A program made the position numbers and the translations under genes. Below, piece by piece: positions 1 through 64,000 of a stretch of 64,000 nucleotides of DNA (positions are counted from its first letter, which is position 1; each line of letters opens with the position of its first letter). The notes beneath the pieces are model-generated. The model did not search any database. It was not told where the DNA came from and saw only the letters and a list, made by a program, of their open reading frames with translations. Where the stretch lies: contig NZ_QZWH01000014.1 of NCBI RefSeq assembly GCF_003601925.1, forward strand, positions 1 through 64,000. Reading direction: 5' to 3'. This stretch comes from Buttiauxella izardii (GTDB taxonomy: Bacteria > Pseudomonadota > Gammaproteobacteria > Enterobacterales > Enterobacteriaceae).

Positions 1-59
1 CTCCCCCAGGAGAGGGAGAAATCCAATCCCCTCTCCCTCAGGGAGAGGGTTAGGGTGAG
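1..59. repeat. GC-rich interspersed hairpin repeat, copy 1
   Basis: The first bases hold CTCCCCCAGGAGAGGGAG followed by CCCTCTCCCTCAGGGAGAGG and GTTAGGGTGAGG. Each part folds on itself (CCCTCTCCC pairs with GGGAGAGGG). The same element appears in this window at 36086-36199, 36611-36643 and 52834-53092. It lies directly upstream of ypdF, where the preceding fry PTS gene would end in an E. coli-like order, so it is probably an intercistronic element. The copy is cut by the window edge. Confidence 0.8.
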
Positions 60-93
60 GATGGTCTTCCCCGCTCGTAACAAAAGAGGATTT

Positions 94-1179
94 ATGTCGT
101 TACTCGCAGCACTGAAAACCTGGCTCAAAACACAAAAACTCGATGCGGTACTGATCTCCTCACGACAAAACAAACAGCCGCATCTGGGGATTTCAACCGC
201 TTCCGGTTATGTCCTCGTCACTCGCCAGCATGCGCATATTCTGATGGATTCTCGCTATTACACCGATATCGCCGGGCGCGTTCAGGGCTACCAGTTACAT
301 TTGCTGGATGCCGCGCATAGTGTGGCCTCGATTATCAACCTGCTCATCAAAGAAGAAGGTTTGCGTAATATCGGCTTCGAAGGCGATCAGGTGACCTGGA
401 AAACCGGGAATCAATTGCGTGAAATTCTGTGTGCAGATCTGCACAGCATCACCCTGGACGACCTGCGCAAAGTTAAAACCGCTGATGAAATCCATAAAAT
501 AAAAGCCGCCTGCCAGATTGCCGACCAGGCCTGCGAACACATCCGCCAGTTTATTCAACCTGGCATGCGGGAGCGCGAAGTCGCCGCCGAACTTGAATGG
601 TTTATGAAGCAGCTCGGTGCTGAAAAACCGTCATTCGATACCATTGTTGCCAGCGGCGAGCGCGGCGCACTTCCCCACGGCAAAGCGTCGGAAAAAGTCA
701 TCGAAAGCGGTGAGCTGGTGACGCTGGATTTTGGCGCCCAACACCAGGGTTACTGCTCCGATATGACACGAACTTTTTTAGTGTCCGGAAAGTACAGCCA
801 ACCCCAGCAGCACCCGCTTTTTGATATTTACCAGACGGTTCTGCAAGCCCAGTTAGCCGCGATTGCCGCCATTCGCCCCGGCGTTCCCTGCCACGCGATT
901 GATCACGCGGCTCGTAATGTGATTGATGCCGCCGGGCACGCGCATCATTTCGGGCACAATACCGGCCATGCCATCGGTATTGAGGTTCATGAAAACCCTC
1001 GTTTTTCCCCCACTGACACCACGTTGCTTGAGCCGGGAATGTTGCTCACCGTGGAACCGGGAATTTATCTGCCAAACGAAGGCGGCGTGCGGATTGAAGA
1101 TGTGATTCTGGTGACCGAAACCGGCTGTGAAGTTCTCTATACCATGCCAAAAACGCTGCTATTTACAGGAGTTGAGTGA
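94..1179 (+). CDS. ypdF: Xaa-Pro aminopeptidase YpdF
   Basis: M24-family (pita-bread fold) metallo-aminopeptidase that removes N-terminal Met or Xaa from Xaa-Pro type peptides in the cytoplasm. The product is 361 aa, the length of E. coli YpdF, and near-collinear with it as I recall that sequence. The N-terminal half is a creatinase-like domain; the C-terminal half carries the metal-binding signature [18 protein letters not shown], the HNTGHAIG histidine motif and the glutamates of VEPGIYL and GGVRIED. An upstream in-frame ATG at 55 exists, but ATG 94 (MSLLAAL) is preceded by AAAGAGGA and matches the family N-terminus. The stop codon overlaps the start of ypdE (TGATG), so the two are translationally coupled. 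In E. coli these genes sit between fryC and fryA, suggesting peptide turnover linked to a PTS of unknown sugar. Confidence 0.95.
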
Positions 1180-2219
1180 TGGATTTATCGCTGTTAAAAG
1201 CCCTAAGCGAAGCCGATGCCATCGCATCTAACGAGCAGGAAGTGCGCGATATTTTGCTGCAACAAGCGCGTCATTACGATAAAGAAGTGCAGTTTGACGG
1301 ACTCGGTTCCACGCTGATTCGCCTGAACCAGGCAAACGGCCCCAAAATCATGATTTGCGCCCACATGGACGAAGTCGGATTTATGGTGCGCAGCATCAGC
1401 CGCGAAGGAGCCATCGACGTTATTCCCATCGGCAATGTGCGCATGACCGCCCGCACCTTGCAGCCGGTTCGCATCACAACTCGCGGCGGTAAAAAAATCG
1501 CTGGCTTGCTGGATGGCGACAGTAACAAAGGTGAAATCAGCAACCTGCGCGTGGATATTGGCGCAGTCAGCGGCGAAGAAGTTGAACAAGCGGGAATTAA
1601 CCCCGGCGATTATGTCACCTTCAATACGCCATTCAGTGAACAACCCAACGGGCGCGTGATGGGCAAAGCGTTTGATGACCGCCTCGGCTGCTGGCATTTA
1701 CTGGAGCTGCTGCGCGAGCTGCACAACGTTGAGCTGGATGCCGAAGTCTGGCTGGCTGCCACCTCCAGCGAAGAAGTGGGTTTACGCGGCGGGCAAACCG
1801 CCACACGCCTGCTAAACCCGGATATCGCCATTGTGCTGGACACCGCCTGCTGGGCGAAAAACTTTGATTATAGCCCGGCCAACCATCGCCAAATCGGCAA
1901 AGGCCCGATGATGGTGATGTACGACAAAACGATGATCCCCTCGCCGCGCCTGACGCAATTCGTCGAGCAAGTGGCAGAGGAAAATGCCATTGCGCTCCAG
2001 CGCGATATGTTCAGCAACGGCGGCACCGACGGCGGCAGCGTTCACCTTTCCGGTTACGGCGTGCCGACTGTGGTGCTTGGCCCACCCACGCGCCACGGCC
2101 ACTGTGCCGCGTCGATTGCCGATGAAAACGACTTAAAGCACACCCATCAGCTTTTGGTGGCACTGGTTAAAAAGTTAACCCGCTCAAACGTAGATCGCCT
2201 GAAGGATTTCTCGCGTTGA
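1179..2219 (+). CDS. ypdE: Broad-specificity aminopeptidase YpdE (M42 family)
   Basis: M42-family (glutamyl aminopeptidase/cellulase-like) zinc or cobalt aminopeptidase, 346 aa. Metal-binding and catalytic residues are visible in [10 protein letters not shown] (His, Asp), KAFDDRLG (bridging Asp), [10 protein letters not shown] (catalytic and ligand Glu pair), LDTACW and the C-terminal HGHCA histidine. The start ATG at 1179 overlaps the ypdF stop by one base; a GTG three bases earlier is the alternative. Known E. coli YpdE clips N-terminal residues from peptides progressively, stopping before Xaa-Pro, which YpdF then handles; the overlap of the two genes supports that joint role here. Confidence 0.95.
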
Positions 2220-2242
2220 TGTTCTGCGAACTGGAGTAATTT

Positions 2243-4738
2243 ATGCTCAAAATTGAATTTATCTGCCCGTTGCCCAACGGCTTACATGCGCGTCCGGCGT
2301 GGGAATTAAAAGAACAGTGCGCGCCCTTTGCCAGCGAGATTACCTTTTTCAACCACCGTCTGAATCAGCATGCTGATGCTAAAAGTTCGCTAGCGCTGAT
2401 CAGCACCGGCACGCTGTTTAACGACCCGTGCAGCCTGGAAATCAAAGGTGCGGATGAGGAAAAAGCCTGGCGCATTCTCGAGCCGTATATTCAGCAGCGT
2501 TTCGCCGATAGCGACAGCGAAATCCTGGCTGCGCCCCCGGAAAACACCCGCCCTCTCCCACGCTCGCTGCTGCGCCTGAACCCTACGCTGATTTACGGCA
2601 GCGGGATTGCGCCCGGCGTCGGCGAAGGGCAGTTAATGATATTCCGCCCCACCAGCCTTGAAGCGTATCGCAGCCAGGCTGCCAGCGTGCAGGACAGCAC
2701 TTTACTCGAGCACAGTCTGGCCACACTTGCCGAGCAACTTAACCTGCAATTGAGCGTACTGGACGGGCAAAGTAAGCCGATTATTAATGCCCATTTGTCG
2801 TTAATTCAGGATAAAGAATTTGCCGGAAATATCCGCCGCCAGATGGCACAACACCGCCTGAGCCTTGGCGCTGCGACCATCGAAAACATGAATGAGGTGT
2901 GCAACAAGCTTGCCCAATCGGCCAGTGAATACCTGCGCGAACGCGTATCGGATATTCAGGATATTACGGTGCGCCTGCTGCAAATCGCTTATCCGCAAGT
3001 GACCGCAGGCAAAGTGATCACGCTGATTGAGCCGACAATTCTGGTGGCTGACGACATCACGCCAAGCCAATTTTTAAGTCTCGATAAAACGCTTTTGCAG
3101 GGCATGGTGCTGGCGAAAACCGGGCGCACTTCTCACACTTTAATTCTCGCGCGAGCGGCTGGGATTCCCGTGTTAAGCGGGATTGAAACCGCGCAGGTTC
3201 AGTATCTGGCGGGTGAGCCAGTGATTATTGATGCCAACGGCGGCGTGCTGGTCACTCAGGCGAATGACGCGGTGCGCGGCTATTATCAGGTCGCCAGAAA
3301 TCTGGCCGAACTGCAAAGGCAGCAACAACTCGCAGCAGCGGGGTTAAAAGCGCAAACCGTTGATGGCGTGGAGATAGAACTGGCGGCAAATATCGGCACC
3401 GCGCTGGAAGCCCCGGCGGCGTTTGCTAATGGTGCAGAAGGCATCGGCCTGTTCCGTACCGAAATGCTGTTTATGGACCGCGATTCAGCGCCCGACGAGC
3501 AAGAGCAATTCGAGGCTTATCAGCAAGTTTTGCTCGATGCGGGCGAGCGCACGGTGATATTCCGCACCATGGATATCGGCGGCGACAAAAAAATCAGTTA
3601 CCTGAATATTGGCGAGGAAGAAAACCCGTTCCTCGGTTATCGCGCCGTGCGTATTTACCCTGAATTTACCGATTTATTCACCCAGCAACTGCGCGCAATT
3701 TTGCGAGCGGCGGCGTGGGGCAATGCGCGTTTGATGATCCCAATGGTGCATACGCTGGATGAAATTTTATGGGTAAAACAGCAGCTGAATAATGCGATTG
3801 CCGCGCTTAAAGAAGAGGGTTTGCGCCACGCTTCGTCGATTGAATTAGGGATCATGATTGAGGTGCCGTCGGTGTGTTTCATCATCGACCATTTCTGCGA
3901 CGAAGTGGATTTCTTCAGTATCGGCTCCAACGATATGACGCAATATTTATACGCCGTCGACCGCAATAACCCACGCGTCGCGCATCTCTACAACCCCATC
4001 ACGCCATCGTTTTTACGCATGTTGCGCCAGATTATCGACGTGGCCCACAAGCGCAACCGCTGGGTGGGGATCTGCGGCGAACTCGGGGGTGAAACACGCT
4101 ACCTTCCGCTGTTGCTCGGCCTGGGCGTGGATGAATTCAGCATGAGCAGCACGCGCATTCCGGCAGCCAAAACGCTGCTGCGCCAGTTGGATTTATCCGC
4201 TTGCAAAGCCCTGGCGACGCAAATTTGCGAATGCCGCAGCGGCGAACAAATCGAACAACAGCTCGATCAATTTATTCTGCCGCAGCAAAGCAAGCCGCTG
4301 CTGGCGCGGGAAAATATCATTATCCCTGCGCCGTTCAGCCGCAAAGAGCAGGTGATTCAATACTTGTGCGGCAATCTGGCGGTGCAGGGGCGCACGAATA
4401 ATCCGCAAGAACTGGAAGAGGATATCTGGCAGCGCGAAGAAATCGTCACCACCGCCGTCGGTTTTGGCGTGGCGATCCCGCATACTAAATCGACGCATAT
4501 TCAGCACTCCAGTATCAGTATTGCCCGCTTGCCACAGGCGATCGACTGGGAATCGGACATGGGCGAAGTCGAGTTGGTGATTATGCTGACGCTGGGCGCG
4601 AACGAAGGGATGAATCACGTAAAAGTGTTTTCACAACTGGCGCGTAAGCTGGTGAATAAAACCTTCCGTCAGGCTTTATTTGCCGCCAACAGCGCCGATG
4701 AAATGCTGGCATTACTGGAAAGCGAGCTGCAATTTTAA
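2243..4738 (+). CDS. fryA: Multiphosphoryl transfer protein FryA (HPr-EI-EIIA-Fru)
   Basis: Fusion phosphotransferase of 831 aa, the same length as E. coli FryA. Domain order: HPr-like domain (residues 1-90, phosphorylatable His15 in NGLHARP), PTS enzyme I (about 120-660, active His298 in GRTSHTLILARAAGIPV, then LFRTEMLFMDR and the PEP-binding GSNDMTQY and GICGELGG motifs), and a fructose/mannitol-type EIIA (about 690-831, His747 in VAIPHTK). It moves phosphate from PEP to a fructose-like EIIB/EIIC pair; those partners (fryB, fryC) are not in the window and would be expected upstream of position 1. It follows ypdE by 23 bases and ends four bases into the convergent ypdC. Its sugar is not established. 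Confidence 0.95.
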   Translation: MLKIEFICPLPNGLHARPAWELKEQCAPFASEITFFNHRLNQHADAKSSLALISTGTLFNDPCSLEIKGADEEKAWRILEPYIQQRFADSDSEILAAPPENTRPLPRSLLRLNPTLIYGSGIAPGVGEGQLMIFRPTSLEAYRSQAASVQDSTLLEHSLATLAEQLNLQLSVLDGQSKPIINAHLSLIQDKEFAGNIRRQMAQHRLSLGAATIENMNEVCNKLAQSASEYLRERVSDIQDITVRLLQIAYPQVTAGKVITLIEPTILVADDITPSQFLSLDKTLLQGMVLAKTGRTSHTLILARAAGIPVLSGIETAQVQYLAGEPVIIDANGGVLVTQANDAVRGYYQVARNLAELQRQQQLAAAGLKAQTVDGVEIELAANIGTALEAPAAFANGAEGIGLFRTEMLFMDRDSAPDEQEQFEAYQQVLLDAGERTVIFRTMDIGGDKKISYLNIGEEENPFLGYRAVRIYPEFTDLFTQQLRAILRAAAWGNARLMIPMVHTLDEILWVKQQLNNAIAALKEEGLRHASSIELGIMIEVPSVCFIIDHFCDEVDFFSIGSNDMTQYLYAVDRNNPRVAHLYNPITPSFLRMLRQIIDVAHKRNRWVGICGELGGETRYLPLLLGLGVDEFSMSSTRIPAAKTLLRQLDLSACKALATQICECRSGEQIEQQLDQFILPQQSKPLLARENIIIPAPFSRKEQVIQYLCGNLAVQGRTNNPQELEEDIWQREEIVTTAVGFGVAIPHTKSTHIQHSSISIARLPQAIDWESDMGEVELVIMLTLGANEGMNHVKVFSQLARKLVNKTFRQALFAANSADEMLALLESELQF

Positions 4739-5592
4739 AGGAAGCGGTCGCGATATTCCCCCGGCGTGACGCCAAATTCCCGTTTAAACAGGCGACTGAA
4801 ATAGTCGCCGTCCGGGTAACCACAGCGTCGCGCCACTTCATTAATCGTCAGATGGTATTTCTGTAAAATCATTTTCGCCTTCGCCATTCGCACCCAGCGC
4901 AAATAATCGACAAACCCCATATTCCCCTGCTGCTGAAATAACCGGGAAACATGATTGGGCGTGATATTAAATAGCGTCGCGGTGTTTTCTCGCGTCACGT
5001 CACGGGCATAATTATCCTGAATCCAGGTGCAAATACTCTGATAAAGAAATGGCCCGCGAGCCAGTTTATCCGCAGCCGGATCGTTAAGAATCTTGCGGCA
5101 GCACTGCAATAAGCTCAGACACAATGGCTGGATAATTTCCTGGTCGTTCGGGCTCGCGCCCAGGCTGGTCAACGCCTGAAGCAAATGCACCAGTTCGCCG
5201 CGATTATGATGCGGAACTTCGCATTTGCGCACCCGCTGAAACCCCGACTGCGCGGCGCGTTTATCATGAAAAGTCAGGCTTAAATAAGCAGGAGCAAAAA
5301 CGATTCCCAGCAGCAAAACATCTTTATTCCAGGCCGGTTGATTCACGCCGTTCGCCGGGATAAACAGCAAGTCGCCCTGCCCCAGCGCCTTTTGATCCGG
5401 CTCCAGTAAATTGCCGTATTCGCCACGCAAAACCACTTCCAGACGAGGGAATTTAATGCTGTAACTCCCTGCCGGAATGCTCGATTGCAAACGCGCAAAC
5501 CAACAGCGCTTAAGCTGGCCGGGGTTTAACACCACACCACTGAGTAGCTCGGCAAAAAAACGCTGTTCGGCGGGCAGAGTGGTTAAGGGCAT
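4735..5592 (-). CDS. ypdC: AraC/XylS-family regulator YpdC
   Basis: Transcription factor of 285 aa if started at MPLTTLPAEQ (5592), equal to E. coli YpdC; a further upstream ATG (5646) would add 18 residues that look non-family. The N-terminal part is a cupin-like sensing domain; the C-terminal 100 residues are two AraC helix-turn-helix motifs (ENTATLFNITPNHVSRLFQQ and INEVARRCGYPDGDYFSRLF) ending in REFGVTPGEYR, the AraC signature. It converges on fryA with a four-base overlap and is the likely regulator of the fry-ypd operon, as the same pairing occurs in E. coli. The ligand is unknown. Confidence 0.92.
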   Translation of the reverse strand: MPLTTLPAEQRFFAELLSGVVLNPGQLKRCWFARLQSSIPAGSYSIKFPRLEVVLRGEYGNLLEPDQKALGQGDLLFIPANGVNQPAWNKDVLLLGIVFAPAYLSLTFHDKRAAQSGFQRVRKCEVPHHNRGELVHLLQALTSLGASPNDQEIIQPLCLSLLQCCRKILNDPAADKLARGPFLYQSICTWIQDNYARDVTRENTATLFNITPNHVSRLFQQQGNMGFVDYLRWVRMAKAKMILQKYHLTINEVARRCGYPDGDYFSRLFKREFGVTPGEYRDRFL

Positions 5593-5783
5593 GGCGGGTG
5601 TCCGTTGGATGGTAGAGGTGCAAGAGTATCCAGGTACCGCGTACATTTAAACCTTTGAGTTTTGGTTTTAATTAAATACCCATTAGCTCTTGTATTCGTA
5701 TTCACATCAATTCGTAACTAAAAACTCTTTCAGTAATTATGGATTCTAACTGGTCTTTATTAGTATCAATAAAAAGACATTTA

Positions 5784-5942
5784 TTATTCCGTAGGCCGTT
5801 CATTCCACGCGTCATGCGCTAATAAATTGCCATCTTTATAAAGATGCGTGATCTTCTCATATGAGTTCCACAAATCAGGAACAATCGGGTCATAAATTTC
5901 AATTTTGAAATTGCCCCGCCTCCCACTCCTCCACCATTTCAT
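5784..5942 (-). CDS. Small overlapping ORF, unknown (52 aa)
   Basis: A 52-codon reading frame starts inside the 3' end of the secreted-protein gene (44-base overlap, +1 frame). Its ATG at 5942 is preceded by AAGAGGTG at good spacing, and it reads MKWWRSGRRGNFKIEIYD then IVPDLWNSYEKITHLYKDGN to a TAA at 5784. The later part has ordinary protein composition, unlike random DNA. It could be a coupled small gene, or the true C-terminal continuation of the upstream gene separated from it by a frameshift. I do not recognise the family. Confidence 0.4.
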   Translation of the reverse strand: MKWWRSGRRGNFKIEIYDPIVPDLWNSYEKITHLYKDGNLLAHDAWNERPTE

Positions 5943-6192
5943 CGGTCACCTCTTTCTTATAACAAATAGGTGCATATCCACCTTCTTTACTCCATGCGCT
6001 GCGTCCGCCGCACTGGCGGCCATTTCTCATGCTGTTATAGGGGCAAGGGCAGTTGCCGGGATATTCTTCAATGGAGGCGTCGATGATTTGCTGTTTAATT
6101 TGGTCTTTGTTGTGGGCAGCGTTCGCCGGGTTCGCAATGCCAAATATTGTTGATGCGGCGATTAACAGGCCGATGAGAGCGGAGCATTTCAT
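5899..6192 (-). CDS. Small secreted cysteine-containing protein, unknown function
   Basis: The chosen start (6192, MKCSALIGLL) gives 97 aa and has AAGGA ten bases upstream; an in-frame ATG at 6222 is less likely. A Sec-type signal peptide is clear: a short charged start, a hydrophobic run (ALIGLLIAASTIFGIA) and a probable cleavage after PANAA. The mature part is about 70 residues with four cysteines (CPCPYN, QCGGRS, ICY), suggesting two disulfides or a metal site in the periplasm. This type of protein, with a CPCPY and CGxRSA core, is widespread in proteobacteria without assigned function. A second small frame overlaps its end (5784-5942). Confidence 0.75.
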   Translation of the reverse strand: MKCSALIGLLIAASTIFGIANPANAAHNKDQIKQQIIDASIEEYPGNCPCPYNSMRNGRQCGGRSAWSKEGGYAPICYKKEVTDEMVEEWEAGQFQN

Positions 6193-6407
6193 GTAAGCAG
6201 ATCCTTGCTGGTAAGATTTCAAGTTCGATTCCGGACAAAACCTTACTCCTTAGCGCTTCCGCTAATTCAATTCTACGTCACAAATCAATCAGTTAAATAT
6301 CATTTCACTATGGCTAAACCATAAACACTGAACACAATAAACAATCAGTTCACTATTAGTTCCGGGTTTGTAGGCCTATGCTTCGGCTATCAAATACGGA
6401 GGTCAAT

Positions 6408-6557
6408 ATGAACAGTACAAAACGTTATTTAATGCAATTAAAAGCTCAATTTGAACGCGAAGGCCAGGCGCATAAATTGTTAGGGTTGATTTGGCTTTCG
6501 CCGCAGCAGCGCTATGAAATATTGAAAGAAATTATGTTACCGGTCGCAGTGAAATGA
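6408..6557 (+). CDS. Small protein, unknown (49 aa)
   Basis: ATG at 6408 follows GGAGG with six-base spacing, an excellent ribosome binding site. The product has 49 residues, is basic, and is predicted helical (MNSTKRYLMQLKAQFEREG, then LLGLIWLSPQQRYEILKE). No membrane segment or signal peptide is evident. It is followed within 12 bases by a strong hairpin terminator, so it looks like a monocistronic unit with its own AT-rich upstream region (6223-6407) containing TATGG-CTAAA-CCATA, a possible operator. I do not recognise the family. Confidence 0.6.
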   Translation: MNSTKRYLMQLKAQFEREGQAHKLLGLIWLSPQQRYEILKEIMLPVAVK

Positions 6558-6569
6558 AAAAGGCTTAAC

Positions 6570-6598
6570 GGCGGGTAACGCTGATTTACCCGCCCTTT
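6570..6598 (+). terminator. Rho-independent terminator
   Basis: GGCGGGTAA and TTACCCGCC form a nine-base-pair stem with a short loop, followed by CTTTAT. It lies between the small gene at 6408 and the convergent hydrolase gene and probably serves the small gene. Confidence 0.7.
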
Positions 6599-6602
6599 AT
6601 CA

Positions 6603-7433
6603 CTACCCTTTTAAAAACTCCAGCAAATCGGCATTGACCCGGTCTTTCTCGGTGGTGCAAATCCCGTGCGAACCGCCTTCATAAATCTTGAAGATTGAGT
6701 CTGGCAATGTCGCCGCCGTCACTTTGCCGCAGGTTTCAAACGGCACAATCTGATCGTCATCGCCGTGAATAACCAGCGTCGGGATGGTCATTTTCTTTAA
6801 GTCTTCACGCAGGTCAGTTTCAGAAAACGCTTTAATACAATCGTAAAGCGCTTTAATCCCGCCCTGCATTCCTTGCTCGACAAAACTTTCCCGGACGCCT
6901 TCCGAGATTTTCGCCCCCGAACGGTTGTAGCCATAAAACGGCAGCGTCAACTCTTTGAAGAAATCGGCACGATTGGCGCGCACGCCCTCGCGAATGCCAT
7001 CAAATACGTCAATCGGCACGCCGTTGGGGTTGAAATCGGTTTTCACCATGATCGGCGGAACGGCGCTGATTAAAACCGCTTTCGCCACACGACTGGTGCC
7101 GTGGCGGCCAATGTAACGCACCACTTCACCACCACCGGTTGAATGCCCGACATGAACCGCATCTTTCAAATTCAGGTGCGCAGTCAATTCGGCCAGGTCG
7201 TCAGCATATTGATCCATATGGTTTCCGTCCCATGATTGCGAGGAGCGACCATGCCCTCGTCGGTCATGAGCGATAACCCGGAATCCTTTCTGTCCAAGAA
7301 AAAACATCTGATCTTCAAACGCATCCGCCGTCAATGGCCAGCCGTGGCTGAAAACTACCGGTTGCCCTTCTCCCCAATCCTTAAAATAAAGAGAACTGCC
7401 GTCCTTTAACGTGAGTTTGTCGAAATGGCTCAT
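6603..7433 (-). CDS. Alpha/beta hydrolase, non-heme chloroperoxidase type
   Basis: Cofactor-free haloperoxidase/esterase-like alpha/beta hydrolase of 276 aa, the usual length for the family. Oxyanion-hole motif SHGWPL (residues 29-34), nucleophile elbow GHSTGG with Ser98, acid Asp225-227 in HGDDDQIVP and His256 in GSHGI make a complete triad. [10 protein letters not shown] and the [11 protein letters not shown] stretch are typical of perhydrolases of this group. There is no signal peptide, so the enzyme is cytoplasmic. In vivo substrates of these enzymes are usually unknown; simple ester hydrolysis or peracid formation is the likely chemistry. It is transcribed away from the gluconate permease gene and shares the intergenic region with it. 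Confidence 0.88.
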
Positions 7434-7631
7434 GATATCTCCTGTTCAGGTGATGGTCGTACGAGGTGCACAATTGAAAGGTGCATATACAGCGTAATGC
7501 AATTTTCTCGCCTGGCAGGTTTATTTACGGTCAGCAATTGTTCCATTGGTGTTAGTGAGGGTTTATTTCGATACTTTGAGCTTGCTCCCAAAATGTTAAT
7601 AAACATGAGTGAGTCCATTCCCGACAGCGTC

Positions 7632-7661
7632 ATGTTACCGATATCATGTTACCGGTATCAG
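7632..7661 (+). promoter_or_regulatory. Two overlapping GntR-type operators
   Basis: ATGTTACCGATATCAT (7632-7647) and ATGTTACCGGTATCAG (7646-7661) overlap by two bases. Both closely match the E. coli GntR box ATGTTA-N4-TAACAT as known from gntT and gntKU. They lie 62 bases upstream of the permease start, where a repressor bound there would block transcription. This supports gluconate as substrate and derepression by gluconate. Confidence 0.7.
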
Positions 7662-7722
7662 CAATATCGTGAATTATGCTTAAAGCCTTTTTCACTTATA
7701 AATTCGGCGCAGAGGAAAAATT

Positions 7723-9099
7723 ATGACCGAACTTACAACACATTATGGTGCAGGAACCCTGCTAGGGATCGCAGCCTGTGCAGTTGTACTCCTGCTCATT
7801 CTCATCATGCGCTTCAAAGTGCATGCATTTTTAGCATTAACCCTGGTGAGCGTGGTCGTTGCGCTGGTCACCGGTGTTCCGTTCGACAAAATTGTCCCGA
7901 CTATTTTGGGCGGTTTTGGTAGTACGCTGGCGGGCGTCGCGCTGCTGGTTGGCCTCGGCGCAATGATTGGCCGCTTGCTCGAAATCTCTGGTGGCGCGAA
8001 AGTGCTTGCCGATACGCTGGTGGGTAAATTTGGTTCACACCGTGCGCCGCTGGCACTCGGCGTGGCGTCATTGCTGTTCGGCTTCCCGATCTTCTTCGAT
8101 GCCGGTCTGGTTGTGATGCTGCCAATTATCTTTAGCGTGGCTAAACAGTTTGGCGGTTCAACGCTTAAGTACGCCTTGCCTGCTGCGGGTGCGTTTGCGG
8201 TCATGCACGCCCTGCTGCCGCCACACCCAGGCCCGGTTGCTGCCAGTGAATTGCTGGGCGCAAACATCGGCCTGCTGGTGATTGTTGGCCTGGTTATCGC
8301 GATTCCGACCTGGTATCTCGGTGCTTACCTGTTCGGTCTGTATGCCGGCAAAAAATTCGAAGTTCCATTGCCTTCTTCTTTCCTCGGTAATGTAGAAGCG
8401 GATCCAAACCACCAGCCGCCTTCATTCGGCACGGTGCTGTCGATTCTGCTGCTGCCATTGGTGTTGATTTTCCTCGATACCGGCCTGAACACCGCAACGG
8501 TGCTCGGTTGGGTAACAGCCGATAACATCGTCGTTCAGTTCCTGCGTATGCTGGGTAAAACCCCAATCGCATTGCTGATCACCGTGTTCTTCGCACTTGC
8601 AGTGTTTAGCGGTCGTCATAGCCGTCAGCATCTGGAAAAAGTGTGCGATGGCGCGCTTGGCCCAATCTGCGGCATCATTCTGGTGACCGGTGCGGGTGGT
8701 ATGTTCGGTGGCGTTCTGCGTGCAAGCGGCATCGGCGATGCGCTGGCGGGGATTTTGTCTGATACCGGTATGCCGGTTATCGTGGCTGCGTTCGTTATCT
8801 CTACTGCTCTGCGTGTGGCACAAGGTTCGGCAACGGTTGCACTGACAACTACCGCAGCGCTGATTTCGCCAATGGTTGCAGCAACGCCTGGCCTGAGCCA
8901 GTTCGACCTGTGCTTTATCGTGGTGGCCATTGCAGGTGGTGCGACCGTTCTGTCTCACGTGAACGACTCCGGTTTCTGGCTGGTTGGTCGTTTCCTCGAG
9001 ATGGACGAGAAGACCACGCTGAAAACCTGGACCGTGATGGAAACGCTTATCGGGACTATCGCCTTCCTGTTCGCATTGGTTGGCAGCATTATTCTGTAA
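7723..9099 (+). CDS. GntP-family gluconate:H+ symporter
   Basis: Integral inner-membrane permease of 458 aa with about 12-14 hydrophobic segments along its whole length. GntP-family hallmarks are present: FGFPIFFDAGLVVMLPI, HALLPPHPGPVAASELLGAN, RVAQGSATVAL and the C-terminal SHVNDSGFWLVGRF. It resembles the GntP branch more than GntT or GntU, judged from remembered sequences. ATG 7723 has AGAGGAAAAATT upstream. The double GntR-type box in its promoter indicates gluconate uptake feeding gluconate kinase and the Entner-Doudoroff pathway, with those enzymes encoded elsewhere. It ends before a hairpin terminator. Confidence 0.9.
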   Translation: MTELTTHYGAGTLLGIAACAVVLLLILIMRFKVHAFLALTLVSVVVALVTGVPFDKIVPTILGGFGSTLAGVALLVGLGAMIGRLLEISGGAKVLADTLVGKFGSHRAPLALGVASLLFGFPIFFDAGLVVMLPIIFSVAKQFGGSTLKYALPAAGAFAVMHALLPPHPGPVAASELLGANIGLLVIVGLVIAIPTWYLGAYLFGLYAGKKFEVPLPSSFLGNVEADPNHQPPSFGTVLSILLLPLVLIFLDTGLNTATVLGWVTADNIVVQFLRMLGKTPIALLITVFFALAVFSGRHSRQHLEKVCDGALGPICGIILVTGAGGMFGGVLRASGIGDALAGILSDTGMPVIVAAFVISTALRVAQGSATVALTTTAALISPMVAATPGLSQFDLCFIVVAIAGGATVLSHVNDSGFWLVGRFLEMDEKTTLKTWTVMETLIGTIAFLFALVGSIIL

Positions 9100-9163
9100 A
9101 CGAGAGTTTGTGACTGAAGTCACTTTAAACTATGCGTTAAGCTCAGTATCATCACTACAGACC

Positions 9164-9197
9164 AAACCCTCACTCTTACCGGTGAGGGTTTTCTTTT
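9164..9197 (+). terminator. Rho-independent terminator of the gluconate permease gene
   Basis: AAACCCTCAC and GTGAGGGTTT form a ten-base stem around a short loop and run into TTCTTTT, a canonical terminator 65 bases after the permease stop. Confidence 0.85.
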
Positions 9198-9255
9198 GTA
9201 AGGTTCCCATCAGGCACATGAATGCCTGCTATTTACACGGAGAGAAACGAGAATT

Positions 9256-9666
9256 ATGTCCAGACCAGCCATTATCATTAATGAACTCGATGCCGAGCAT
9301 ATTGACCGTTTGCTGGAGAATCCACAATTTGCCAACCAGCCGGTAGCAGCAGCGCTGAACGCAGAACTGGACAGAGCTGAAATGCGTAAGCCTGAAGATA
9401 TTCCGGCTGATGTGGTGACGATGAATAGCCGCGTGAAATTCCGCGATTTGTCTTCAAAAGAAGAGCACGTGCGCACGCTGGTTTACCCGGCAAACCTGAA
9501 GGACAGCGATAATCAGCTTTCAGTGATGGCACCAGTGGGTGCGGCGCTGTTGGGTTTGCGTGTGGGCGCGACAATTAACTGGACGTTACCGAACGGTAAC
9601 CAGACACATCTGGAAGTGCTTGAGCTGCAATATCAGCCAGAAGCTGCGGGCGAATATCACCGTTGA
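9256..9666 (+). CDS. rnk: Nucleoside diphosphate kinase regulator Rnk
   Basis: GreA/GreB-related RNA polymerase-binding protein of 136 aa, the length of E. coli Rnk. It has a short N-terminal coiled region (residues 10-45) and a C-terminal FKBP-like domain with [20 protein letters not shown] and [16 protein letters not shown], the Rnk/GreA-C signature. It lacks the long coiled coil of Gre factors, so it binds the polymerase secondary channel without cleavage activity; Rnk was named for restoring nucleoside diphosphate kinase levels. AGAGAAACGAGAATT precedes the ATG. It stands alone between a terminator and a convergent gene. Confidence 0.95.
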
Positions 9667-9673
9667 TGATGTA

Positions 9674-9696
9674 TCCCCCTTCGTGCTGGAGGGGGA
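9674..9696. terminator. Possible terminator between rnk and the LacI-type gene
   Basis: TCCCCC and GGGGGA flank an eleven-base loop just after rnk and before the stop of the convergent regulator gene. No good T-run follows on either strand, so its role is uncertain. Confidence 0.4.
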
Positions 9697-9700
9697 AGCG

Positions 9701-10717
9701 TTATGCTGAATCGCGTTGTACCAACTCCCCGGAAATAATAATCTTCTGCGACGGTAACGTCGGCTCTTTAATCTTATTCACAATCAGCGTTGCCGCTTGC
9801 CTGCCTGCTTCTTCACTGGATGCCGAAACATAGGTAAACCGTGGCGAAGTCAGATTAATGTGCATCATGTCTTCAAAGCCAATCAACGAAACCTGCTGCG
9901 TTAAAAACACATCTTTACCGACCGTTCGCCCGACCTGCTGAATCCCATTCAGGCAACCAATAATTGCCGAAGGTGAATGGCACAACATGGCGGTGATTTT
10001 GCTGTTGTTCTCAAGCAACTGACGGGTTAAACGCGCCGCCGCTTCAGTGTCGTTTTCACAAACCGGCGCCCACTCTTCGCGGAACGGTAAATCATATTGC
10101 GCCAGCGCGTTGCGATAACCGAGGAGGCGTTCTTCACGCATTAAATTGGCCGCAGATCCGCCCAGATAGGCGATATTGCGGTGGCCTCGGTCAATCAGAT
10201 AGCGCGTCGCCTGGTTTCCGGCCTGGCGATTATCCCGCCCAATAACATCGCGATGGCTGCTCACCGTAGACTCCGCGATGATAACCGTCGGTAACGGGCA
10301 TTCAGAAATAAGCGCTGGTATGGCGGCTAAACGGTGGTTGGCATCAAGGTAAATCACCCCAGCCACACCTTGTTGGGTGAAAGAAGTCAGGCATTGCTGT
10401 AGCTGTTGAGTATCGTCCTGCGGATGCCCGAGAAAAACCATATAACCTTGTTTTTCAAGATAATGGACGACACTCGCCATCACGTTAACGCAGAAGGAAT
10501 CATTAAAATCGCGGATGATCAGGCCGATGAGATTTGAGGTGTTGGAACGCAGGTTCGCCGCCGCGACGTTATGCACATAGCCAAGCTGTTTAATCACAGC
10601 ATTAACCTTTTCTATGGTCGCTTCCGAGATCTTCCCTTTTTGGCGCAGCACAAGAGAAACGGTGGAGACAGAAACTCCAGCCAGTTGTGCCACATCAATA
10701 ATATTGACCTTTTTCAT
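9701..10717 (-). CDS. LacI-family repressor, MalI-like
   Basis: DNA-binding repressor of 338 aa from ATG 10717 (MKKVNIIDVAQLAG); an ATG 18 bases earlier is possible. The N-terminal LacI helix-turn-helix (VAQLAGVSVSTVSLVLRQ, hinge YVHNVAAANLRS) is followed by a periplasmic-binding-protein-like sugar-sensing domain. The VSVSTVSLVL recognition helix is of MalI type. It lies downstream of the PTS IIBC gene in the same direction but is separated from it by a hairpin terminator, so it probably has its own promoter. The likely target is the double palindrome TAGAACGTTCTA upstream of the IIBC gene. In E. coli malI and malX are divergent, so the arrangement differs here. Confidence 0.88.
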   Translation of the reverse strand: MKKVNIIDVAQLAGVSVSTVSLVLRQKGKISEATIEKVNAVIKQLGYVHNVAAANLRSNTSNLIGLIIRDFNDSFCVNVMASVVHYLEKQGYMVFLGHPQDDTQQLQQCLTSFTQQGVAGVIYLDANHRLAAIPALISECPLPTVIIAESTVSSHRDVIGRDNRQAGNQATRYLIDRGHRNIAYLGGSAANLMREERLLGYRNALAQYDLPFREEWAPVCENDTEAAARLTRQLLENNSKITAMLCHSPSAIIGCLNGIQQVGRTVGKDVFLTQQVSLIGFEDMMHINLTSPRFTYVSASSEEAGRQAATLIVNKIKEPTLPSQKIIISGELVQRDSA

Positions 10718-10758
10718 CCTGCTCCTTCGTGCCAAATTTCCTTGTTATCAATACCATA

Positions 10759-10786
10759 AAGCCCCCGGCAAACATACCGGGGGCTT
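10759..10786 (-). terminator. Terminator between PTS IIBC and its regulator
   Basis: AAGCCCCCGG and CCGGGGGCTT form a perfect ten-base stem with an eight-base loop, 48 bases after the IIBC stop on the minus strand; the following bases read TTTATGG. It separates the transporter from the downstream repressor gene. Confidence 0.65.
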
Positions 10787-10833
10787 AGCATTTCCTGTCT
10801 CTTTCCCCTATAGCTTGAAGGATGACGGGGAAA

Positions 10834-12333
10834 TTATTTACCGATCATTGTCGAGATAGTCTGAGCGATGAACTGCGCTCGAGCGCCAAATATCACCTGA
10901 ATCCCCGAATCACCGACAAACACCACGCCGCGTGCGCCGAGGCTATTCAGGCCGTCTTTATCAACGCGCTCGCTCTTTTCCACTTCCAGACGCAGACGGG
11001 TAATGCACGAACCGACGGAGTTAATATTTTCCGCGCCGCCAAGCAGGCCAATAATATCGCCCGCCAGTTCAGTGTCGGTTTTGTCGTTGGCGTTAGCCGT
11101 AACATCTGCACGACCCGGCGTTTTCACGTCGAAACGGCGAATCACGAAGCGGAAGGTGAAGTAGTAAATCAGCGCCATTGGGATACCGACAATTACCGCC
11201 GACAAGAAGTTAGTCTGGTAGCCGTTGAACGACGGCAAAATACCAAAGGAAATGTAGTCGATCATGCCCGCCGAGAAGGACTTGGCGATATGCGCATGCA
11301 GCAAATACATACACATATAAGACAACCCGGCCATTATCGCGTTGAAGACATACAAGATTGGCGCAACGAAGATAAAGGTAAATTCTACCGGTTCAGTGAT
11401 GCCTGTCAGGAAGCAGGTCAGCGCCGCTGAGAACAAAATACCGGAGGCAATTTTCTTATTTTTGGTATTGGCTTCGTGGTACATCGCCAGGCATGCCGCT
11501 GGCAGCGCGAACAACATCAACGGGAACTCGCCCTGCATGAATTTACCGGCGTTCTGGTAGCTGTCGCTGCTAAATGTTTTCGCGCCCTCTTCCAGCATTT
11601 TGAACCAGATTGTCTGGTCGCCATGAATCACCTGACCTGTTTGCGTGGTGTATTCACCAAACGAATACCAGAATGACGGATACCAGATGTGGTGCAGACC
11701 CAGCGGGATCAGCGCGCGCTCAACCAGCCCGAAGATAAACGTTGAAAGCGCCTGGTTATCACCGTTGACAATCACCGACAGCGAATCAATTCCCGACTGA
11801 ATGTACGACCACACCCACGGCAGCGCCATCCCCAGCAGGAAGGATAAGAACGCCGTGGCGATGGCGACAAAACGCTTACCGGAGAAGAAGCCGAGGAATT
11901 CAGGCAATTGCATGGTGTGGAATTTGTTATAGCACCACGCCGCCAGAATGCCGGAAATCAGGCCGCCGAAAACGCCCATTTGCAGCGTTGGGATGCCGAC
12001 CACCATGGCGTATTTCCCGCCCGCCGCCGCCATTTCTGGTGTGATGTTCAACACGGTGCCGATGGTCACGTTAATGATAAACACCGAAACGGCTGCCGAC
12101 AGTGCGGCAATGCCCGATTCCGCCGCCAGGCCGACCGCCGAACCAATCGCAAATAACATCGGCAGGTTGTCGAAAATCACCCCGCCCGCGTTCATCATTA
12201 ACGGCAAATGGAATTTATCGCCAAAGGCCAACAGCAGGCCCGCAGCCGGTAGTAATGAGATAGGCAGCATTAATGCGCGCCCTATCATCGACAATTTAGA
12301 TAACGATTTTGTAATGCTGGATAACAAACTCAT
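10834..12333 (-). CDS. PTS glucose/maltose-family transporter IIBC
   Basis: Membrane phosphotransferase of 499 aa. Residues 1-400 form the IIC domain with about ten hydrophobic segments and family motifs (MLPISLLPAAGLLLAFG, GFFSGKRFVAI, GLHHIWYPSFWYSFGEYT, LTGITEPVEFTFIFVAP). The last 90 residues form the IIB domain with the phosphorylatable Cys in GSCITRLRLEVE. There is no IIA domain, so it would take phosphate from Crr (EIIA-Glc). Sequence style is nearer PtsG/NagE than MalX. ATG 12333 is preceded by GGGGGA; a TTG at 12339 is less likely. No sugar-phosphate hydrolase lies next to it, so the substrate is unclear. Expression is probably controlled by the MalI-like repressor acting at 12395-12423. 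Confidence 0.9.
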   Translation of the reverse strand: MSLLSSITKSLSKLSMIGRALMLPISLLPAAGLLLAFGDKFHLPLMMNAGGVIFDNLPMLFAIGSAVGLAAESGIAALSAAVSVFIINVTIGTVLNITPEMAAAGGKYAMVVGIPTLQMGVFGGLISGILAAWCYNKFHTMQLPEFLGFFSGKRFVAIATAFLSFLLGMALPWVWSYIQSGIDSLSVIVNGDNQALSTFIFGLVERALIPLGLHHIWYPSFWYSFGEYTTQTGQVIHGDQTIWFKMLEEGAKTFSSDSYQNAGKFMQGEFPLMLFALPAACLAMYHEANTKNKKIASGILFSAALTCFLTGITEPVEFTFIFVAPILYVFNAIMAGLSYMCMYLLHAHIAKSFSAGMIDYISFGILPSFNGYQTNFLSAVIVGIPMALIYYFTFRFVIRRFDVKTPGRADVTANANDKTDTELAGDIIGLLGGAENINSVGSCITRLRLEVEKSERVDKDGLNSLGARGVVFVGDSGIQVIFGARAQFIAQTISTMIGK

Positions 12334-12394
12334 AAACAATCCCCCGGTGTTGACGCCGCTATCGCGTTTTCTGACGTTACGCGTTTTTATGCTA

Positions 12395-12423
12395 GGTAGA
12401 ACGTTCTAGTAGAACGTTCTACC
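12395..12423. promoter_or_regulatory. Double LacI-type operator upstream of PTS IIBC
   Basis: Two perfect copies of TAGAACGTTCTA (12397-12408 and 12410-12421) are separated by one base. Together with flanking GG/CC they make one 29-base sequence that is its own reverse complement except at the centre. A central CG within AACGTT is typical of LacI/MalI-family operators. Located about 70 bases upstream of the IIBC start, it is the expected target of the MalI-like repressor encoded downstream. Confidence 0.8.
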
Positions 12424-12529
12424 CATACTGGCGAAACGAATTTTTTCCGGCAACTAAAATATGAGTTGTAGCCATACTGTTATCGAATATTTGAAGTTGC
12501 GCAGGTTTTGACCGGCTAATTTGTATGGG

Positions 12530-13057
12530 TTAGCGAAGATTCTTACGCATCACAAACAGTAAAAATGCCATCAGCAAACCTGGTAGCCAGACCCACTGAA
12601 TTTCTGACCAGATAACCGCCTGCCCGCTCGGCTGGAGATAGCGCGAGAGCGCAAACGGTGCCACGCGGATCACCTGCCATGGTGCAAAAAAGCGTTCATC
12701 TGACCACGGCCATAGCCAGCCAACGCCCTTCCCGCCTGTCGTCACCGAGTCCAGCAAACTATGCGAAAGCAGTGAAACCGTGAGAAATAGCCAGACGCGC
12801 ACTATTCCCGCCCGGAACCAGCGATAGCCAAACAAACACAGCAGCGGCACCACGAACGCAAACAATAATGAGTGCGTGAAACCGCGATGGCCAAAGGCAT
12901 TGCCATACGCCACGCCAAATTTGAACGCCAGAACGTCGGCGTCAGGCAACATCGCCAGAACGATGCCGCCGAGCAACAGGCGCGGTGGAATAATTTTTTT
13001 GCCAAGTCCCAGTCCTATACAAATGGGCACGGCTGCGTGGGTAATTATGGTTGGCAT
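12530..13057 (-). CDS. ybcI: YbcI family inner-membrane metal-dependent hydrolase-like protein
   Basis: DUF457/YdjM-type membrane protein of 175 aa (E. coli YbcI is 173 aa). The conserved pattern of N-terminal His (ITHAAVP), LPDADVLAFKFG, FGHRGFTHSLLFAF and HSLLDSVTTGG, rich in His and Asp near membrane segments, suggests a metal site, but the reaction is unknown. Four to five hydrophobic segments are visible. Start ATG 13057 (MPTIITHAAVP) matches the family; an upstream in-frame start at 13108 would overlap the terminator of ybcJ. The order folD-ybcJ-ybcI is the same as in E. coli. Confidence 0.92.
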   Translation of the reverse strand: MPTIITHAAVPICIGLGLGKKIIPPRLLLGGIVLAMLPDADVLAFKFGVAYGNAFGHRGFTHSLLFAFVVPLLCLFGYRWFRAGIVRVWLFLTVSLLSHSLLDSVTTGGKGVGWLWPWSDERFFAPWQVIRVAPFALSRYLQPSGQAVIWSEIQWVWLPGLLMAFLLFVMRKNLR

Positions 13058-13102
13058 AAGTTGCGAAGGTTGGTGAGTGAGAAGTGCAGAATAGATCAGA
13101 AT

Positions 13103-13136
13103 GGGCAAAAAGAAACGGCCCAGGAAGGGCCGCTTT
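13103..13136 (-). terminator. Terminator of the folD-ybcJ operon
   Basis: On the minus strand AAGCGGCCC pairs with GGGCCGTTT across a short loop and is followed by CTTTTT, just after the ybcJ stop. It is a canonical Rho-independent terminator. Confidence 0.85.
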
Positions 13137-13146
13137 CGGGATGAAA

Positions 13147-13359
13147 TTACGCTTGAACTGTAATGCTCAGACTTTCAAAAACCACCGTCTGACCAGCAAC
13201 AATTTTGCAGCGTTTACGGGTTTCAACAACACCGTCAACTTTCACCAGACCTTCGGCAATCACCGCTTTCGCCTGTGCGCCGCTTTCACACCAGCCTTCC
13301 AGCTTCAGCAAATCGCATAATTCAACGTGTGGGTGTTTACCTAATGAGAAGGTCGTCAT
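13147..13359 (-). CDS. ybcJ: RNA-binding S4-domain protein YbcJ
   Basis: Small S4-fold RNA-binding protein of 70 aa from ATG 13359 (MTTFSLGKHPHVELC), equal to E. coli YbcJ. The S4 motif is clear: LCDLLKLEGWCESGAQAKAV, then EGLVKVDGVVETRKRCKI and AGQTVVF. A ribosome- or RNA-related role is likely, although the target is not established. The gene begins one base after the folD stop, so the two are translationally coupled, as in E. coli. A terminator follows. Confidence 0.95.
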   Translation of the reverse strand: MTTFSLGKHPHVELCDLLKLEGWCESGAQAKAVIAEGLVKVDGVVETRKRCKIVAGQTVVFESLSITVQA

Positions 13360-13360
13360 A

Positions 13361-14227
13361 TTACTCTCCATCGACATCATGATATTCCTCGCAAGCCTGC
13401 AAGGTATTCTGGATAAGAGTGGCGACGGTCATTGGGCCAACGCCACCCGGAACCGGCGTAATATACGAGGCTTTGACTGCGGCTTCATCATAATTTACGT
13501 CGCCGACCACTTTACCACTCTCAAGACGGTTAATTCCGACGTCCACGACAATCGCCCCTTCCTTGATCCACTCGCCTGGAATAAAGCCAGGTTTGCCGAC
13601 GGCAACGATAACTAAATCGGCGTTCTCGACGTGTTGACGCAGGTTTTTGGTGAAGCGGTGCGTAACGGTGGTAGTGCAACCGGCCAGCAGAAGTTCCATG
13701 CTCATCGGGCGGCCAACAATGTTGGATGCGCCAATCACCACGGCGTTCAGGCCGTAAGTATCAATACCGTAACGCTCAAGCAGCGTCACGATGCCACGCG
13801 GCGTACAAGGGCGCAGACGCGGCGCACGTTGGCACAGGCGGCCTACGTTATACGGGTGGAAACCATCAACGTCTTTATCCGGGTCAATACGCTCCAGAAC
13901 TTTCACGTTGTCGATACCCGCAGGCAGCGGCAACTGCACCAGGATACCGTCGATTTCATTATCTGCGTTGAGCGTGTCAATCAGCTCCAGCAGCTCTGCT
14001 TCAGATGTCGTGACAGGCAAATCGTAAGAGCGGGAAATAAAGCCCACTTCCTCACACGCCTTACGTTTGCTGCCCACATAAATTTGCGATGCCGGGTTCT
14101 CGCCAACCAGCACAACGGCGAGTCCTGGGGCACGTTTTCCAGCGGCAATTCGGGCTTTCACTTTTTCAGCAACTTCAAGCCGTACCTGCTGCGCAATCGT
14201 TTTACCGTCAATAATCTTTGCTGCCAT
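13361..14227 (-). CDS. folD: Methylenetetrahydrofolate dehydrogenase/cyclohydrolase FolD
   Basis: Bifunctional cytoplasmic enzyme of one-carbon metabolism: NADP-dependent oxidation of 5,10-methylene-THF to methenyl-THF and its hydrolysis to 10-formyl-THF. The product has 288 aa, equal to E. coli FolD. Visible signatures are [17 protein letters not shown] with catalytic Lys54/Lys56 region, [25 protein letters not shown], the Rossmann motif [13 protein letters not shown] and the C-terminal [13 protein letters not shown]. It precedes ybcJ and is transcribed away from argU, the same context as in E. coli. Confidence 0.98.
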
Positions 14228-14353
14228 CAGTCAGAGGATTCCGTCTGTAATCAAAAAGGAGGGGGATTGTTTCTATTTTGTCAGAAGCCAGGCTCGCTGT
14301 CAGGCATTGTTAAGCCTTTATGCTCAAATGTCCGGCAGGTGATTGAAAAGCCA

Positions 14354-14381
14354 TTGACTCCAAAGGCACTGACCGTATAAT
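14354..14381 (+). promoter_or_regulatory. argU promoter
   Basis: TTGACT (14354-14359) and a perfect TATAAT (14376-14381) are separated by 16 bases, placing a start near 14388, about 27 bases before the mature tRNA. A GC-rich stretch follows the -10 box, as is usual for stable RNA promoters. Confidence 0.75.
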
Positions 14382-14414
14382 CCGAGTCCGCAATGCTTCC
14401 GAAAGGAATACAGT

Positions 14415-14491
14415 GCGCCCTTAGCTCAGTTGGATAGAGCAACGGCCTTCTAAGCCGTAGGTCACAGGTTCGAGCCCTGTAGGGCGTACCA
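14415..14491 (+). tRNA. argU: tRNA-Arg, anticodon UCU
   Basis: The 77-base gene folds into a cloverleaf: acceptor GCGCCCT pairing with AGGGCGT (one G-U), D-arm TAGCTCAGTTGGATAGAGC, anticodon stem CGGCC/GGCCG-like with loop CTTCTAA (anticodon TCT), T-arm ACAGGTTCGAGCCCTGT, and an encoded CCA end. It reads the rare AGA codon. The position next to folD matches argU in E. coli, a well-known integration site (the DLP12 prophage uses it in K-12). Here an island lies immediately downstream. Confidence 0.97.
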
Positions 14492-14547
14492 TTTCGATTC
14501 GAAGAGAAAAGACGCCCGAAGGCGTCTTTTTTTATGTCTGAAATTCA
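14462..14547. repeat. Left attachment repeat (argU 3' end plus terminator)
   Basis: This 86-base copy begins inside the T-arm of argU and continues through CCA, the terminator and the sequence ATGTCTGAAATTCA. It is identical to 24949-25034. Because the intact tRNA is here, this is the reconstituted target copy. Confidence 0.9.
14508..14533 (+). terminator. argU terminator
   Basis: AAAGACGCC and GGCGTCTTT form a nine-base stem with a CGAA loop and end in a T-run. An identical copy lies at 24995-25020 within the right attachment repeat. Confidence 0.92.
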
Positions 14548-14773
14548 GTGACTTGGCTAATTTTAGCGCGTGGAAACTCTCTCAGAGTCTACCTACATCT
14601 ACCCATATCAAGTGGTATCTGTTGGTCTATGCGATGGTACATCCCCGTTCAATGAAATCCTGTACCAACTGAAACGTCACCGCATTAATAGACATTTCTA
14701 AGGCCTTTATCGTTGTCATGTGTGGAAATCGTAAAACGTCCATGTCTAAATTATTGTCACCAGACTTCCCTGA

Positions 14774-15652
14774 CTAACGACGCAGGAACAAATCATCTGC
14801 AGTTTGTTTCCAGTCAAAAGGTTGAAGGGTTTCCCATACTACGCCTCGTTGTGTCATTCTTTCTGGTAACCTCTGTTGCGTGGCTATTGTGCCAATGCAC
14901 ATACTGGCTGGAAGGCCCGCGTCTTCAATCATTTTCACCACTTCTCGTATTTCCTCGGCACGTCGAACACCATGTTCTGCCACCCGGCTTATCATGTAGT
15001 GAGGGAAATCTCCGTCCCAGCCCAGCGAAGGAAAACTGGCGTGCAGCGAGGCTAAGACTTCGTCTTCGACGCCGTAATGTCGAGCTGCAAGCAGGCATTC
15101 AGTGGTTAATGCCTCCAGCCCTTTTATCATCACACTGCGGCACATTTTAATCGCTGATACATCACCCACTTGATTACTGCCAAAGCTTGCATTGAGCCCT
15201 GATTGTTGTAAAAACTGCACGGTTTGTAGCGCAGTTTCACCGCCAATTAGCAGTGGTGTCGCGGCGCGTTTCGGTGGAACAGGTGCCATCACTGCCACAT
15301 CGACATAGTTTGCACGCCCAAGACAACCTTCGGCAGCCTGCCGCTTTGTGCCCGGCGCAACAGAATTACAATCCAGAAAAGACTGCCCCTTGTGCAGTAA
15401 TGGCTGGCAATCAAGCACCAGATTGAGCGAGTTTCCCGCCGTCACCAGGGAAAAAATCCACTCAGCATTTTCCAGCGCTTCGGCCAAGGAACCTGCCGCG
15501 TGTACACCACAGATGCGGGCTTTATTGCGCATCGCCTCGCCTGCATCACCAATCAGTTTACTGTCCCAAACTGTCACCTGGTGGTATTTCACCAGTTCGC
15601 TGGCGAAAATCGTTCCTGCCTCGCCGAAACCAATAACTGTGATGTTCGCCAT
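14774..15652 (-). CDS. NAD(P)-dependent beta-hydroxyacid dehydrogenase-like protein
   Basis: Rossmann-fold oxidoreductase of 292 aa related to 6-phosphogluconate/3-hydroxyisobutyrate dehydrogenases. The N-terminus has the dinucleotide motif TVIGFGEAGTIFASEL; SFLDCNSVAPGTK and DVAVMAPVPPKR follow the family pattern; the helix CRSVMIKGLEALTTECLLAA contains the Lys expected at the catalytic position. The C-terminal part resembles the DUF1932 domain. It is the last gene of the galB-galC-galD operon, 14 bases after galD. It is not needed for the known gallate pathway, so it may handle a side product such as a hydroxy acid or a tautomer of the 4-oxalomesaconate branch. The exact reaction is unknown. 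Confidence 0.75.
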   Translation of the reverse strand: MANITVIGFGEAGTIFASELVKYHQVTVWDSKLIGDAGEAMRNKARICGVHAAGSLAEALENAEWIFSLVTAGNSLNLVLDCQPLLHKGQSFLDCNSVAPGTKRQAAEGCLGRANYVDVAVMAPVPPKRAATPLLIGGETALQTVQFLQQSGLNASFGSNQVGDVSAIKMCRSVMIKGLEALTTECLLAARHYGVEDEVLASLHASFPSLGWDGDFPHYMISRVAEHGVRRAEEIREVVKMIEDAGLPASMCIGTIATQQRLPERMTQRGVVWETLQPFDWKQTADDLFLRR

Positions 15653-15665
15653 ACTGTTTTCCTTA

Positions 15666-16748
15666 TTACATGTCCTGAGGCCAGATCGTGCCTAAGATAG
15701 CCACTTGCCCTTCAAAAATCAGGCGGGCAGTACGCAGCAGACCGCAACCCGCAATATGTTGCCCTTCAAGCTGCAACAACACGCTGAATTCTCCAGTGGG
15801 ATGTTCAACACTGACGCGCTGTGATGAGCTATCGCTGATTCGCGCCACTCCTTCAGCGACGGTGTTGGGAATAAGGCAAGCAGTAGCAATACTGACTGCA
15901 CCGAGCACACCCACTGACGCATGGCAACGATGCGGTATAAAAGTACGGCTGGAGATAGCGCCGCCGTTGCGCGGCTCTGCCAGTAATGTCATTTTCGGAA
16001 CGGTGCGGTGAGTGACATCACCAAGATGCATTTTTGGCCCCATCTGCAAGCGAATGGACTCAATCTTTTTTTTCAGTTCTGAATCGTCATCCAGCGCTTC
16101 ACGACTTTCATAACCGCTGCGTTGCAGATCTTTAGCACGCATCAGTATCACGGGCATGCCGTTATCAATACAGGTAACAGAAATGCCGTCGACGTAATCC
16201 TGGGCATTGCCAGTGGGCAGTAACGCACCGCAGCTTGAACCTGCAATATCCTGGAACTTCAGAACAATTTCCGCAGCACTACCAGGAACACCATCTATGC
16301 GTAATTCCCCCTCATATTCCACGCCTTCGGTTGTAGTTGGGATAATTGCGCGGGCAATTTGCCCGGTGTTTTCCATGTAGATACTGACTTGTGTGTTCCC
16401 TTCCTGTGGCGCGATAAGCCCGCGTTCAATGGCAAATGGCCCTACCGCTGCGAGGATGTTGCCGCAGTTCTGCCCATAATCCACAACCGCGGTATTCACA
16501 TTCACTTGAGCAAACAGATAATCAACATCCACGCCTTCGCGTGAAGATGGCTGAATAATTGCTATTTTGCTGGTCAAGGGATCGGCACCGCCAAGGCCAT
16601 CAATTTGCCGAGGGTCCGGTGATCCCATCACAGCTAATAACACGCTATCGCGGACTGCCGGATCATTGGGTAAATCGGAAGCCAGAAAACAGGCCGCTTT
16701 CGATGTGCCTCCGCGCATATACAAACAAGGGATTTTGCGCTGTTTCAT
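15666..16748 (-). CDS. galD: 4-oxalomesaconate tautomerase GalD (PrpF family)
   Basis: PrpF-type isomerase of 360 aa, close to the length of Pseudomonas putida GalD. PrpF folds resemble diaminopimelate epimerase and use two Cys or Lys/Cys pairs; visible motifs are CLYMRGGTSKAACF, GLGGADPLTSKIAII, VDYGQNCGNILAAVGPFAIERG and FIPHRCHASVGVLGAVSIATA. It converts the keto form of 4-oxalomesaconate made by gallate dioxygenase to the enol isomer used by GalB. It begins one base after galC. The same protein type is called LigU in sphingomonads. Assignment rests on the neighbouring galA, galB and galC genes. Confidence 0.88.
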   Translation of the reverse strand: MKQRKIPCLYMRGGTSKAACFLASDLPNDPAVRDSVLLAVMGSPDPRQIDGLGGADPLTSKIAIIQPSSREGVDVDYLFAQVNVNTAVVDYGQNCGNILAAVGPFAIERGLIAPQEGNTQVSIYMENTGQIARAIIPTTTEGVEYEGELRIDGVPGSAAEIVLKFQDIAGSSCGALLPTGNAQDYVDGISVTCIDNGMPVILMRAKDLQRSGYESREALDDDSELKKKIESIRLQMGPKMHLGDVTHRTVPKMTLLAEPRNGGAISSRTFIPHRCHASVGVLGAVSIATACLIPNTVAEGVARISDSSSQRVSVEHPTGEFSVLLQLEGQHIAGCGLLRTARLIFEGQVAILGTIWPQDM

Positions 16749-16749
16749 T

Positions 16750-17460
16750 TCAATTCAACTCATCAAGAGTATCGATGTAGCGAAGGCCCTTTTCCGCTAG
16801 CCGTTGGCGCATATGATAAATATCCAATCCTAACTCACCGTCAGCCAGGCGCTGGCGTTTGCCTTCTTCCAAGGTTTCACGTTTGAGTGCATTTTCCAGC
16901 ACTGGCAAGGCATCGATAAATGGCACCACCACGACGCCGTCATCATCTGCGACAACGACATCGCCTGGATAAATCACCTGACCGGCACAAAGAATGGGCA
17001 CATTCACCGAACCGAGCGTTTCTTTCACCGTTCCCTGGGCACAGACGGCCCGGGACCAAACGCGGAAATCCATCTCACGTAATATATGACTATCCCGGAT
17101 GCCAATATCGCCAATCAGCCCGACGACACCGCGCGCTTTCAGCGACGTTGCCAGTAAGTCGCCAAAGAAACCATCGCGGCAAGGTGAGGTTGGCGCAACA
17201 ACCAGCACATCACCGGGGCGACATTGCTCGACAGCCACATGGAACATCCAGTTATCACCAGGTGTTACCAGCACAGTGACCGCATTCCCCGCGATAGCTT
17301 TCCCTTGCTGAACAGGGCGGATAGCGCTATCCAGTAGCCCTTTGCGACCTTGCGCTTCATGTACTGTCGCGACACCCAATCTGCGCCATAACTCAAACTG
17401 GGAAACATCACTGCGTGGAATATTGCGCACCACAAGACCACTTTTATTAATCAGGTTCAT
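16750..17460 (-). CDS. galC: 4-carboxy-4-hydroxy-2-oxoadipate aldolase GalC (RraA family)
   Basis: RraA/HMG-aldolase-fold class II aldolase of 236 aa that cleaves 4-carboxy-4-hydroxy-2-oxoadipate to pyruvate and oxaloacetate; these enzymes also decarboxylate oxaloacetate. Motifs: ATVHEAQGRKGLLDSAIRPV, PGDNWMFHVAVEQCRPGDVL, GFFGDLLATSLKARGVVGLIGDIGIRD (active-site Arg and metal-binding Asp) and VVVADDDGVVVVP. It overlaps the galB stop by four bases and is followed at one base by galD. The orthologues GalC (Pseudomonas) and LigK (Sphingobium) have the same length. Confidence 0.92.
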   Translation of the reverse strand: MNLINKSGLVVRNIPRSDVSQFELWRRLGVATVHEAQGRKGLLDSAIRPVQQGKAIAGNAVTVLVTPGDNWMFHVAVEQCRPGDVLVVAPTSPCRDGFFGDLLATSLKARGVVGLIGDIGIRDSHILREMDFRVWSRAVCAQGTVKETLGSVNVPILCAGQVIYPGDVVVADDDGVVVVPFIDALPVLENALKRETLEEGKRQRLADGELGLDIYHMRQRLAEKGLRYIDTLDELN

Positions 17461-18197
17461 GACAAATCCTCCGTCACGCGCGGGAAGATGCTCTGGAACC
17501 CTTCGGCATGAGTGAGCGTTTTCGCCGCAGTAATACCGATGTTACGTTTTGCCTGGAGTCCGCGCTGTAAAGCGACACGCGTGTAGTATTCCCAAAGATG
17601 CTCCTGGCCCGCCATGCATTGAATAGCCTGATACTTTTTCTCCCACACAGAGGTAATGTCCAGCAGCACATCAGGCTTCCAGTTGCACTGCTCGGGTTGG
17701 TGCGGTTCAAAACAGTAAACTGGCGGCGCGCCGATAATAGGCTCACCTGGGTGATAACCTTCAGCCTGGGCGATAATGCGTGCTTCCTGCGCCAAATGCG
17801 TTGCCAGCGGGTGGTCGTAGTTATAAGGATCGTGCAGTGAATGGCTTAGAACAAAGTGTGGCTGAACACGGCGGTAAACATCTGCCAGGCGGAATAACGA
17901 GTCTTTATCCGCGCGCAGTGGGTAATCGCCCATATCAAAAAATTCAATGCTGGCCCCCAACACATCCGCTGCCGCCATCGCTTCTTCTTTGCGTACGGCT
18001 TTGACGTTTTCTTCCGTCATCTCACCTTTACGCCATAGCTTTGCCGATTCACCGCGTTCGCCAAAAGAGAGACACACAACATGCATGTTGTAACCGCGCG
18101 ACGTGTGTAATGCGATGGCACCGCCTGCTCGCCAGACGAAGTCTGCTGAATGTGCGCTGACCACTAACCCCGTTTTTGTTGCTGTATTATTTGTCAT
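17457..18197 (-). CDS. galB: 4-oxalomesaconate hydratase GalB (PIG-L/LmbE family)
   Basis: Zinc-dependent PIG-L/LmbE-fold protein of 246 aa which hydrates 4-oxalomesaconate to 4-carboxy-4-hydroxy-2-oxoadipate. The PIG-L zinc motif is present as SAHSADFVWRAGGA, with EFFDMGDYPL, HSLHDPYNYDHPLATHLA and the late FEPHQPEQC. ATG 18197 (MTNNTATKTG) has AAGGA seven bases upstream; the longer frame from 18236 lacks one. First gene of the operon galB-galC-galD-dehydrogenase, divergent from galR. GalB of P. putida is known to be a hydratase unrelated to LigJ-type hydratases, and this protein is of the GalB kind. Confidence 0.92.
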   Translation of the reverse strand: MTNNTATKTGLVVSAHSADFVWRAGGAIALHTSRGYNMHVVCLSFGERGESAKLWRKGEMTEENVKAVRKEEAMAAADVLGASIEFFDMGDYPLRADKDSLFRLADVYRRVQPHFVLSHSLHDPYNYDHPLATHLAQEARIIAQAEGYHPGEPIIGAPPVYCFEPHQPEQCNWKPDVLLDITSVWEKKYQAIQCMAGQEHLWEYYTRVALQRGLQAKRNIGITAAKTLTHAEGFQSIFPRVTEDLS

Positions 18198-18275
18198 GTT
18201 GGGTTCCTTGTTGTGCGTATGAGTAAATACTGTCATGCGTTATTCAGGGCGGGTAATCAGTTTAATTGCCTGAGG

Positions 18276-18296
18276 TATGATTTTTATTTATGTTGT
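18276..18296. promoter_or_regulatory. Candidate GalR binding site (galB/galR intergenic copy)
   Basis: TATGA, one variable base, TTTTATTTAT, two variable bases and TGT. Eighteen of 21 bases are identical to the sequence at 24509-24529 upstream of the transporter operon, in the same orientation. It lies between the divergent galB and galR genes. AT-rich sequence can match by chance, so this is a proposal. Confidence 0.45.
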
Positions 18297-18328
18297 TTAT
18301 TCATCGGCTCTGGATAAATGGCGAAAGC

Positions 18329-19597
18329 ATGAAAAAAACCCTCTCCTGTGAAATGATTAATATCATGCAAATCAGAGCCTTCTGTCAGGTTGCGGCTCAC
18401 GGTACCGTTTCCCGCGCGGCGGATAATTTATTTCGCACACAATCCGCAATCACCCGTTCAATTCGTGATTTAGAACACAGTTTGTCGTTAAAATTATTCG
18501 AGCGGCATGCCAGCGGAATGTTATTAACCGAATTTGGAAAATGTATTTTGCCGCGCGCACGACAAGCTATTGATGAGCTGTGCGCTATTCCGAAAATTAT
18601 CGCCAACGTCAGGGGGAAAGAGATCGCCGGACGTGAACCTGCCGAACCCATCTGGCTGTATAACACCCGTCGTCTTGAAGTCTTTATGGCACTGTTTCAG
18701 GTGCATCACACCCAGACAGTGGCTGACATGTTTCATGTCAGCCAGCCTGCCGTCAGTGCTGCGTTGAAAATACTGGAAAAAGGCGCGGGTTTAGCGCTGT
18801 TCCAGCGCACGCCAAAAGGAATGATGCCAACGCGCGGAGGGCAGGAAATTGCCAGTAATATCAGTCGGACATTGAATGAATTACGCCATATTCCAGCAGA
18901 TATTGCCGCCCGCCGGGGGATTTTACGCGGCACTGTACATATTGGAGCGCTGCCGCTAGGCCGTACGCGTTTGCTACCAGAAGCTATTCTCAGCCTGCTG
19001 TCGCGCTATCCGGGCGTGAACGTGATAACCAATGAAAGCGCATTCACAGCGCTGATTTCGGAATTACGTGCAGGCAATGTCGATTTTATTTTTGGGGCGC
19101 TGCGCGATGGTGTGGCGGACATCACCAACGAAGCGTTGTTTACCGAAGAGATGGTTATTCTTGCCCGACGCGATCATCCGTTATCTCGGGGTACCGTCAG
19201 CATGCAACAACTGGCTGCGGCACAATGGATTTTGCCACGCGCAGCCACGCCAGCCCGCAAACTGTTGAGCCAGGCATTTGGACAATTGGGAATTGCTGAA
19301 CCCCAGCCACTAGTGGAAACAGGTGATCTGGCAATTGCACGTAATTTGTTGCTGAATTCGGAGATGATAACGGCGATCTCCAGCCACCAGCTTGAGTATG
19401 AGCTGGCAGCTGACGTACTGGTAAAATTGCCGATCGAGCTACCGAATACTCACCGTGCCATTGGGCTAACCTGGCGCCAGGGGGCGCTGCATTCTCCTGC
19501 CGCGCAGGCGTTGTTGCAGGCCATCCGTGACGTGGTGGGTAAATACCAGCCTGCACAGCAGGAAACCGAGGGTTACTCTTTCCCTGCAACGGAGTAA
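18329..19597 (+). CDS. galR: LysR-family regulator GalR with two HTH domains
   Basis: Transcription factor of 422 aa, well above the usual 300 aa of LysR proteins. Residues 13-70 are a LysR helix-turn-helix (MQIRAFCQVAAHGTVSRAAD, TQSAITRSIRDLE, LFERHASGMLLTEFG). Residues 114-170 are a second one (LEVFMALFQVHHTQTVAD, SQPAVSAALKILE, LFQRTPKGMMPTRGG). The remaining 230 residues are the effector-binding domain (ILRGTVHIGALPLGRTRLLP). ATG 18329 is chosen over 18290, which lacks a ribosome binding site. It is divergent from galB and convergent with galA, overlapping its end by 25 bases. It most likely activates both gal operons with gallate or a pathway intermediate as inducer. Confidence 0.85.
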   Translation: MKKTLSCEMINIMQIRAFCQVAAHGTVSRAADNLFRTQSAITRSIRDLEHSLSLKLFERHASGMLLTEFGKCILPRARQAIDELCAIPKIIANVRGKEIAGREPAEPIWLYNTRRLEVFMALFQVHHTQTVADMFHVSQPAVSAALKILEKGAGLALFQRTPKGMMPTRGGQEIASNISRTLNELRHIPADIAARRGILRGTVHIGALPLGRTRLLPEAILSLLSRYPGVNVITNESAFTALISELRAGNVDFIFGALRDGVADITNEALFTEEMVILARRDHPLSRGTVSMQQLAAAQWILPRAATPARKLLSQAFGQLGIAEPQPLVETGDLAIARNLLLNSEMITAISSHQLEYELAADVLVKLPIELPNTHRAIGLTWRQGALHSPAAQALLQAIRDVVGKYQPAQQETEGYSFPATE

Positions 19598-20829
19598 ATC
19601 ACCTGCTGATTTCGCGTTTTCTGAAAATCATCCAGTGACATACCACGCATCGCGGCATATATATGCAGGTTTGAAACGCCCGTAACGGCACCGAATTTTT
19701 CCAGCAGGAAGAAGCTCGCACCATACTGAATCAGTTTGCGCCAGTCGCGGTCTCGCAACATCTGCTGTTCCTGGTCGGTAAGCCCTTCTTGCTGGTAGAG
19801 TTGTTCCGGCTGCTGGCGATAACGGGCACGCCATTCCGGCTGGACCAATTTGTGTAAGAAGCGGTTCAGGCGCAGCGCGTCCAGGCTGCGTTGATGCGTA
19901 AAGGGATAGGTGCCTTCCAGTTGCTCCACTCCCGCCAGTTCCTGAGCAATGTGAGCACGATGGCGGGCGGCAGTATCGATGGGTAAGGTACGGGCATGGT
20001 TTTCCAGAATCAGCGTCGCGATACCGGTCATTGACGGCAAATAATAAGACTGGTGCGTTACCGTCACGTTTGCCGACAATGCGCCACGCATCACCAGCCA
20101 CATAATCACTTCCGCTCCTTCCATTCCGCCTAACTGGGCATATTCCGCCACGGTCATTTGTGCCAGGCTTTCAGGATCGTTTGCCAGCGCATCAACAAAC
20201 TGGGCATCCCAGTCAGGATTATTAAATCCGCAACGTTCACCGTGTACCTGATGCGACAACCCGCCTGTTGCCACCAGCGCCACAGTAAGATCTTCCGGGA
20301 AACTTTCAATTGCTCTACGCAAAGCCTGGCCAAGCTTGTAACAGCGGCGAGCGCTGGGGATAGGAAATTGCAGCACACCTATTTGCAGCGGCACCACTTG
20401 CGTCGGCCAACCACCCTGCGAAGGTAACAGCGCTGACAATGGTGAGAAGAGACCATGATCGAGCGGCTTATTCATAAAGAAGCTCATATCAAACTCATCG
20501 CTCATCAGGCTGGTGCCTATATGGCGTGAGAGTGCCGCATGGCCTTTTACCGAAGGTAAATCACGAGGGCCGCCGCCTTCATCCGCAACCTGATATTCGT
20601 CGTCGATTCCCAGCGCGAAAGTGGAGTAATGGTCGAAGAAAAACGACGTGACATGGTCGTTAAACACATACAGCAGCACATCTGGTTTTTTCTCTGCAAG
20701 CCAACGCTGCATCGGCTCAAAACTTGAGAATATAGGCTCCCATGCCTGCTCTTTTTGTTTGTTGTGGTCGACCGCGAAGCCGATGGTTGGCGTATGTGAA
20801 ACGGCTAGTCCGCCAATAATTTTTGCCAT
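19573..20829 (-). CDS. galA: Gallate dioxygenase GalA
   Basis: Type II extradiol dioxygenase of 418 aa, the length of DesB/GalA proteins. Residues 1-280 are the LigB-like catalytic domain with iron ligands His12 (AVSHTP) and His59 (FNDHV) and a Glu near 237-240 (GGMEGAE); His125, His193 and His196 fit second-sphere roles. Residues 300-418 are a LigA-like small domain (LRLNRFLHKLVQPEWRARY, LIQYGASFFLLEKFGAVTG), so the two protocatechuate 4,5-dioxygenase subunits are fused, as in gallate dioxygenases. It opens the gallate ring to 4-oxalomesaconate with O2. It is the last gene of the operon transporter-reductase-oxygenase-galA. Confidence 0.93.
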   Translation of the reverse strand: MAKIIGGLAVSHTPTIGFAVDHNKQKEQAWEPIFSSFEPMQRWLAEKKPDVLLYVFNDHVTSFFFDHYSTFALGIDDEYQVADEGGGPRDLPSVKGHAALSRHIGTSLMSDEFDMSFFMNKPLDHGLFSPLSALLPSQGGWPTQVVPLQIGVLQFPIPSARRCYKLGQALRRAIESFPEDLTVALVATGGLSHQVHGERCGFNNPDWDAQFVDALANDPESLAQMTVAEYAQLGGMEGAEVIMWLVMRGALSANVTVTHQSYYLPSMTGIATLILENHARTLPIDTAARHRAHIAQELAGVEQLEGTYPFTHQRSLDALRLNRFLHKLVQPEWRARYRQQPEQLYQQEGLTDQEQQMLRDRDWRKLIQYGASFFLLEKFGAVTGVSNLHIYAAMRGMSLDDFQKTRNQQVIYSVAGKE

Positions 20830-20873
20830 GATGTCTACTCCACGTATCGTTAAATTAGGATGTTTTTATTAGA

Positions 20874-22013
20874 TTATTTTTGGCACTGCTGCATGCAATC
20901 TGGCGCAACCCCTGCTTCAGCCACCGCTAAATCATGCAGGATGCGGCGCATCATCAATCCCGGGCGGTCCGGTGCAAAGTTAAGATCGAACTGCGGTTCA
21001 CTGTCCTTGCGAACAACGTCGAGTATCCACTCAAGCGCGTCGACATCTTCGGTATAAGCCTTGGCTGACGAAACATACAAGTGCTCATCAGTGGCGGTGT
21101 TTTGTAGGTCAAAATCACGCGTACAGAACCACCAGTAATGAATGCTGCCATTGGTTTCCGGGGTGAAAATGTGCGAAATGTTAAAGCGGTAAGTGATGTC
21201 CCGGCCCGCGCCTTGCGAGGTATCAACGATACGGGCAAAGGCAACGTGCATAGCGGGCGACTGGAAACGAGCTTCTGAATAACGATCAACCGGTATTCCC
21301 GTTAACCCGGTTGGAATGGCATAGACCCCTGGCGGCGGCGAGTTTTTCAATACGCGGTCAATAATGACTACATTCCCTTCCTGCCGCACTTTCAGCTTCG
21401 AACGGGCATATTCCGGTGTGCCTATCGCACCAGGATGCAAGAACGGGAAATGCGTCTGATCGAGCAAGTTTTCGTGCATGGAAATGTAGTCAGATTTAAA
21501 GCTGAACTGGCCATTAACACTTTTCCACTCCGGGCTACTCAACCAATGCGTGTCAGGAATAGTCGCGGGGTCGGCGCTGTCGGGGTCACCCATCCAGATC
21601 CAAATCAGCGGTGCCCGTTCTACAACTTCGAAAGTTCGCACCTGCGCATTGCCCGGCACGTTGGCCATCGACGGTAAATTGACGCAACGCCCGCTCGTAT
21701 TGAACTGCATCCCATGGTAACCGCAGACCAGCGTGTCACCATCCAGTTTGCCTTTTGCCAGCGGAAACGAACGGTGTGGACAGCGGTTACGTACCGCCAC
21801 AGGTTCACCCGCAAGAGTGCGGTAAAGCGCAACATCCGTCCCCAGAAAGCGGCGGCTGATTATCTCGCGAGAAACTTCATTACTGAGTGCTGCAACATAC
21901 CAACAATTACGGATAAGCGGCGTGCTGTGATCAGCGAATCCACCCGTGCCAAAAGTATCATCCTCAAAGGGATGTCTTGGATGATCAATAACCATATCAA
22001 ATGAATGATTCAT
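20874..22013 (-). CDS. Rieske non-heme iron oxygenase, VanA-like O-demethylase
   Basis: Terminal oxygenase component of 379 aa. The Rieske [2Fe-2S] motif is CPHRSFPLAKG...CGYHGMQF with Cys78, His80, Cys97 and His100. The mononuclear iron site is ENLLDQTHFPFLH with His188 and His193 and bridging Asp185. Length and C-terminal style fit the vanillate O-demethylase/phthalate dioxygenase-type group. It lies between its reductase and galA, eight bases from the reductase gene. Because the operon ends in gallate cleavage, the likely reaction is oxidative O-demethylation of 3-O-methylgallate, syringate or vanillate with release of formaldehyde; ring hydroxylation giving gallate is the alternative. The substrate is inferred from context only. 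Confidence 0.85.
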   Translation of the reverse strand: MNHSFDMVIDHPRHPFEDDTFGTGGFADHSTPLIRNCWYVAALSNEVSREIISRRFLGTDVALYRTLAGEPVAVRNRCPHRSFPLAKGKLDGDTLVCGYHGMQFNTSGRCVNLPSMANVPGNAQVRTFEVVERAPLIWIWMGDPDSADPATIPDTHWLSSPEWKSVNGQFSFKSDYISMHENLLDQTHFPFLHPGAIGTPEYARSKLKVRQEGNVVIIDRVLKNSPPPGVYAIPTGLTGIPVDRYSEARFQSPAMHVAFARIVDTSQGAGRDITYRFNISHIFTPETNGSIHYWWFCTRDFDLQNTATDEHLYVSSAKAYTEDVDALEWILDVVRKDSEPQFDLNFAPDRPGLMMRRILHDLAVAEAGVAPDCMQQCQK

Positions 22014-22021
22014 AATTTACC

Positions 22022-23002
22022 CTATTGCAAATCAAGCACTAAACGTTTTCCGCGTAACCGTGAGACACAGATACACATTGACTCACCAGACTGTTTTTCC
22101 TCTTCGCTGAGGTATTGATCCTGGTGCACCAGCGGCCCATCGGCAGAAATCACCGTTTGCTCACAAAGCCCGCACTCACCCCGGCGACAATCCCAAAGCA
22201 CATCCACTTTTGCGGCATTCAGCGCATCAAGAATGCTGGTATTGCGGGCAATCGGAATGATGCGACCAGAGCGTTTAAGCTCAACCTCAAATGGCTGGTT
22301 TTCTGACATTACCGCTGGTGCAAAACATTCATAATGCAAATTCTCTTGCGGGAAATTGCGTTCACGAGCCGCGGCGCATACGCCGTCAATCAACGATGAA
22401 GGGCCGCAAATATAGAGGGCTGTCTCTGGTGCCAGCGTTCCCAGCAGTGCATGCAAATTAATTCGCTCGGCTTTTTGGCTGTAATGAAAACGCACACGGC
22501 CAGGGATCAGGCTGGAGATGTCATTGTGAAAAGCCATTGATGCCGCGGTACGCCCGCAGTAAAGCAATGAGAATGGCTTCTGACGTTTCATCAGGCTGCG
22601 CATCATCGAAAATATCGGCGTGATGCCTATGCCTCCGGCAATCAACAATACCGGCTGTGTGGTTCTTTCCAGTGCGAAAGCATTTACGGGCACCGAAACA
22701 CGAAGCCGGCAGCCAGGTAGCAAATGCTGATGTATCCAGCAGGAGACCGTTCCCTGTGGCTCCCGCTGAACAGCAATGCGGTAAAGATGACGGGCATCGT
22801 CACTGATACCATCACCACCGAGCAAAGAGTAATGCCGGACAAACAGGCCGCCTTCATGATTATCAAGAAACAGAGTGATATGCGCGCCTGCTGTGTATTC
22901 CGGCAGCGGCGTTTTGTCTGGTGTCGCCAGCTGATACTCACGGATGGAGGGAGTGAGCTCACGAACCGCAACCACCTCCACTTCTATTTGTTTAAATGCC
23001 AT
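22022..23002 (-). CDS. Rieske oxygenase reductase, VanB-like
   Basis: Phthalate dioxygenase reductase-type flavoprotein of 326 aa. Order of domains: flavin-binding barrel (residues 1-105, FVRHYSLLGG), NAD-binding domain (105-230, VLLIAGGIGITPIFSMMRSL, LYICGPSSLIDGV) and a C-terminal plant-type [2Fe-2S] ferredoxin domain (240-326, CRRGECGLCEQTVI, then CICVSRLRG). It carries electrons from NADH to the adjacent Rieske oxygenase. This VanB-type domain order distinguishes it from reductases with N-terminal ferredoxin. It is eight bases upstream of the oxygenase and 13 bases after the transporter gene. Confidence 0.92.
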   Translation of the reverse strand: MAFKQIEVEVVAVRELTPSIREYQLATPDKTPLPEYTAGAHITLFLDNHEGGLFVRHYSLLGGDGISDDARHLYRIAVQREPQGTVSCWIHQHLLPGCRLRVSVPVNAFALERTTQPVLLIAGGIGITPIFSMMRSLMKRQKPFSLLYCGRTAASMAFHNDISSLIPGRVRFHYSQKAERINLHALLGTLAPETALYICGPSSLIDGVCAAARERNFPQENLHYECFAPAVMSENQPFEVELKRSGRIIPIARNTSILDALNAAKVDVLWDCRRGECGLCEQTVISADGPLVHQDQYLSEEEKQSGESMCICVSRLRGKRLVLDLQ

Positions 23003-23015
23003 CTCGTTTCTCCGC

Positions 23016-24377
23016 TTATTTCATTTCACGGGTCACTACCGCGAAATCACTTCCGCTTACGGTTTGCGCACGGCCATCACGATGATTAATCACCACCAAC
23101 ATTGCTAACAACGCCGGTAGCGCGAGAATGTAAAAGATAGCGCCAGGCCCGGCAAACAGACCGATAAGCAAACCACCCGTCGTGGTGCTGAGAATTGCCC
23201 CGGTACGACCTATTCCATGCATCCAACTAACACCCGTAGCGCGAATACCCGTTGGGTAGAACGCTGGCGCAAAGGCCTGCATGCCAGTCTGCGCACCGTT
23301 AATACATACGCCACTGATAAACACGAACAAGCCGAGCATCAACGGGGAAAAATTGAACATACCCAGCGTTAATAAACTGAGACTACCGAGCAGATAAAAT
23401 GCGCCTATCACTTTCTTACGCGACATGCGATCCATCAGCGAGCCCACAATGATGCCGCCGCCAATACCACCAAGCTGGAAGACACCCGTAATTATCGCGG
23501 CATGTTGCAGGTTAATTCCGCCGTCACGCAGCACCGTTGGCAACCAGCCATTGAGCATGTAAATCACAAACAGCCCCATGAAATAGGTCAGCCACAACAC
23601 AACCGTGCCCCACGCATAGCTCGGCGTGAACAGTTGTTTTACGCGTGATGATTTTTCTACGACGGGGTTAATCAGGAAAAACTGCGTTTCTGCGGTGAAC
23701 GCCCCGCCCATGCGCTGCAAAGTGGCCGCGATTTTTTCTGATGGGAAATGACGAGCCACCATAAACATAGGGGATTCCGGCAAGAACCACAGCAGCAATG
23801 GTAAAAGCACCAGCGGGACAATGCCGCCAAAGATCAGCACAGATTCCCAGCCCCATGCCGGTATCATCCAGGCCGCAATGAAACCTGCAATGCCAGAGCC
23901 GATACTGAATCCGCTGTACATTAAGGTGATCATCACCCCCTGACGACGAGCAGGAATATATTCAGCGATCAGCGTGACACAATTTGGCATAGCCGCACCA
24001 AGCCCAAGACCTGTGATAAAACGCATCAACGCCAGTTCTTGTGGGGAGGAGGAAAATGCCGACAGCAGGCTAAAAAGTGCAAAAACAGCAACGGAAAGCA
24101 GCAACAAACGTTTGCGCCCATAGCGATCAGCCAGAGGCCCCGTGATCAGCGCTCCAAGCGCCACGCCAAACATGGCACAACCGAGGACAGGGCCTATCTC
24201 AGCACGGCTCAAACCCCACTTCGCCAACAGTTCCGGCACAATAAAGCCCATGATTGCGGTGTCATAGCCGTCAAACATGATGATCAGCAACCCTGCCGCC
24301 ACAACCAGCCATTGATAGCCAGTAATGGGCCGTGAATCTATCCATGCTTTAACGTCTACATTATTTGAAATACTCAT
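23016..24377 (-). CDS. MFS aromatic acid:H+ symporter
   Basis: Major facilitator superfamily permease of 453 aa with 12 predicted membrane helices. The N-terminal pattern QWLVVAAGLLIIMFDGYDTAIMGFI and the loop GPLADRYGRKRLLL are those of the aromatic acid:H+ symporter family (PcaK, GalT, VanK). GSLMDRMSRKKVIG is the matching second-half loop. First gene of the operon with reductase, oxygenase and galA, so it probably imports gallate or a methoxylated benzoate such as syringate or vanillate. The promoter region upstream contains the candidate GalR site at 24509-24529. Confidence 0.9.
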   Translation of the reverse strand: MSISNNVDVKAWIDSRPITGYQWLVVAAGLLIIMFDGYDTAIMGFIVPELLAKWGLSRAEIGPVLGCAMFGVALGALITGPLADRYGRKRLLLLSVAVFALFSLLSAFSSSPQELALMRFITGLGLGAAMPNCVTLIAEYIPARRQGVMITLMYSGFSIGSGIAGFIAAWMIPAWGWESVLIFGGIVPLVLLPLLLWFLPESPMFMVARHFPSEKIAATLQRMGGAFTAETQFFLINPVVEKSSRVKQLFTPSYAWGTVVLWLTYFMGLFVIYMLNGWLPTVLRDGGINLQHAAIITGVFQLGGIGGGIIVGSLMDRMSRKKVIGAFYLLGSLSLLTLGMFNFSPLMLGLFVFISGVCINGAQTGMQAFAPAFYPTGIRATGVSWMHGIGRTGAILSTTTGGLLIGLFAGPGAIFYILALPALLAMLVVINHRDGRAQTVSGSDFAVVTREMK

Positions 24378-24508
24378 AACGTTGTTCGCCTGTTTTTATG
24401 ATCGTGTTGCGATTACCACCACTTGAAGGGACTGGGCGGTTTGTCGTGTAGGGTCTTTTTAAGGTAAAGCAACACTGTCAGGCTCGTGGGCTGAAAAAAT
24501 TTTAGAGA

Positions 24509-24529
24509 TATGAGTTTTATTTATACTGT
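24509..24529. promoter_or_regulatory. Candidate GalR binding site (transporter operon copy)
   Basis: Eighteen of 21 bases match the element at 18276-18296 (TATGA-N-TTTTATTTAT-NN-TGT). It lies 132-152 bases upstream of the transporter start. Two copies in front of the two gal operons of the island suggest a shared regulator, most simply GalR. Confidence 0.45.
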
Positions 24530-24804
24530 GAGGTTTACAACAATTTTCAATAATAAAAAAGTGAGTTGCACATGCCAGGTATAATCAAATAAATCAGATG
24601 GTTGAAGCCAGTCTCTGGCGTGAGGCCTGCATACAGAGGAATTATAGTTTTTGCGGTGAATCATGATTAACTCAGTGAATCGCGGATAACCGACGCAGCA
24701 GGTTGGTTGATGGCTGAGAATACGGAAATCTCAAAAAGTGCGTGGAACTAAAACGGGTGTGCTTACACTGGCAGCGGTTCTGCTTCTGCAGGGTCGATAA
24801 ACTG
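24530..24804. other. Island right-end intergenic DNA without a recognised gene
   Basis: Between the transporter promoter and the transposase relic there is no reading frame with a convincing start and composition. The DNA is moderately AT-rich. I see no terminator, tRNA or repeat in it. Confidence 0.5.
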
Positions 24805-24947
24805 GCACAGAATATGAGCCGTCGTGGTAACTGCTGGCATATTGCAGTGCGCTCAGGCCACATGAATATAATGACGGATTACCACCAAACGAAACGAAAA
24901 ATCGATACTGGAAAAACTCTAAAGCGGTGGCCATTTTAGTTGACGAC
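24805..24947 (+). pseudogene. IS3-family transposase (OrfB) C-terminal relic
   Basis: Translation of 24811-24840 gives NMSRRGNCW, the hallmark of IS3-family OrfB integrases near their C-terminus (normally followed by DNAPMERFF). That continuation is missing. From 24864 another frame gives EYNDGLPPNE then KNRYWKNSKAVA, the very end of an IS2-like OrfB. The two segments are joined by an internal deletion and lack inverted repeats that I can see. The relic abuts the right attachment repeat at 24949. Confidence 0.75.
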
Positions 24948-24948
24948 T

Positions 24949-25034
24949 TCACAGGTTCGAGCCCTGTAGGGCGTACCATTTCGATTCGAAGAGAAAAGAC
25001 GCCCGAAGGCGTCTTTTTTTATGTCTGAAATTCA
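24949..25034. repeat. Right attachment repeat (displaced argU 3' end)
   Basis: Exact 86-base duplicate of 14462-14547, including the tRNA T-arm and acceptor 3' half, CCA and the terminator hairpin (24995-25020). It marks the right boundary of the island; the C-S lyase gene ends ten bases beyond it. Confidence 0.9.
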
Positions 25035-25043
25035 CGGCAACAA

Positions 25044-26225
25044 TTACTGCGCACCAATCCTCAACAACCCGTTAATTGCTTGTTCAAGATAGCTACGCGG
25101 GCACCCCAGATTGATACGGATAAAACCAGAGCCATAAGGGCCAAATCCGCTGCCCATTGAAGGCGCAATGCCGGCGATGTCCGTCATCACATGTTTTAAC
25201 TGCTCATCGCTTAAACCCAGTGCACGGCAATCAATCCATACCAAATATGTGCCTTGCGCAGGAACCACTCGCAACCATGGCAAATCACGTTCTACCCTTG
25301 AAACAAACCAGTCACGGTTAGCGGCAAGATAATCGAGAAGCTCATCTAGCCATTGCTCTGAACCGTTATACGCTTCGGTCGCCGCTGCCATTGAAAGCGC
25401 ATTAAATACATCAAGGCCATGGGCATTTAAGCGATCAATAAATCGCGCCTTTAAACCTGAATTGGGAATCAGGAAATTTGAAATCCGCAGCGATGAAAGG
25501 CCAAAGGTTTTACTGGCAGATGTGGCTGCAATCACTCTTGAGTGCCAGTGAGAATCAAGATGCAGCACCGATGTAAACGTCGAGCCTGGTAACAGTAAAT
25601 CCGCCCAAATTTCGTCTGAAAGCACCGTAACATCGTACTTATCACATAGCGCCAAAAGCCGCGTTAACTCTTCTTTACTCCAGCAACGCCCAGTAGGATT
25701 GTGGGGATTGCACAAAATAAACAGTGGCGGGCGATATTCACTAAAAAGCATTTCAAGCTGCGCGAGATCCATCACATATCCCGCAGCCGCATCTTCTTGC
25801 AGCGGGTTTTCGAGTAGCTTTCGCTGATTAAGCTGGATTATTTTGGCAAACGATCCGTAATACGGCCCCTGAACAACGACGTTATCCCCCGCCTGACTCA
25901 GCATCTGCACCAATAGAGAAAGCCCAGGCACCACGCCTTCAATACTGCAAATCCATTCAGGTTTAATCGTAAGTTGGTGGCGGCGCTCAAACCAGCCGGT
26001 CAGCGCCGAGTAGTATTTTTCGTCCCGTTCGCTGTAACCAAACACACCGTGGTCAACACGTTTGTGGAGTGCTTCCAGCACATTAGGGGGGCATGCAAAA
26101 TCGTAATCAGAAACCCACATCGGGAGTAAGTTTTCAGTGTCCATGTTCTGATAGCGGTCGATAAAATCCCATTTTACCGAGCCTGACGCGTGTCGATTAA
26201 TCACCTGGTCAAAGTTTGTTTTCAT
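25044..26225 (-). CDS. MalY/PatB-family PLP-dependent C-S lyase
   Basis: Fold-type I PLP enzyme of 393 aa. Typical residues are visible: LPMWVSDYDF at the N-terminus, Asn173 in NPHNPTG, Asp204 in LSDEIWADL, the PLP lysine Lys239 in SASKTFGL, and the substrate Arg in FIRINLG. MalY and PatB cleave cystathionine and other cysteine S-conjugates to a thiol, pyruvate and ammonia. It overlaps the NhaC-type transporter gene by four bases, so the two form one unit. The pairing suggests uptake and cleavage of a sulfur amino acid or conjugate. E. coli MalY also represses MalT; whether this one has such a role is unknown. It lies just outside the island. Confidence 0.87.
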   Translation of the reverse strand: MKTNFDQVINRHASGSVKWDFIDRYQNMDTENLLPMWVSDYDFACPPNVLEALHKRVDHGVFGYSERDEKYYSALTGWFERRHQLTIKPEWICSIEGVVPGLSLLVQMLSQAGDNVVVQGPYYGSFAKIIQLNQRKLLENPLQEDAAAGYVMDLAQLEMLFSEYRPPLFILCNPHNPTGRCWSKEELTRLLALCDKYDVTVLSDEIWADLLLPGSTFTSVLHLDSHWHSRVIAATSASKTFGLSSLRISNFLIPNSGLKARFIDRLNAHGLDVFNALSMAAATEAYNGSEQWLDELLDYLAANRDWFVSRVERDLPWLRVVPAQGTYLVWIDCRALGLSDEQLKHVMTDIAGIAPSMGSGFGPYGSGFIRINLGCPRSYLEQAINGLLRIGAQ

Positions 26226-27688
26226 CGTGCGACTCCCTGCTCTGAATTTTTTACTGATGCATTAACTTGAACCGGTGCCTTTGCAATCCCAAAACCGGTA
26301 AAGCCATAAATCAAAGCAAAGAAAATAGCGGCATAGCATTGAACGGCCCACGGCAATAAATCCAGCGTGCTCACGCCAAGTGTGGTCGCCATATACACAC
26401 CAGCGGCTGTCCATGGAATCAGCGGTTCGATAACGGTGCCAGCATCCTCAATAGTACGGGACAAGTTTTTGGTATCTAATCCCATGCGGCGATAAGCATC
26501 CTGATACAGCTCCGCCGGAACCAGTAATGCCAGTTTGCCGTCGCTTGTGGCTGCCGTTACCAGAATCGTCGTGCCGATAGTGGCGGCGATCAGCTGGCCC
26601 ACGCTATGAATGACCGTCAGTAAGCGATTGATAATGATGGTGAGTGCCCCGGTCAGTGTTAATGCTCCGGCAAAAGAGAAGGCACAGAAAACCAGCAAAA
26701 TAGTGCTCATCATCGAGAATAAGCCACCGCGATTAAGCAGGCGCGGAACATCCGCGATCATCCCCTCCGTCCCTTGTGGGAACATGCTGATGTTAAAGCC
26801 GTCCATGAACGCATCCAGCCCCTGCTTGAGGCTTAAACCTTGCAGCCAGATCCCCAGAACGATCGCCAGTACGCAGGCAATCAGCATCAATGGAATTACC
26901 GGCTTTTTGCTGATGGCACCCCAAAGCACAATAATCGGCGGCAAAATCAAAACGATATGGAAATGATACAAGCTATCTAACGCACCAATAATGTCGGTCA
27001 CACGCTGCGGAGTAGCAACCTCACCCATCATGCTGCTGTGGCCCGCCACAAGGTAAACAATCGCGGCAAGAATGAAGCTCGGAATGGTGGTGTACATCAA
27101 ATGCTGGATATGCTCGAACAGCGTGGTATCCGCAACAATTGCCGCAAAGTTGGTGGAATCTGAAAGCGGCGAAATTTTATCGCCGAAATAAGCACCGGAA
27201 ACAACGGCCCCGGCAGCCGCAGCCAACGGAACATCAAGCCCGGATGCCACGCCCATCAGCGCCACGCCCACGGTTCCCGCCGATCCCCATGACGTCCCGG
27301 TACACACCGAAACCACGCTGGTCAGGAAAAATGCTGCAATCAAAATGTATTGCGGGCTAATGAGCTTAAGCCCCCAATAGACCATATAAGGAATGGTGCC
27401 GCTGAACATCCAGGTACTGATAAGCCCCCCGACGCAAATCAAAATCATAATGACCGGCATCGCTTTCGCCAGTTTTGCCACGATGGAGTTAATCACATCG
27501 TCCCAGCTATATCCCTGCCAGTAAGCCAGACCTGCGGCAATGGCCGCAGAACAGAGAAGCAGTGGTTCAATGCGCAAGCCCATCAGTCCATAACCGACGA
27601 TAAGCAACAGCAGCATCATGACGATAGGAAGTAAAGCCAGTCCAAAAGAGAGCGTTTTTTTCTCACTGTGTTGTTCATTCGCTTTCAT
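26222..27688 (-). CDS. NhaC-family Na+/H+ antiporter-like transporter
   Basis: Inner-membrane protein of 488 aa with about 12 hydrophobic segments. NhaC-family features: GTSWGSAGTVGVALMGVA, GAYFGDKISPLSDSTNFAA, VTAATSDGKLALLVPAELY and DAGTVIEPLIPWTAAGVYM. Members exchange Na+ for H+ or, in some cases, act as amino or organic acid antiporters (malate/lactate, tyrosine-type). Coupling to a C-S lyase gene by a four-base overlap makes amino acid or organic acid transport as plausible as sodium homeostasis. It is the first gene of the operon, controlled probably by the divergent-side LacI gene through the palindrome at 27766-27783. Confidence 0.88.
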   Translation of the reverse strand: MKANEQHSEKKTLSFGLALLPIVMMLLLLIVGYGLMGLRIEPLLLCSAAIAAGLAYWQGYSWDDVINSIVAKLAKAMPVIMILICVGGLISTWMFSGTIPYMVYWGLKLISPQYILIAAFFLTSVVSVCTGTSWGSAGTVGVALMGVASGLDVPLAAAAGAVVSGAYFGDKISPLSDSTNFAAIVADTTLFEHIQHLMYTTIPSFILAAIVYLVAGHSSMMGEVATPQRVTDIIGALDSLYHFHIVLILPPIIVLWGAISKKPVIPLMLIACVLAIVLGIWLQGLSLKQGLDAFMDGFNISMFPQGTEGMIADVPRLLNRGGLFSMMSTILLVFCAFSFAGALTLTGALTIIINRLLTVIHSVGQLIAATIGTTILVTAATSDGKLALLVPAELYQDAYRRMGLDTKNLSRTIEDAGTVIEPLIPWTAAGVYMATTLGVSTLDLLPWAVQCYAAIFFALIYGFTGFGIAKAPVQVNASVKNSEQGVAR

Positions 27689-27765
27689 AAATGTGTTCCA
27701 GGTATTGTTGGTTGGCTAAGAGTAAAAGGAACAGCGAAATGCAAATGTGATGGGCGGGATGCTGT

Positions 27766-27783
27766 CATGTAACCGCATACATG
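27766..27783. promoter_or_regulatory. Candidate LacI-type operator
   Basis: CATGTA-ACCGCA-TACATG has six-base perfect arms, centred about 86 bases upstream of the NhaC-type gene, and lies between that gene and the LacI-family gene encoded on the same strand upstream. It is the best palindrome of the region. Confidence 0.5.
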
Positions 27784-27833
27784 GGATTTATAATTATGAC
27801 GTATGTCACATAAAAGCCATTGACGATCCAGTT

Positions 27834-28838
27834 TCACGGCTGATTTTGTATCACCGAATCTCGTTCAATAAGCTCAGCATCAAAGCGTAAAGAGCGCGGT
27901 GGAGGTGTTTCTTGCTGATACAACTGGATGGCGAGCAGCGCCGCACGCCGGGCCATGCGCTCAACCGGATAGTGCATGGTGGTTAACGCCGGGAACAGAT
28001 AACGTGCCAACACAACATCATCAAACCCCACCAGCGACAATTGCTTTGGAAGCTGAATACCACGCTGATGAAGGGCACGCATCATGCCAGCCGCCATCAC
28101 ATCATTAAAGGTAAATGCCGCCGTAAACGGTATGCCGCTATCCAGCAATTTTTGCGCGGCCGTTTCCCCGCCCTCTTCGTTAAACGGCACGCTAATAATC
28201 CAACGTTTGTCTGGTGTAATGCCATATTCAGCCAGCGCTGCACGATATCCCTCCAGCCGCTGCCGACGGTCATCAATAGGGAGATCCGAGGTAATACATG
28301 CAATGCAACGATGACCATTTTCCAACAGATGCCGTGTCGCCTTGTGAGCGGCACTTTGGTTATCGAGCCAGACACAGCGCGGTGCAATGGAAGGAATGTA
28401 GCGGTTAACGACAATCATGGCGGGGGTGTGAGCGCTGTAGCGAATTAAATCCTGATCTGGCAGACGAGTCGCATGTACAACAATGGCTTCGCAGCCCTGG
28501 TTAATCAAAAAGTCTAAACCTGACTTTTCCAGTTCAGCCTGATGCCCACCACTGCAAACCATCAAGCGATACCCCTGATGACGGGCAACCTCTTCAACAC
28601 CCCGGGCAAGTCGTGCAAAGAACGGATCGGCAAGATTACCCGTTAACAAACCCAGCATGTTGCCGCTGCGTTTGGCGAGCGCCAGTGCAGCGGCATTGCG
28701 CCGATAGTTTAATTCGCGCATCGCTTTTTCCACACGCTCCTGCGTAACAGGTTCCACGTATGAAGTTTGATTAATCACTCGGGATACTGTCGCCGTTGAA
28801 ACACCCGCCAACAGCGCCACCTCTTTCATTGTCGCCAT
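27834..28838 (-). CDS. LacI-family transcriptional regulator
   Basis: Repressor of 334 aa from ATG 28838 (MATMKEVALLAGVSTATV); a start at 28886 would add 16 atypical residues. The helix-turn-helix VALLAGVSTATVSRVINQ and hinge LNYRRNAAALALAKR are canonical. The rest is a ribose-binding-protein-like domain (LGLLTGNLADPFFARLARGV, ITSDLPIDDRRQRLEGYRAAL, SLVGFDDVVLARYLFPALTT). It ends 145 bases before the NhaC/C-S lyase operon on the same strand and probably controls it and itself. Confidence 0.88.
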   Translation of the reverse strand: MATMKEVALLAGVSTATVSRVINQTSYVEPVTQERVEKAMRELNYRRNAAALALAKRSGNMLGLLTGNLADPFFARLARGVEEVARHQGYRLMVCSGGHQAELEKSGLDFLINQGCEAIVVHATRLPDQDLIRYSAHTPAMIVVNRYIPSIAPRCVWLDNQSAAHKATRHLLENGHRCIACITSDLPIDDRRQRLEGYRAALAEYGITPDKRWIISVPFNEEGGETAAQKLLDSGIPFTAAFTFNDVMAAGMMRALHQRGIQLPKQLSLVGFDDVVLARYLFPALTTMHYPVERMARRAALLAIQLYQQETPPPRSLRFDAELIERDSVIQNQP

Positions 28839-28993
28839 ATATTCACTGTATTGAGATGAGGAACATAAATTCTTCGTGAACAACAACCCAGAACCCCGCC
28901 GAGCATATCACTAAACTGAACTACCTTTATCAGATGTACCAGGGCATGACGTGGGCAATTTCGCTGAGTTTCCCTTTTAATGGATGATGAAAA

Positions 28994-29401
28994 ATGACTG
29001 ATTCACTCCACCTTCCTCAAACATTCCCGATGCCTGAGATCCCAGGCGTGACCGTCCCCCATGGTGGCCTGCATTTCCTGCAACCTGAGTTGCTGCTGGA
29101 TTTTATCAGCGTCTCTGAAAAGCCTCTGGCCTCCGTTACGCCGGTCGCGGTGCTCTACTCAACTGTTGGTGTGCGTCAGTGCATTGAGCTGAGAAAAATC
29201 CCTATCGCTATCAAGGGACGCACGGTTTATCCCATCAGCTCTTTGACTCTGCCAAGCCTGCGCGCACGGCTGATTATTAACGGGCCATTTAAGAAGCTGA
29301 AATTTCAGGGAACATTGATTGCGGCAACCGGCGAACCTTCGGTTCAAAATATGACGTTATTGGGTTTGTCACTGGAATTCACGACGGTCCAGAAAGGATA
29401 A
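28994..29401 (+). CDS. Conserved-looking protein, unknown (135 aa)
   Basis: Frame of 135 aa, with ATG 28994 preceded by a weak GGATGATGAAAA. No signal peptide or membrane segment. The composition is that of a soluble beta-rich protein (LRARLIINGPFKKLKFQGTLIAAT). Codon use is like that of neighbours. It is divergent from the LacI gene and convergent with yqiK, separated by an inverted repeat. I do not recognise the family. Confidence 0.6.
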   Translation: MTDSLHLPQTFPMPEIPGVTVPHGGLHFLQPELLLDFISVSEKPLASVTPVAVLYSTVGVRQCIELRKIPIAIKGRTVYPISSLTLPSLRARLIINGPFKKLKFQGTLIAATGEPSVQNMTLLGLSLEFTTVQKG

Positions 29402-29433
29402 ATCCCGGAATACGGTCAAACCGCATCCGGGAT
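29402..29433. terminator. Inverted repeat between convergent genes
   Basis: ATCCCGG and CCGGGAT, with inner GGT/ACC pairing, sit right after the stop of the 135-aa gene and ten bases before the yqiK stop. It may act as a bidirectional terminator although the T-runs are poor. Confidence 0.5.
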
Positions 29434-29442
29434 AGCAGCAGA

Positions 29443-31176
29443 TTAAACTGCGGATTCAATGGTGGATTGAGAGGTTTCTTTAGCAATGAACGTCGTATTT
29501 TCCGGCTTTACCGTTTCAATGCCGTTTGCCATGTGTTCCGGCAATGCTGCGGTCAATGCATTTAACGAGCCGCCGGAAAGCCCCACTTCCTGCAATAATG
29601 AATCAAGAATCGGGGCATGAGTGCGGTAGGAAAGCGCTGCCGATAAAGCCTGTTCGGCAAGATTGCCACCCGCAGCTGCACTTCCTGCGCCAGTGGAATT
29701 ACCCGCGCCACCACGGTTCAAGCCATCCACCTGAACAATTTTAATCCCTTCAATGGCCTTCATTGGCTCTACTGATTTTTCAATAATGGCAGGCAAGGCC
29801 TGAAGCAGTGCGAGTTTGAACTTAAGGCTGGTTTGATCGCTTGAGAGCATATTGACCGCGTCGTTAAACGCGCGTTGAGCTTCCGCTTCGGCAAGGCCTT
29901 TTTTGCGAGTTGCCTCGGCTAATTCAATAATGGCGGCAGCCTGAAGTTCTGCGGCATCCTTTTCCGCCTGCGCGTTCAACGTCAACTGGACCGCTTTAGT
30001 CTCCGCTTCCTGGCTTGCCACAATCAACGCGACTTGCTTTGCACGATCCGCTTCAGCTGTTTCACGCGTGGTCACCACATTTTGCTCAGCTTTAACCGCT
30101 TCTGACAAAGCGATGTTGGCCTGAGCCTGCGCCTGTGATTGCTGCTCAGATTTTGCCGCAATCGCAATCGCTTTATCCTGCTGAGCAATTTCCGTTACGC
30201 GGGTTTGCTCGATTTCTTTAACCTGAATCTCGCGGCTGGCTTCCACTTCGCAAGTTTTCAGTACCAGCTTACTTTCTATCTCGGCTTCCTGAATCTGGCG
30301 TTCAGCCATAATTCGACTTTCTTCAGCTTCACGACGGCGCTCGGCTTCAAAAGTCGCAATTTTGGAATTTTGCTCGGCGGTGCGCGTCTTGATTTGCTGC
30401 TCTTGTTCTAAAGACATGAAAGATTCTTGCTGTTCGATTTCCAGCTTACGTGAAAGAGCATCACGGTTTTTTTCACGAACGGCCACTTCAACATCTTGCT
30501 CAACTTCATTACGTTCGCGACGACGGCGCTCTGTTTCCTGCGTCAGCTTGGTTAAACCTTCGGCATCAAACGCATTATTAGGATCGAAATACTCTTTTGA
30601 TGTCTGGTTAAAGTTAGTTAATGAAACACTTTCCAGCTCGAGTCCGTTCTTGGTCAGATCTTCGGCTACCGTATTTTGCACACCCTGCACAAACTTCTCG
30701 CGGGTATCCTGCAAATCTTGCATCGTCATCTGGGAAGCCGTTGAGCGCAGCGCATCGACAAACTTATCTTCCACCAGAATGCGCAAATCTTCCGGGGATA
30801 ACGTGCGTTGCCCCAGGGTCTGCGCCGCAGTAGAAATCCCTTCAACCGTGGGTTTTACGCGCACAAAAAAAGCCACCACGACATCAACGCGCATGCGGTC
30901 TTTAGTAATCAAACTGTCTTTTGAAGAACGGCTGACTTCCAGCTTTAAGGTATTCATGTTGATAAGGATAATTTCATGAAATACCGGGAGCACCAACGAA
31001 CCGCCACTTAATACGACTTTTAATCCCCCAAGCCCCGTTCGAACAAAAGACTGTTCCGCAGAGGCCTTTTGATAAAGCCTTGAGAATATAAGTCCGATAA
31101 TGAACAAAACAATTAAGGTCGCCCCTGCTATTACGCCCCAAAAATACAAACCATCCATTTCATTAAAAACGTTCAC
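29443..31176 (-). CDS. yqiK: Flotillin-family membrane protein YqiK
   Basis: SPFH/flotillin protein of 577 aa (E. coli YqiK 553 aa). An N-terminal membrane segment (WGVIAGATLIVLFIIGLIF) is followed by the SPFH domain (residues 40-200, with NMNTLKLEVSRS and RMRVDVVVAFFVRVKPTVEG), then a long Ala/Glu-rich coiled coil (about 210-450, ETERRRRERNEVEQDVEVAV, EAERRREAEESRIMAERQ) and a Gly/Ala-rich tail. It forms membrane microdomain scaffolds. It follows yqiJ by 40 bases on the same strand. An internal ATG (MDGLYFWG) six codons later is an alternative start. Confidence 0.93.
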   Translation of the reverse strand: MNVFNEMDGLYFWGVIAGATLIVLFIIGLIFSRLYQKASAEQSFVRTGLGGLKVVLSGGSLVLPVFHEIILINMNTLKLEVSRSSKDSLITKDRMRVDVVVAFFVRVKPTVEGISTAAQTLGQRTLSPEDLRILVEDKFVDALRSTASQMTMQDLQDTREKFVQGVQNTVAEDLTKNGLELESVSLTNFNQTSKEYFDPNNAFDAEGLTKLTQETERRRRERNEVEQDVEVAVREKNRDALSRKLEIEQQESFMSLEQEQQIKTRTAEQNSKIATFEAERRREAEESRIMAERQIQEAEIESKLVLKTCEVEASREIQVKEIEQTRVTEIAQQDKAIAIAAKSEQQSQAQAQANIALSEAVKAEQNVVTTRETAEADRAKQVALIVASQEAETKAVQLTLNAQAEKDAAELQAAAIIELAEATRKKGLAEAEAQRAFNDAVNMLSSDQTSLKFKLALLQALPAIIEKSVEPMKAIEGIKIVQVDGLNRGGAGNSTGAGSAAAGGNLAEQALSAALSYRTHAPILDSLLQEVGLSGGSLNALTAALPEHMANGIETVKPENTTFIAKETSQSTIESAV

Positions 31177-31216
31177 TATTCAGTCCTTGTAATAAATTAC
31201 GCTAAGTAATATTTCG

Positions 31217-31849
31217 CTATAGATGCGCGGGCCACGGATTATGCACCGCGATAAATACGCTTGAAGAAACACGTGTTGTAATCAGGACTTTATCTCCTGG
31301 ATTAAAAACTTCATCAGCACTTTCTGGCTGAACGAGTAAGTAATGCGTTTGGTTATACTTATCCACTAATCTGCATTGCGCAGGCGAATTAACCCGACCT
31401 TCACCGCCGGTAATAATGGCCATGCAGCCTATAAATTCTCCTTCGGAAACAGCGCTACTTTCATGCTGCGGTATGACCTTCGCAATAAAAAGGCTGCAAC
31501 GCTTAACCAGGAATACTGTGAAAATCAATGCTGGAACCGCAATGACTGCCGAAGGAAAAGGGGATTTCACTACGCTCACAACAAGCCACTGAATAACAAA
31601 TCCCGAGAGTGAAAAGCACGACAAAAATAAAACCAGCAGAATAAGAAAAGGAACCTTCCCTCTATTTAACCAATCAAGACCTTGTGCAAAAAGAGAATCA
31701 CCAGCATCAATATGCGAAGATAAAAAATCATCTGCATGAATGGATAAGCTCATACCAAAAATCACCGCTAATAGTTCAATCAAACCAATAGCCACAACCA
31801 GGAAGAAACTCACAAGGAAAATAATATTTTCCGGAATAAAGAAAAACAT
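31217..31849 (-). CDS. yqiJ: YqiJ, NfeD-like partner of flotillin
   Basis: Membrane protein of 210 aa (E. coli 209). Three to four hydrophobic segments (IIFLVSFFLVVAIGLIELLA, PFLILLVLFLSCFSLSGFVI, SAVIAVPALIFTVFLV) are followed by a soluble OB-fold domain (EFIGCMAIITGGEGRVNSPA, FNPGDKVLITTRVSSSVFIA). NfeD-type OB domains accompany flotillins across bacteria, and this pair is in the same order as in E. coli. Confidence 0.93.
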   Translation of the reverse strand: MFFFIPENIIFLVSFFLVVAIGLIELLAVIFGMSLSIHADDFLSSHIDAGDSLFAQGLDWLNRGKVPFLILLVLFLSCFSLSGFVIQWLVVSVVKSPFPSAVIAVPALIFTVFLVKRCSLFIAKVIPQHESSAVSEGEFIGCMAIITGGEGRVNSPAQCRLVDKYNQTHYLLVQPESADEVFNPGDKVLITTRVSSSVFIAVHNPWPAHL

Positions 31850-32155
31850 GGGTTATTTCCTGGTTCGATTTTTGAAGTTTTATTTGCAGCGGATAGTATT
31901 TCAAGGCTCTGACAGGACAATATCAATCATGTAAGCGAATGTAACCAAGCCTGTAAAATAGTCCGCAAAGCCTTCGTAAATCAGGCTACCCTCCTTTTTC
32001 CGAAAATGAACTCTCTACCTCTATTCTCACCCGACATCATTATGAAAAATAAAAAATGACAAATCATTCGCTCAAAAAATAATTCAGATAATCACAAATC
32101 CCGGTTTTTATGGTACAAAGTACCAGCTATTTTTTATCATTTTCAGGGACGCGCT
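31850..32155. promoter_or_regulatory. Divergent promoter region of yqiJ and the RpiR gene, with palindrome
   Basis: This 306-base AT-rich stretch holds no gene. At 32111-32125 is TGGTAC-AAA-GTACCA, a perfect palindrome 31 bases before the RpiR-type start and well placed as its autoregulatory operator. ATTTTCAGGGACGC just before ATG 32156 supplies the ribosome binding site. Confidence 0.55.
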
Positions 32156-33019
32156 ATGGCTGTTTCCATCGACATTATTTCCTGTATCACTGACCGTTTT
32201 GTGGAGCTGACCGCCACAGAAAAACGTATCGCGCAGTTTATTCTCGATGATGTTCAATCCGCCGCGACGCTGCCGATTGCAGAAATGGCGCGGCTTACCG
32301 ATACCAGCCAGGCATCAATCACCCGCTTTGCACGCGCGATTGGCTGTAAAGATGTGCGCGAGCTGAAGGTGAAACTTGCCCAGTCATTAGCGGTTGGGCA
32401 ACGCTTTATTCTTGATGTGCCAGACCTCGAAGGCGTGCAGGGAATTTACGAAACTATCATCAATGTGCTGGATATTAATCGCCGCGCACTCAATCCTGAA
32501 TCGTTAAAAAAAGCGGTGGAATGGTTGAGCAACTCCCGGCAAATCCTCGCCATCGGTATGGGCGGCGGGTCAACGATTTGCGCCCAGGAAGTCCAGTATC
32601 GCCTGTTCCGCCTCGGCCTGCCGGTAGTCAGTCAGAGCGATGGGTTGTTGGTCAGAATGATGTGTTCGTCAGTCGCACCCGGCGATGTGCTGCTGGCGCT
32701 GTCGTTAGGCGGGTTTACCCCGGAGATCATCGAAAGTGCGGCCATTGCCCATCAATACGGCGCGAAAGTTATCGCCATCACGCCTGATGAAACGCCGCTC
32801 GCACAAATCGCCGACATCGTGCTGCCGCTGATTGTGCGGGAAAATGACTACATCTTTAAGCCGAGCACTTCACGCTACGCCATGTTGGCAATGATTGATG
32901 TACTGGCAACGGAGTTGGCGATGGCGAATAAAAGCCAGGCAAAAGACCGCCTGCGTCGTATCAAGCTGGCACTTGATAGCCACCGGGGTGGCGCTGACAG
33001 GCAGCCTTTAGGGGATTAA
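32156..33019 (+). CDS. RpiR/MurR-family regulator (HTH plus SIS)
   Basis: Transcription factor of 287 aa. Residues 1-78 are the RpiR helix-turn-helix (LTATEKRIAQFILDDVQSAA, MARLTDTSQASITRFARAIG, KDVRELKVKLAQSL). Residues 110-260 are a SIS domain (AIGMGGGSTICAQEVQYRLFRLG, DVLLALSLGGFTPEIIESA), which binds phosphorylated sugars. Its end is one base from the dgoA stop, and it converges on the dgoA-dgoK-symporter operon. A 2-keto-3-deoxy-6-phospho sugar acid produced by that operon is the plausible effector. A second RpiR gene at 39606 belongs to a different, beta-glucoside cluster. Confidence 0.9.
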   Translation: MAVSIDIISCITDRFVELTATEKRIAQFILDDVQSAATLPIAEMARLTDTSQASITRFARAIGCKDVRELKVKLAQSLAVGQRFILDVPDLEGVQGIYETIINVLDINRRALNPESLKKAVEWLSNSRQILAIGMGGGSTICAQEVQYRLFRLGLPVVSQSDGLLVRMMCSSVAPGDVLLALSLGGFTPEIIESAAIAHQYGAKVIAITPDETPLAQIADIVLPLIVRENDYIFKPSTSRYAMLAMIDVLATELAMANKSQAKDRLRRIKLALDSHRGGADRQPLGD

Positions 33020-33020
33020 G

Positions 33021-33623
33021 TTACAGTATAAACGCCGCCATAAATCGTTTCGCCTGAACACGCGTAGTTTCAACACTCTGCCCGGCGCGGTACAAATCCC
33101 CGCCCAGCCCTGCTCCCGCGCAGCCGGCCTGTAAATATTCCCCAATATTTTCTGGCGTCACGCCGCCAACCGCCAGCACTGGCACGGTTGGCGGCAACAC
33201 GGCTTTTAGCGCCGCAATATAAGCGGGGCCAAATGCCGATGACGGGAATATTTTCAGGCACTGAGCGCCCGCATCCAGCGCGCTAAACGCTTCACTTGCC
33301 GTGGCGCAACCTGCGCATACCAGCATTCCGGCATCGACTGCCCGGCGTATCACCGTCGGGTTGGTATTCGGCGTAACCACCAGTTTGGCTCCCGCTTGCG
33401 CCAGGAAATCGACCTGCTCTTCATTCAGCACCGTTCCCGCGCCGATACAGGCTTGTTCGCCATAAAAGCTGACCATTTGCGGAATGCTCTGTTGCCAGTC
33501 GGGTGAGTTAAGCGGGATTTCGATATAGCGGAACCCTTCTTCAACCAGCGCGCCAACGTGGGCGCTGGCTTCATGCGGGTGAATGCCCCGTAGAATGGCA
33601 ATTAACGGTTTAGCGTCTTGCAT
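33021..33623 (-). CDS. dgoA: 2-dehydro-3-deoxy-6-phosphogalactonate aldolase
   Basis: Class I aldolase of the KDPG/KHG family, 200 aa, splitting 2-keto-3-deoxy-6-phosphogalactonate to pyruvate and glyceraldehyde 3-phosphate. Motifs: LIAILRGIHPHEA (Glu/Arg region), YIEIPLNSPDW, CIGAGTVLNEEQV, KLVVTPNTNP, and the Schiff-base lysine in QCLKIFPSSAFGPAYIAAL. The IPLNSPDW variant is that of DgoA rather than Eda. It overlaps dgoK by 14 bases. No galactonate dehydratase lies beside it, unlike the E. coli dgo operon. Confidence 0.92.
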   Translation of the reverse strand: MQDAKPLIAILRGIHPHEASAHVGALVEEGFRYIEIPLNSPDWQQSIPQMVSFYGEQACIGAGTVLNEEQVDFLAQAGAKLVVTPNTNPTVIRRAVDAGMLVCAGCATASEAFSALDAGAQCLKIFPSSAFGPAYIAALKAVLPPTVPVLAVGGVTPENIGEYLQAGCAGAGLGGDLYRAGQSVETTRVQAKRFMAAFIL

Positions 33624-34473
33624 CGATAATGCTCCTTATTCCTTGCTGGAAGGCGGCATCGCCTGCAATTTCCTGGCTGCCGATATTCACTTTTGCCAGC
33701 GCCCGGCGATAACGGCGACACAGCGATTCATTGCCGACCAACGTGACATGTTTAACGGCGAGTTCATGGCTCATCGCGGCGACTTCCGCGCCAATCAGCA
33801 AACCCGAAAGCCATTCGCTCACGCACTCTGGCGGCAAATCGCCCAGAACGCGCGACGCACGGGCTTCGAATAAACGACTCACCAGCGATGGCGAATCCAG
33901 CCCGCACTGCAGGCCGGTATTAAACGCTGCCTCATCATCATGCTGCTCTGGCAGGCCTTTGCCGATAAGCGAATGATTCATCAGCAGATGATGTAATTCC
34001 CCGGTCATCGCCGTGGTAAAACCGCTCACTGAACCTTCGTGAATCTGCACCCATTTGCTGTGCGTGCCGGGCATCACGTAACAATCAGCGGGAGCGAGTT
34101 GCATGGCTCCAATAAGCTGTGTCTCCTCGCCACGCATCACGTTGCGTGCCATTTTCAGCCCCGGCACAATCCACACCTGCGGCGCGACTTCAAAGAGTTG
34201 AGCACCAATCTCATGTAGCGTGACCGGGCAAGGCAGGTATGGCACGGTCTGCCACCCCGCATCGCTGCCTATCATTCCCGCCATAATCACAGGAATATCC
34301 TGCGCACTGCGCCACAGTTGGATGAACTGCTCAAATACCTGGCGCGGCGTTTGCTCGGTTAACCGGCTCACACCCAGTGGCTGTTGCAGGCTGTCCACGC
34401 ATTGCCCATCGCGATACAACCAGGCGCGCAAATGCGTGGAGCCCCAATCAATAGCGATATAACTGGCATTCAT
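33610..34473 (-). CDS. dgoK: 2-dehydro-3-deoxygalactonokinase
   Basis: Kinase of 287 aa phosphorylating 2-keto-3-deoxygalactonate at O6 with ATP. The N-terminus has YIAIDWGSTHLRAWLY, the phosphate-1 loop of the ASKHA-type DgoK family, and PGTHSKWVQIHEGSVSGFTTAMTGE matches the family core, with LVGNESLCRRYRRAL near the end. It overlaps the upstream symporter gene by four bases and the downstream dgoA by 14, so the three are translationally coupled. Confidence 0.92.
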   Translation of the reverse strand: MNASYIAIDWGSTHLRAWLYRDGQCVDSLQQPLGVSRLTEQTPRQVFEQFIQLWRSAQDIPVIMAGMIGSDAGWQTVPYLPCPVTLHEIGAQLFEVAPQVWIVPGLKMARNVMRGEETQLIGAMQLAPADCYVMPGTHSKWVQIHEGSVSGFTTAMTGELHHLLMNHSLIGKGLPEQHDDEAAFNTGLQCGLDSPSLVSRLFEARASRVLGDLPPECVSEWLSGLLIGAEVAAMSHELAVKHVTLVGNESLCRRYRRALAKVNIGSQEIAGDAAFQQGIRSIIDARR

Positions 34474-35960
34474 CGTGCGTTCCCCGTTGCACGTTTGCCC
34501 AACGGAACCGGTACGGCTTCCGGTTGGTTTTCGCGTTCACGCGTGATCATCTCCAGTGCTTCTTCGCGGCTCATTTTGCTGGCGGGAGTCAGCAGCGTCA
34601 CCACCACCGAAAGCACCAGGCTGGTCAACACTGACGGCACACATGGATTGCCCCAGAAGGCCATCCAGCTGTCATTTGTCAGCAGCACCATCGAGGTTCC
34701 CGCGCCGCCGAGAAGCGCTGCCAGCGCACCTTGCCAGTTAAAGCGCGTCCAGAAACGGCCCAGAATCGAGCAGATAAACATGCCGGACATGATCATGGAG
34801 ATCATTTTGGTGATGTAGCTAATGATGTCGTTCGAGGTCAGTGCGAACAGCAGCGCCAGACCAATCACCAGCACCAGGAAAATACGCGACATACGAATCG
34901 CTTTTTCAGGCGCAGGCATATGGCCGGTAATTAAGGTGTATAAATCGCGCAGCACGATAGACACCGCAGCAATCGCATCCGAGCTTCCCGAGGACATGTT
35001 CGCCGACATCCCGGCAATCAATACCAGCATCGCCAGCATGGGCGGCAGCACTTGTGTCGCAAACAAGAAAGCAAAACCGCTGTTCTCAAGCGCCGGGTTC
35101 ATGGTGTACGCCGCCATGCCAATGATCGCGGGCAGGAAAGAGAATCCAAGATATAACAGGCCAGTAATGACAAACGATTTACGCACCGTGCCAACCGATT
35201 TAGCGGAGTAAATCCGCTGGCGATAAGAAGGCGTTGCCAGCACGCCGACACCAATCACCATAGCCAGCGAGAACGCAGGTAATACGCCTAATTTATCCAC
35301 AGCAAACAGACTTTGCGCCGCTGGGTCTACAGCCTCCTGAATATGGCTCCAGCCCCCGACATGGTGAACCGCCAATACCGCCATCAGGATAAACCCGCCA
35401 AACAGAATCAATGACTGTACGGTATCAATCCATACCACGGCGGAATATCCCCCGATGCCGACATAAACAATAAAGGCCGCAGCAATAATAATTTTCGCCG
35501 TATTAATATCGATTCCACTGGCCCAGGCAAGATATAAACCGCCACCCAGAATATGCGCGCCGAGCCAGCCAATAGAAGCGATGAATATTAATATTGCCAC
35601 CACGTTCTTAATAATTTTACTGCCACCGGTATAATAAGATATTTCTTCGCTCATGGTCATAAAGCGCATTTTACGCACTGGCGCAAATAACCAGGCCACC
35701 AGCAAAATACCCACTGCACCACCAAGGCCATATAGCATACCCGCCCAACCGTTGGTGTAGCCAAAACCCACCGCACCCACGCTTGAACCGGTGCCCACCA
35801 TGGTGCCGACGGTTGAACCCAGCGTTAAAATTAATGGCATTGAACGGCCACCTAATAAAAAGTCATCGCCATTTTTTTGGTGGCGGGAGACATACCAGCC
35901 GAGAACAATCATCGCGCAGGCATATATCGCAAACCAAATCAGAAAAGACATATTATTCAT
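34470..35960 (-). CDS. Sodium:solute symporter (SSS family)
   Basis: Na+-coupled permease of 496 aa with 13 predicted membrane helices. SSS features: the N-terminal WYVSRHQKNGDDFLLGGRSM, GSTVGTMVGTGSSVGAVGFGYTNGWAG, GYSAVVWIDTVQSLILFGG and GMSANMSSGSSDAIAAVSIV (Na+ site region). It lies between ridA and dgoK on the same strand. The substrate is not readable from sequence; context suggests an N-acylated amino sugar acid or a related D-amino acid. Confidence 0.88.
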   Translation of the reverse strand: MNNMSFLIWFAIYACAMIVLGWYVSRHQKNGDDFLLGGRSMPLILTLGSTVGTMVGTGSSVGAVGFGYTNGWAGMLYGLGGAVGILLVAWLFAPVRKMRFMTMSEEISYYTGGSKIIKNVVAILIFIASIGWLGAHILGGGLYLAWASGIDINTAKIIIAAAFIVYVGIGGYSAVVWIDTVQSLILFGGFILMAVLAVHHVGGWSHIQEAVDPAAQSLFAVDKLGVLPAFSLAMVIGVGVLATPSYRQRIYSAKSVGTVRKSFVITGLLYLGFSFLPAIIGMAAYTMNPALENSGFAFLFATQVLPPMLAMLVLIAGMSANMSSGSSDAIAAVSIVLRDLYTLITGHMPAPEKAIRMSRIFLVLVIGLALLFALTSNDIISYITKMISMIMSGMFICSILGRFWTRFNWQGALAALLGGAGTSMVLLTNDSWMAFWGNPCVPSVLTSLVLSVVVTLLTPASKMSREEALEMITRERENQPEAVPVPLGKRATGNAR

Positions 35961-36085
35961 GGCTCACTCCCAGGTTAATAATAAAGATGAAATTAGCCGC
36001 CTGAAAAAAGATACAGGAAACCCGTTGGCACGTTATATGAGAGGTGCCTGAATATATTTAATTTAATTTTTGATGAGGAGTTTTC

Positions 36086-36199
36086 GCCCTCACCCTAACC
36101 CTCTCCCCCAGGAGAGGGGACCGATCTTTTCTACCTATCCATGAGACGGGACCGTTCTTTTCGCCCTCTCCAGGGGGAGAGGGCCGGGGTGAGGGTGGC
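36086..36199. repeat. GC-rich interspersed hairpin repeat, copy 2
   Basis: CCCTCACCCTAACCCTCTCC begins the element and GGGAGAGGGCCGGGGTGAGG ends it, so the 114 bases can fold into one long imperfect hairpin, with two smaller hairpins inside. It fills most of the gap between ridA and the downstream symporter gene in the same operon and could cause partial termination or protect the upstream mRNA. Confidence 0.8.
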
Positions 36200-36200
36200 C

Positions 36201-36590
36201 TTAGCGATCGGCCCGATAGCAGGTCAAATCGACTTCCACTTTGCAATCAACAACCAAATCCGCCACGCAACAAACGCGCGCTGGCGGATGTTCGGAAAAG
36301 AATTCAGCGAACACTTTGTTAAACGACTGGAAATAACGCGCATCCGTCAGGAAAACTTTTACGTGAACCACATCAGCCAGCGTGTAACCCGCATCCTGCA
36401 TGATGTCGACACAGTTCTGAATCGCCAGGCGCGACTGCTCGATAATGCCGCCTTCCACCACTTCGCCGTCTTTCATCGGCGTCTGGCCGGAAACATACAA
36501 CCAACCGCCCGCTTCCACCGCTTTGGCGAAAGGCAACTTCTGCCCGCCCGTTCCGGTGCTGCCACCCACTCCATAACGTTTAATGCTCAT
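36201..36590 (-). CDS. RidA-family reactive imine deaminase
   Basis: Small YjgF/YER057c/UK114-fold protein of 129 aa. The family core is visible: FAKAVEAGGWLYVSGQTPM, VVEGGIIEQSRLAIQNCVDIM, DVVHVKVFLTDARYFQSFN and PARVCCVADLVVDCKVEVDL with the Arg that binds the carboxylate of the imine. RidA proteins hydrolyse 2-aminoacrylate-type enamines and imines released by PLP dehydratases. Sitting after the deacylase gene and close to a PLP dehydratase, it probably clears the imine formed in this pathway. Confidence 0.9.
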   Translation of the reverse strand: MSIKRYGVGGSTGTGGQKLPFAKAVEAGGWLYVSGQTPMKDGEVVEGGIIEQSRLAIQNCVDIMQDAGYTLADVVHVKVFLTDARYFQSFNKVFAEFFSEHPPARVCCVADLVVDCKVEVDLTCYRADR

Positions 36591-36610
36591 AAATTCTCCT
36601 TAATAATTCA

Positions 36611-36643
36611 CCTCGCCCTCAGGGAGAGGGCCAGGGTGAAGGT
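36611..36643. repeat. GC-rich interspersed hairpin repeat, copy 3
   Basis: CCTCGCCCTCAGGGAGAGGG followed by CCAGGGTGAAGG is a short version of the element found at 1-59, 36086-36199 and 52834-53092. It occupies the gap between the deacylase gene and ridA. Confidence 0.75.
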
Positions 36644-36648
36644 TGTTT

Positions 36649-38079
36649 TTACCGGCGCAAAAACCGCCCGGCACGACCAATCACTTGTTTATCCCGACCG
36701 TAGCTCATCACACCGTTAACCATCACGGCTTCAATACCGGCTGCGGGCTGCTGCGGGTGGCTAAAACTTGCCACATCACGCACGGTTTCAGGGTCAAACA
36801 TCACTAAATCTGCAAAGTAGCCACACTTCACCAGCCCGCGCTCAGCAAGCTGGAAACGCGCCGCCGACATCCCCGTCATCTTATGCACCGCTACCGTCAG
36901 CGGGAATAATTTCTCGTCGCGGCTGTAATGCCCCAACACGCGCGGGAATGCGCCCCACAAGCGCGGATGCGGCATCGGGTCGTTCGGCAAACCGTCTGAA
37001 CCGACCATCGTCACCGGGTAACTTAACACGCGGCGCACATCCTGCTCGTCCATGTTGTAGTAAATCGCCCCGGCGGGCATCAGCAATTTTCCGGCCTCAA
37101 CCAGCGTCATCGCCCAGCTTTCCGCGATTTGCTTGAGCGATTGCCCGGCGACTTCAGGATGCGGTTCCGACCACGTAATAATGATGTCGAAATCTTCGGT
37201 AATCTGTTTCAAATCCAGCGTCGAAGAGCTGGCGGAATACGGGTAGCAATCGCAGGAAACATCCTGCTGCTGGCGCACTTTATCGAATAATTTCAACGTC
37301 TCGACTGTGCGACCCCAGTTCTTCGCCCCGGCACATTTATGGTGCGAAACCACCACCGGAACTTTGCCGTGGCGGCCAATGCTGAATGCTTCGTCAAGCG
37401 CGTCCAGAATCGGTTCAAATTCAGAGCGCAAATGTGTGGTGTAAATCCCTTTTCCGGCGGCTAACTCTTCCGCCAGCGCCATCACTTCTTCAGTGGTGGA
37501 ATGGAATGCCGTGGCGTAAGCCAGGCCGGTACTCAAACCCAGCCCGCCTTGTTCCAGCGCCAGGCGGAGCTGCTCGCGCATCGCGCTAATTTCGTCGGGT
37601 GTGGCGGCGCGGAATAAATCGTCCATATGATTATTGCGCAGCGCGGTATGACCAATCAGCGTGCCGACATTCACGGCGGGTTTCGCCTGCTCCACCGCTT
37701 CGGCGTAAGCCGCAACCGTTGGATAAACAAACTGTTCTGCCTCACCAAGCAAATTCATCGGGTCTGGCACCGCGCCTTTCATGGTCGCTGTTGCGGCACT
37801 GATCCCACAATTGCCAACAATCACCGTGGTAATGCCCTGGCTAATTTTCGGCAAGTATTCCGGCATCCGAATCACGTTAATGTCATCGTGGGTGTGCACG
37901 TCGATAAAACCAGGAGCCAGCACGCGGCCTGTACCGTCGATTTCATGATGTGCAGATTCGCTAATCGACGGTGCGATTTGCGCAATCCTTTCGCCTTGCA
38001 CCGCCACATCAGCGCGATACTGCGCGCCCCCGCTTCCATCAATGACGGTGACATTTTTAAACAAATAGTCGAACTTCAT
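36649..38079 (-). CDS. N-acyl-D-amino-acid deacylase (amidohydrolase)
   Basis: Metal-dependent amidohydrolase of 476 aa that removes the acyl group from N-acyl-D-amino acids. Metal motifs: GFIDVHTHDD (HxH), VGNCGISAA, HLRSEFEPILDALDEAFSIG, VVSHHKCAG (His ligands) and TMVGSDGLPNDPMPHPRLWGAFPRVLG (Asp). The last 60 residues complete the beta-sandwich (GYFADLVMFDPETVRD). ATG 38079 (MKFDYLFKNV) has AGGA nine bases upstream and is preferred to 38121. First gene of the operon deacylase-ridA-symporter-dgoK-dgoA and divergent from the PLP enzyme at 38282. The neighbouring keto-deoxy sugar acid genes suggest an N-acylated 2-amino sugar acid as substrate. Confidence 0.9.
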   Translation of the reverse strand: MKFDYLFKNVTVIDGSGGAQYRADVAVQGERIAQIAPSISESAHHEIDGTGRVLAPGFIDVHTHDDINVIRMPEYLPKISQGITTVIVGNCGISAATATMKGAVPDPMNLLGEAEQFVYPTVAAYAEAVEQAKPAVNVGTLIGHTALRNNHMDDLFRAATPDEISAMREQLRLALEQGGLGLSTGLAYATAFHSTTEEVMALAEELAAGKGIYTTHLRSEFEPILDALDEAFSIGRHGKVPVVVSHHKCAGAKNWGRTVETLKLFDKVRQQQDVSCDCYPYSASSSTLDLKQITEDFDIIITWSEPHPEVAGQSLKQIAESWAMTLVEAGKLLMPAGAIYYNMDEQDVRRVLSYPVTMVGSDGLPNDPMPHPRLWGAFPRVLGHYSRDEKLFPLTVAVHKMTGMSAARFQLAERGLVKCGYFADLVMFDPETVRDVASFSHPQQPAAGIEAVMVNGVMSYGRDKQVIGRAGRFLRR

Positions 38080-38281
38080 GGCTTCCTGACCCCCGTTGTG
38101 TTCTGGGCTAAAGTTAACCATTTACAAGCGCAAAAAACAGTGGAAGACTACACAAAATACATATGAAATTATGATACTTTTATTCAACGCAAAGATCACA
38201 CAAAGTAATTTTTCATAATTATCAATAGATTAAAACTGATACCCAGTCTGAAAGAAAAGCCAACCCCAAAGGAATAATGTT

Positions 38282-39502
38282 ATGAAATACCAGAAAAGTA
38301 ACATCGTCCCACATAAATCTGCCTCGCTATTCACCCCGGCGAACATCCTTAATGAAGACGTATGCCTGCCTGCTGCGGTTATCAAAAAAGCTGCGCTTGA
38401 GAACAATATCCAGTGGATGCAGCGTTACGCTGATACGCGCGGTGTCTCGCTGGCACCGCACGGCAAAACTACCATGACGCCGTGGATTTTCCAGCAGCAA
38501 CAGCAAGCGGGAGCCTGGGCGATTGGCGTCGGTAGCGCCTGGCAAGCCAGCATCGCGATGGTCAGCGGCATCAAGCGCGTGTTGATGGTTAACCAGTTGG
38601 TTGGCAAAGCGAATATGCAGTTGGTTTCGCAGCTAAAAGCACAATACCCAGACGTTGATTACCTGTGTTGTGTCGACAGCGTTGCCAACGCAAAAACCCT
38701 TTCCGCGTTCTTTGCCGCACAAAACCAACAGCTCGATATTTTGATTGAACTGGGCGTGCCGGGTGGCCGTTGCGGTTGCCGCACCGCCGAGCAAGCGCTG
38801 GCGTTAGCCGAAGAAATCTCTCGCCTTCCAGCGCTGCGTTTACGCGGGCTGGAGCTTTATGAAGGCGTGCTGCATGGCGAAAACCCGCAGCCGAAAGTCG
38901 AAGCATTACTGCGTGATGCCGCAGCACTCGCCTGCAAACTGGAGCGTTACGTCGACGGGGAATTTATCCTCACCGGCGCGGGTTCCGTCTGGTATGACGT
39001 GGTGTGTAACGTCTGGCTGGAAGCGCAAAAACCGGCAAACTGCCGCGTGGTGATTCGCCCTGGCTGTTACATCACTCATGATGCGGGGATTTATCAGGAA
39101 GCGCAGGAGGAATTAATGGCACGCGACAAAACAGCCTGCGATTTAGGTGGGGATTTGGCTTCCGCGCTGGAGCTGGTTGCGATGGTGCAATCGGTGCCAG
39201 AAAGCGACCGGGCGATTGTGAACTTCGGCAAACGCGACAGCGCCTTTGATGCCGGATTACCGCAACCTGTTGCGCATTATCGTGCGGGGAAAGCCCTGGC
39301 AAACGCCGCTGAAACTATCGAAACCACGGGCATTATGGACCAGCACGCGATGCTTAAACTCAAACCGGGCGCTGACGTGCAGGTAGGAGATATTCTGGTG
39401 TTCAGCACTTCGCATCCGTGCCTGACATTCGACAAATGGAAAGCGCTGTATCTGGTGGACGATGAATACCAGGTTCTGGAAACCTTAGAAACCGCGTTTT
39501 AA
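38282..39502 (+). CDS. D-serine dehydratase-like PLP enzyme (fold type III)
   Basis: Alanine-racemase-fold PLP enzyme of 406 aa, usually annotated amino acid deaminase, D-threonine aldolase or metal-activated D-serine dehydratase. The PLP lysine is Lys62 in LAPHGKTTMTP, and the C-terminal metal motif HPCLTFDKW (His and Cys ligands) is that of eukaryotic-type D-serine dehydratase. Such enzymes eliminate water or a beta group from D-2-amino-3-hydroxy acids, giving a 2-keto acid and ammonia. A 2-amino-2-deoxy sugar acid has exactly the same C2/C3 pattern and would give a 2-keto-3-deoxy sugar acid, the DgoK substrate. ATG 38282 has AAAGGAATAATGTT upstream. It is divergent from the deacylase operon. 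Confidence 0.85.
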   Translation: MKYQKSNIVPHKSASLFTPANILNEDVCLPAAVIKKAALENNIQWMQRYADTRGVSLAPHGKTTMTPWIFQQQQQAGAWAIGVGSAWQASIAMVSGIKRVLMVNQLVGKANMQLVSQLKAQYPDVDYLCCVDSVANAKTLSAFFAAQNQQLDILIELGVPGGRCGCRTAEQALALAEEISRLPALRLRGLELYEGVLHGENPQPKVEALLRDAAALACKLERYVDGEFILTGAGSVWYDVVCNVWLEAQKPANCRVVIRPGCYITHDAGIYQEAQEELMARDKTACDLGGDLASALELVAMVQSVPESDRAIVNFGKRDSAFDAGLPQPVAHYRAGKALANAAETIETTGIMDQHAMLKLKPGADVQVGDILVFSTSHPCLTFDKWKALYLVDDEYQVLETLETAF

Positions 39503-39517
39503 CCCGTCAGAACCCCT

Positions 39518-39590
39518 GTCGGATGGCGCAAGCTTATCCGACCTACAAAATCAATGGGATTGTAGGTCGGATTAGCTTGCGACATCCGAC
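39518..39590. repeat. Paired REP elements (BIME-like)
   Basis: GTCGGATGGCGCAAGCTTAT and its inverted partner ATTAGCTTGCGACATCCGAC flank CCGACCTACAA/TTGTAGGTCGG arms around a short spacer. This is the typical head-to-head enterobacterial REP pair, placed between the convergent PLP-enzyme and RpiR genes. Confidence 0.85.
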
Positions 39591-39605
39591 AATATTGCCA
39601 ACAAC

Positions 39606-40691
39606 TCAGCTATCAATCCCTTCGCACAGCAAATCAATCACTAACAACGCCCCGTAGCGCGTGTCTTTAAGCGGCAGATGAATATCTTCGCGATGGATAA
39701 ACGCACCCACTTCCTGGCCGATAATCACTAACTCAGCCCCCAGCCGACGCGCCTGATGCGACGCCGCAATCAGCGAATTTTCTGGCGCACTCCCGGCGAA
39801 AATCACCAACACCTGCCCTTTCCCTAACATTGAAGCAGTGATACCCATCATCGCTCCATCCTGGCAAATATTGGCCGGATAACCCTGAGTCAGCAGGCGA
39901 TATTGCAGCAGGCTGGCAAAGGGCGTATCGGCCGCGCTGGCGCTAAAAATATGCACCGCCTTCGCCTGCTTTAACCGTGCAATCGCCTGGTTCATCGCGG
40001 AGGGCAGCAGATCGCACAACTGGGAATTTAACGCATGTTGCACATTGCCCAGTTTGTCGCGCCACGGAGCTGGCATATCGCCCGCAGAAACCGGCGTGGT
40101 GGCCTGCGCCAGTTTCATGCGCAAATCACGAATATCGTCGCAGCCAGCGGCTCGGGCAAAACGGGTGATCGTCGCTGGGCTGACGCCTGCCGCCGTCGCG
40201 AGCTGGTCGATGGTTGCAGAAGCCGCAAACGAGACATCTTCAAGAATGGTCTGCGCGACGCGCGATTCCTGCTGGCTGAAGTCATTCAGGCGGCTGCGGA
40301 TCTGGCCGAGAATATCGCTGCTACTTTCGCGCCCGATAGAGTGCGAAAAGCGCTCGAGTATTTCGCTACCCACTCCGGCATTTTTAGCCAGTGCTTGCAG
40401 AGCGCGAGGATCCATCCACGCCGCATCACCCAGTATCGGCGCGGCTGGCGTTTGCAGGCTGCTCTCCTGCTGTTGGTGGCGCACCTGGCCGATAAAATCA
40501 TTGATATCGTCACAGCCAATGCTCCTGGCGAAGTGCTGCAATGTTGCCGGGCTAACACCGGCTTTGGCTGCCAGCTCTTCCATCGTCGCATCCGGGATCT
40601 GCGCGAAATTGTCGAGGAAAAAGCGCGCAAGACGCGATTCTTGCGCAGGTAGACCCGATAACCCATGCACCAGTTGGTAAACAATATCCAT
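39606..40691 (-). CDS. RpiR-family regulator with three HTH-type repeats
   Basis: Transcription factor of 361 aa, about 75 longer than usual RpiR proteins. Repeat 1 (residues 37-70, MEELAAKAGVSPATLQHFAR), repeat 2 (98-131, LQALAKNAGVGSEILERFSH) and repeat 3 (161-194, IDQLATAAGVSPATITRFAR) align at 61-63 residue spacing; repeats 1 and 3 also share the preceding QES(R)xA helix. Repeat 2 has lost SPAT and is probably degenerate. Residues 230-350 are a SIS sugar-phosphate domain (VHIFSASAADTPFASLLQYRL). It is divergent from the beta-glucoside PTS operon, whose upstream region has TGAAA/TTTCA palindromes fitting RpiR proteins. Confidence 0.87.
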   Translation of the reverse strand: MDIVYQLVHGLSGLPAQESRLARFFLDNFAQIPDATMEELAAKAGVSPATLQHFARSIGCDDINDFIGQVRHQQQESSLQTPAAPILGDAAWMDPRALQALAKNAGVGSEILERFSHSIGRESSSDILGQIRSRLNDFSQQESRVAQTILEDVSFAASATIDQLATAAGVSPATITRFARAAGCDDIRDLRMKLAQATTPVSAGDMPAPWRDKLGNVQHALNSQLCDLLPSAMNQAIARLKQAKAVHIFSASAADTPFASLLQYRLLTQGYPANICQDGAMMGITASMLGKGQVLVIFAGSAPENSLIAASHQARRLGAELVIIGQEVGAFIHREDIHLPLKDTRYGALLVIDLLCEGIDS

Positions 40692-40745
40692 AACAGAAGG
40701 TGTCCTAATGTCGGCAGTGACGACTCGTTAAAGGCATCATAAATT

Positions 40746-40764
40746 ATTGAAATTATTTTTCAAT
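40746..40764. promoter_or_regulatory. Candidate RpiR operator 1
   Basis: ATTGAAA-TTATT-TTTCAAT, a palindrome with seven-base perfect arms, 55 bases upstream of the RpiR start. It shares the TGAAA/TTTCA core with the palindrome at 40890-40904, suggesting two sites for the same protein, one near each divergent promoter. Confidence 0.55.
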
Positions 40765-40889
40765 CTATCCAACCAGATGAGGGTGTTTTCATCCCATAAC
40801 TCGCCCGTTAGATCCATTATTCTTATACAGATCACATTTTCAGCCTGCTGTACCTTGCCTGATCAATTATCCAACTGCGATCACACTCA

Positions 40890-40936
40890 TGAAAATAATT
40901 TTCACACATGCTAATTAAAACAGCTAATGTGTGAAA
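40890..40936. promoter_or_regulatory. Candidate RpiR operator 2 and second inverted repeat
   Basis: TGAAAATAATTTTCA (40890-40904) is a perfect 15-base palindrome of the TGAAA/TTTCA type. It overlaps a wider inverted repeat, TTTCACACAT (40900-40909) and ATGTGTGAAA (40927-40936), with ten-base perfect arms. Both lie within 75 bases of the PTS IIB start and are likely control sites of the beta-glucoside operon. Confidence 0.55.
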
Positions 40937-40964
40937 TATGTTTTCAAACGAGAGGATTGTTGTA

Positions 40965-41270
40965 ATGAAAAAAATCATGTTGTGTTGCGCTGCGGGAATG
41001 TCCACCAGCATGCTGGTGCAGAAAATGCGTGCTGAAGCGGCAAAGCGTTCAATGGATGTCGAAATCGAAGCGTTCCCGGTAGCAGAAATTGAAAACCAAC
41101 TTCAACACGCCGATGTGGTACTGCTCGGCCCGCAAGTGCAGTTTGAATTACAACGCCTGACCGAACTTTCGACCCCGCGGGGCTTGCCTGTCGCGGTGAT
41201 AGACATGATGGATTACGGCACCATGCGCGGCGATCGCGTGCTGGATAAAGCCATTCAACTGATGGCCTGA
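40965..41270 (+). CDS. PTS lactose/cellobiose-type IIB
   Basis: Cytoplasmic phosphotransfer protein of 101 aa from ATG 40965 (MKKIMLCCAAGMSTSML), which is preceded by GAGAGGATTG; a start at 40938 would add nine residues. The phosphorylatable cysteine is Cys8 in CCAAGMSTS, and VVLLGPQVQFEL matches the ChbB/CelA family. It passes phosphate from IIA to the sugar carried by the IIC encoded two genes downstream. No IIA gene is present in the operon. Confidence 0.92.
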   Translation: MKKIMLCCAAGMSTSMLVQKMRAEAAKRSMDVEIEAFPVAEIENQLQHADVVLLGPQVQFELQRLTELSTPRGLPVAVIDMMDYGTMRGDRVLDKAIQLMA

Positions 41271-41287
41271 GGCCCGCGGAGAGCAGC

Positions 41288-42589
41288 ATGAAAATTACCG
41301 TTGTTGGTGGGGGAAGCAGTTACACCCCGGAATTGATTGAAGGTTTGATTGAGCGCCACGCTTCGCTGCCAATGGCGGAACTGGCACTGGTGGATGTCGA
41401 AGCCGGTCGCCAGAAAGTTGATATTATCGCCGCTCTCGCTCGCCGTATGCTCGATCGCAATGGCCTGGAAGCGGTAAAAGTCTCGGTGCATTTTGATGCT
41501 AACGAGGCGATAAAAGGCTCCAGTTTTGTCTTAACGCAATTGCGCGTCGGGCAACTTCCCGCTCGCGCTGCCGATGAGCGCCTCGGTTTAAGCCATAAAC
41601 TGCTGGGCCAGGAAACCACCGGCGTAGGCGGTTTTGCCAAAGCGCTGCGCACCATTCCGGTGATGATGGATATTGCGAAACGCGTGGAACGCCTGGCTCC
41701 CGATGCGTGGATTATCAACTTCACCAATCCGGCTGGTATTGTGACCGAAGCGGTATCACGCTACAGCAAGGCCAAAATTATCGGCCTGTGTAATGTGCCC
41801 GTCACCATGCATCACACGATTGCCGATATGCTGAAACTGCCTCACGAGAGAGTTTCGCTCCGTTTTGCGGGCCTGAATCATATGGTTTGGGTACATAAAG
41901 TGCTAGCTGACGGGCGCGATGCCACCGATGAAGTAATCGAAATGCTGTGCGATGGCGAGCAGCTTTCCATGAACAATATTAAAGCGATTCCGTGGCCTGC
42001 GGATTTGCTGCGCGCCCTGCGTGCGATTCCCTGCCCATATCACCGCTATTTCTGGCAAACCCGCACCATGCTCGAAGATGAACTGGCCGACGCCGACACC
42101 AAAGGCACCCGCGCCGAGCAGGTGATGAAAGTGGAGGAGTCGCTATTCAAACTGTACGCCGACCCTAATCTGGACAAAAAACCGGAAGAACTCAGCCAGC
42201 GCGGCGGTTCGTTCTATTCCGAAGTCGCGGTGCAATTGATTAACGCGCTGCACAACAATCTCGGCGTTGAAATGGTGGTCAACACCGCCAATAACGGCGC
42301 AATTCAGGGCTTGCCGGACGATGCGGTAATCGAAACTAATTGCCTGATTGATGCCCTGGGCGCGCATCCTCTGGCCTTTGGTAAATTACCGCTGCTGATG
42401 AATGGCCTGACGCAACAAGTGAAAGATTTTGAACGCCTGACCATCGAAGCGGCGGTTCACGGCGATAAGCAAAAAGCGTTGCTGGCGTTGGTCGCAAACC
42501 CGCTGGTGGCAGATGTGAATCTGGCTCAAACGTTAGTCGACGAAGTATTAAGCATTAACAAAGCGTGGTTACCGCAGTTCAATCAGTAA
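41288..42589 (+). CDS. 6-phospho-beta-glucosidase (GH4)
   Basis: NAD+- and divalent-metal-dependent glycosidase of family GH4, 433 aa, hydrolysing phosphorylated cellobiose or aryl beta-glucosides by an oxidation-elimination route. The NAD site is KITVVGGGSSYTPELIEGL; conserved positions include QLRVGQLPARAADERL, TNPAGIVTEAV, the metal-binding Cys in IGLCNVPVTMHH, GLNHMVWVHKV and the late VVNTANNGAI. Placement between IIB and IIC confirms a phospho-sugar substrate. ChbF is the E. coli counterpart, but the sequence is closer to LicH/CelF-type enzymes. Confidence 0.93.
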   Translation: MKITVVGGGSSYTPELIEGLIERHASLPMAELALVDVEAGRQKVDIIAALARRMLDRNGLEAVKVSVHFDANEAIKGSSFVLTQLRVGQLPARAADERLGLSHKLLGQETTGVGGFAKALRTIPVMMDIAKRVERLAPDAWIINFTNPAGIVTEAVSRYSKAKIIGLCNVPVTMHHTIADMLKLPHERVSLRFAGLNHMVWVHKVLADGRDATDEVIEMLCDGEQLSMNNIKAIPWPADLLRALRAIPCPYHRYFWQTRTMLEDELADADTKGTRAEQVMKVEESLFKLYADPNLDKKPEELSQRGGSFYSEVAVQLINALHNNLGVEMVVNTANNGAIQGLPDDAVIETNCLIDALGAHPLAFGKLPLLMNGLTQQVKDFERLTIEAAVHGDKQKALLALVANPLVADVNLAQTLVDEVLSINKAWLPQFNQ

Positions 42590-42646
42590 TGGCTTTTCAC
42601 CAAATATAAAAACAATACCCGGCGTAAATCCTGCGCCGGAAAGGGG

Positions 42647-44017
42647 GTGTCTGTGTCTGTGAGTAAATCTATTATCGAAAAATACGTGCTGCCTACCGCG
42701 CTTAAAATCGCCGGGCAAAAGCACGTTCTGTCGGTACGTGACGGTATCATTCTGAATATGCCGTTTATGCTTATCGGCTCGTTTTTCCTGATTTTTGCCT
42801 ATCTTCCGGTGCCCGGTTACGGGCAGATGATGACCAACTTGTTCGGCCCAACGTGGCAGGAAAAGGTGCTCTACCCGGTTAAAGCGACTTACGACATCAT
42901 GGCGCTCATCTCCGCCTTTGGTATCGCGTATCGCCTGGCAGAAAAATACCGCACTATCGACCCGCTAACCGCAGGCGCAGTGTCTTTGGTCGCTTTTGTG
43001 ATGACCATTCCACAGCATATTATGTTTACTCCGGCAGCAGGTGGCGCAGCACAACTGGTGAAAGGCGTGATGCCTATGGGCCAGATTGGCAGTCAGGGGC
43101 TGTTCGTCGCGATTATTATCGCCCTGCTCTCCACCGAAATTTATCGCTTCATTCACAACCGCAACCTGGTTATCCGTATGCCAGAAGGCGTGCCGCCTGC
43201 GGTGGCAAAATCGTTCCTGGCACTGATTCCTGGCTTCTGTGTTTTAGCGGTGGTTCTGGCGCTGCGCCTGTTGGTTGAAGCCACTCCGTTTGGCGACATC
43301 AACACAATGATTACCGATCTGGTCGGCATTCCGATGAGCCATGTAGGCGGCTCCTTGCCAGGGATGATTATCTCGGTATTGCTGATTGGGATTTTGTGGA
43401 TGCTGGGCCTGCACGGCGACACCATCGTGCTGGTGTTTATCCGCCCGGTCTGGCTGAGCAACATGTCTGAAAACCTCGAAGCGTTTCAGAATGGCCTGCC
43501 GATTCCGCACATTATCACGCAGCAATTTTACGACTTGTGGATTGCCCCTGGCGGCACCGGCGCGTTGTTAGGCCTGGTGATATTTATGATTATCCGCAGC
43601 CGCAGTGCGCAGATGAAACAGCTCGGTAAAATCGCCGCCCCAGGCAGCCTGTTTAACATCAGCGAACCGATGGTGTTCGGCATTCCCATCGTCATGAACC
43701 CGTATCTGGTGGTGCCGTTTATTCTGACACCCGTGGTATTGGTGATTGTTTCTTACATCGCGATGACCACTGGACTGGTGGCAAAACCTGCGGGGATCGC
43801 CCTGCCATTTACCACGCCAATTGTGGTCAGCGGATACCTTGCAACGGGCGGGCATATTTCAGGTTCGATACTGCAAATTGTGAACCTCGGGATTTCGCTG
43901 GTGATGTATTACCCGTTCTTCCGCATCTGGGATAACCTGAAATATCGCGAAGAACAGGCGAGTAAATCACAGAAAGAAGCGGCGGTTACGCCGGTGACTG
44001 AGCAGATTACGTCTTAA
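42647..44017 (+). CDS. PTS lactose/cellobiose-type IIC
   Basis: Integral membrane sugar channel of 456 aa with about ten helices. CelB/ChbC-family features: LSVRDGIILNMPFMLIGSFF, GLHGDTIVLVFIRPVWLSN, GGTGALLGLVIFM and FNISEPMVFGIPIVMNP, the signature shared by IIC proteins of this class. The start is a GTG; three in-frame GTG codons (42647, 42653, 42659) follow AAGGGGG, and 42653 or 42659 has better spacing. With the IIB and GH4 genes it forms a beta-glucoside uptake operon controlled by the RpiR gene upstream. Confidence 0.92.
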   Translation: MSVSVSKSIIEKYVLPTALKIAGQKHVLSVRDGIILNMPFMLIGSFFLIFAYLPVPGYGQMMTNLFGPTWQEKVLYPVKATYDIMALISAFGIAYRLAEKYRTIDPLTAGAVSLVAFVMTIPQHIMFTPAAGGAAQLVKGVMPMGQIGSQGLFVAIIIALLSTEIYRFIHNRNLVIRMPEGVPPAVAKSFLALIPGFCVLAVVLALRLLVEATPFGDINTMITDLVGIPMSHVGGSLPGMIISVLLIGILWMLGLHGDTIVLVFIRPVWLSNMSENLEAFQNGLPIPHIITQQFYDLWIAPGGTGALLGLVIFMIIRSRSAQMKQLGKIAAPGSLFNISEPMVFGIPIVMNPYLVVPFILTPVVLVIVSYIAMTTGLVAKPAGIALPFTTPIVVSGYLATGGHISGSILQIVNLGISLVMYYPFFRIWDNLKYREEQASKSQKEAAVTPVTEQITS

Positions 44018-44030
44018 TAAAATTGATCAA

Positions 44031-44065
44031 TCGCCGGATAAGAAATCACAACTTTTATCCGGCGA
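44031..44065. terminator. Terminator between PTS operon and toxin-antitoxin pair
   Basis: TCGCCGGATAA and TTATCCGGCGA give an eleven-base perfect stem after the IIC stop, before the convergent antitoxin gene. It can work in both directions. Confidence 0.65.
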
Positions 44066-44070
44066 GTGAT

Positions 44071-44430
44071 TTAAGCCACTGCGTCATCTGAATTAAATTC
44101 GATGTGGATCCGCTCATAGGGCAGCGAAATTTTCTCTCCACTTTTGTTAATCACCCCACCACTCAGCAACGCCTGAACATCGTTATAAACGCCACGAAAA
44201 TCACGATTCACTAGTCGCGCCAACTCACGGATAGAGACAGGTTCAGCCCCTTCCATGGTTTTAATTATTTGCCAACGATTTGGTGCCAGCATGGTTTTTG
44301 CGAGCTGTTCGACGGTAGGAAATATCAGTTCCGCACTGACAATGCTTCCGGACATTGCCCGCGCAGCCTCTATTTTTGCCAACTGAAAGGCCTCATTTAT
44401 TGTCATCACCCGAACGGTTAACGTTCTCAT
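44071..44430 (-). CDS. Antitoxin, HTH DNA-binding protein (TumA/HVO_A0114 type)
   Basis: Protein of 119 aa with a C-terminal winged helix-turn-helix (NRWQIIKTMEGAEPVSIREL, NRDFRGVYNDVQALLSGGVI), the form seen in HVO_A0114-type regulators that pair with TumE toxins. It starts two bases after the toxin stop, so the two genes are coupled, with the toxin first. It should bind the toxin and repress the shared promoter, probably at the palindrome 44730-44749. No transmembrane or signal segment. Confidence 0.8.
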   Translation of the reverse strand: MRTLTVRVMTINEAFQLAKIEAARAMSGSIVSAELIFPTVEQLAKTMLAPNRWQIIKTMEGAEPVSIRELARLVNRDFRGVYNDVQALLSGGVINKSGEKISLPYERIHIEFNSDDAVA

Positions 44431-44432
44431 TT

Positions 44433-44714
44433 TTACCTCCTCAGAAGGTTAATTTCAGCCTGAAAACTGTCGATAAGATTTTCAATGGTGGTAAACGTCA
44501 CCGGAAATTCTTGTCCGCTGAAATGCTTGTGGTCGCCTTTGCCCCGCTCGTTGTCGTAACGCAAAACGCACTCATCGTTAACGATGTAAGCCAAACTGTA
44601 TTTGTACTGATGAGCGCTGCCTAATATCGAGGGGTCGACCAACAGTATCCGCAGCATTGCAAAAGCATTTTCCGCAATATGTATCCTTAAATGCAGCAGT
44701 TCGGTCGCTGGCAT
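44433..44714 (-). CDS. TumE-family toxin
   Basis: Protein of 93 aa from ATG 44714, preceded by AAGGA at good spacing; the longer frame from 44750 would run through the operator. The core KYSLAYIVNDECVLRYDNERGKGDHKHF is characteristic of the TumE/DUF6516 family, in which a conserved DNERGKGDHKH stretch is diagnostic. TumE-type toxins are believed to act on RNA or translation, though the target varies. Paired with the downstream HTH antitoxin. Confidence 0.8.
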   Translation of the reverse strand: MPATELLHLRIHIAENAFAMLRILLVDPSILGSAHQYKYSLAYIVNDECVLRYDNERGKGDHKHFSGQEFPVTFTTIENLIDSFQAEINLLRR

Positions 44715-44729
44715 GAAATCTGTCCTTAG

Positions 44730-44749
44730 TGATGTAAACACTAACATCA
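44730..44749. promoter_or_regulatory. Candidate operator of the toxin-antitoxin pair
   Basis: TGATGT-N8-ACATCA is a perfect six-base palindrome 16 bases upstream of the toxin start, a likely site for antitoxin autoregulation. Confidence 0.5.
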
Positions 44750-44851
44750 ATCTTAGAGTGATGAATAGAGTTACATCTTAGAACGAGATTATTTTTTTAT
44801 GCGCACACCGTTACTGAGTTGCGAGGAGGCTTCCTGATTTTCATCCGACGG

Positions 44852-46462
44852 CTAAATTTCCATATAACCCAAACGCCTACGCGCCCGGAACGCGGGTTTT
44901 AATATCGCCTTCGCCATCGCTTCGCCCATTTCGGCACTCACCGTCAGCCCCTGCACGAAAGGTTTATCGTGCATCAGATACGGCAATGCGCCAAACGCGA
45001 TACGCCCGCGAACACTGGCGGGTTCGAGCAAGGTGTAGTCGTTGCCGACTTCGGGAATGTCATCGCCGGTGGTTTCGAGTTGTTGGCGTAATGAAGGGAA
45101 TGGCAAGTCTTTGGTCTTTAGCGGCTTTTGTCCGCGAGCATCAATAAATATTTCAAACTCGTAGACGTTTTCGTCAGTCGAAATCACCGTCTGGTGCTCG
45201 TTGATCTCAAGCTTATAATCTTGCCCGAGGGCGAGAATGCTGATGATCCCAGCTTCACGCAAGGCCAGTAATCGGCGAATAGATTGCGAGGGGATCGCCG
45301 CGTAATTGTCGATAAACACCCGCGCAAGCCCGGCGCTGAAGCGTTTGCTGTCCTGCTCAGAAAGATGCGGAACAATCTCCTGCACCACTTCGTGTAAGCG
45401 CAAAATGGTGTACCGCCACGGCACAGTTTTACGGTCGCGTTTGTTGCGTTCAACTTCTCGCAGGTTTGATTCCGCCCAGCGGAACGGGCCGTGTGCTTTG
45501 CGGTCGGCAAACCAGGCCTCGGTAAAACTTTCCACATTGAGTGAGTTTAGGGAAATGCGTTTGCTCCATGCCGGATCGGCAAGTTCAATTTCCTCAACCA
45601 TCAGGCTAAACACCCGGTCGAGCAGGCCTTCTTCGCCGCGAGCAATTTCGTTTTCAATCGCCTGTTCCGTCACCACGGACAGCGGTTCATAGGGAATCGG
45701 GCAGTAGAAATCAGCCTCCGGCAGAATGCCGGAACGGGACATCAATGTGATACTCAGCCCCTCGCAACCCTTATCAAGCCTGAATTCGACACGATCTTCG
45801 TCGGTTTCGAAAAATTCGCCATGCTGAATCACCACTGCCATGGCCGCATCAATACCGCTCAGAGACGTGCCCATAATGCCGACTTTGCTGGCCGGGATTT
45901 TCGCTTCCATCAACCCGGACCACGGGCTTGGGAAGTACGTCCGCGCCGCAGGATCTTCTTCCGGCCAGACGTGCCCGGTGGCAATCACCGCAAGCTCAAA
46001 AAGCTCTGAAACCGGACTTTCCTCCACCCACAGCCTGACACCTTCTGGCGTCACTTCCAGGTCGGTGACCTGGCAAGATTCATGCACCTGAATATCAAAG
46101 CCCTGTTTTTTGGCTTGCTCAACTAACTGCAAAAATTGGTCGCGGAAATATTCACCCAACAAAATGCGCGGCAGAAATTGCCGGACATGCAATGACGAAT
46201 GCTCAACGCCATAACGCGCCAGATAGCCTTCGCTTTGGCTTCTAAGCCAGTCGATATAGGTCGAAAATATGGGGGGGATTTCGATACTGGCGATATTCGC
46301 CAGCATCATTCGCGAGTTATCTTCATCGCTGTACGGCATGCCGACCCCCGCTTCACGGGCTTGTTCGTAAACCGCAATAGACAGAGGTTCGTTGTTTTTA
46401 AGAAGGGAGTAAAAGGTATAAATCCCCGTTGGCCCCGCACCGATAATCGCTACCTTTTTCAT
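44852..46462 (-). CDS. ydhS: FAD/NAD(P)-binding protein, YdhS-like
   Basis: Flavoprotein of 536 aa, the length of E. coli YdhS (534). The dinucleotide-binding motif VAIIGAGPTGIYTFYSLL opens the protein; an HcnB/SidA-like core includes GVGMPYSDEDNSRMMLANIA, VGIMGTSLSGIDAAMAV (second GxGxxG-type site) and ELAVIATGHVWPE. The ATG-rich middle and the C-terminal LTVSAEMGEAMAKAIL are as in the family. The reaction is unknown; oxidoreduction of a small metabolite or protein is likely. It stands alone, tail-to-head with the ion channel gene. Confidence 0.85.
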   Translation of the reverse strand: MKKVAIIGAGPTGIYTFYSLLKNNEPLSIAVYEQAREAGVGMPYSDEDNSRMMLANIASIEIPPIFSTYIDWLRSQSEGYLARYGVEHSSLHVRQFLPRILLGEYFRDQFLQLVEQAKKQGFDIQVHESCQVTDLEVTPEGVRLWVEESPVSELFELAVIATGHVWPEEDPAARTYFPSPWSGLMEAKIPASKVGIMGTSLSGIDAAMAVVIQHGEFFETDEDRVEFRLDKGCEGLSITLMSRSGILPEADFYCPIPYEPLSVVTEQAIENEIARGEEGLLDRVFSLMVEEIELADPAWSKRISLNSLNVESFTEAWFADRKAHGPFRWAESNLREVERNKRDRKTVPWRYTILRLHEVVQEIVPHLSEQDSKRFSAGLARVFIDNYAAIPSQSIRRLLALREAGIISILALGQDYKLEINEHQTVISTDENVYEFEIFIDARGQKPLKTKDLPFPSLRQQLETTGDDIPEVGNDYTLLEPASVRGRIAFGALPYLMHDKPFVQGLTVSAEMGEAMAKAILKPAFRARRRLGYMEI

Positions 46463-46558
46463 CTAACCTCACCCTTTTTATTCACCACATTCCTGGTTTA
46501 AGAATAGGTTCACTCGAGGATTTCTGACAACTTATCGGCAGCATAAACATCAATGTAT

Positions 46559-47002
46559 TCAGTCGGTTCTTATTTTCCCCACCTGCTTACGAATATGCTG
46601 CTGCAACACCGCCAGCATACTCGCACCGGACAAACCAATCATCAGCGCGCCGTTCACCGCTTCCAGCGGGCCGAGCAGTTTCCATTTTGCACTCATCACA
46701 ATATCGCCATAACCCAGCGTGGCGAAGTTGACGCCCGAGTGATACACCGCCTCATGCAGGTTGGAAAACTCTCCCAGCCACAGGAACAACACGCCCCACA
46801 GCATGATTTGCAGCAGGTTTCCCATCAACACGATAGTGATAATGCCGAACAGCGCCAGCACGCCCACCCACATACCTTCGCGCTGATGAAAGTGTTTGAT
46901 ATAAAAACGAATGCTCCACACCGCCACCCACGATTGCAGCAGCATATTACACAGAATGACGGGCATTCCCGTTAGCAAAACCAGCAGCATTTCATTCTCC
47001 AC
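46559..47002 (-). CDS. Two-helix potassium channel protein
   Basis: Small ion channel of 147 aa. Hydrophobic segments at residues 5-30, 45-75 and 110-130 surround a pore loop FATLGYGDI, a variant of the K+ selectivity filter TVGYGD. It lacks a cytoplasmic RCK/TrkA domain and a voltage sensor, so it resembles Ion_trans_2 stand-alone subunits that assemble as tetramers. It lies 22 bases before the AI-2E family gene end on the same strand, in one transcription unit downstream of it. Confidence 0.85.
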   Translation of the reverse strand: MENEMLLVLLTGMPVILCNMLLQSWVAVWSIRFYIKHFHQREGMWVGVLALFGIITIVLMGNLLQIMLWGVLFLWLGEFSNLHEAVYHSGVNFATLGYGDIVMSAKWKLLGPLEAVNGALMIGLSGASMLAVLQQHIRKQVGKIRTD

Positions 47003-47024
47003 GGACGCTTAGGGCGACCGCATC

Positions 47025-48137
47025 TCACCGAGCATCTTGCCCGCGCAAGGTTGGGCCAGATGGGCCTTGATTCACCCACGCCATGAAGATTTGATAACCG
47101 ATGGACAGTAGCGTCGCACCGATAAACATCCCGAGAATGCCGTTGGTTGCCATTCCGCCCAGCGCTCCAAGCAGCACCACCGGCATTGGCACATCAACAC
47201 CGCGCCCCAGCAACATCGGTTTGAGCACGTTGTCTGCCATCCCAGCGACAATCAGCAAGATGGTATAGACGACGTTCATCGCCGTTCCGTGGTCGCCCGT
47301 CATCCACATAATGGCGATAGCCGGGCCGGTGACGAGAATCACCGGAACCTGGGCAATCCCCAGAATCAACGCAAGGACAAAGAAAACCCCCACCGCCGGG
47401 ATGCCCGCGATAGCCATCACAATCCCGGCCAGCAAGGCCTGGATAAACGCCACTCCGATAACTCCCATCGCCACCGCGCGAATGGTGCCGGTGCACAGGC
47501 GGGTCAGCGCCGGGCCTCGGCTTTCATCAGTAATACGCGTGGCGATACTGGTGGCGCTCACGGCACCCGCAGCGCCATAAGCCATCATCACTCCCGCGAC
47601 AATAAACGAGAAAACAAAACCAATAATGCCGCCGCTCATACTGGCCAGAATAGTCAGCACATGGCGCATGATTTCCCCGATTTGCGGGCCGTAGCTTTTC
47701 ACTAAAGCGGGCAAATCCGTCGAGGCTTTCAACCACACGACATAGATTTTTTCGCCGACAACGGGGATCACCATGACACGGTCTGAAGGCGGTGGGATCA
47801 CCAGGCTGTCGTGGGTTATTTTGCTAATCAGCACGCTCACGCTATCGCCCAAAGAAGTAATCATGGCAATAGTCGGTAACACGATGAGTAATACGCCCAG
47901 CAGCACCAGAACGGTTGCCGCCAGGCCTTGTTTATTGCCCATGCGCGAAGCAAAACTCTGATGCAGCGGATATAACGTCACCGCCAGAATAAGCGCCCAC
48001 AGCAGCATATTCATAAACGGTGAGATAACGGTAAAACAGAAAGAGGCCAGGGCGAGGATTAGACCAAACTTGATAAACATGTCGAGAAAGCGGGCAACCA
48101 GTCTTTTCTCGGCCAGGACAGGATCGTTAATTTCCAT
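47025..48137 (-). CDS. AI-2E (UPF0118) family membrane protein
   Basis: Membrane protein of 370 aa with seven to eight hydrophobic segments, typical of the AI-2 exporter-like/UPF0118 family (YdiK, TqsA, PerM). Visible features: MNMLLWALILAVTLYPLH near the first helices, a periplasmic region around 110-150, and GIPAVGVFFVLALILGIAQV followed by VLKPMLLGRGVDVPMPVVLL and GMFIGATLLSIGYQIF at the end. Members transport autoinducer-2 or ions such as Na+(Li+)/H+; I cannot tell which. First gene of a unit with the K+ channel. Confidence 0.85.
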   Translation of the reverse strand: MEINDPVLAEKRLVARFLDMFIKFGLILALASFCFTVISPFMNMLLWALILAVTLYPLHQSFASRMGNKQGLAATVLVLLGVLLIVLPTIAMITSLGDSVSVLISKITHDSLVIPPPSDRVMVIPVVGEKIYVVWLKASTDLPALVKSYGPQIGEIMRHVLTILASMSGGIIGFVFSFIVAGVMMAYGAAGAVSATSIATRITDESRGPALTRLCTGTIRAVAMGVIGVAFIQALLAGIVMAIAGIPAVGVFFVLALILGIAQVPVILVTGPAIAIMWMTGDHGTAMNVVYTILLIVAGMADNVLKPMLLGRGVDVPMPVVLLGALGGMATNGILGMFIGATLLSIGYQIFMAWVNQGPSGPTLRGQDAR

Positions 48138-48477
48138 GGTGACGTTATTCCAGGTGGTTGTGACAATCGTAAGTATCCGGGCTCAGCGTAAAATACGTAG
48201 CCTGGGAATAATCCCGTACTCCATTAGATTCAATAATCAGACAGCAGCAAAAATCGCAGCGCATATTCAATGTGTAGCCCATATCAAAGCAATTTATTTT
48301 TTATTTAATAAAAAACGATATTTTTATAAAGCCATGCGGGCTCGTTGTTTGTGGCTGATTAATGACTAAAAAAGGCACAAATGGTCCCTTCCTTAAAGTG
48401 GCAAGAAACAGTTCTGTGAACCATAGTCTAGGAGTAAGGAAAACATTTATCTTCCATAATCACAGATGAGGTTCGTC
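48138..48477. other. Intergenic region upstream of the DUF1471 gene
   Basis: This 340-base gap has no gene that I can support. The central part is AT-rich (48290-48330) and probably holds the promoters of the divergent AI-2E and DUF1471 genes. GGAGTAAGGAAAA lies about 35 bases before the ATG at 48478 and a GAGGT just before it gives the ribosome binding site. Confidence 0.5.
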
Positions 48478-48756
48478 ATGAAGATAGCTAAGGGCATGTT
48501 GGTAGCATTAACGTTAGGTGCAGTATCGTTCAGTGCTTTATCGGCTGAGCTGTTGACGAAAGAAGCGTACAACGATCATAAAGATCAGTACGTAAAAGTG
48601 GGAACCATCACCACTTCGGGTGAAACGGCTCCAAGTGATGCCAAAGAAGAACTCTCTAAAAAAGCAGATGAGCTTGGCGGGCAATTTTACGTTGTGACCT
48701 CAGCGGATACTGAGAACAAGATTCACGGCACCGCAGACGTTTACAAGAAAAAATAA
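48478..48756 (+). CDS. Periplasmic DUF1471 protein (YdgH/BhsA/McbA family)
   Basis: Secreted protein of 92 aa. Signal peptide MKIAKGMLVALTLGAVSFSALSA with cleavage after LSA; mature part about 70 residues with the family pattern VGTITTSGETAPSDAKEELS and GGQFYVVTSADTENKIHGTADVYK. Enterobacteria carry many paralogues (BhsA, McbA, YhcN, YjfN), which respond to stress, copper, acid or biofilm signals. Start 48478 follows GAGGTTCGTC; the upstream in-frame ATG at 48466 is less likely. Followed by its own terminator. Confidence 0.92.
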   Translation: MKIAKGMLVALTLGAVSFSALSAELLTKEAYNDHKDQYVKVGTITTSGETAPSDAKEELSKKADELGGQFYVVTSADTENKIHGTADVYKKK

Positions 48757-48788
48757 GCGCAACACCGCTAACCAAACTGACTAATAAA

Positions 48789-48819
48789 GAATGAGCAACG
48801 CTGTTGCTCATTCTGTTCT
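48789..48819 (+). terminator. Terminator of the DUF1471 gene
   Basis: GAATGAGCAA and TTGCTCATTC form a ten-base stem with a five-base loop followed by TGTTCTC, 32 bases after the stop codon. Confidence 0.75.
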
Positions 48820-48907
48820 CCATCAAAGCTAAGTCGCATTCTTCCCCGTAAATACCCTATACTTTGCCATCCTGGCTATTTGATATTTCTGATTGATATA
48901 CCTAAAT

Positions 48908-50368
48908 ATGTATATATCAACCCGCTTTAGAATTGTGATTCACCTTTGTGCGTTTCTGGTAGTTCTATACAGTTTGACCATGATCCCGCCCATGTTGCTG
49001 GCTTTAGTCGAAAAAGAACGCAGTCTGTTTGGCTTTCTTTATACCTTTATCATCACTTTTACTCTTGGAAGCTTGTGCTGGGTGATGACCGGCAAGTCCA
49101 ATATTCAGCTCGAAACTCGCGATGGATTTATCATCATCGTCATGTTTTGGCTGCTGTTTTCGGTGATCAGCGCCATGCCGCTGTGGCTTGATGACAGCTA
49201 TAACGTCTCTTTAGCAGATGCCATATTTGAAGGGGTTTCGGGGATAACCACCACCGGAGCGACTGTTTTCAATGATGTTGGCCATTTGCCCAAGTCGATT
49301 CTTTATTATCGCGCGCAGCTCAACTTCGTCGGTGGCCTCGGTGTCATCGTGCTGGCAGTTGCCGTGCTACCGCTGCTCGGTATTGGGGGCATGAAACTTT
49401 ATCAGTCCGAAATGCCTGGGCCATTTAAAGAAGAGCGTCTCACCCCACGCCTCGCGGATACCGCCAAAAGCCTGTGGCTGACTTATTTACTGCTCGGCGG
49501 CGCATGTACTATTGCGTACAAGCTCGCAGGAATGCCGTTCTTCGATGCGCTTTGCCACGGCCTTTCTACCGTCTCATTAGGCGGATTTTCGACGCGAACA
49601 GAAAGCATCGGCTTTTATGACAGTTACGCCATCGAACTGGTCGCTGGGGCATTTTCATTGCTCTCCGCCATCAACTTCACGCTCTATTTTGTCGCCCTCG
49701 CGCGGCGTAGCATCAAACCGTTCCTGAAAAGTGCCGAGCTAAAGTTCTTCCTGTTAGTCGCAAGCGTGGTGATTTTAATCATCACACTCGAAGTCTGGCG
49801 CGCCGGGATGTACGCGCTGCCCGCTTCTTTCGTTCACGCCTTTTTTCTCACCAGCTCAATGATTACCGACAACGGGCTGTCGACCAGCGATTACGCCTCC
49901 TGGCCGGTACACACCATCGTCCTGCTGCTATCGGCCAGTTTCTTTGGCGGCTGCGTAGGGTCTACGTGCGGCGGGATCAAAGCGCTGCGTTTCCTGGTGT
50001 TATTCAAACAGACTCGCCATGAAGTCCATCAACTTGCCCACCCACGCGCGATTATGAGTATCCGCATCGGCAATTCGCCGGTGAACGACCGGGTATTACG
50101 CTCGGTGTGGAGCTTTTTCTTTCTCTACGTGGTGTGCACGATCTTTTTTATCTGGATGCTGAATTTACAGGGCTATGACTTATTAACTTCCTTCGCCACC
50201 GTCGCCGCCTGTATTAATAATATGGGGTTAGGTTTTGGCGAAACGGCGGCGGGTTTTGGGACGTTAAGTGACAGTGCGAAATATTTAATGTGCGCGGCGA
50301 TGTTATTAGGACGACTTGAGATTTATCCCGTATTGATTTTGTTTTCCAGGACGTTCTGGCGGAGTTAA
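48908..50368 (+). CDS. trkG: Potassium uptake protein TrkG
   Basis: TrkH/TrkG-type K+ channel subunit of 486 aa; E. coli TrkG has 485. The four pore-loop regions of this superfamily are seen as SGITTTGATV, STVSLGGFST, SSMITDNGLST and ACINNMGLGF, each with the filter glycine. The phrases NFVGGLGVIVLAVAVLPLLGIGG and SSFFGGCVGSTCGGIK-like SFFGGCVGSTCGGIK are closer to TrkG than TrkH. It needs the cytoplasmic NAD-binding protein TrkA, encoded elsewhere. ATG 48908 fits the family start better than 48893. In K-12 trkG sits in the Rac prophage; here there are no phage genes around it. Confidence 0.92.
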   Translation: MYISTRFRIVIHLCAFLVVLYSLTMIPPMLLALVEKERSLFGFLYTFIITFTLGSLCWVMTGKSNIQLETRDGFIIIVMFWLLFSVISAMPLWLDDSYNVSLADAIFEGVSGITTTGATVFNDVGHLPKSILYYRAQLNFVGGLGVIVLAVAVLPLLGIGGMKLYQSEMPGPFKEERLTPRLADTAKSLWLTYLLLGGACTIAYKLAGMPFFDALCHGLSTVSLGGFSTRTESIGFYDSYAIELVAGAFSLLSAINFTLYFVALARRSIKPFLKSAELKFFLLVASVVILIITLEVWRAGMYALPASFVHAFFLTSSMITDNGLSTSDYASWPVHTIVLLLSASFFGGCVGSTCGGIKALRFLVLFKQTRHEVHQLAHPRAIMSIRIGNSPVNDRVLRSVWSFFFLYVVCTIFFIWMLNLQGYDLLTSFATVAACINNMGLGFGETAAGFGTLSDSAKYLMCAAMLLGRLEIYPVLILFSRTFWRS

Positions 50369-50376
50369 TTATCAGA

Positions 50377-50415
50377 CAGAACGGGCATAAATGGTGGATG
50401 ACGCTGCCCGTTCTG
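50377..50415. terminator. Inverted repeat after trkG
   Basis: CAGAACGGGCA and TGCCCGTTCTG form an eleven-base perfect stem in the gap between convergent trkG and yahJ. The loop is 17 bases, so it may be a bidirectional terminator of modest strength. Confidence 0.5.
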
Positions 50416-50445
50416 GGGTAGCTCGGATAAGCGCCAGCGTCATCC
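50396..50445. repeat. REP-like element
   Basis: GGATGACGCTG and CAGCGTCATCC are eleven-base inverted arms with GCTCGGATAAGCG between, the usual enterobacterial REP pattern. It overlaps the inverted repeat after trkG. Confidence 0.65.
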
Positions 50446-50452
50446 GACAAAA

Positions 50453-51841
50453 CTACACGCTCAATTTCCCCCAAACCAAATTGCCTTTATGGAACGTCGC
50501 GGTGCGTGGCGAAATCCGCGCCACGGCTTCGGCAGAACAGGACGCGTCCACCAGCACAAAGCTCGCTTCATCCTGCGCTTTCGGCCACACGCGCTCGCCT
50601 TTGTCATTGAGTGGCAGCACATTTCCGGTGGCAATCGCCAGCGAGCGTGACAGGTTCAGCTCGCTCACACGCATGTAGAGTTGCGCGTACAAATTGGCTT
50701 TTTCCAGCATGTCGCCCAGGCCATACGGCGACCAGTGGTCAATCACACTGTCGGTGCCGGTCATCACAAACACGCCCTTTTCTTGTAGCTGCTTGAGCGG
50801 CATATGCATCGTGCCAATCGGAACCGTGGAGGCGATGGTGATTTGCTGCGCCGCCATGCGGGTGGCGATGGCGTCGACTTCTTGCTCGTTCATCATCGCC
50901 AGGGCAAAAGCGTGGCTGATGGTGACTTTGCCTTTCAGCTCCGGGGTTTTCTCCACCGTTTCCACCATGTAATTGACCGCCGCAATGCCCGCCGGGCTGG
51001 TTTCGTGCAGGTGAATATCGACGCCTTTTTTGTAGTCGATAGCAATCTGGAACATGGTATCGAGCGACTTTTCCATTGCGCCGTCAACGTTGGTTGGATC
51101 CAGCCCGCCAACATAGTGAGCGCCTGCTTGCATCGCGTCGCGCATCAGTTGAACGGAGTTCGAGTGCAGCAAACCGTGCTGTGGGAACGCGACGATTTCA
51201 CAGCTAAAACCAGCTTTACGGCGCTCTAATACCGCCTGCAAATTTTCAAGGTTTTTCAGCCCGGAAACCGGCTCCACGTTGCAATGGCTGCGGGCAATGG
51301 TCGAGCCTTTCGACTGAATCAAATCAATCAGTTTTTCAGCCCGCTCCTGCGTGACAGGTTGCAGCTCAGGCAAGAGTTTTTGCTCGAGGGCAATCATATC
51401 CAGAATGGTGGTTCCCGCCGGGCGGTTATGCACGCGCCAGGGGCCGCCATAGAAGGTTTTATCGAGGTGAATATGCATGTCGCGCATCGCGGGCAGCAGC
51501 AATTTCCCGGCGGCGTCATAATGGGCCAGCGTGGCGTCCGGATGCTGTTTATTTGCGAGCAACGCCGCAATTTTGCCGTCTTTAATCTCAAGCGTTTGCA
51601 GCTCGGTTTGGGTGCCGACAATGTTTTGCCCGTCGCGTGCAAAACCGGATTCCAGCAGCACGTTATCGAGATAGTAATGGGATTCTTTAATGGCGCTCAT
51701 GCGGTTGTCCGTTTCACAGGCGATGGAAGCTGGTTTCGCAGCATACGCCATCGAGCCTGTCGCGCCAAAGAGTGCGCAGGCCGCCGCGACTTTACCGCCG
51801 CCGCTCAGAAATTCACGGCGGCTTTTTTCTGCATTATTCAT
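50453..51841 (-). CDS. yahJ: Tat-exported amidohydrolase/deaminase YahJ
   Basis: Cytosine-deaminase-like amidohydrolase of 462 aa (E. coli YahJ 460). The N-terminus SRREFLSGGGKVAAACALFG is a twin-arginine signal ending near AYAAKPA, so the mature enzyme is periplasmic. Metal ligands are visible in MRDMHIHLDKTFYGGPW (HxH), ARSHCNVEPV, DIHLHETSPAG and MTGTDSVIDHWSPYG (Asp). It should open or deaminate a cyclic amide or amidine. Last gene of the yah operon, 15 bases after the carbamate kinase gene. The natural substrate is not known. Confidence 0.93.
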   Translation of the reverse strand: MNNAEKSRREFLSGGGKVAAACALFGATGSMAYAAKPASIACETDNRMSAIKESHYYLDNVLLESGFARDGQNIVGTQTELQTLEIKDGKIAALLANKQHPDATLAHYDAAGKLLLPAMRDMHIHLDKTFYGGPWRVHNRPAGTTILDMIALEQKLLPELQPVTQERAEKLIDLIQSKGSTIARSHCNVEPVSGLKNLENLQAVLERRKAGFSCEIVAFPQHGLLHSNSVQLMRDAMQAGAHYVGGLDPTNVDGAMEKSLDTMFQIAIDYKKGVDIHLHETSPAGIAAVNYMVETVEKTPELKGKVTISHAFALAMMNEQEVDAIATRMAAQQITIASTVPIGTMHMPLKQLQEKGVFVMTGTDSVIDHWSPYGLGDMLEKANLYAQLYMRVSELNLSRSLAIATGNVLPLNDKGERVWPKAQDEASFVLVDASCSAEAVARISPRTATFHKGNLVWGKLSV

Positions 51842-51856
51842 CGAGTTCTCCCACTC

Positions 51857-52807
51857 TTAATCATTCACAATATGCGTGCCCGTTTCGCCACGCAGGGCGG
51901 CGGGCAACTTTTCCGGGGTGGTGATAATCACGCGTTTGCCGCCGTTGCGCAGGAACGCAAGGCTGGCGGTAATTTTTGGCAACATGCTGCCTGGCGGGAA
52001 GTGGCCTTCTTCGCTATACAGCGCCATTTGTGTGACGGTGACTTCATCGAGGGCGCGTTGCTCAGGCTTGCCAAAGTGAATACACACTTTCTCAACACCA
52101 GTAGTTATCACCAGAATGTCAGCATTCACTTCGCGGGCCAGCAGCGCCGTAGAGAGATCTTTGTCGATAACCGCATCGACACTTTGGTAGTCGCCCTGCT
52201 CGCTACGAACCACCGGAATCCCGCCGCCGCCCGCGCCAATCACCACAAAACCTTGTTTGATTAGCGTGCTGATGGCATCGGCTTCGACAATGCGTTTCGG
52301 TTCTGGCGAGGCAACTACACGGCGATATCCGCGCCCGGAGTCTTCGATAAACTGCCAGTCCGGGTGCGCGGCTTTCAGCGCTTCGCACTGCTGCTCGCTA
52401 AAGAACGCGCCAATCGGTTTGGTCGGGTTGGTGAAGTTGGGATCGTTTTTATCCACTTCAACCTGGGTAATCACGGTGACAGCTTTTTTGTCGCCGCATT
52501 TTCCGAGGCGGTTGTTCAGCGCCTGCTGGATTAAATAGCCGATGCCGCCTTGAGTATCGGCCACGCAGTTCGCCAGCGGCGTGAGCGGTAAGCCTTCTTT
52601 CTCATGGGCGATTTCCGCACGGCGCAGATCGAGTCCGACCTGCGGGCCGTTGCCGTGAGTCAGCACAATGTCGTAGTCCGACGAGAGCATTTCCAGCACC
52701 GTTTGCGCGACTTCTTTGACTGCGATTTGCTGATGTTCAACCGACTGGCTGGCGTTATCTTTGATGATGCTGTTGCCGCCAATCGCCACAACCACGAGCT
52801 GTTTCAT
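51857..52807 (-). CDS. yahI: Carbamate kinase YahI
   Basis: Carbamate kinase of 316 aa, equal to E. coli YahI. It transfers phosphate from carbamoyl phosphate to ADP, making ATP, CO2 and ammonia. Conserved motifs: VVVAIGGNSIIK, LTHGNGPQVGLDLRRAE, FTNPTKPIGAFFSEQQCEAL, GRGYRRVVASPEPKRIVE, VIGAGGGGIPVV and VDAVIDKDLSTALLA. Together with the YahE/F/G proteins it points to substrate-level phosphorylation from a carbamoyl compound. The GC-rich repeat array lies directly upstream, between it and the permease gene. Confidence 0.96.
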   Translation of the reverse strand: MKQLVVVAIGGNSIIKDNASQSVEHQQIAVKEVAQTVLEMLSSDYDIVLTHGNGPQVGLDLRRAEIAHEKEGLPLTPLANCVADTQGGIGYLIQQALNNRLGKCGDKKAVTVITQVEVDKNDPNFTNPTKPIGAFFSEQQCEALKAAHPDWQFIEDSGRGYRRVVASPEPKRIVEADAISTLIKQGFVVIGAGGGGIPVVRSEQGDYQSVDAVIDKDLSTALLAREVNADILVITTGVEKVCIHFGKPEQRALDEVTVTQMALYSEEGHFPPGSMLPKITASLAFLRNGGKRVIITTPEKLPAALRGETGTHIVND

Positions 52808-52833
52808 TGTTTTTATCCTTGTAGGGTACGGAC

Positions 52834-53092
52834 GCCCTCACCCCGGCCCTCTCCCCCAGGAGAGGGAGAACACCGGACAATCCCCTCACCCCAGGAGAGG
52901 GAGAATACCGGACAGTCCCCTCTCCCCAGGAGAGGGAAAACACCGGACAATCCCCTCCCCCCTGGGGAGGGGGAACACCGGACAGTCCCCTCTCCCCTGG
53001 GGACGGAGAACACCGGACAGTCCCCTCTCCCATGGGGACGGAGAACACCGGACAGTCCCCTCTCCCCTGGGAGAGGGTTAGGGTGAGGGGGG
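52834..53092. repeat. 35-bp tandem hairpin repeat array (interspersed repeat copy 4)
   Basis: Six consecutive units start at 52870, 52905, 52940, 52975, 53010 and 53045, each exactly 35 bases: ACACCGGACA, A/G, T, then CCCCTCTCCCC and a matching GGGAGAGGG-type arm. Flanks are the GCCCTCACCCC and GTTAGGGTGAGG ends seen in the other copies. Unit differences are compensatory in part (for example CCTGGGGAGGGGG). The array sits between yahI and the permease gene inside the operon. Long open frames cross it on both strands because 35 is not a multiple of three, yet it shows no coding character. In E. coli K-12 a small ORF, yahH, is annotated at the equivalent place. Confidence 0.9.
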
Positions 53093-53096
53093 AAAC

Positions 53097-54635
53097 TTAT
53101 ACCGAAGTCGCAACCTCAGAAGCCGCTTCACGGCGGTCGAGCACATGCTTCACCACAAACATCGCGCCCATCATCAAATACGCCGTCACAAACATCAGCG
53201 AACTGCCCTGCGCAAAGCCGACCATTGGCGCGTGAATCACGCCAAACAACGCCAGCAATGCGCCGACTGCCGCGGCTACTGCGCCACGTAACGGCTTGTT
53301 GATAATCGCGAATATCGCCACGCAACCCCACAACATGCTGGCGAGCGGTGCGCCGTTCCCCAAATGCACCAGACCTTGATAAAACACGCCTTTGTGCGCC
53401 AGCGCTTCCGGGCCGATTTTCGCAGCCGTTGTGCCCGCCGCCGCCATCACGCTGTTCACCATGGTCAGCGCCCAGTTGGCAATCCACGGGAACAGGCAGA
53501 TGAAGATCACCGGCACCTCGATTTTCGGCGTTTCGCGCACCACCTGGTTGGCGGTCACCACGCCGATAAACACCAGAATCGGCACAATCGCGGTCATCGG
53601 AATAATGGCGAGCATGAACGCCCCAAGCCCGAACAGCGGCACGATAAACATTGTCACGCCCGACGCCAGCGTGTAACCGATGCTTGCGCCCATTGCTTTC
53701 CAGCCCGCGTGGCCGACGTACACCGTCACCGGGAACGGGTTGCCCATCAGGCAGCCGAGCGTAGAGGCCAGGCCGTTGGTCAGCATCACTTTGCGAGTGT
53801 TGTATTCGTCACCCGCCGCGTGGGCGCTTTCGATGTTTTCCAGGTCAAAAATGTAGTTCGCCAGCCCCAACGGAACCGCTGACGCCAGATACGGCAGCGC
53901 GTGCGGCAAGCCTTGCAGGAAGCTATCCACATGAATCGACGGCGGGTTAAAGCCGAATGACGACATCGACGCTTTAATCGCTTCCGGGCTTTGCAGGCCA
54001 GAAATCCACGCCAGCGCCGTACCCGCCACCAGCAGCAATAAGCCAGTAGGAATACGGGCAAAAATCGGCTTTTTGCCAAACCAGTTAATGAAGATAAGCA
54101 GCAAAACGATGAAAGAAACCGTCGGCGCTTCAAACGCTTGCAGCATCGGGTTCATCGCCAGCAGCAACAAACCTAAGCCCGACAAACACGACAGCAGAAC
54201 GGTACGCGGGATCATCTTGCGGATGGTTTCGCCGAGGAACGAACCGCCCACCAGAATCATCGCTTCAACAAAGCACCACACCAGGCCAATCTGGATCGCA
54301 AACTCGGCGTCGCCCGTTTGCTGGTAGACCGGCATCAGCACCAAAAACGTGACGGTAAAAATGGACGGCGCGCTTGGCCCGGAAGGCAGCGCGGTCACAT
54401 CTTTGCGCCCAGTTTCTTTTGCCAGTTGCAGGCCAAACCAGGCGTAGCAAACGCTCGCCACCAGCACCGCCATCCCGAAGGCTGGCGCAATACGCCCATA
54501 AACAATCTCAGTCGGGATCCCCACCACAAAAATGAGTAACCCCATCATGGTCAGCAAGTTAGTCAAGTTGTTGGTCATCAACCCGAAATATGCCGCCCAG
54601 TCACCGCGTTTCCATTCAAGCTTTACGTTTGTCAT
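53097..54635 (-). CDS. NCS2-type (xanthine/uracil/AzgA-like) permease
   Basis: Membrane permease of 512 aa with 12-14 hydrophobic segments. The start MTNVKLEWKRGDWAAYFG and TALPSGPSAPSIFTVTFLVL, PFPVTVYVGHAGWKAMGASI and the late helix-breaking PMTAIVPILVFIGVVTANQV are of the nucleobase:cation symporter-2/AzgA-like type. It lies between yahG (12 bases upstream) and the repeat array on the same strand. E. coli K-12 has no permease in its yah operon, so this one suggests the substrate: a nucleobase-like ring such as a hydantoin, pyrimidine or purine derivative. Confidence 0.85.
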   Translation of the reverse strand: MTNVKLEWKRGDWAAYFGLMTNNLTNLLTMMGLLIFVVGIPTEIVYGRIAPAFGMAVLVASVCYAWFGLQLAKETGRKDVTALPSGPSAPSIFTVTFLVLMPVYQQTGDAEFAIQIGLVWCFVEAMILVGGSFLGETIRKMIPRTVLLSCLSGLGLLLLAMNPMLQAFEAPTVSFIVLLLIFINWFGKKPIFARIPTGLLLLVAGTALAWISGLQSPEAIKASMSSFGFNPPSIHVDSFLQGLPHALPYLASAVPLGLANYIFDLENIESAHAAGDEYNTRKVMLTNGLASTLGCLMGNPFPVTVYVGHAGWKAMGASIGYTLASGVTMFIVPLFGLGAFMLAIIPMTAIVPILVFIGVVTANQVVRETPKIEVPVIFICLFPWIANWALTMVNSVMAAAGTTAAKIGPEALAHKGVFYQGLVHLGNGAPLASMLWGCVAIFAIINKPLRGAVAAAVGALLALFGVIHAPMVGFAQGSSLMFVTAYLMMGAMFVVKHVLDRREAASEVATSV

Positions 54636-54647
54636 CGGGTGTTTCCC

Positions 54648-56060
54648 TTAGAAAGAGTAACGCTCACCAAAGGCGAGCAGAGCCTTCTCAAAACATTCGA
54701 ACGGCGGATGGACAATTCCGGCGCCAATCATGCCGATACCCGCGTCTTTGTGGGCAATGGCGGTGTTGATCACCGGCAAAATGCCGCTGTTGCCGACGCG
54801 TGTGATATCAATCGCGGTCGGGATCCCCATAAACGAGAGCAGCGGAATGGTGACGTTCGGGTTTTCACCGAGGGTGATTTCGCGCATCTGGCGTGAGAAA
54901 TCAACAGCTTCGTCCACGGTGCCGCCCACCAGCGCCACAATCGCCGGAGCCGTCGCCATCGCAAAACCGCCGATGCCGTAGGTTTCGGTGATTGCGCTGT
55001 CGCCGATATCCAGCCCGGAATCTGCCGGTTTGTAGCCAGCAAACATTGGGCCGATCACCTGCTGCGCCGGGCCGGTAAACCACTGCCCCGGCAAGCCGCT
55101 AACCCGCAGGCCAAACTCCACGCCGTTACGCGCCATCGTCGTCACCACGGTGCTGTATTCGATGCCGTGCGCCGCGTCCATCGCCGCTTTGCACATCGCC
55201 ATCCATGTCGGGCCGGAGAAGTAATCACTGCTGGCGACAAAATCGAACACTTCTTTTTGCTGTGCGACGGTGAACCTGGTCTGGATAATCCACGGCGTCA
55301 GCGCCTGAATCAGCAGCGTGGTGCCTGCGTTGTTGCGGTTATGGCACTCGTCGCCCATATGCAGCGCCTGCGCCAGCATCAAACGTAAATCGATTTCCCC
55401 TGCGAGCTTCATCGCATCGCGCAACATTGGGCCGAGCACATCGCGCATCCAAATCAAACGGTCGATCACGCTCTGGTCGTTGGCCCCCATGCGCAGGATT
55501 TTCGCCATTTGCTCGCTGAGGTTGGTGTATGCGCGGTTGCCGTAGGTTTTGTTTTCGACGATATGCATGAACATCGAGGCGGATGTCACGCCCGCCATCG
55601 AACCTACGCAGTCGTGCTCGTGGCACGGCGAGAAGATAATTTCGCCCGACGCGGCAAGCTGCGCGGCTTCATCAATGTTCGCCGCCAGCCCTTCAAACAC
55701 CAGCGCCCCGGTGACGGCGCCTTTCATCGCGCCGCACATGTTTTCCCAGGCAACCGGCGGCCCGGCGTGCAAAATAGTGTTGCGCGTCATGCCCGGCACC
55801 ACGTTAATCGCCTGGTCGTAACCGATTAAAACCGGCTGCGACTGGATAATGCGCTCGACGGCCAGTTGGTTGGCAGCCGCGACTTTTTCGGCAAGCCCTG
55901 TTGCGGCAATGGAATCCAGCGCGTTCACCACGGCCAGATTGCCCTGCCCCGGCGGCGTCCAGTCCAGTTGCGTGACGGGAACACTCTGCTTTTTCAAATC
56001 ATCGCTAAACAGCGCAATGCCGACGTTAATCACGTTCAGCGGTTGGTTAAACAGGCTCAT
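54648..56060 (-). CDS. yahG: YahG (DUF1116), carbamoyltransferase-like subunit
   Basis: DUF1116/YlbE-type protein of 470 aa from ATG 56060 (MSLFNQPLNVINVG; E. coli 472). Typical stretches: QLDWTPPGQGNLAVVNALD, FSPCHEHDCVGSMAGVTSAS and HMGDECHNRNNAGTTLLIQA, rich in His/Cys/Asp. The paralogue YlbE (AllG) is one of three subunits of E. coli oxamate transcarbamylase with FdrA and YlbF, so YahG is expected to be part of a similar carbamoyltransferase. The start overlaps the yahF stop by four bases. Confidence 0.92.
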   Translation of the reverse strand: MSLFNQPLNVINVGIALFSDDLKKQSVPVTQLDWTPPGQGNLAVVNALDSIAATGLAEKVAAANQLAVERIIQSQPVLIGYDQAINVVPGMTRNTILHAGPPVAWENMCGAMKGAVTGALVFEGLAANIDEAAQLAASGEIIFSPCHEHDCVGSMAGVTSASMFMHIVENKTYGNRAYTNLSEQMAKILRMGANDQSVIDRLIWMRDVLGPMLRDAMKLAGEIDLRLMLAQALHMGDECHNRNNAGTTLLIQALTPWIIQTRFTVAQQKEVFDFVASSDYFSGPTWMAMCKAAMDAAHGIEYSTVVTTMARNGVEFGLRVSGLPGQWFTGPAQQVIGPMFAGYKPADSGLDIGDSAITETYGIGGFAMATAPAIVALVGGTVDEAVDFSRQMREITLGENPNVTIPLLSFMGIPTAIDITRVGNSGILPVINTAIAHKDAGIGMIGAGIVHPPFECFEKALLAFGERYSF

Positions 56061-57607
56061 TGTGCTTTCTCCTTGCAAACAAATTCACGCGCCAGCAGGC
56101 CGGTGTTGGTGCTGCTACTTGCCCAAATCACTCCGGCATCGGTCAACATCTGGCATTGCTGCGCCAGATTTGGCGTGTCCAAATCTGTGCCCAGCACGTA
56201 GCCGAGAATTTCGAGGTTGCGGGAATCGCAGGCGGCAATGGCTTTGGCTTCTTTGATGGCGTCGAGCATCACGCCGACCGGGTTTTCGTGAGAGCCGTAA
56301 CCGAGCACGAAATCCATCACGATCACGCCCACTTCCGGGTCGCGCGCTTCTTGCAGCAGGCGGCTGATGCGGTTGGTCGGGTCAATCATTGGGTGCGGTT
56401 TGCCGTTGGTGAAATCGTCATCGCCAAAATCGAGGAAGGTGTGAGCGACGCTAACGTTCACGTCTTTCAGGCGATATTCCGGGTTCGGCTGGATATTGCT
56501 GTAAACGTCGGGGTGTTTTTCCAGTGCCGCGAACATCGCTTCATCGCACAGCGTGCCGCCGCAGAACAGCGCACGAATGTACTTCTGCTCAGGTTTCAGG
56601 CGGGCGCGAACTTCTTCGATAAGCGGCCAGTTCAGCGGGTGTAAATCCAGCGACTCTTTTTTGATGCCGGTGAGCAACACGGCTTTCAGCGCCGCTTCTT
56701 TGGTGGCGCGGGCAAACTGCAAGCCCGGTTCGTCGGGACGCGTTTCGCCGTTCCCGAGGAAACAGACAACCACCGGTTTGCGGCAAGCCTGCGCGCGCTC
56801 CAGCACTTTGCGGGCAACGGAGTCGGCTGGCGGTTTGGAAATCAGCACGATCACTTCGGTTTGCGCGTCAGCTTCCAGCATGGCGATAGCGTCGAGCATC
56901 ATGATGCCGCCGATTTTCTCGCTTAAATCACGCCCGCCAGTGCCGATGAGCTGAGAAATACCGCCGCCAAATTCGTGAATGCGCACGCTGAGTTCCTGGC
57001 TGCCGGTGCCGGATGCGCCGACGATGCCGATGGAACCGCGACGCACTTCGTTGGCAAAGCATAAACCTGCGCCATTAATAATCGCGGTGCCGCAGTCCGG
57101 CCCCATCATTAACAGCCCTTTGCTGTGGGCGAGTTGCTTGAGGGCCAGTTCGTCATCAAGAGAAACGTTGTCGGAAAACAGCATTACGTTGAGGTCGTTT
57201 TCCAGCGCCTGACGGGCTTCACGGGCCGCAAATGCGCCGTTGACTGAAATCACCGCGAGGTTGCTTTCCGGGATGTTGTGATGTGCGCTGGCAAGGGTGG
57301 CGTAGCGGGCTTCGTGGCGTGAGCCGCCGTTGTCTTTGCGCGTGAAGAATCCTTCGATGGAGGCAAGCGTGGCCTCGTTTGCCGCCTCGCTCGCCCCTTT
57401 GATGACAATCATCAGGTCGCCGTTTTTGGCCTGCTCGAGTTCGTCGTTTAACAAGCCGAGGTTTTTCAGCACCCCTTTGTTCATCTCGGTCGCCATCGCG
57501 ACGAACGCCTGTTCCACGCCTTCAAGCTGGTTGGCTTTGGTTGAAATAGACATCAATGAGACAGAATCAAAGTAGGTATTCTTTTTAATGATAATCCTGG
57601 TCGACAT
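56057..57607 (-). CDS. yahF: YahF (FdrA family), acyl-CoA-synthetase-like carbamoyltransferase subunit
   Basis: FdrA-type protein of 516 aa, matching E. coli YahF (515). A Rossmann CoA-binding-like domain (GIVGASGTGSQELSVRIHEF, GTGGRDLSEKIGG) and a succinyl-CoA-synthetase-like domain follow each other; DFGDDDFTNGKPHPMIDPTNR is highly conserved. FdrA (AllF) was shown to be a subunit of oxamate transcarbamylase in E. coli. It overlaps yahE by 23 bases and yahG by four, so production of the three is coupled. Confidence 0.93.
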   Translation of the reverse strand: MSTRIIIKKNTYFDSVSLMSISTKANQLEGVEQAFVAMATEMNKGVLKNLGLLNDELEQAKNGDLMIVIKGASEAANEATLASIEGFFTRKDNGGSRHEARYATLASAHHNIPESNLAVISVNGAFAAREARQALENDLNVMLFSDNVSLDDELALKQLAHSKGLLMMGPDCGTAIINGAGLCFANEVRRGSIGIVGASGTGSQELSVRIHEFGGGISQLIGTGGRDLSEKIGGIMMLDAIAMLEADAQTEVIVLISKPPADSVARKVLERAQACRKPVVVCFLGNGETRPDEPGLQFARATKEAALKAVLLTGIKKESLDLHPLNWPLIEEVRARLKPEQKYIRALFCGGTLCDEAMFAALEKHPDVYSNIQPNPEYRLKDVNVSVAHTFLDFGDDDFTNGKPHPMIDPTNRISRLLQEARDPEVGVIVMDFVLGYGSHENPVGVMLDAIKEAKAIAACDSRNLEILGYVLGTDLDTPNLAQQCQMLTDAGVIWASSSTNTGLLAREFVCKEKAQ

Positions 57608-58388
57608 AATTCCCTCCGTTATTTCGGGTCAAAGCGAAGGCGTCCGCCATGCCGCAAAGCATGTCGCTGCCCGAACTCGATCCTATTTTTTTAATTTCGC
57701 GAATCGACTGCTGAATATGATTTAATTCACCCGTCACGACCCGTTCAATAAAGCGATAAATCGTTTCACGATAGCGTTGTTCAATGGCTTCACGCAGCGT
57801 AATCGCACTTAACAGCGTGGTTTTATGTTTTTCTTTCTCCAGCACAGAAATAAAACATTCGCGATATTTCACTGCGGAATGCCCGGCAATAAATAAAATG
57901 GCACTTAAGCCTGCCAGATAATCATCACCCGTCGGCGTTAAACCGATCCCTAAACCTAATAATCCACTTATTTCATTTTCAATCGCGCTGCGATTCCCTG
58001 TGCGTAACGCGGAAATTAGCTGAACCCGATGGAGTTGTAGCAAGCGACTCATTTCCTGATAAAAAATATTATCGCCATGGTAATAAAATAATGATTCGCT
58101 TTGTTCCACGCTGGCCCACGTTATTTGCGCGAGAGTTTGCCAGTCGGTTTGGTTTATTCGTTCCTGCGTTAAATAAAGGGCATCCGGTTGCCAGCGTGTA
58201 CAACGCGAGAAATCAATGCGTTTGTCGGTGCCAATCTCAATGCCGCTTTGATGAAAACTCACCCGTTCGCCGGGCTTAAAAAGATTCTGGCAATGCTCAA
58301 GTGCTAAACGGCAGCTATTGGGGGCGTTATCACAGTCGGTACTGAGCAGGGTTAAAATCTGTTGCCTTGCGGGAAGGTGAATATTCAC
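57585..58388 (-). CDS. yahE: YahE (DUF2877), third carbamoyltransferase-like subunit
   Basis: DUF2877/YlbF-type protein of 267 aa (E. coli YahE 287; the N-terminus here may be shorter). Core GLLGLGIGLTPTGDDYLAGL is the family signature, with a poly-Ser SSSGSDMLCG near the end. The paralogue YlbF (AllH) completes the oxamate transcarbamylase complex. It precedes yahF with an overlap and follows yahD after 133 bases. Confidence 0.88.
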   Translation of the reverse strand: MNIHLPARQQILTLLSTDCDNAPNSCRLALEHCQNLFKPGERVSFHQSGIEIGTDKRIDFSRCTRWQPDALYLTQERINQTDWQTLAQITWASVEQSESLFYYHGDNIFYQEMSRLLQLHRVQLISALRTGNRSAIENEISGLLGLGIGLTPTGDDYLAGLSAILFIAGHSAVKYRECFISVLEKEKHKTTLLSAITLREAIEQRYRETIYRFIERVVTGELNHIQQSIREIKKIGSSSGSDMLCGMADAFALTRNNGGNYVDQDYH

Positions 58389-58521
58389 CGCTCGGGAAAA
58401 AACCTGCTCGATATAACCGTCTGTAACTTCTGATAATTCATGCGCATAAAAGGCGCTATCTGCCGTTTGAGCAAAGAGGCACTGCCGCTGAATGTGGCTG
58501 GCGATAGTGCATCTCCTGTGT

Positions 58522-59127
58522 TTAAGCTCCGGCGTTCACCAGCAATTCGGCAATCTCGTGATAGCCTTTTTCACGCGCCAATTCGAGTGGCGATTTACCG
58601 TATTTGTCGGTCATGTGCGGGTTCGCACCGTGGTCGAGCAGCAGTTTAACGATCTCTTGCTGTTTCGCCCCGCCGTCGTTTAACACAATGGCTTCGAGCA
58701 ATGGCGTCCAGCCCACAAAGTTGGTGTGATTAACGTTAATGTCGGTGTGAGTGACTAATTCACGGACAATTTCAACGTGACCTTTTTCACTGGCGGGCGT
58801 AATTCCCACGCCACCGAAACGAGATAAGCAATTTAAATCTGGGTTTGCCGGTAAAACCAAACGCAATAATGTCAGGTCGTTATTCAGGCAACTAAGTAAG
58901 AAAGGGTTAAAACAGGTTTGGTCTTGTTGATTAATATCGGCACCGGCGGCAATTAAATATTCCACACAGTCATATTTTTTATGCAGGCTGGCGAGGGTAA
59001 TGGCGGTGCGCCCCTGGCGGTTGGTGGCGTTAATATCCACGCCATCGCTAAGGCATTGTTTTAAATTTTCCAGGTTGCCAAGCTCTGCGGCATTTAGAAA
59101 TTGTGCAATGAGTTCTTTCTGAGACAT
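58522..59127 (-). CDS. yahD: Ankyrin-repeat protein YahD
   Basis: Protein of 201 aa, equal to E. coli YahD, made of six or so ankyrin repeats (for example RQGRTAITLASLHKKYDCVEYLIAAGADIN, shown here by the TAITLASLHKKYDCVEYLIA core, and the last KYGKSPLELAREKGYHEIAE). No enzymatic domain or signal peptide. A scaffold or regulatory partner of the YahE/F/G proteins is plausible but unproven. First gene of the operon, divergent from yahB across 420 bases. Confidence 0.93.
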   Translation of the reverse strand: MSQKELIAQFLNAAELGNLENLKQCLSDGVDINATNRQGRTAITLASLHKKYDCVEYLIAAGADINQQDQTCFNPFLLSCLNNDLTLLRLVLPANPDLNCLSRFGGVGITPASEKGHVEIVRELVTHTDINVNHTNFVGWTPLLEAIVLNDGGAKQQEIVKLLLDHGANPHMTDKYGKSPLELAREKGYHEIAELLVNAGA

Positions 59128-59547
59128 ATCCTTACTCCCATACTTTGCTATTTGCGATGAATTGAGAATAGCAACACTGCGCGGGTATTAACATCCGTTT
59201 AAAAATCATTCATCGTTAATGACAGCATTGTTGAACAATGCTCAACAATGTGAGAAAAATGAGGCTCAGCGCAATCTTTTGCCTATGATAAAACAGCTTT
59301 CGGCAGGCGTTAGTGTCAACTGGCAGTCACCGTGTGAAGCCTTGTCAAAAGCGGGTCAAAGCAGATCTGAGAAGTGTGATGCTCTTCAAATCAGTTGTAA
59401 CAGCAGTGTTAAATATGGTTCAAGGAAAGAGCGGGGATCATAAGGAATACAAATACATTCAACAATAGCGTTGGAAGCACATCGGACGGGTTTTGTAGGT
59501 TGGATAAGCGAAGCGTCATCCAACAAAAGGACTGACAGGAGAGGCAC
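59128..59547. promoter_or_regulatory. yahD/yahB divergent control region
   Basis: The 420-base gap contains CATTGTT-G-AACAATG (59226-59240), a perfect palindrome immediately followed by a third half-site CTCAACAATG (59241-59250). Such clustered dyads are typical binding sites of LysR proteins between divergent promoters, so YahB is the likely ligand. A REP-like element occupies 59500-59525. No gene is recognised in the rest. Confidence 0.6.
59500..59525. repeat. Single REP-like element
   Basis: GTTGGATAAGCG...CATCCAAC hairpin with TTTTGT and ACAAAA at its edges, 22 bases upstream of yahB. Same family as the elements at 39518 and 50396. Confidence 0.65.
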
Positions 59548-60477
59548 ATGAACTCCATTTTTACCGAAGAAAACCTGCTGGCATTCACCACCGCTGCACG
59601 CCTCTTAAGCTTTAGCAAAGCCGCCGAGGAGTTGGGCGTCACCACTTCTGCCATCAGTTACACCATCAAACGCATCGAGACTTACCTCGATGTCGTACTG
59701 TTCGTGCGCAACACCCGCAGCATTGAACTGACTGAATCCGGCTACTATTTTTACCGCAAAGCCACCGAACTGCTGAACGACTTCCACGCCATCAAGCGCG
59801 GCGTCGATACCATTTCGCAAGGCATCGAAGTGAAAGTTCGCATCTGTATTAATCAGCTGCTTTACACGCCGCGCCACACCGCAAAACTGCTGCAAATCCT
59901 TAAGAAACAATTCCCTACCTGCCTGATTACCATCACCACAGAGGTATATAACGGCGTGTGGGACGCGATTATTAATAACCAGGCGAATATCGCGATTGGT
60001 GCGCCCGATACGCTGCTCGACGGCGGCGGCATTGATTACACCGAAATTGGCGCGATTCGCTGGGAGTTTGCCATTGCCCCGACGCACCCGCTGGCGTTTA
60101 TGCCGGAGCCGATTTCAGAAAGCCAGTTGCGCCTGTATCCAAATATCATGGTTGAAGACACCGCGCTGACGCTGAATAAAAAGGTCGGCTGGCTGCTACA
60201 CGGACAAGAAGCGATTCTGGTGCCGGATTTCAACACTAAATGCCAGTGCCAGATTTTGGGCGAAGGCGTCGGTTTTTTACCGGATTACATGGTGCGCGAA
60301 GCCCAGGAAAGCGGCCTGCTGGTGACGCGCCAGATCAATAACCCGCGCCAGGATTCCCGCATGTTGTTGGCCACTCAACACGCCGCCACCGGGCAGGTCA
60401 CGCGCTGGATTAAAAAGCAGTTCGCGACGGGCGGACTGCTGGCTGAGATTTATGGGGATTTGCTGCATCGGGAGTAA
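59548..60477 (+). CDS. yahB: LysR-family regulator YahB
   Basis: Transcription factor of 309 aa (E. coli YahB 310). N-terminal helix-turn-helix FTTAARLLSFSKAAEELGVT, TSAISYTIKRIETYLDVVLF; a typical LysR substrate-binding domain follows (VKVRICINQLLYTPRHTAKL, EVYNGVWDAIINNQANIAIG). GGAGAGGCAC precedes ATG 59548. Divergent from yahD and the operon, which it probably activates at the dyads 59226-59250. Confidence 0.93.
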   Translation: MNSIFTEENLLAFTTAARLLSFSKAAEELGVTTSAISYTIKRIETYLDVVLFVRNTRSIELTESGYYFYRKATELLNDFHAIKRGVDTISQGIEVKVRICINQLLYTPRHTAKLLQILKKQFPTCLITITTEVYNGVWDAIINNQANIAIGAPDTLLDGGGIDYTEIGAIRWEFAIAPTHPLAFMPEPISESQLRLYPNIMVEDTALTLNKKVGWLLHGQEAILVPDFNTKCQCQILGEGVGFLPDYMVREAQESGLLVTRQINNPRQDSRMLLATQHAATGQVTRWIKKQFATGGLLAEIYGDLLHRE

Positions 60478-60526
60478 AAAACATAAATCCATAGACTAAT
60501 AAGGGTTACTGAATTTCCCTTCCTTC

Positions 60527-60580
60527 TACTCCTTAAGGATCGGTTCGCTAACCAATGCATAGCGAATTGATTTTGCTCAA
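60527..60580 (+). promoter_or_regulatory. fdnG control sites: NarL-type heptamers and FNR box
   Basis: TACTCCT-TA-AGGATCG (60527-60542) has one perfect NarL heptamer and a partial second in the 7-2-7 arrangement. TTGAT-TTTG-CTCAA (60567-60580) matches the FNR box TTGAT-N4-ATCAA with one mismatch; its centre lies about 41 bases before a start expected near 60615, after TATTTT (60602-60607). Both fit nitrate-induced, anaerobic control as known for E. coli fdnG. Confidence 0.65.
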
Positions 60581-60642
60581 TAAGCCACCGCTCAATGTGG
60601 GTATTTTCGCCGCCATTCATACGTCATAACAATGAGGTTACG

Positions 60643-63600
60643 ATGGACGTCAGTCGCAGAAAATTCTTCAAAATCTGTGCCGGCGGGATGGCAGGAACCA
60701 CCGCCGCTGTTTTAGGGTTTGCGCCCAAAGCGGCACTCGCGGAGGTGCGCAATTTTAAACTTTTGCGCGCGAAGGAAACCCGCAACTCCTGTACATACTG
60801 CTCCGTAGGCTGTGGTTTGCTGATGTATAGCCTGGGCGATGGCTCGAAAAACGCTAAATCCAGCATTTTCCATATTGAAGGTGACCCGGACCATCCGGTG
60901 AACCGTGGGGCGTTATGCCCGAAAGGCGCGGGCCTGCTGGATTATATCCATAGCGAAAGCCGCCTGCGTTACCCGGAATACCGCGCGCCAGGCTCTGATA
61001 AATGGCAGCGGATTAGTTGGGAAGACGCGTTCACACGCATTTCTCGCCTGATGAAAAATGACCGCGACGCCAACTTCGTTGAGAAGAACGAGCAGGATGT
61101 GACGGTCAACCGCTGGCTCTCCACCGGCATGTTGTGCGCTTCGGCCGCCAGCAATGAAACCGGCATGTTGACGCAGAAATTTGTCCGTTCGCTGGGCATG
61201 TTAGCGGTTGATAACCAGGCGCGCGTCTGACACGGACCAACGGTAGCAAGTCTTGCTCCAACATTTGGTCGCGGTGCGATGACCAACCACTGGGTTGATA
61301 TCAAAAACGCCAACGTTGTCATGGTGATGGGCGGCAACGCCGCTGAAGCGCATCCGGTGGGTTTCCGCTGGGCGATGGAAGCCAAAAATAACAACGACGC
61401 CACGCTAATTGTGGTCGATCCGCGCTTTACCCGCACCGCTTCGGTGGCGGATATTTATGCGCCAATCCGCTCCGGCACCGACATTACTTTCCTGTCGGGC
61501 GTGATCCTGTTCCTGATTTCCAACAACAAAATCAACGCCGAATACGTTAAGCATTACACCAATGCCAGCCTGCTGGTGCGCGATGATTTTAGCTTTGATG
61601 ACGGCCTGTTTAGCGGCTATGACGAAGCCAAACGCCAGTACGATAAAACCAGCTGGAATTATCAGTTCGACGAAAACGGCTATGCGAAACGCGACGATAC
61701 GTTGACCAATCCGCGCTGCGTGTGGAACCTGCTGAAAGAGCACGTTTCCCGCTACACGCCGGAAATGGTCGAGCATATTTGCGGCACGCCGCAGGCTGAT
61801 TTCCTGAAAGTGTGCGAAGTGCTGGCCTCCACCAGCGCCGCCGACCGCACCACCACGTTCTTGTACGCATTGGGCTGGACGCAACACACCGTCGGCGCGC
61901 AGAACATCCGTACTATGGCGATGATCCAGTTGCTGCTCGGCAATATGGGCATGGCGGGCGGCGGCGTGAACGCCCTGCGCGGGCACTCCAATATTCAGGG
62001 TTTGACTGACCTCGGCCTGCTCTCCACCAGCCTGCCGGGTTATCTGACGCTGCCGTCAGAAAAGCACGCCGATCTGCAAACGTATCTGGCTGCCAACACG
62101 CCAAAAGCCACGTTGCCGGGCCAGGTGAACTATTGGGGCAACTATCCGAAGTTCTTCGTCAGCCTGATGAAAGCGTTTTATGGCGACGATGCGCAAAAGG
62201 AAAACAACTGGGGCTACGACTGGCTGCCGAAGTGGGATCAGGCGTACGACGTGCTGAAGTATTTCGACATGATGGACCGCAATAAAGTCAGCGGTTATAT
62301 CTGCCAGGGCTTTAACCCGGTGGCGTCATTCCCGGATAAAAACAAGATTGTCGCCAGCCTTAGCAAGTTGAAATATCTGGTGATTATCGATCCGCTCGTC
62401 ACTGAAACATCTAATTTCTGGCAGAACCACGGCGAGATGAATGACGTGAACCCGGCGAATATTCAGACCGAAGTGTTCCGTTTGCCATCAACCTGTTTTG
62501 CCGAAGAAGACGGTTCGATTGCCAACTCCGGGCGCTGGTTGCAGTGGCACTGGAAAGGCGCGGACGCACCGGGCGAAGCGCGTACTGACGGTGAAATTCT
62601 GGCGGGGATTTATCACAAAATCCGCGAGCTTTATCGCACCGAAGGCGGCAAAGGTGCCGAACCTCTGCTGAAAATGGGCTGGCACTACGAGCAGCCAGAC
62701 CATCCTGAGTCCGAAGAAGTCGCCAAAGAGAACAACGGCTACGCGCTGGAGGATTTGTTCGATGCCAACGGTAATTTGCTGGCGAAGAAAGGCCAGCTTC
62801 TGGACTCGTTCGCCTTGATGCGCGATGACGGTTCCACGTCTTCTGCCTGCTGGATTTACGCCGGGAGCTGGACGGCGAAAGGCAACCAGATGGCGAACCG
62901 CGATAACGCCGATCCGTCTGGTTTGGGCAACACGCTCGGCTGGGCGTGGGCGTGGCCGCTGAACCGCCGCATTATCTACAACCGCGCGTCTGCCGACCCA
63001 CAAGGTAAACCGTGGGATCCGAAACGTATGCTGATCGAGTGGAACGGCACGAAATGGGTCGGCAACGATATCCCGGATTACAACACTGCCGCACCTGGCA
63101 GCGGCGTCGGGCCGTTTATCATGCAGCCGGAAGGTTTAGGCCGCCTGTTTGCCATCGACAAAATGGCGGAAGGCCCGTTCCCTGAACATTACGAACCATT
63201 CGAAACGCCGCTCGGCACCAACCCGCTGCACCCGAATGTGATCTCGAACCCGGCGGCTCGCCTGTATGAAGCCGACGCCAAACGCATGGGCAAACGCAGC
63301 GAGTTCCCGTATGTCGGCACCACGTATCGCCTGACCGAGCATTTCCACACCTGGACGAAACACTCGCGCCTCAACGCGATTGCACAGCCCGAGCAATTTG
63401 TAGAAATCAGCGAAAAACTGGCGAAAAGCAAAGGCATCGCCAACGGCGACTACGTGAAAGTCAGCAGCAAGCGCGGGTTTATTCGCGCGGTGGCGGTGGT
63501 CACACAGCGCCTGCAAACGCTGAACGCGGGCGGGCAGGAAGTGGAAACCGTCGGGATTCCCCTGCACTGGGGCTTTGAAGGCACCGCGCGTAAAGGCTAT

Positions 63601-63690
63601 CTCGCCAATACGCTCACGCCATCGGTCGGTGACGCCAACTCGCAAACGCCGGAGTACAAGGCGTTTCTGGTCAACATTGAGAAGGCGTAA
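60643..63690 (+). CDS. fdnG: Formate dehydrogenase-N alpha subunit (selenoprotein)
   Basis: Molybdopterin-selenocysteine catalytic subunit of 1015 aa, identical in length to E. coli FdnG. It oxidises formate at the periplasmic face and feeds electrons through FdnH and FdnI to menaquinone and nitrate reductase. Twin-arginine signal [15 protein letters not shown]; [4Fe-4S] cysteines Cys50, Cys53, Cys57 and Cys92 ([14 protein letters not shown]); an in-frame UGA at 61228-61230 (codon 196) encodes selenocysteine. The C-terminal domain ends with [18 protein letters not shown] 60643 starts the family N-terminus MDVSRR; reading as two separate genes would be an error. fdnH follows after 11 bases. 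Confidence 0.97.
61228..61267 (+). other. Selenocysteine UGA codon and SECIS element
   Basis: The UGA at 61228-61230 is followed by a bacterial SECIS-type hairpin: AGCAAG and CTTGCT (61245-61257) make the apical stem, with CGGACCA/TTTGG flanks. Spacing of the apical loop from the UGA is about 20 bases, as SelB needs. The bases here are nearly the same as in E. coli fdnG. Confidence 0.85.
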
Positions 63691-63701
63691 GGAGCGAACT
63701 C

Positions 63702-64000
63702 ATGTCCATGCAATCTCAGGATATTATCAAGCGTTCGGCCACCAACAGCATTACGCCGCCGCCGCAAGCTCGCGACTATAAAGAAGAAGTCGCCAAGCTG
63801 ATTGACGTCTCAAGCTGTATTGGCTGCAAAGCCTGCCAGGTGGCGTGTTCGGAGTGGAACGACATCCGCGATGAAGTCGGTCATTGCGTCGGGGTTTACG
63901 ATAACCCCGCCGATTTGAGCGCTAAGTCCTGGACGTTGATGCGCTTTAGCGAAACCACGCAAAACGGCAAACTGGAGTGGCTGATCCGCAAGGATGGCTG
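63702..64000 (+). CDS. fdnH: Formate dehydrogenase-N beta subunit, partial
   Basis: First 99 residues of the iron-sulfur subunit; the gene runs off the window. The sequence closely follows E. coli FdnH, including [20 protein letters not shown], the first four [4Fe-4S] cysteines, and [24 protein letters not shown] precedes ATG 63702 at eight bases. It carries electrons from FdnG to the cytochrome b subunit FdnI, expected next. Confidence 0.97.

Follow-up and report, generated by a model that had tools for sequence, protein, structure and literature searches.

An ong-type gene cluster carrying DgoK and DgoA in Buttiauxella izardii, a probable route for N-acetyl-hexosaminates

Described systems and layout of the locus

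The closest described system is the ong cluster, by which marine bacteria catabolise N-acetyl-D-glucosaminate (GlcNAc1A) through the same chemistry (PMC9537276, PMC12017989). For the reference organism, Pseudoalteromonas prydzensis ACAM 620 (Jiang 2022, PMC9537276), the structure of OngB (PpOngB) is available (Wang 2025, PMC12017989), and the steps of OngB, OngC, KdgK, the sodium:solute symporter (SSS) and OngR have been shown with the gluco substrate (PMC9537276, PMC12017989). RidA is needed there for the OngC step, and the TonB-dependent receptor OngOT-1 is not found in every ong carrier (PMC9537276). Another relative is the enterobacterial dgo operon, which shares its DgoK and KDPGal-type DgoA families with the locus described here, though the latter is without galactonate dehydratase, DgoT and a GntR-type regulator and has the ong core instead. 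The D-glucosaminate (dga) PTS pathway of Salmonella likewise turns a 2-amino-hexonate into a 2-keto-3-deoxy acid, but it phosphorylates its substrate during uptake and uses a different type of ammonia-lyase, which works on the 6-phosphate.

The window, a stretch of 64,000 nucleotides from Buttiauxella izardii, was given a first-pass annotation that described six genes, one of them for a divergent PLP enzyme. An ORF and coordinate check found all six in place, and both their arrangement and their kinds were borne out by the coordinates and by family assignment with Pfam and NCBIfam profiles. The features are as follows.

32156..33019, plus strand: RpiR/MurR-family regulator, counterpart of OngR (Pfam HTH_6 and SIS)
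33021..33623, minus strand: DgoA, 2-dehydro-3-deoxy-6-phosphogalactonate (KDPGal) aldolase type (NF006600, 2v81; Val at the E. coli V154 position)
33610..34473, minus strand: DgoK, 2-dehydro-3-deoxygalactonokinase type (PF05035, 3r1x)
34470..35960, minus strand: sodium:solute symporter (SSS), counterpart of OngIT (PF00474, SSF)
36201..36590, minus strand: RidA-family protein, counterpart of OngD (PF01042, Ribonuc_L-PSP)
36649..38079, minus strand: predicted OngB-type N-acetyl-hexosaminate deacetylase (9g5m and 9kb1 matches; GlcNAc1A contacts)
38172..38186, plus strand: candidate RpiR operator, TGATACTTTTATTCA, between the divergent ongB and ongC
38282..39502, plus strand: predicted OngC-type fold-III PLP dehydratase/deaminase (D-ser_dehydrat and Ala_racemase_N, 3gwq)
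39606..40691, minus strand: second RpiR-type regulator of the neighbouring PTS set (Pfam, two HTH_6 stretches), possibly linked
40938..41270, plus strand: PTS EIIB, lactose/cellobiose type (PF02302), possibly linked
41288..42589, plus strand: GH4 enzyme (5c3m and 1s6y matches), possibly linked
42647..44017, plus strand: PTS EIIC, cellobiose type (3qnq match), possibly linked

The SSS and DgoK genes overlap by 4 bases and those of DgoK and DgoA by 14 bases, which suggests a single transcript. Galactonate dehydratase was said at first pass to be missing from the set; indeed, neither this enzyme nor its transporter was found among the ten proteins of 32156-42589 run against Pfam. The RpiR gene at 32156-33019, which had been left out, belongs to the set: of the 29 loci that share the six genes, 28 have it in convergent orientation behind DgoA, and the other stops at a contig end. 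While OngB-type substrate contacts, a fold-III PLP OngC, RidA, SSS and RpiR come together in one locus both here and in P. prydzensis, the regulator gene of the latter sits between ongC and ongB (order ongCRBD), and KdgK is found where the window has DgoK and DgoA. This ong pathway variant, with DgoK and DgoA instead of KdgK, is what is new here. By contrast, the label of an undescribed pathway does not hold, given the solved relative PpOngB and the ong papers (PMC9537276, PMC12017989).

Deacetylase, PLP enzyme, symporter and candidate operator

The deacetylase ORF extends to 38121, with homologs favouring a start at 38079 (476 aa), and Pfam places an Amidohydro_3 domain in this D-aminoacylase-like amidohydrolase (36649-38121). 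Its matches were 9g5m (891 bits), PpOngB 9kb1 (545 bits) and the D-aminoacylase 1rjp (481 bits). Here, we noticed that the protein keeps the Zn ligands and the residues that contact GlcNAc1A in PpOngB, including Glu226, Ser290, Ser291, Ser292 and Gln298. In the D-aminoacylases AfDam and BbDam, PpOngB position 292 is Thr and position 298 is Leu or Arg (PMC12017989), whereas the window protein has Ser and Gln there. Judged by sequence, then, the deacylase has the marker residues of an N-acetylglucosaminate deacetylase and not those of a D-aminoacylase. This pocket pattern is shared by all 48 loci of three arrangements (29 with SSS and the DgoK/DgoA pair, 11 with SSS only, 8 with neither) and by Vibrio litoralis; a search for a galacto-specific pocket signature in the window OngB gave none. 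The OngB pocket of a further enterobacterial arrangement, type B, differs in having Ser193, Gly290, Asn293 and Gln348 (PpOngB numbering), with no bearing on the window.

For the PLP enzyme, the closest solved sequence is 3gwq (403 bits, covering almost the full protein), a "D-serine deaminase" in the PDB and presumably from Burkholderia; the window OngC and other enterobacterial ones have GVGSAW where 3gwq has TLATAH. The motifs PHGKT (PLP lysine) and SHPC (His-x-Cys) are present in the window OngC and in 115 of the 120 OngC sequences counted, and the His-x-Cys motif of fold-III dehydratases has a metal role. Thirteen listed columns differ between enterobacterial and KdgK-type OngC. These follow all enterobacterial arrangements, with or without DgoK and with minor exceptions, and so cannot tell galacto from gluco; nor was there any fixed column in OngB and OngC separating loci with SSS and DgoK/DgoA from loci with neither. 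Moreover, the window RidA is 76-84% identical to RidA of order-level ong loci (L038-L055), and the SSS shares 62-65% identity with its counterparts in Vibrio-type ong loci, L040-L043 and L069 among them.

Of 51 loci whose OngB is more than 68% identical, 47 carry a TGATACTTTTATTCA site with at most one mismatch upstream of OngC, compared with 0 of 11 IclR-type loci, 1 of 58 others and 0 of 2400 single-base shuffles. Within the window, no second place has fewer than three mismatches to it. The 38172-38186 stretch is accordingly named here as a candidate, a conserved putative operator of the RpiR regulator.

Occurrence of the gene set and of its DgoK/DgoA pair

The first-pass annotation had proposed co-conservation as a check, and the same six genes, with order and orientation kept, were found in 29 of 162 compared loci (window counted; 2 of the 29 are repeats of another). 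Public records of Klebsiella pneumoniae hold this order too, one without a gene call on the deacylase, and together these occurrences show that the grouping is not by chance. Its proposal that separation of the dgo pair in relatives would count against the scheme found a divided answer: of the 48 loci in three arrangements, 29 keep SSS with DgoK and DgoA, but the pair is missing from 19, namely 11 with SSS and 8 without. In the type B arrangement, IclR is followed by DgoK-DgoA-OngB-RidA-SSS-OngC, and in V. litoralis one row beside the ong genes holds DgoK, DgoA and a PfkB kinase; the DgoK sequences that adjoin ong genes belong to no fewer than three distinct branches, those of type A, type B and V. 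litoralis.

Carriers of the six-gene or a related cluster include Klebsiella, Raoultella, Leclercia, Buttiauxella and others, and megablast gave no match to 33021-38121 in the E. coli collection. Klebsiella is counted among ong carriers, with an added "kdgA", by Jiang 2022, who reports "kdgA" for Serratia as well (PMC9537276). In two Serratia loci (L068 and L070), no SSS, DgoK, DgoA, KdgK or Eda match was found within 9 kb on each side. The K. pneumoniae and K. oxytoca loci (NZ_OP378649, CP125156 and NZ_BCZK01000012) have the gene kinds and order of the window, DgoK and DgoA included, and their OngB shares about 80% identity with that of the window; their annotation names single genes and not a pathway. 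In fact, where Jiang 2022 speaks of "kdgA", the aldolase of the K. oxytoca locus is DgoA-type with Val. Even if the galacto branch discussed below is false, the reading of the Klebsiella-type locus is hereby corrected to a DgoA-type, not a KDPG-type, aldolase, and the pathway gives a clear case of end enzymes exchanged more than once.

The cluster kinase is a PF05035 DgoK (310 bits; 311 bits to the 2-oxo-3-deoxygalactonate kinase 3r1x), with PfkB-type KdgK absent from the cluster. DgoA scored 296 bits against NF006600 (KDPGal aldolase; cut-off 207) and 281 bits against the KDPGal aldolase 2v81. At the V154/T161 stereo-position, all 44 in-locus DgoA have Val, whereas all 17 Eda-type aldolases from ong loci have Thr; this site is tied to KDPGal stereochemistry, though in mutants the exchange alone did not invert stereoselectivity (PMC4915726). 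The same genome has a second DgoK/DgoA pair on another contig (C8), adjoining a 382-aa ORF that resembles DgoD by eye, and the window DgoK groups with the DgoK of that pair. The odd divergence of the window DgoK resembles the outcome of allele exchange. Against the DgoK of genome G112, dN was 0.155 and dS 1.25 (dN/dS about 0.12), by which the gene looks to be under purifying selection; disuse is unsupported.

A KdgK-type gene (contig C26) and an Eda-type gene are also present elsewhere in the genome, and with these a further pair would be superfluous if the product were gluco. In five genomes (G517, G668, G561, G728 and G670), OngB is 84-86% identical, there is no PF05035 gene, and KdgK-type and Eda-type genes are present; the product there is presumably gluco, which speaks against an exclusively galacto substrate in every enterobacterial ong set, a reading rejected on these genomes. 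A sixth genome, G578, is without DgoK, KdgK and Eda types. Of the 10 genomes with SSS but no in-cluster pair, 9 have a DgoK elsewhere, compared with a rate of 150 in 392 across the family sample; counted by genera, the difference (6/7 against 70/154) is marginal.

Substrate of the pathway and the neighbouring PTS/GH4 genes

We consider the cluster to be an ong-type N-acetyl-hexosaminate pathway, in either configuration, with a probability of about 0.88. The scheme first proposed (import, deacylation, elimination of water and ammonia by a PLP enzyme, then kinase and aldolase, with a RidA protein) was right in kind, although it was already published for N-acetyl-D-glucosaminate. If the marine steps run in this genome, as we infer, SSS would import the free 2-acetamido-2-deoxy-hexonate, OngB would remove the acetyl group, OngC would eliminate water and ammonia, yielding a 2-keto-3-deoxy-hexonate, and DgoK and then DgoA would finish the product, with the RpiR protein putatively repressing from the conserved ongB-ongC intergenic site. 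The core of OngB, OngC and RidA probably accepts either C4 configuration. A gluco product could go through the cell's own KdgK and Eda, while DgoK and DgoA may have as their purpose a galacto product from N-acetyl-D-galactosaminate, besides or instead of the gluco one. For this galacto branch we see even odds: it is suggested by the KDPGal-type Val of the aldolase, the recurrent pairing of DgoK/DgoA with ong genes and the presence of KdgK and Eda elsewhere, and we count against it the unchanged OngB pocket of relatives lacking the pair and the five DgoK-less genomes. The open literature searched gave no description of N-acetyl-galactosaminate catabolism, and no natural source was established.

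The shared OngB pocket and the five DgoK-less genomes serve the reading in which N-acetyl-D-glucosaminate is the only substrate and DgoK/DgoA are co-opted, or promiscuous, for KDG and KDPG. The relatedness of SSS to the Vibrio-type ong importer and the place of Klebsiella among ong carriers (Jiang 2022, PMC9537276) also fit it, yet it leaves the Val kept in all 44 DgoA unaccounted for, repeated recruitment of a galacto pair is odd in a genome with KdgK-type and Eda-type genes, and V. litoralis has DgoK/DgoA right beside a PfkB kinase; we take this gluco-only reading as possible, the balance leaning somewhat against it. Catabolism of N-acyl-D-amino acids, by a deacylase and a D-serine/D-threonine dehydratase with the dgo pair nearby by chance, would agree with public annotation as D-aminoacylase and amino acid deaminase and with the acceptance of D-serine and D-threonine by marine OngC (PMC9537276). 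It appears very improbable indeed, considering Ser292 and Gln298 in the deacetylase and the overlapping SSS, DgoK and DgoA, a trio kept beside the other genes in 29 loci.

Should the galacto branch prove true, Klebsiella, Raoultella, Leclercia, Buttiauxella and others would have a route for N-acetyl-D-galactosaminate, and not every ong cluster could be read as chitin-oxidation genes. For the AA10 LPMO, PF03067 gave no match in the window genome, and across 51 genomes of the four enterobacterial arrangements it was found in 14 and not in 37 (6/24 with SSS and DgoK/DgoA, 3/10 with SSS alone, 1/8 with neither, 4/9 with type B). Outside those arrangements, the counts were 22/22 for families f21, f13 and f12, 0/2 for f25 and 1/6 for f7. 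As a discriminator between gluco and galacto, the LPMO was rejected, since these counts fail to separate them. No match to the Vibrio OngA (GH20) was found in window positions 27000-50000, and a GH20 gene lies on contig C33.

Alternatively, the neighbouring PTS and GH4 genes might mainly feed the cluster, a disaccharide ending in an aldonic acid being imported and phosphorylated, then cleaved inside to pass N-acetyl-hexosaminate to OngB. The GH4 enzyme has 6-phospho-beta-glucosidases as nearest solved kin (5c3m, 469 bits; 1s6y, 465 bits) and EIIC matches the cellobiose-specific IIC 3qnq (477 bits), in keeping with such feeding; the best NCBIfam model for GH4 was alpha-galactosidase (219 bits, cut-off 486), and EIIB reached 100 bits with TIGR00853, under the cut-off of 110. 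EIIB-GH4-EIIC, or GH1 with EIIC, stands beside the ong core in 13 of 48 loci, PTS/glycosidase neighbours occur in 7 of the 8 loci labelled as without SSS and DgoK/DgoA (the eighth, L153, is cut 622 bases past OngC), and in L179 EIIC is followed by RidA and an OngC. However, the L156 sequence ends 126 bases after RidA, too early for position to show that SSS is absent, and only 6 of 40 loci having SSS hold a PTS/glycosidase set. Moreover, no EIIA was seen among the window ORFs, the PTS/GH4 set has a separate regulator, and of the 68 of 392 family genomes with GH4 relatives, 26 have OngB and 42 have no OngB match, which leaves an ong-only PTS/GH4 gene set unsupported. On this evidence, mainly feeding the cluster is a very improbable role for these genes. 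A broader arrangement, which we regard as unlikely, is a modular hub with OngB, OngC, RidA and OngR as core and two alternative feeding modules, both side by side in the window: SSS-DgoK-DgoA would import and finish free N-acetyl-D-galactosaminate, and the PTS with a 6-phospho-glycosidase would take up disaccharides ended by N-acetyl-D-glucosaminate. The second RpiR-type regulator adjoins the ong core in L034, L062, L149, L155 and L156 (75-97%) and in L179 (33%).

Gene set of the window and its likeness to the ong pathway

Gene calls and family profile searches confirmed, in position and family, the six genes of the first-pass annotation (amidohydrolase, RidA, SSS, DgoK, DgoA and PLP enzyme). 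Absent from that list was an RpiR gene conserved with the set. The surrounding genome comprises 4.77 Mb in 91 contigs.

Features of the window
32156-33019: RpiR gene, convergent towards DgoA
33021-33623: DgoA gene, overlapping DgoK end to start
33610-34473: DgoK gene, with end-to-start overlaps with SSS and DgoA
34470-35960: SSS gene, overlapping DgoK end to start
38282-39502: PLP enzyme gene, divergent from the other five
39606-44017: RpiR2, EIIB, GH4 and EIIC genes, adjoining the ong set

The RidA and amidohydrolase genes lie upstream of SSS-DgoK-DgoA on the same strand. Between ridA and the SSS gene is an inverted repeat (36087-36195; 32-nt arms, 88% complementary), perhaps an attenuator or an intergenic repeat element.

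The amidohydrolase scores 545 bits against PpOngB (9kb1), as opposed to only 481 bits against D-aminoacylase (1rjp). Its best match is 9g5m, an 'amidohydrolase family protein' (891 bits), for which no describing paper was found in the open-licence literature, and the closest named OngB is that of Buttiauxella sp. B2 (92%), in a comparison from which very near records are possibly missing; on this basis the host probably belongs to Buttiauxella or a close relative. According to the accessible text of Jiang 2022 (PMC9537276), PpOngB is a member of the Pseudoalteromonas prydzensis ong cluster, as studied by gene removal and enzyme tests. There, N-acetyl-D-glucosaminate (GlcNAc1A) is taken up by the SSS protein OngIT and then deacetylated by OngB, the PLP enzyme OngC deaminates the product to KDG, and KdgK phosphorylates this; the RidA protein OngD is essential, and the RpiR protein OngR is the repressor (PMC9537276). 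The first-pass annotation had proposed an undescribed route for N-acylated 2-amino sugar acids such as N-acetyl-D-galactosaminate, and its chemistry is right in kind, being that of the published ong pathway with a gluco substrate. The interpretation as a whole is partly supported. Judged against the open-licence literature, the window set is an ong pathway variant not described before.

At 19 of 21 positions checked against PpOngB, whose substrate contacts are described in the accessible part of PMC12017989, the window protein keeps the same residue (Cys97, Leu116, Ala193, Tyr194, His222, Glu226, His252, Lys254, Ala256, Tyr285, Ala289, Ser290, Ser291, Ser292, Thr293, Gln298, Asp368, Leu370 and Arg379), the two changes being Ala288 to Ser and Gly348 to Asn (PpOngB numbering). 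Since Ser292 and Gln298 are stressed in that text as dividing GlcNAc1A deacetylases from D-aminoacylases, 'N-acyl-D-amino-acid deacylase' is here a family name and not the likely function.

As for the PLP step, both PHGKT and a near-C-terminal SHPC occur in the window enzyme and in 115 of the 120 OngC proteins counted, with SHVD found at the SHPC position in D-threonine aldolase 4v15. In this fold, His-x-Cys binds metal in dehydratases, while aldolases have His-x-Asp. This would favour elimination of the C3 hydroxyl, with ammonia lost afterwards.

Arrangements of the locus

The comparison set was 162 loci in which OngB scored 200 bits or more. OngC and RidA accompany OngB in 121 of these; the 41 others were excluded from the comparisons, as was L199 (doubled pieces) from most. 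Gene labels are best BLASTP matches to reference proteins, so diverged genes can be missed, and identical OngB marks L063/L148, L066/L171, L071/L185 and L086/L187 as repeats. In Vibrio-type loci (e.g., L040), the kinase is a PfkB-type KdgK and the aldolase is KDPG-type, and OngA is present as well. Closer to the window's kind, the loci fall into four arrangements: that of the window (29 loci), the same minus DgoK/DgoA (11 loci), one with neither SSS nor DgoK/DgoA (8 loci), and type B, with IclR adjoining DgoK-DgoA-OngB-RidA-SSS-OngC (11 loci, 9 distinct; IclR gene identified in L071 and L086 only). One of the 8, L156, ends 126 bases behind RidA, though a PF05035 search of its genome gave no match. 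Type B carriers (L071, L086, L180-L188) are Tenebrionibacter, Budvicia and kin, with a distant DgoK in front and an OngB pocket of Ser193, Gly290, Asn293 and Gln348 (PpOngB numbering).

The window arrangement is present in Klebsiella oxytoca, Raoultella, Leclercia, Buttiauxella and K. pneumoniae, the last two genes being publicly annotated in K. pneumoniae as 2-dehydro-3-deoxygalactonokinase and 2-dehydro-3-deoxy-6-phosphogalactonate aldolase. Jiang 2022, in its accessible text, notes an extra 'kdgA' in Vibrio, Klebsiella and Serratia (PMC9537276); the aldolase of the K. oxytoca locus is DgoA-type, and the two Serratia loci compared gave no aldolase match. CP125156.1 (L234), a 5.37 Mb record that a plasmid collection lists as a 'plasmid', resembles a Klebsiella chromosome, and its OngB match is three pieces without a listed gene. 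In otherwise alike clusters, the SSS gene is of two kinds, which in most loci share about 72-78% and 84-97% identity, respectively, with that of the window, and these cross genus lines (noted for the window, L037, L062, L067, L142, L144, L147, L159, L164, L169, L170, L173, L174 and L175).

Gluco or galacto product

A galacto product is favoured by a stereoselectivity position of the aldolase, by the DgoK tree and the V. litoralis gene row described below, and by the KdgK, Eda and DgoK genes found outside the clusters. Original work on the V154/T161 aldolase position was reportedly done by Walters and colleagues. This position (V154 for KDPGal, T161 for KDPG), with a second site, affects stereoselectivity (PMC4915726, accessible text), and is Val in all 44 in-locus DgoA proteins and two other DgoA of the window genome, and Thr in 17/17 Eda-type aldolases of ong loci. 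We give a probability of roughly one half to a core that would accept both configurations, with DgoK/DgoA handling the galacto product, a reading that fits the evidence for and against. Its main rival, possible if more tentative, has the in-cluster DgoK/DgoA acting on the gluco product. Elsewhere in the window genome are a KdgK-type gene (49% to that of Vibrio) and an Eda-type gene (45%), so that a further kinase and aldolase would be redundant if the product were gluco. DgoK is also found elsewhere in 9/10 genomes with SSS but no in-cluster DgoK/DgoA, compared with 150/392 across family genomes (by genus, a marginal 6/7 versus 70/154). Six of 18 genomes without in-cluster DgoK/DgoA gave no PF05035 match (G578, G517, G668, G561, G728 and G670). 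All of these except G578 carry genes of the KdgK and Eda types, and their OngB shares 84-86% identity with that of the window. A single OngB pocket pattern runs through the 48 loci with the first three arrangements, and no column in OngB or OngC is fixed between the window's kind and loci lacking SSS and DgoK/DgoA. A galacto-only substrate is countered by these DgoK-less genomes with KdgK and Eda and by the shared pocket pattern. The sixth genome, G578 (L178; 3.5 Mb), has OngB, OngC, RidA, SSS and RpiR, whereas searches for DgoK, KdgK and Eda found nothing at the cut-offs applied.

Two further DgoK genes of the window genome lie on contigs C8 and C22. The one on C8 adjoins a 382-aa ORF (DgoD by eye) and a DgoA that shares 72% identity with that of the window. 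The C22 pair (L058, 7970-9576) has different neighbours, its DgoK and DgoA sharing 34% and 45% identity with their window counterparts. In the DgoK tree, ong-adjacent proteins form separate branches: the window's kind groups with C8 DgoK and similar proteins, type B forms a distant branch together with a DgoK of genome G711, Vibrio litoralis (L129) and C22 DgoK join on long branches, and Paraburkholderia joins DgoK of genome G667. An IclR gene precedes the Paraburkholderia pair (L113), which may be a mere neighbour of the ong genes. In V. litoralis (12591-14617), DgoK, DgoA and a PfkB kinase start (contig end) stand in a row behind SSS, and OngB has the same pocket pattern as in the window. 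Against congener L034, window dgoK has a dS of 1.25, far above its neighbours (ongB, ongC, SSS, ridA and rpiR 0.52-0.66; dgoA 0.13; PTS/GH4 side 0.16-0.27), which looks like an exchange of single alleles.

Putative operator, neighbouring PTS genes and AA10

Between ongB and ongC, at 38172-38186, lies TGATACTTTTATTCA; every other stretch of the window differs from it at three or more positions. With at most one mismatch, it occurs upstream of OngC in 47/51 loci with OngB more than 68% identical, in none of the 11 type B loci and in 1/58 others; single-base shuffles of upstream stretches gave 0/2400. We propose the site as a candidate RpiR operator. None of 40 loci has it ahead of the SSS gene at this limit, in line with the ongIT operon lying outside OngR control in the accessible text of Jiang 2022 (PMC9537276).

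In the adjoining module, the closest kin of GH4 are 6-phospho-beta-glucosidases, and that of EIIC is cellobiose IIC (3qnq). This gene group also flanks the ong core in L034, L062, L149, L155 and L156; GH1 and EIIC, mostly with EIIB, do so in L142, L143, L150, L151, L152, L154 and L157. In L179, an RpiR2-like gene, EIIB, EIIA, GH4 and EIIC precede RidA and OngC (35% identity), with OngB and RpiR adjoining. A PTS/glycosidase set is present in 7/8 loci labelled without SSS and DgoK/DgoA, the eighth (L153) ending 622 bases beyond OngC, and in 6/40 loci with SSS. This pattern suggests an alternative intake route for disaccharides ending in aldonic acid, but the 8 loci come from three genera only (g171, g236 and g238) and GH4 relatives are also present in 42 genomes of the family that gave no OngB match.

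No AA10 (LPMO) gene was found in the window genome or in 18 of 24 genomes with its arrangement, the other six having one; among order-level relatives with OngB, AA10 is present in 22/22 of families f21, f13 and f12, 0/2 of f25 and 1/6 of f7. From this we infer that most enterobacterial ong carriers would have to use acids made by others or of non-chitin origin.
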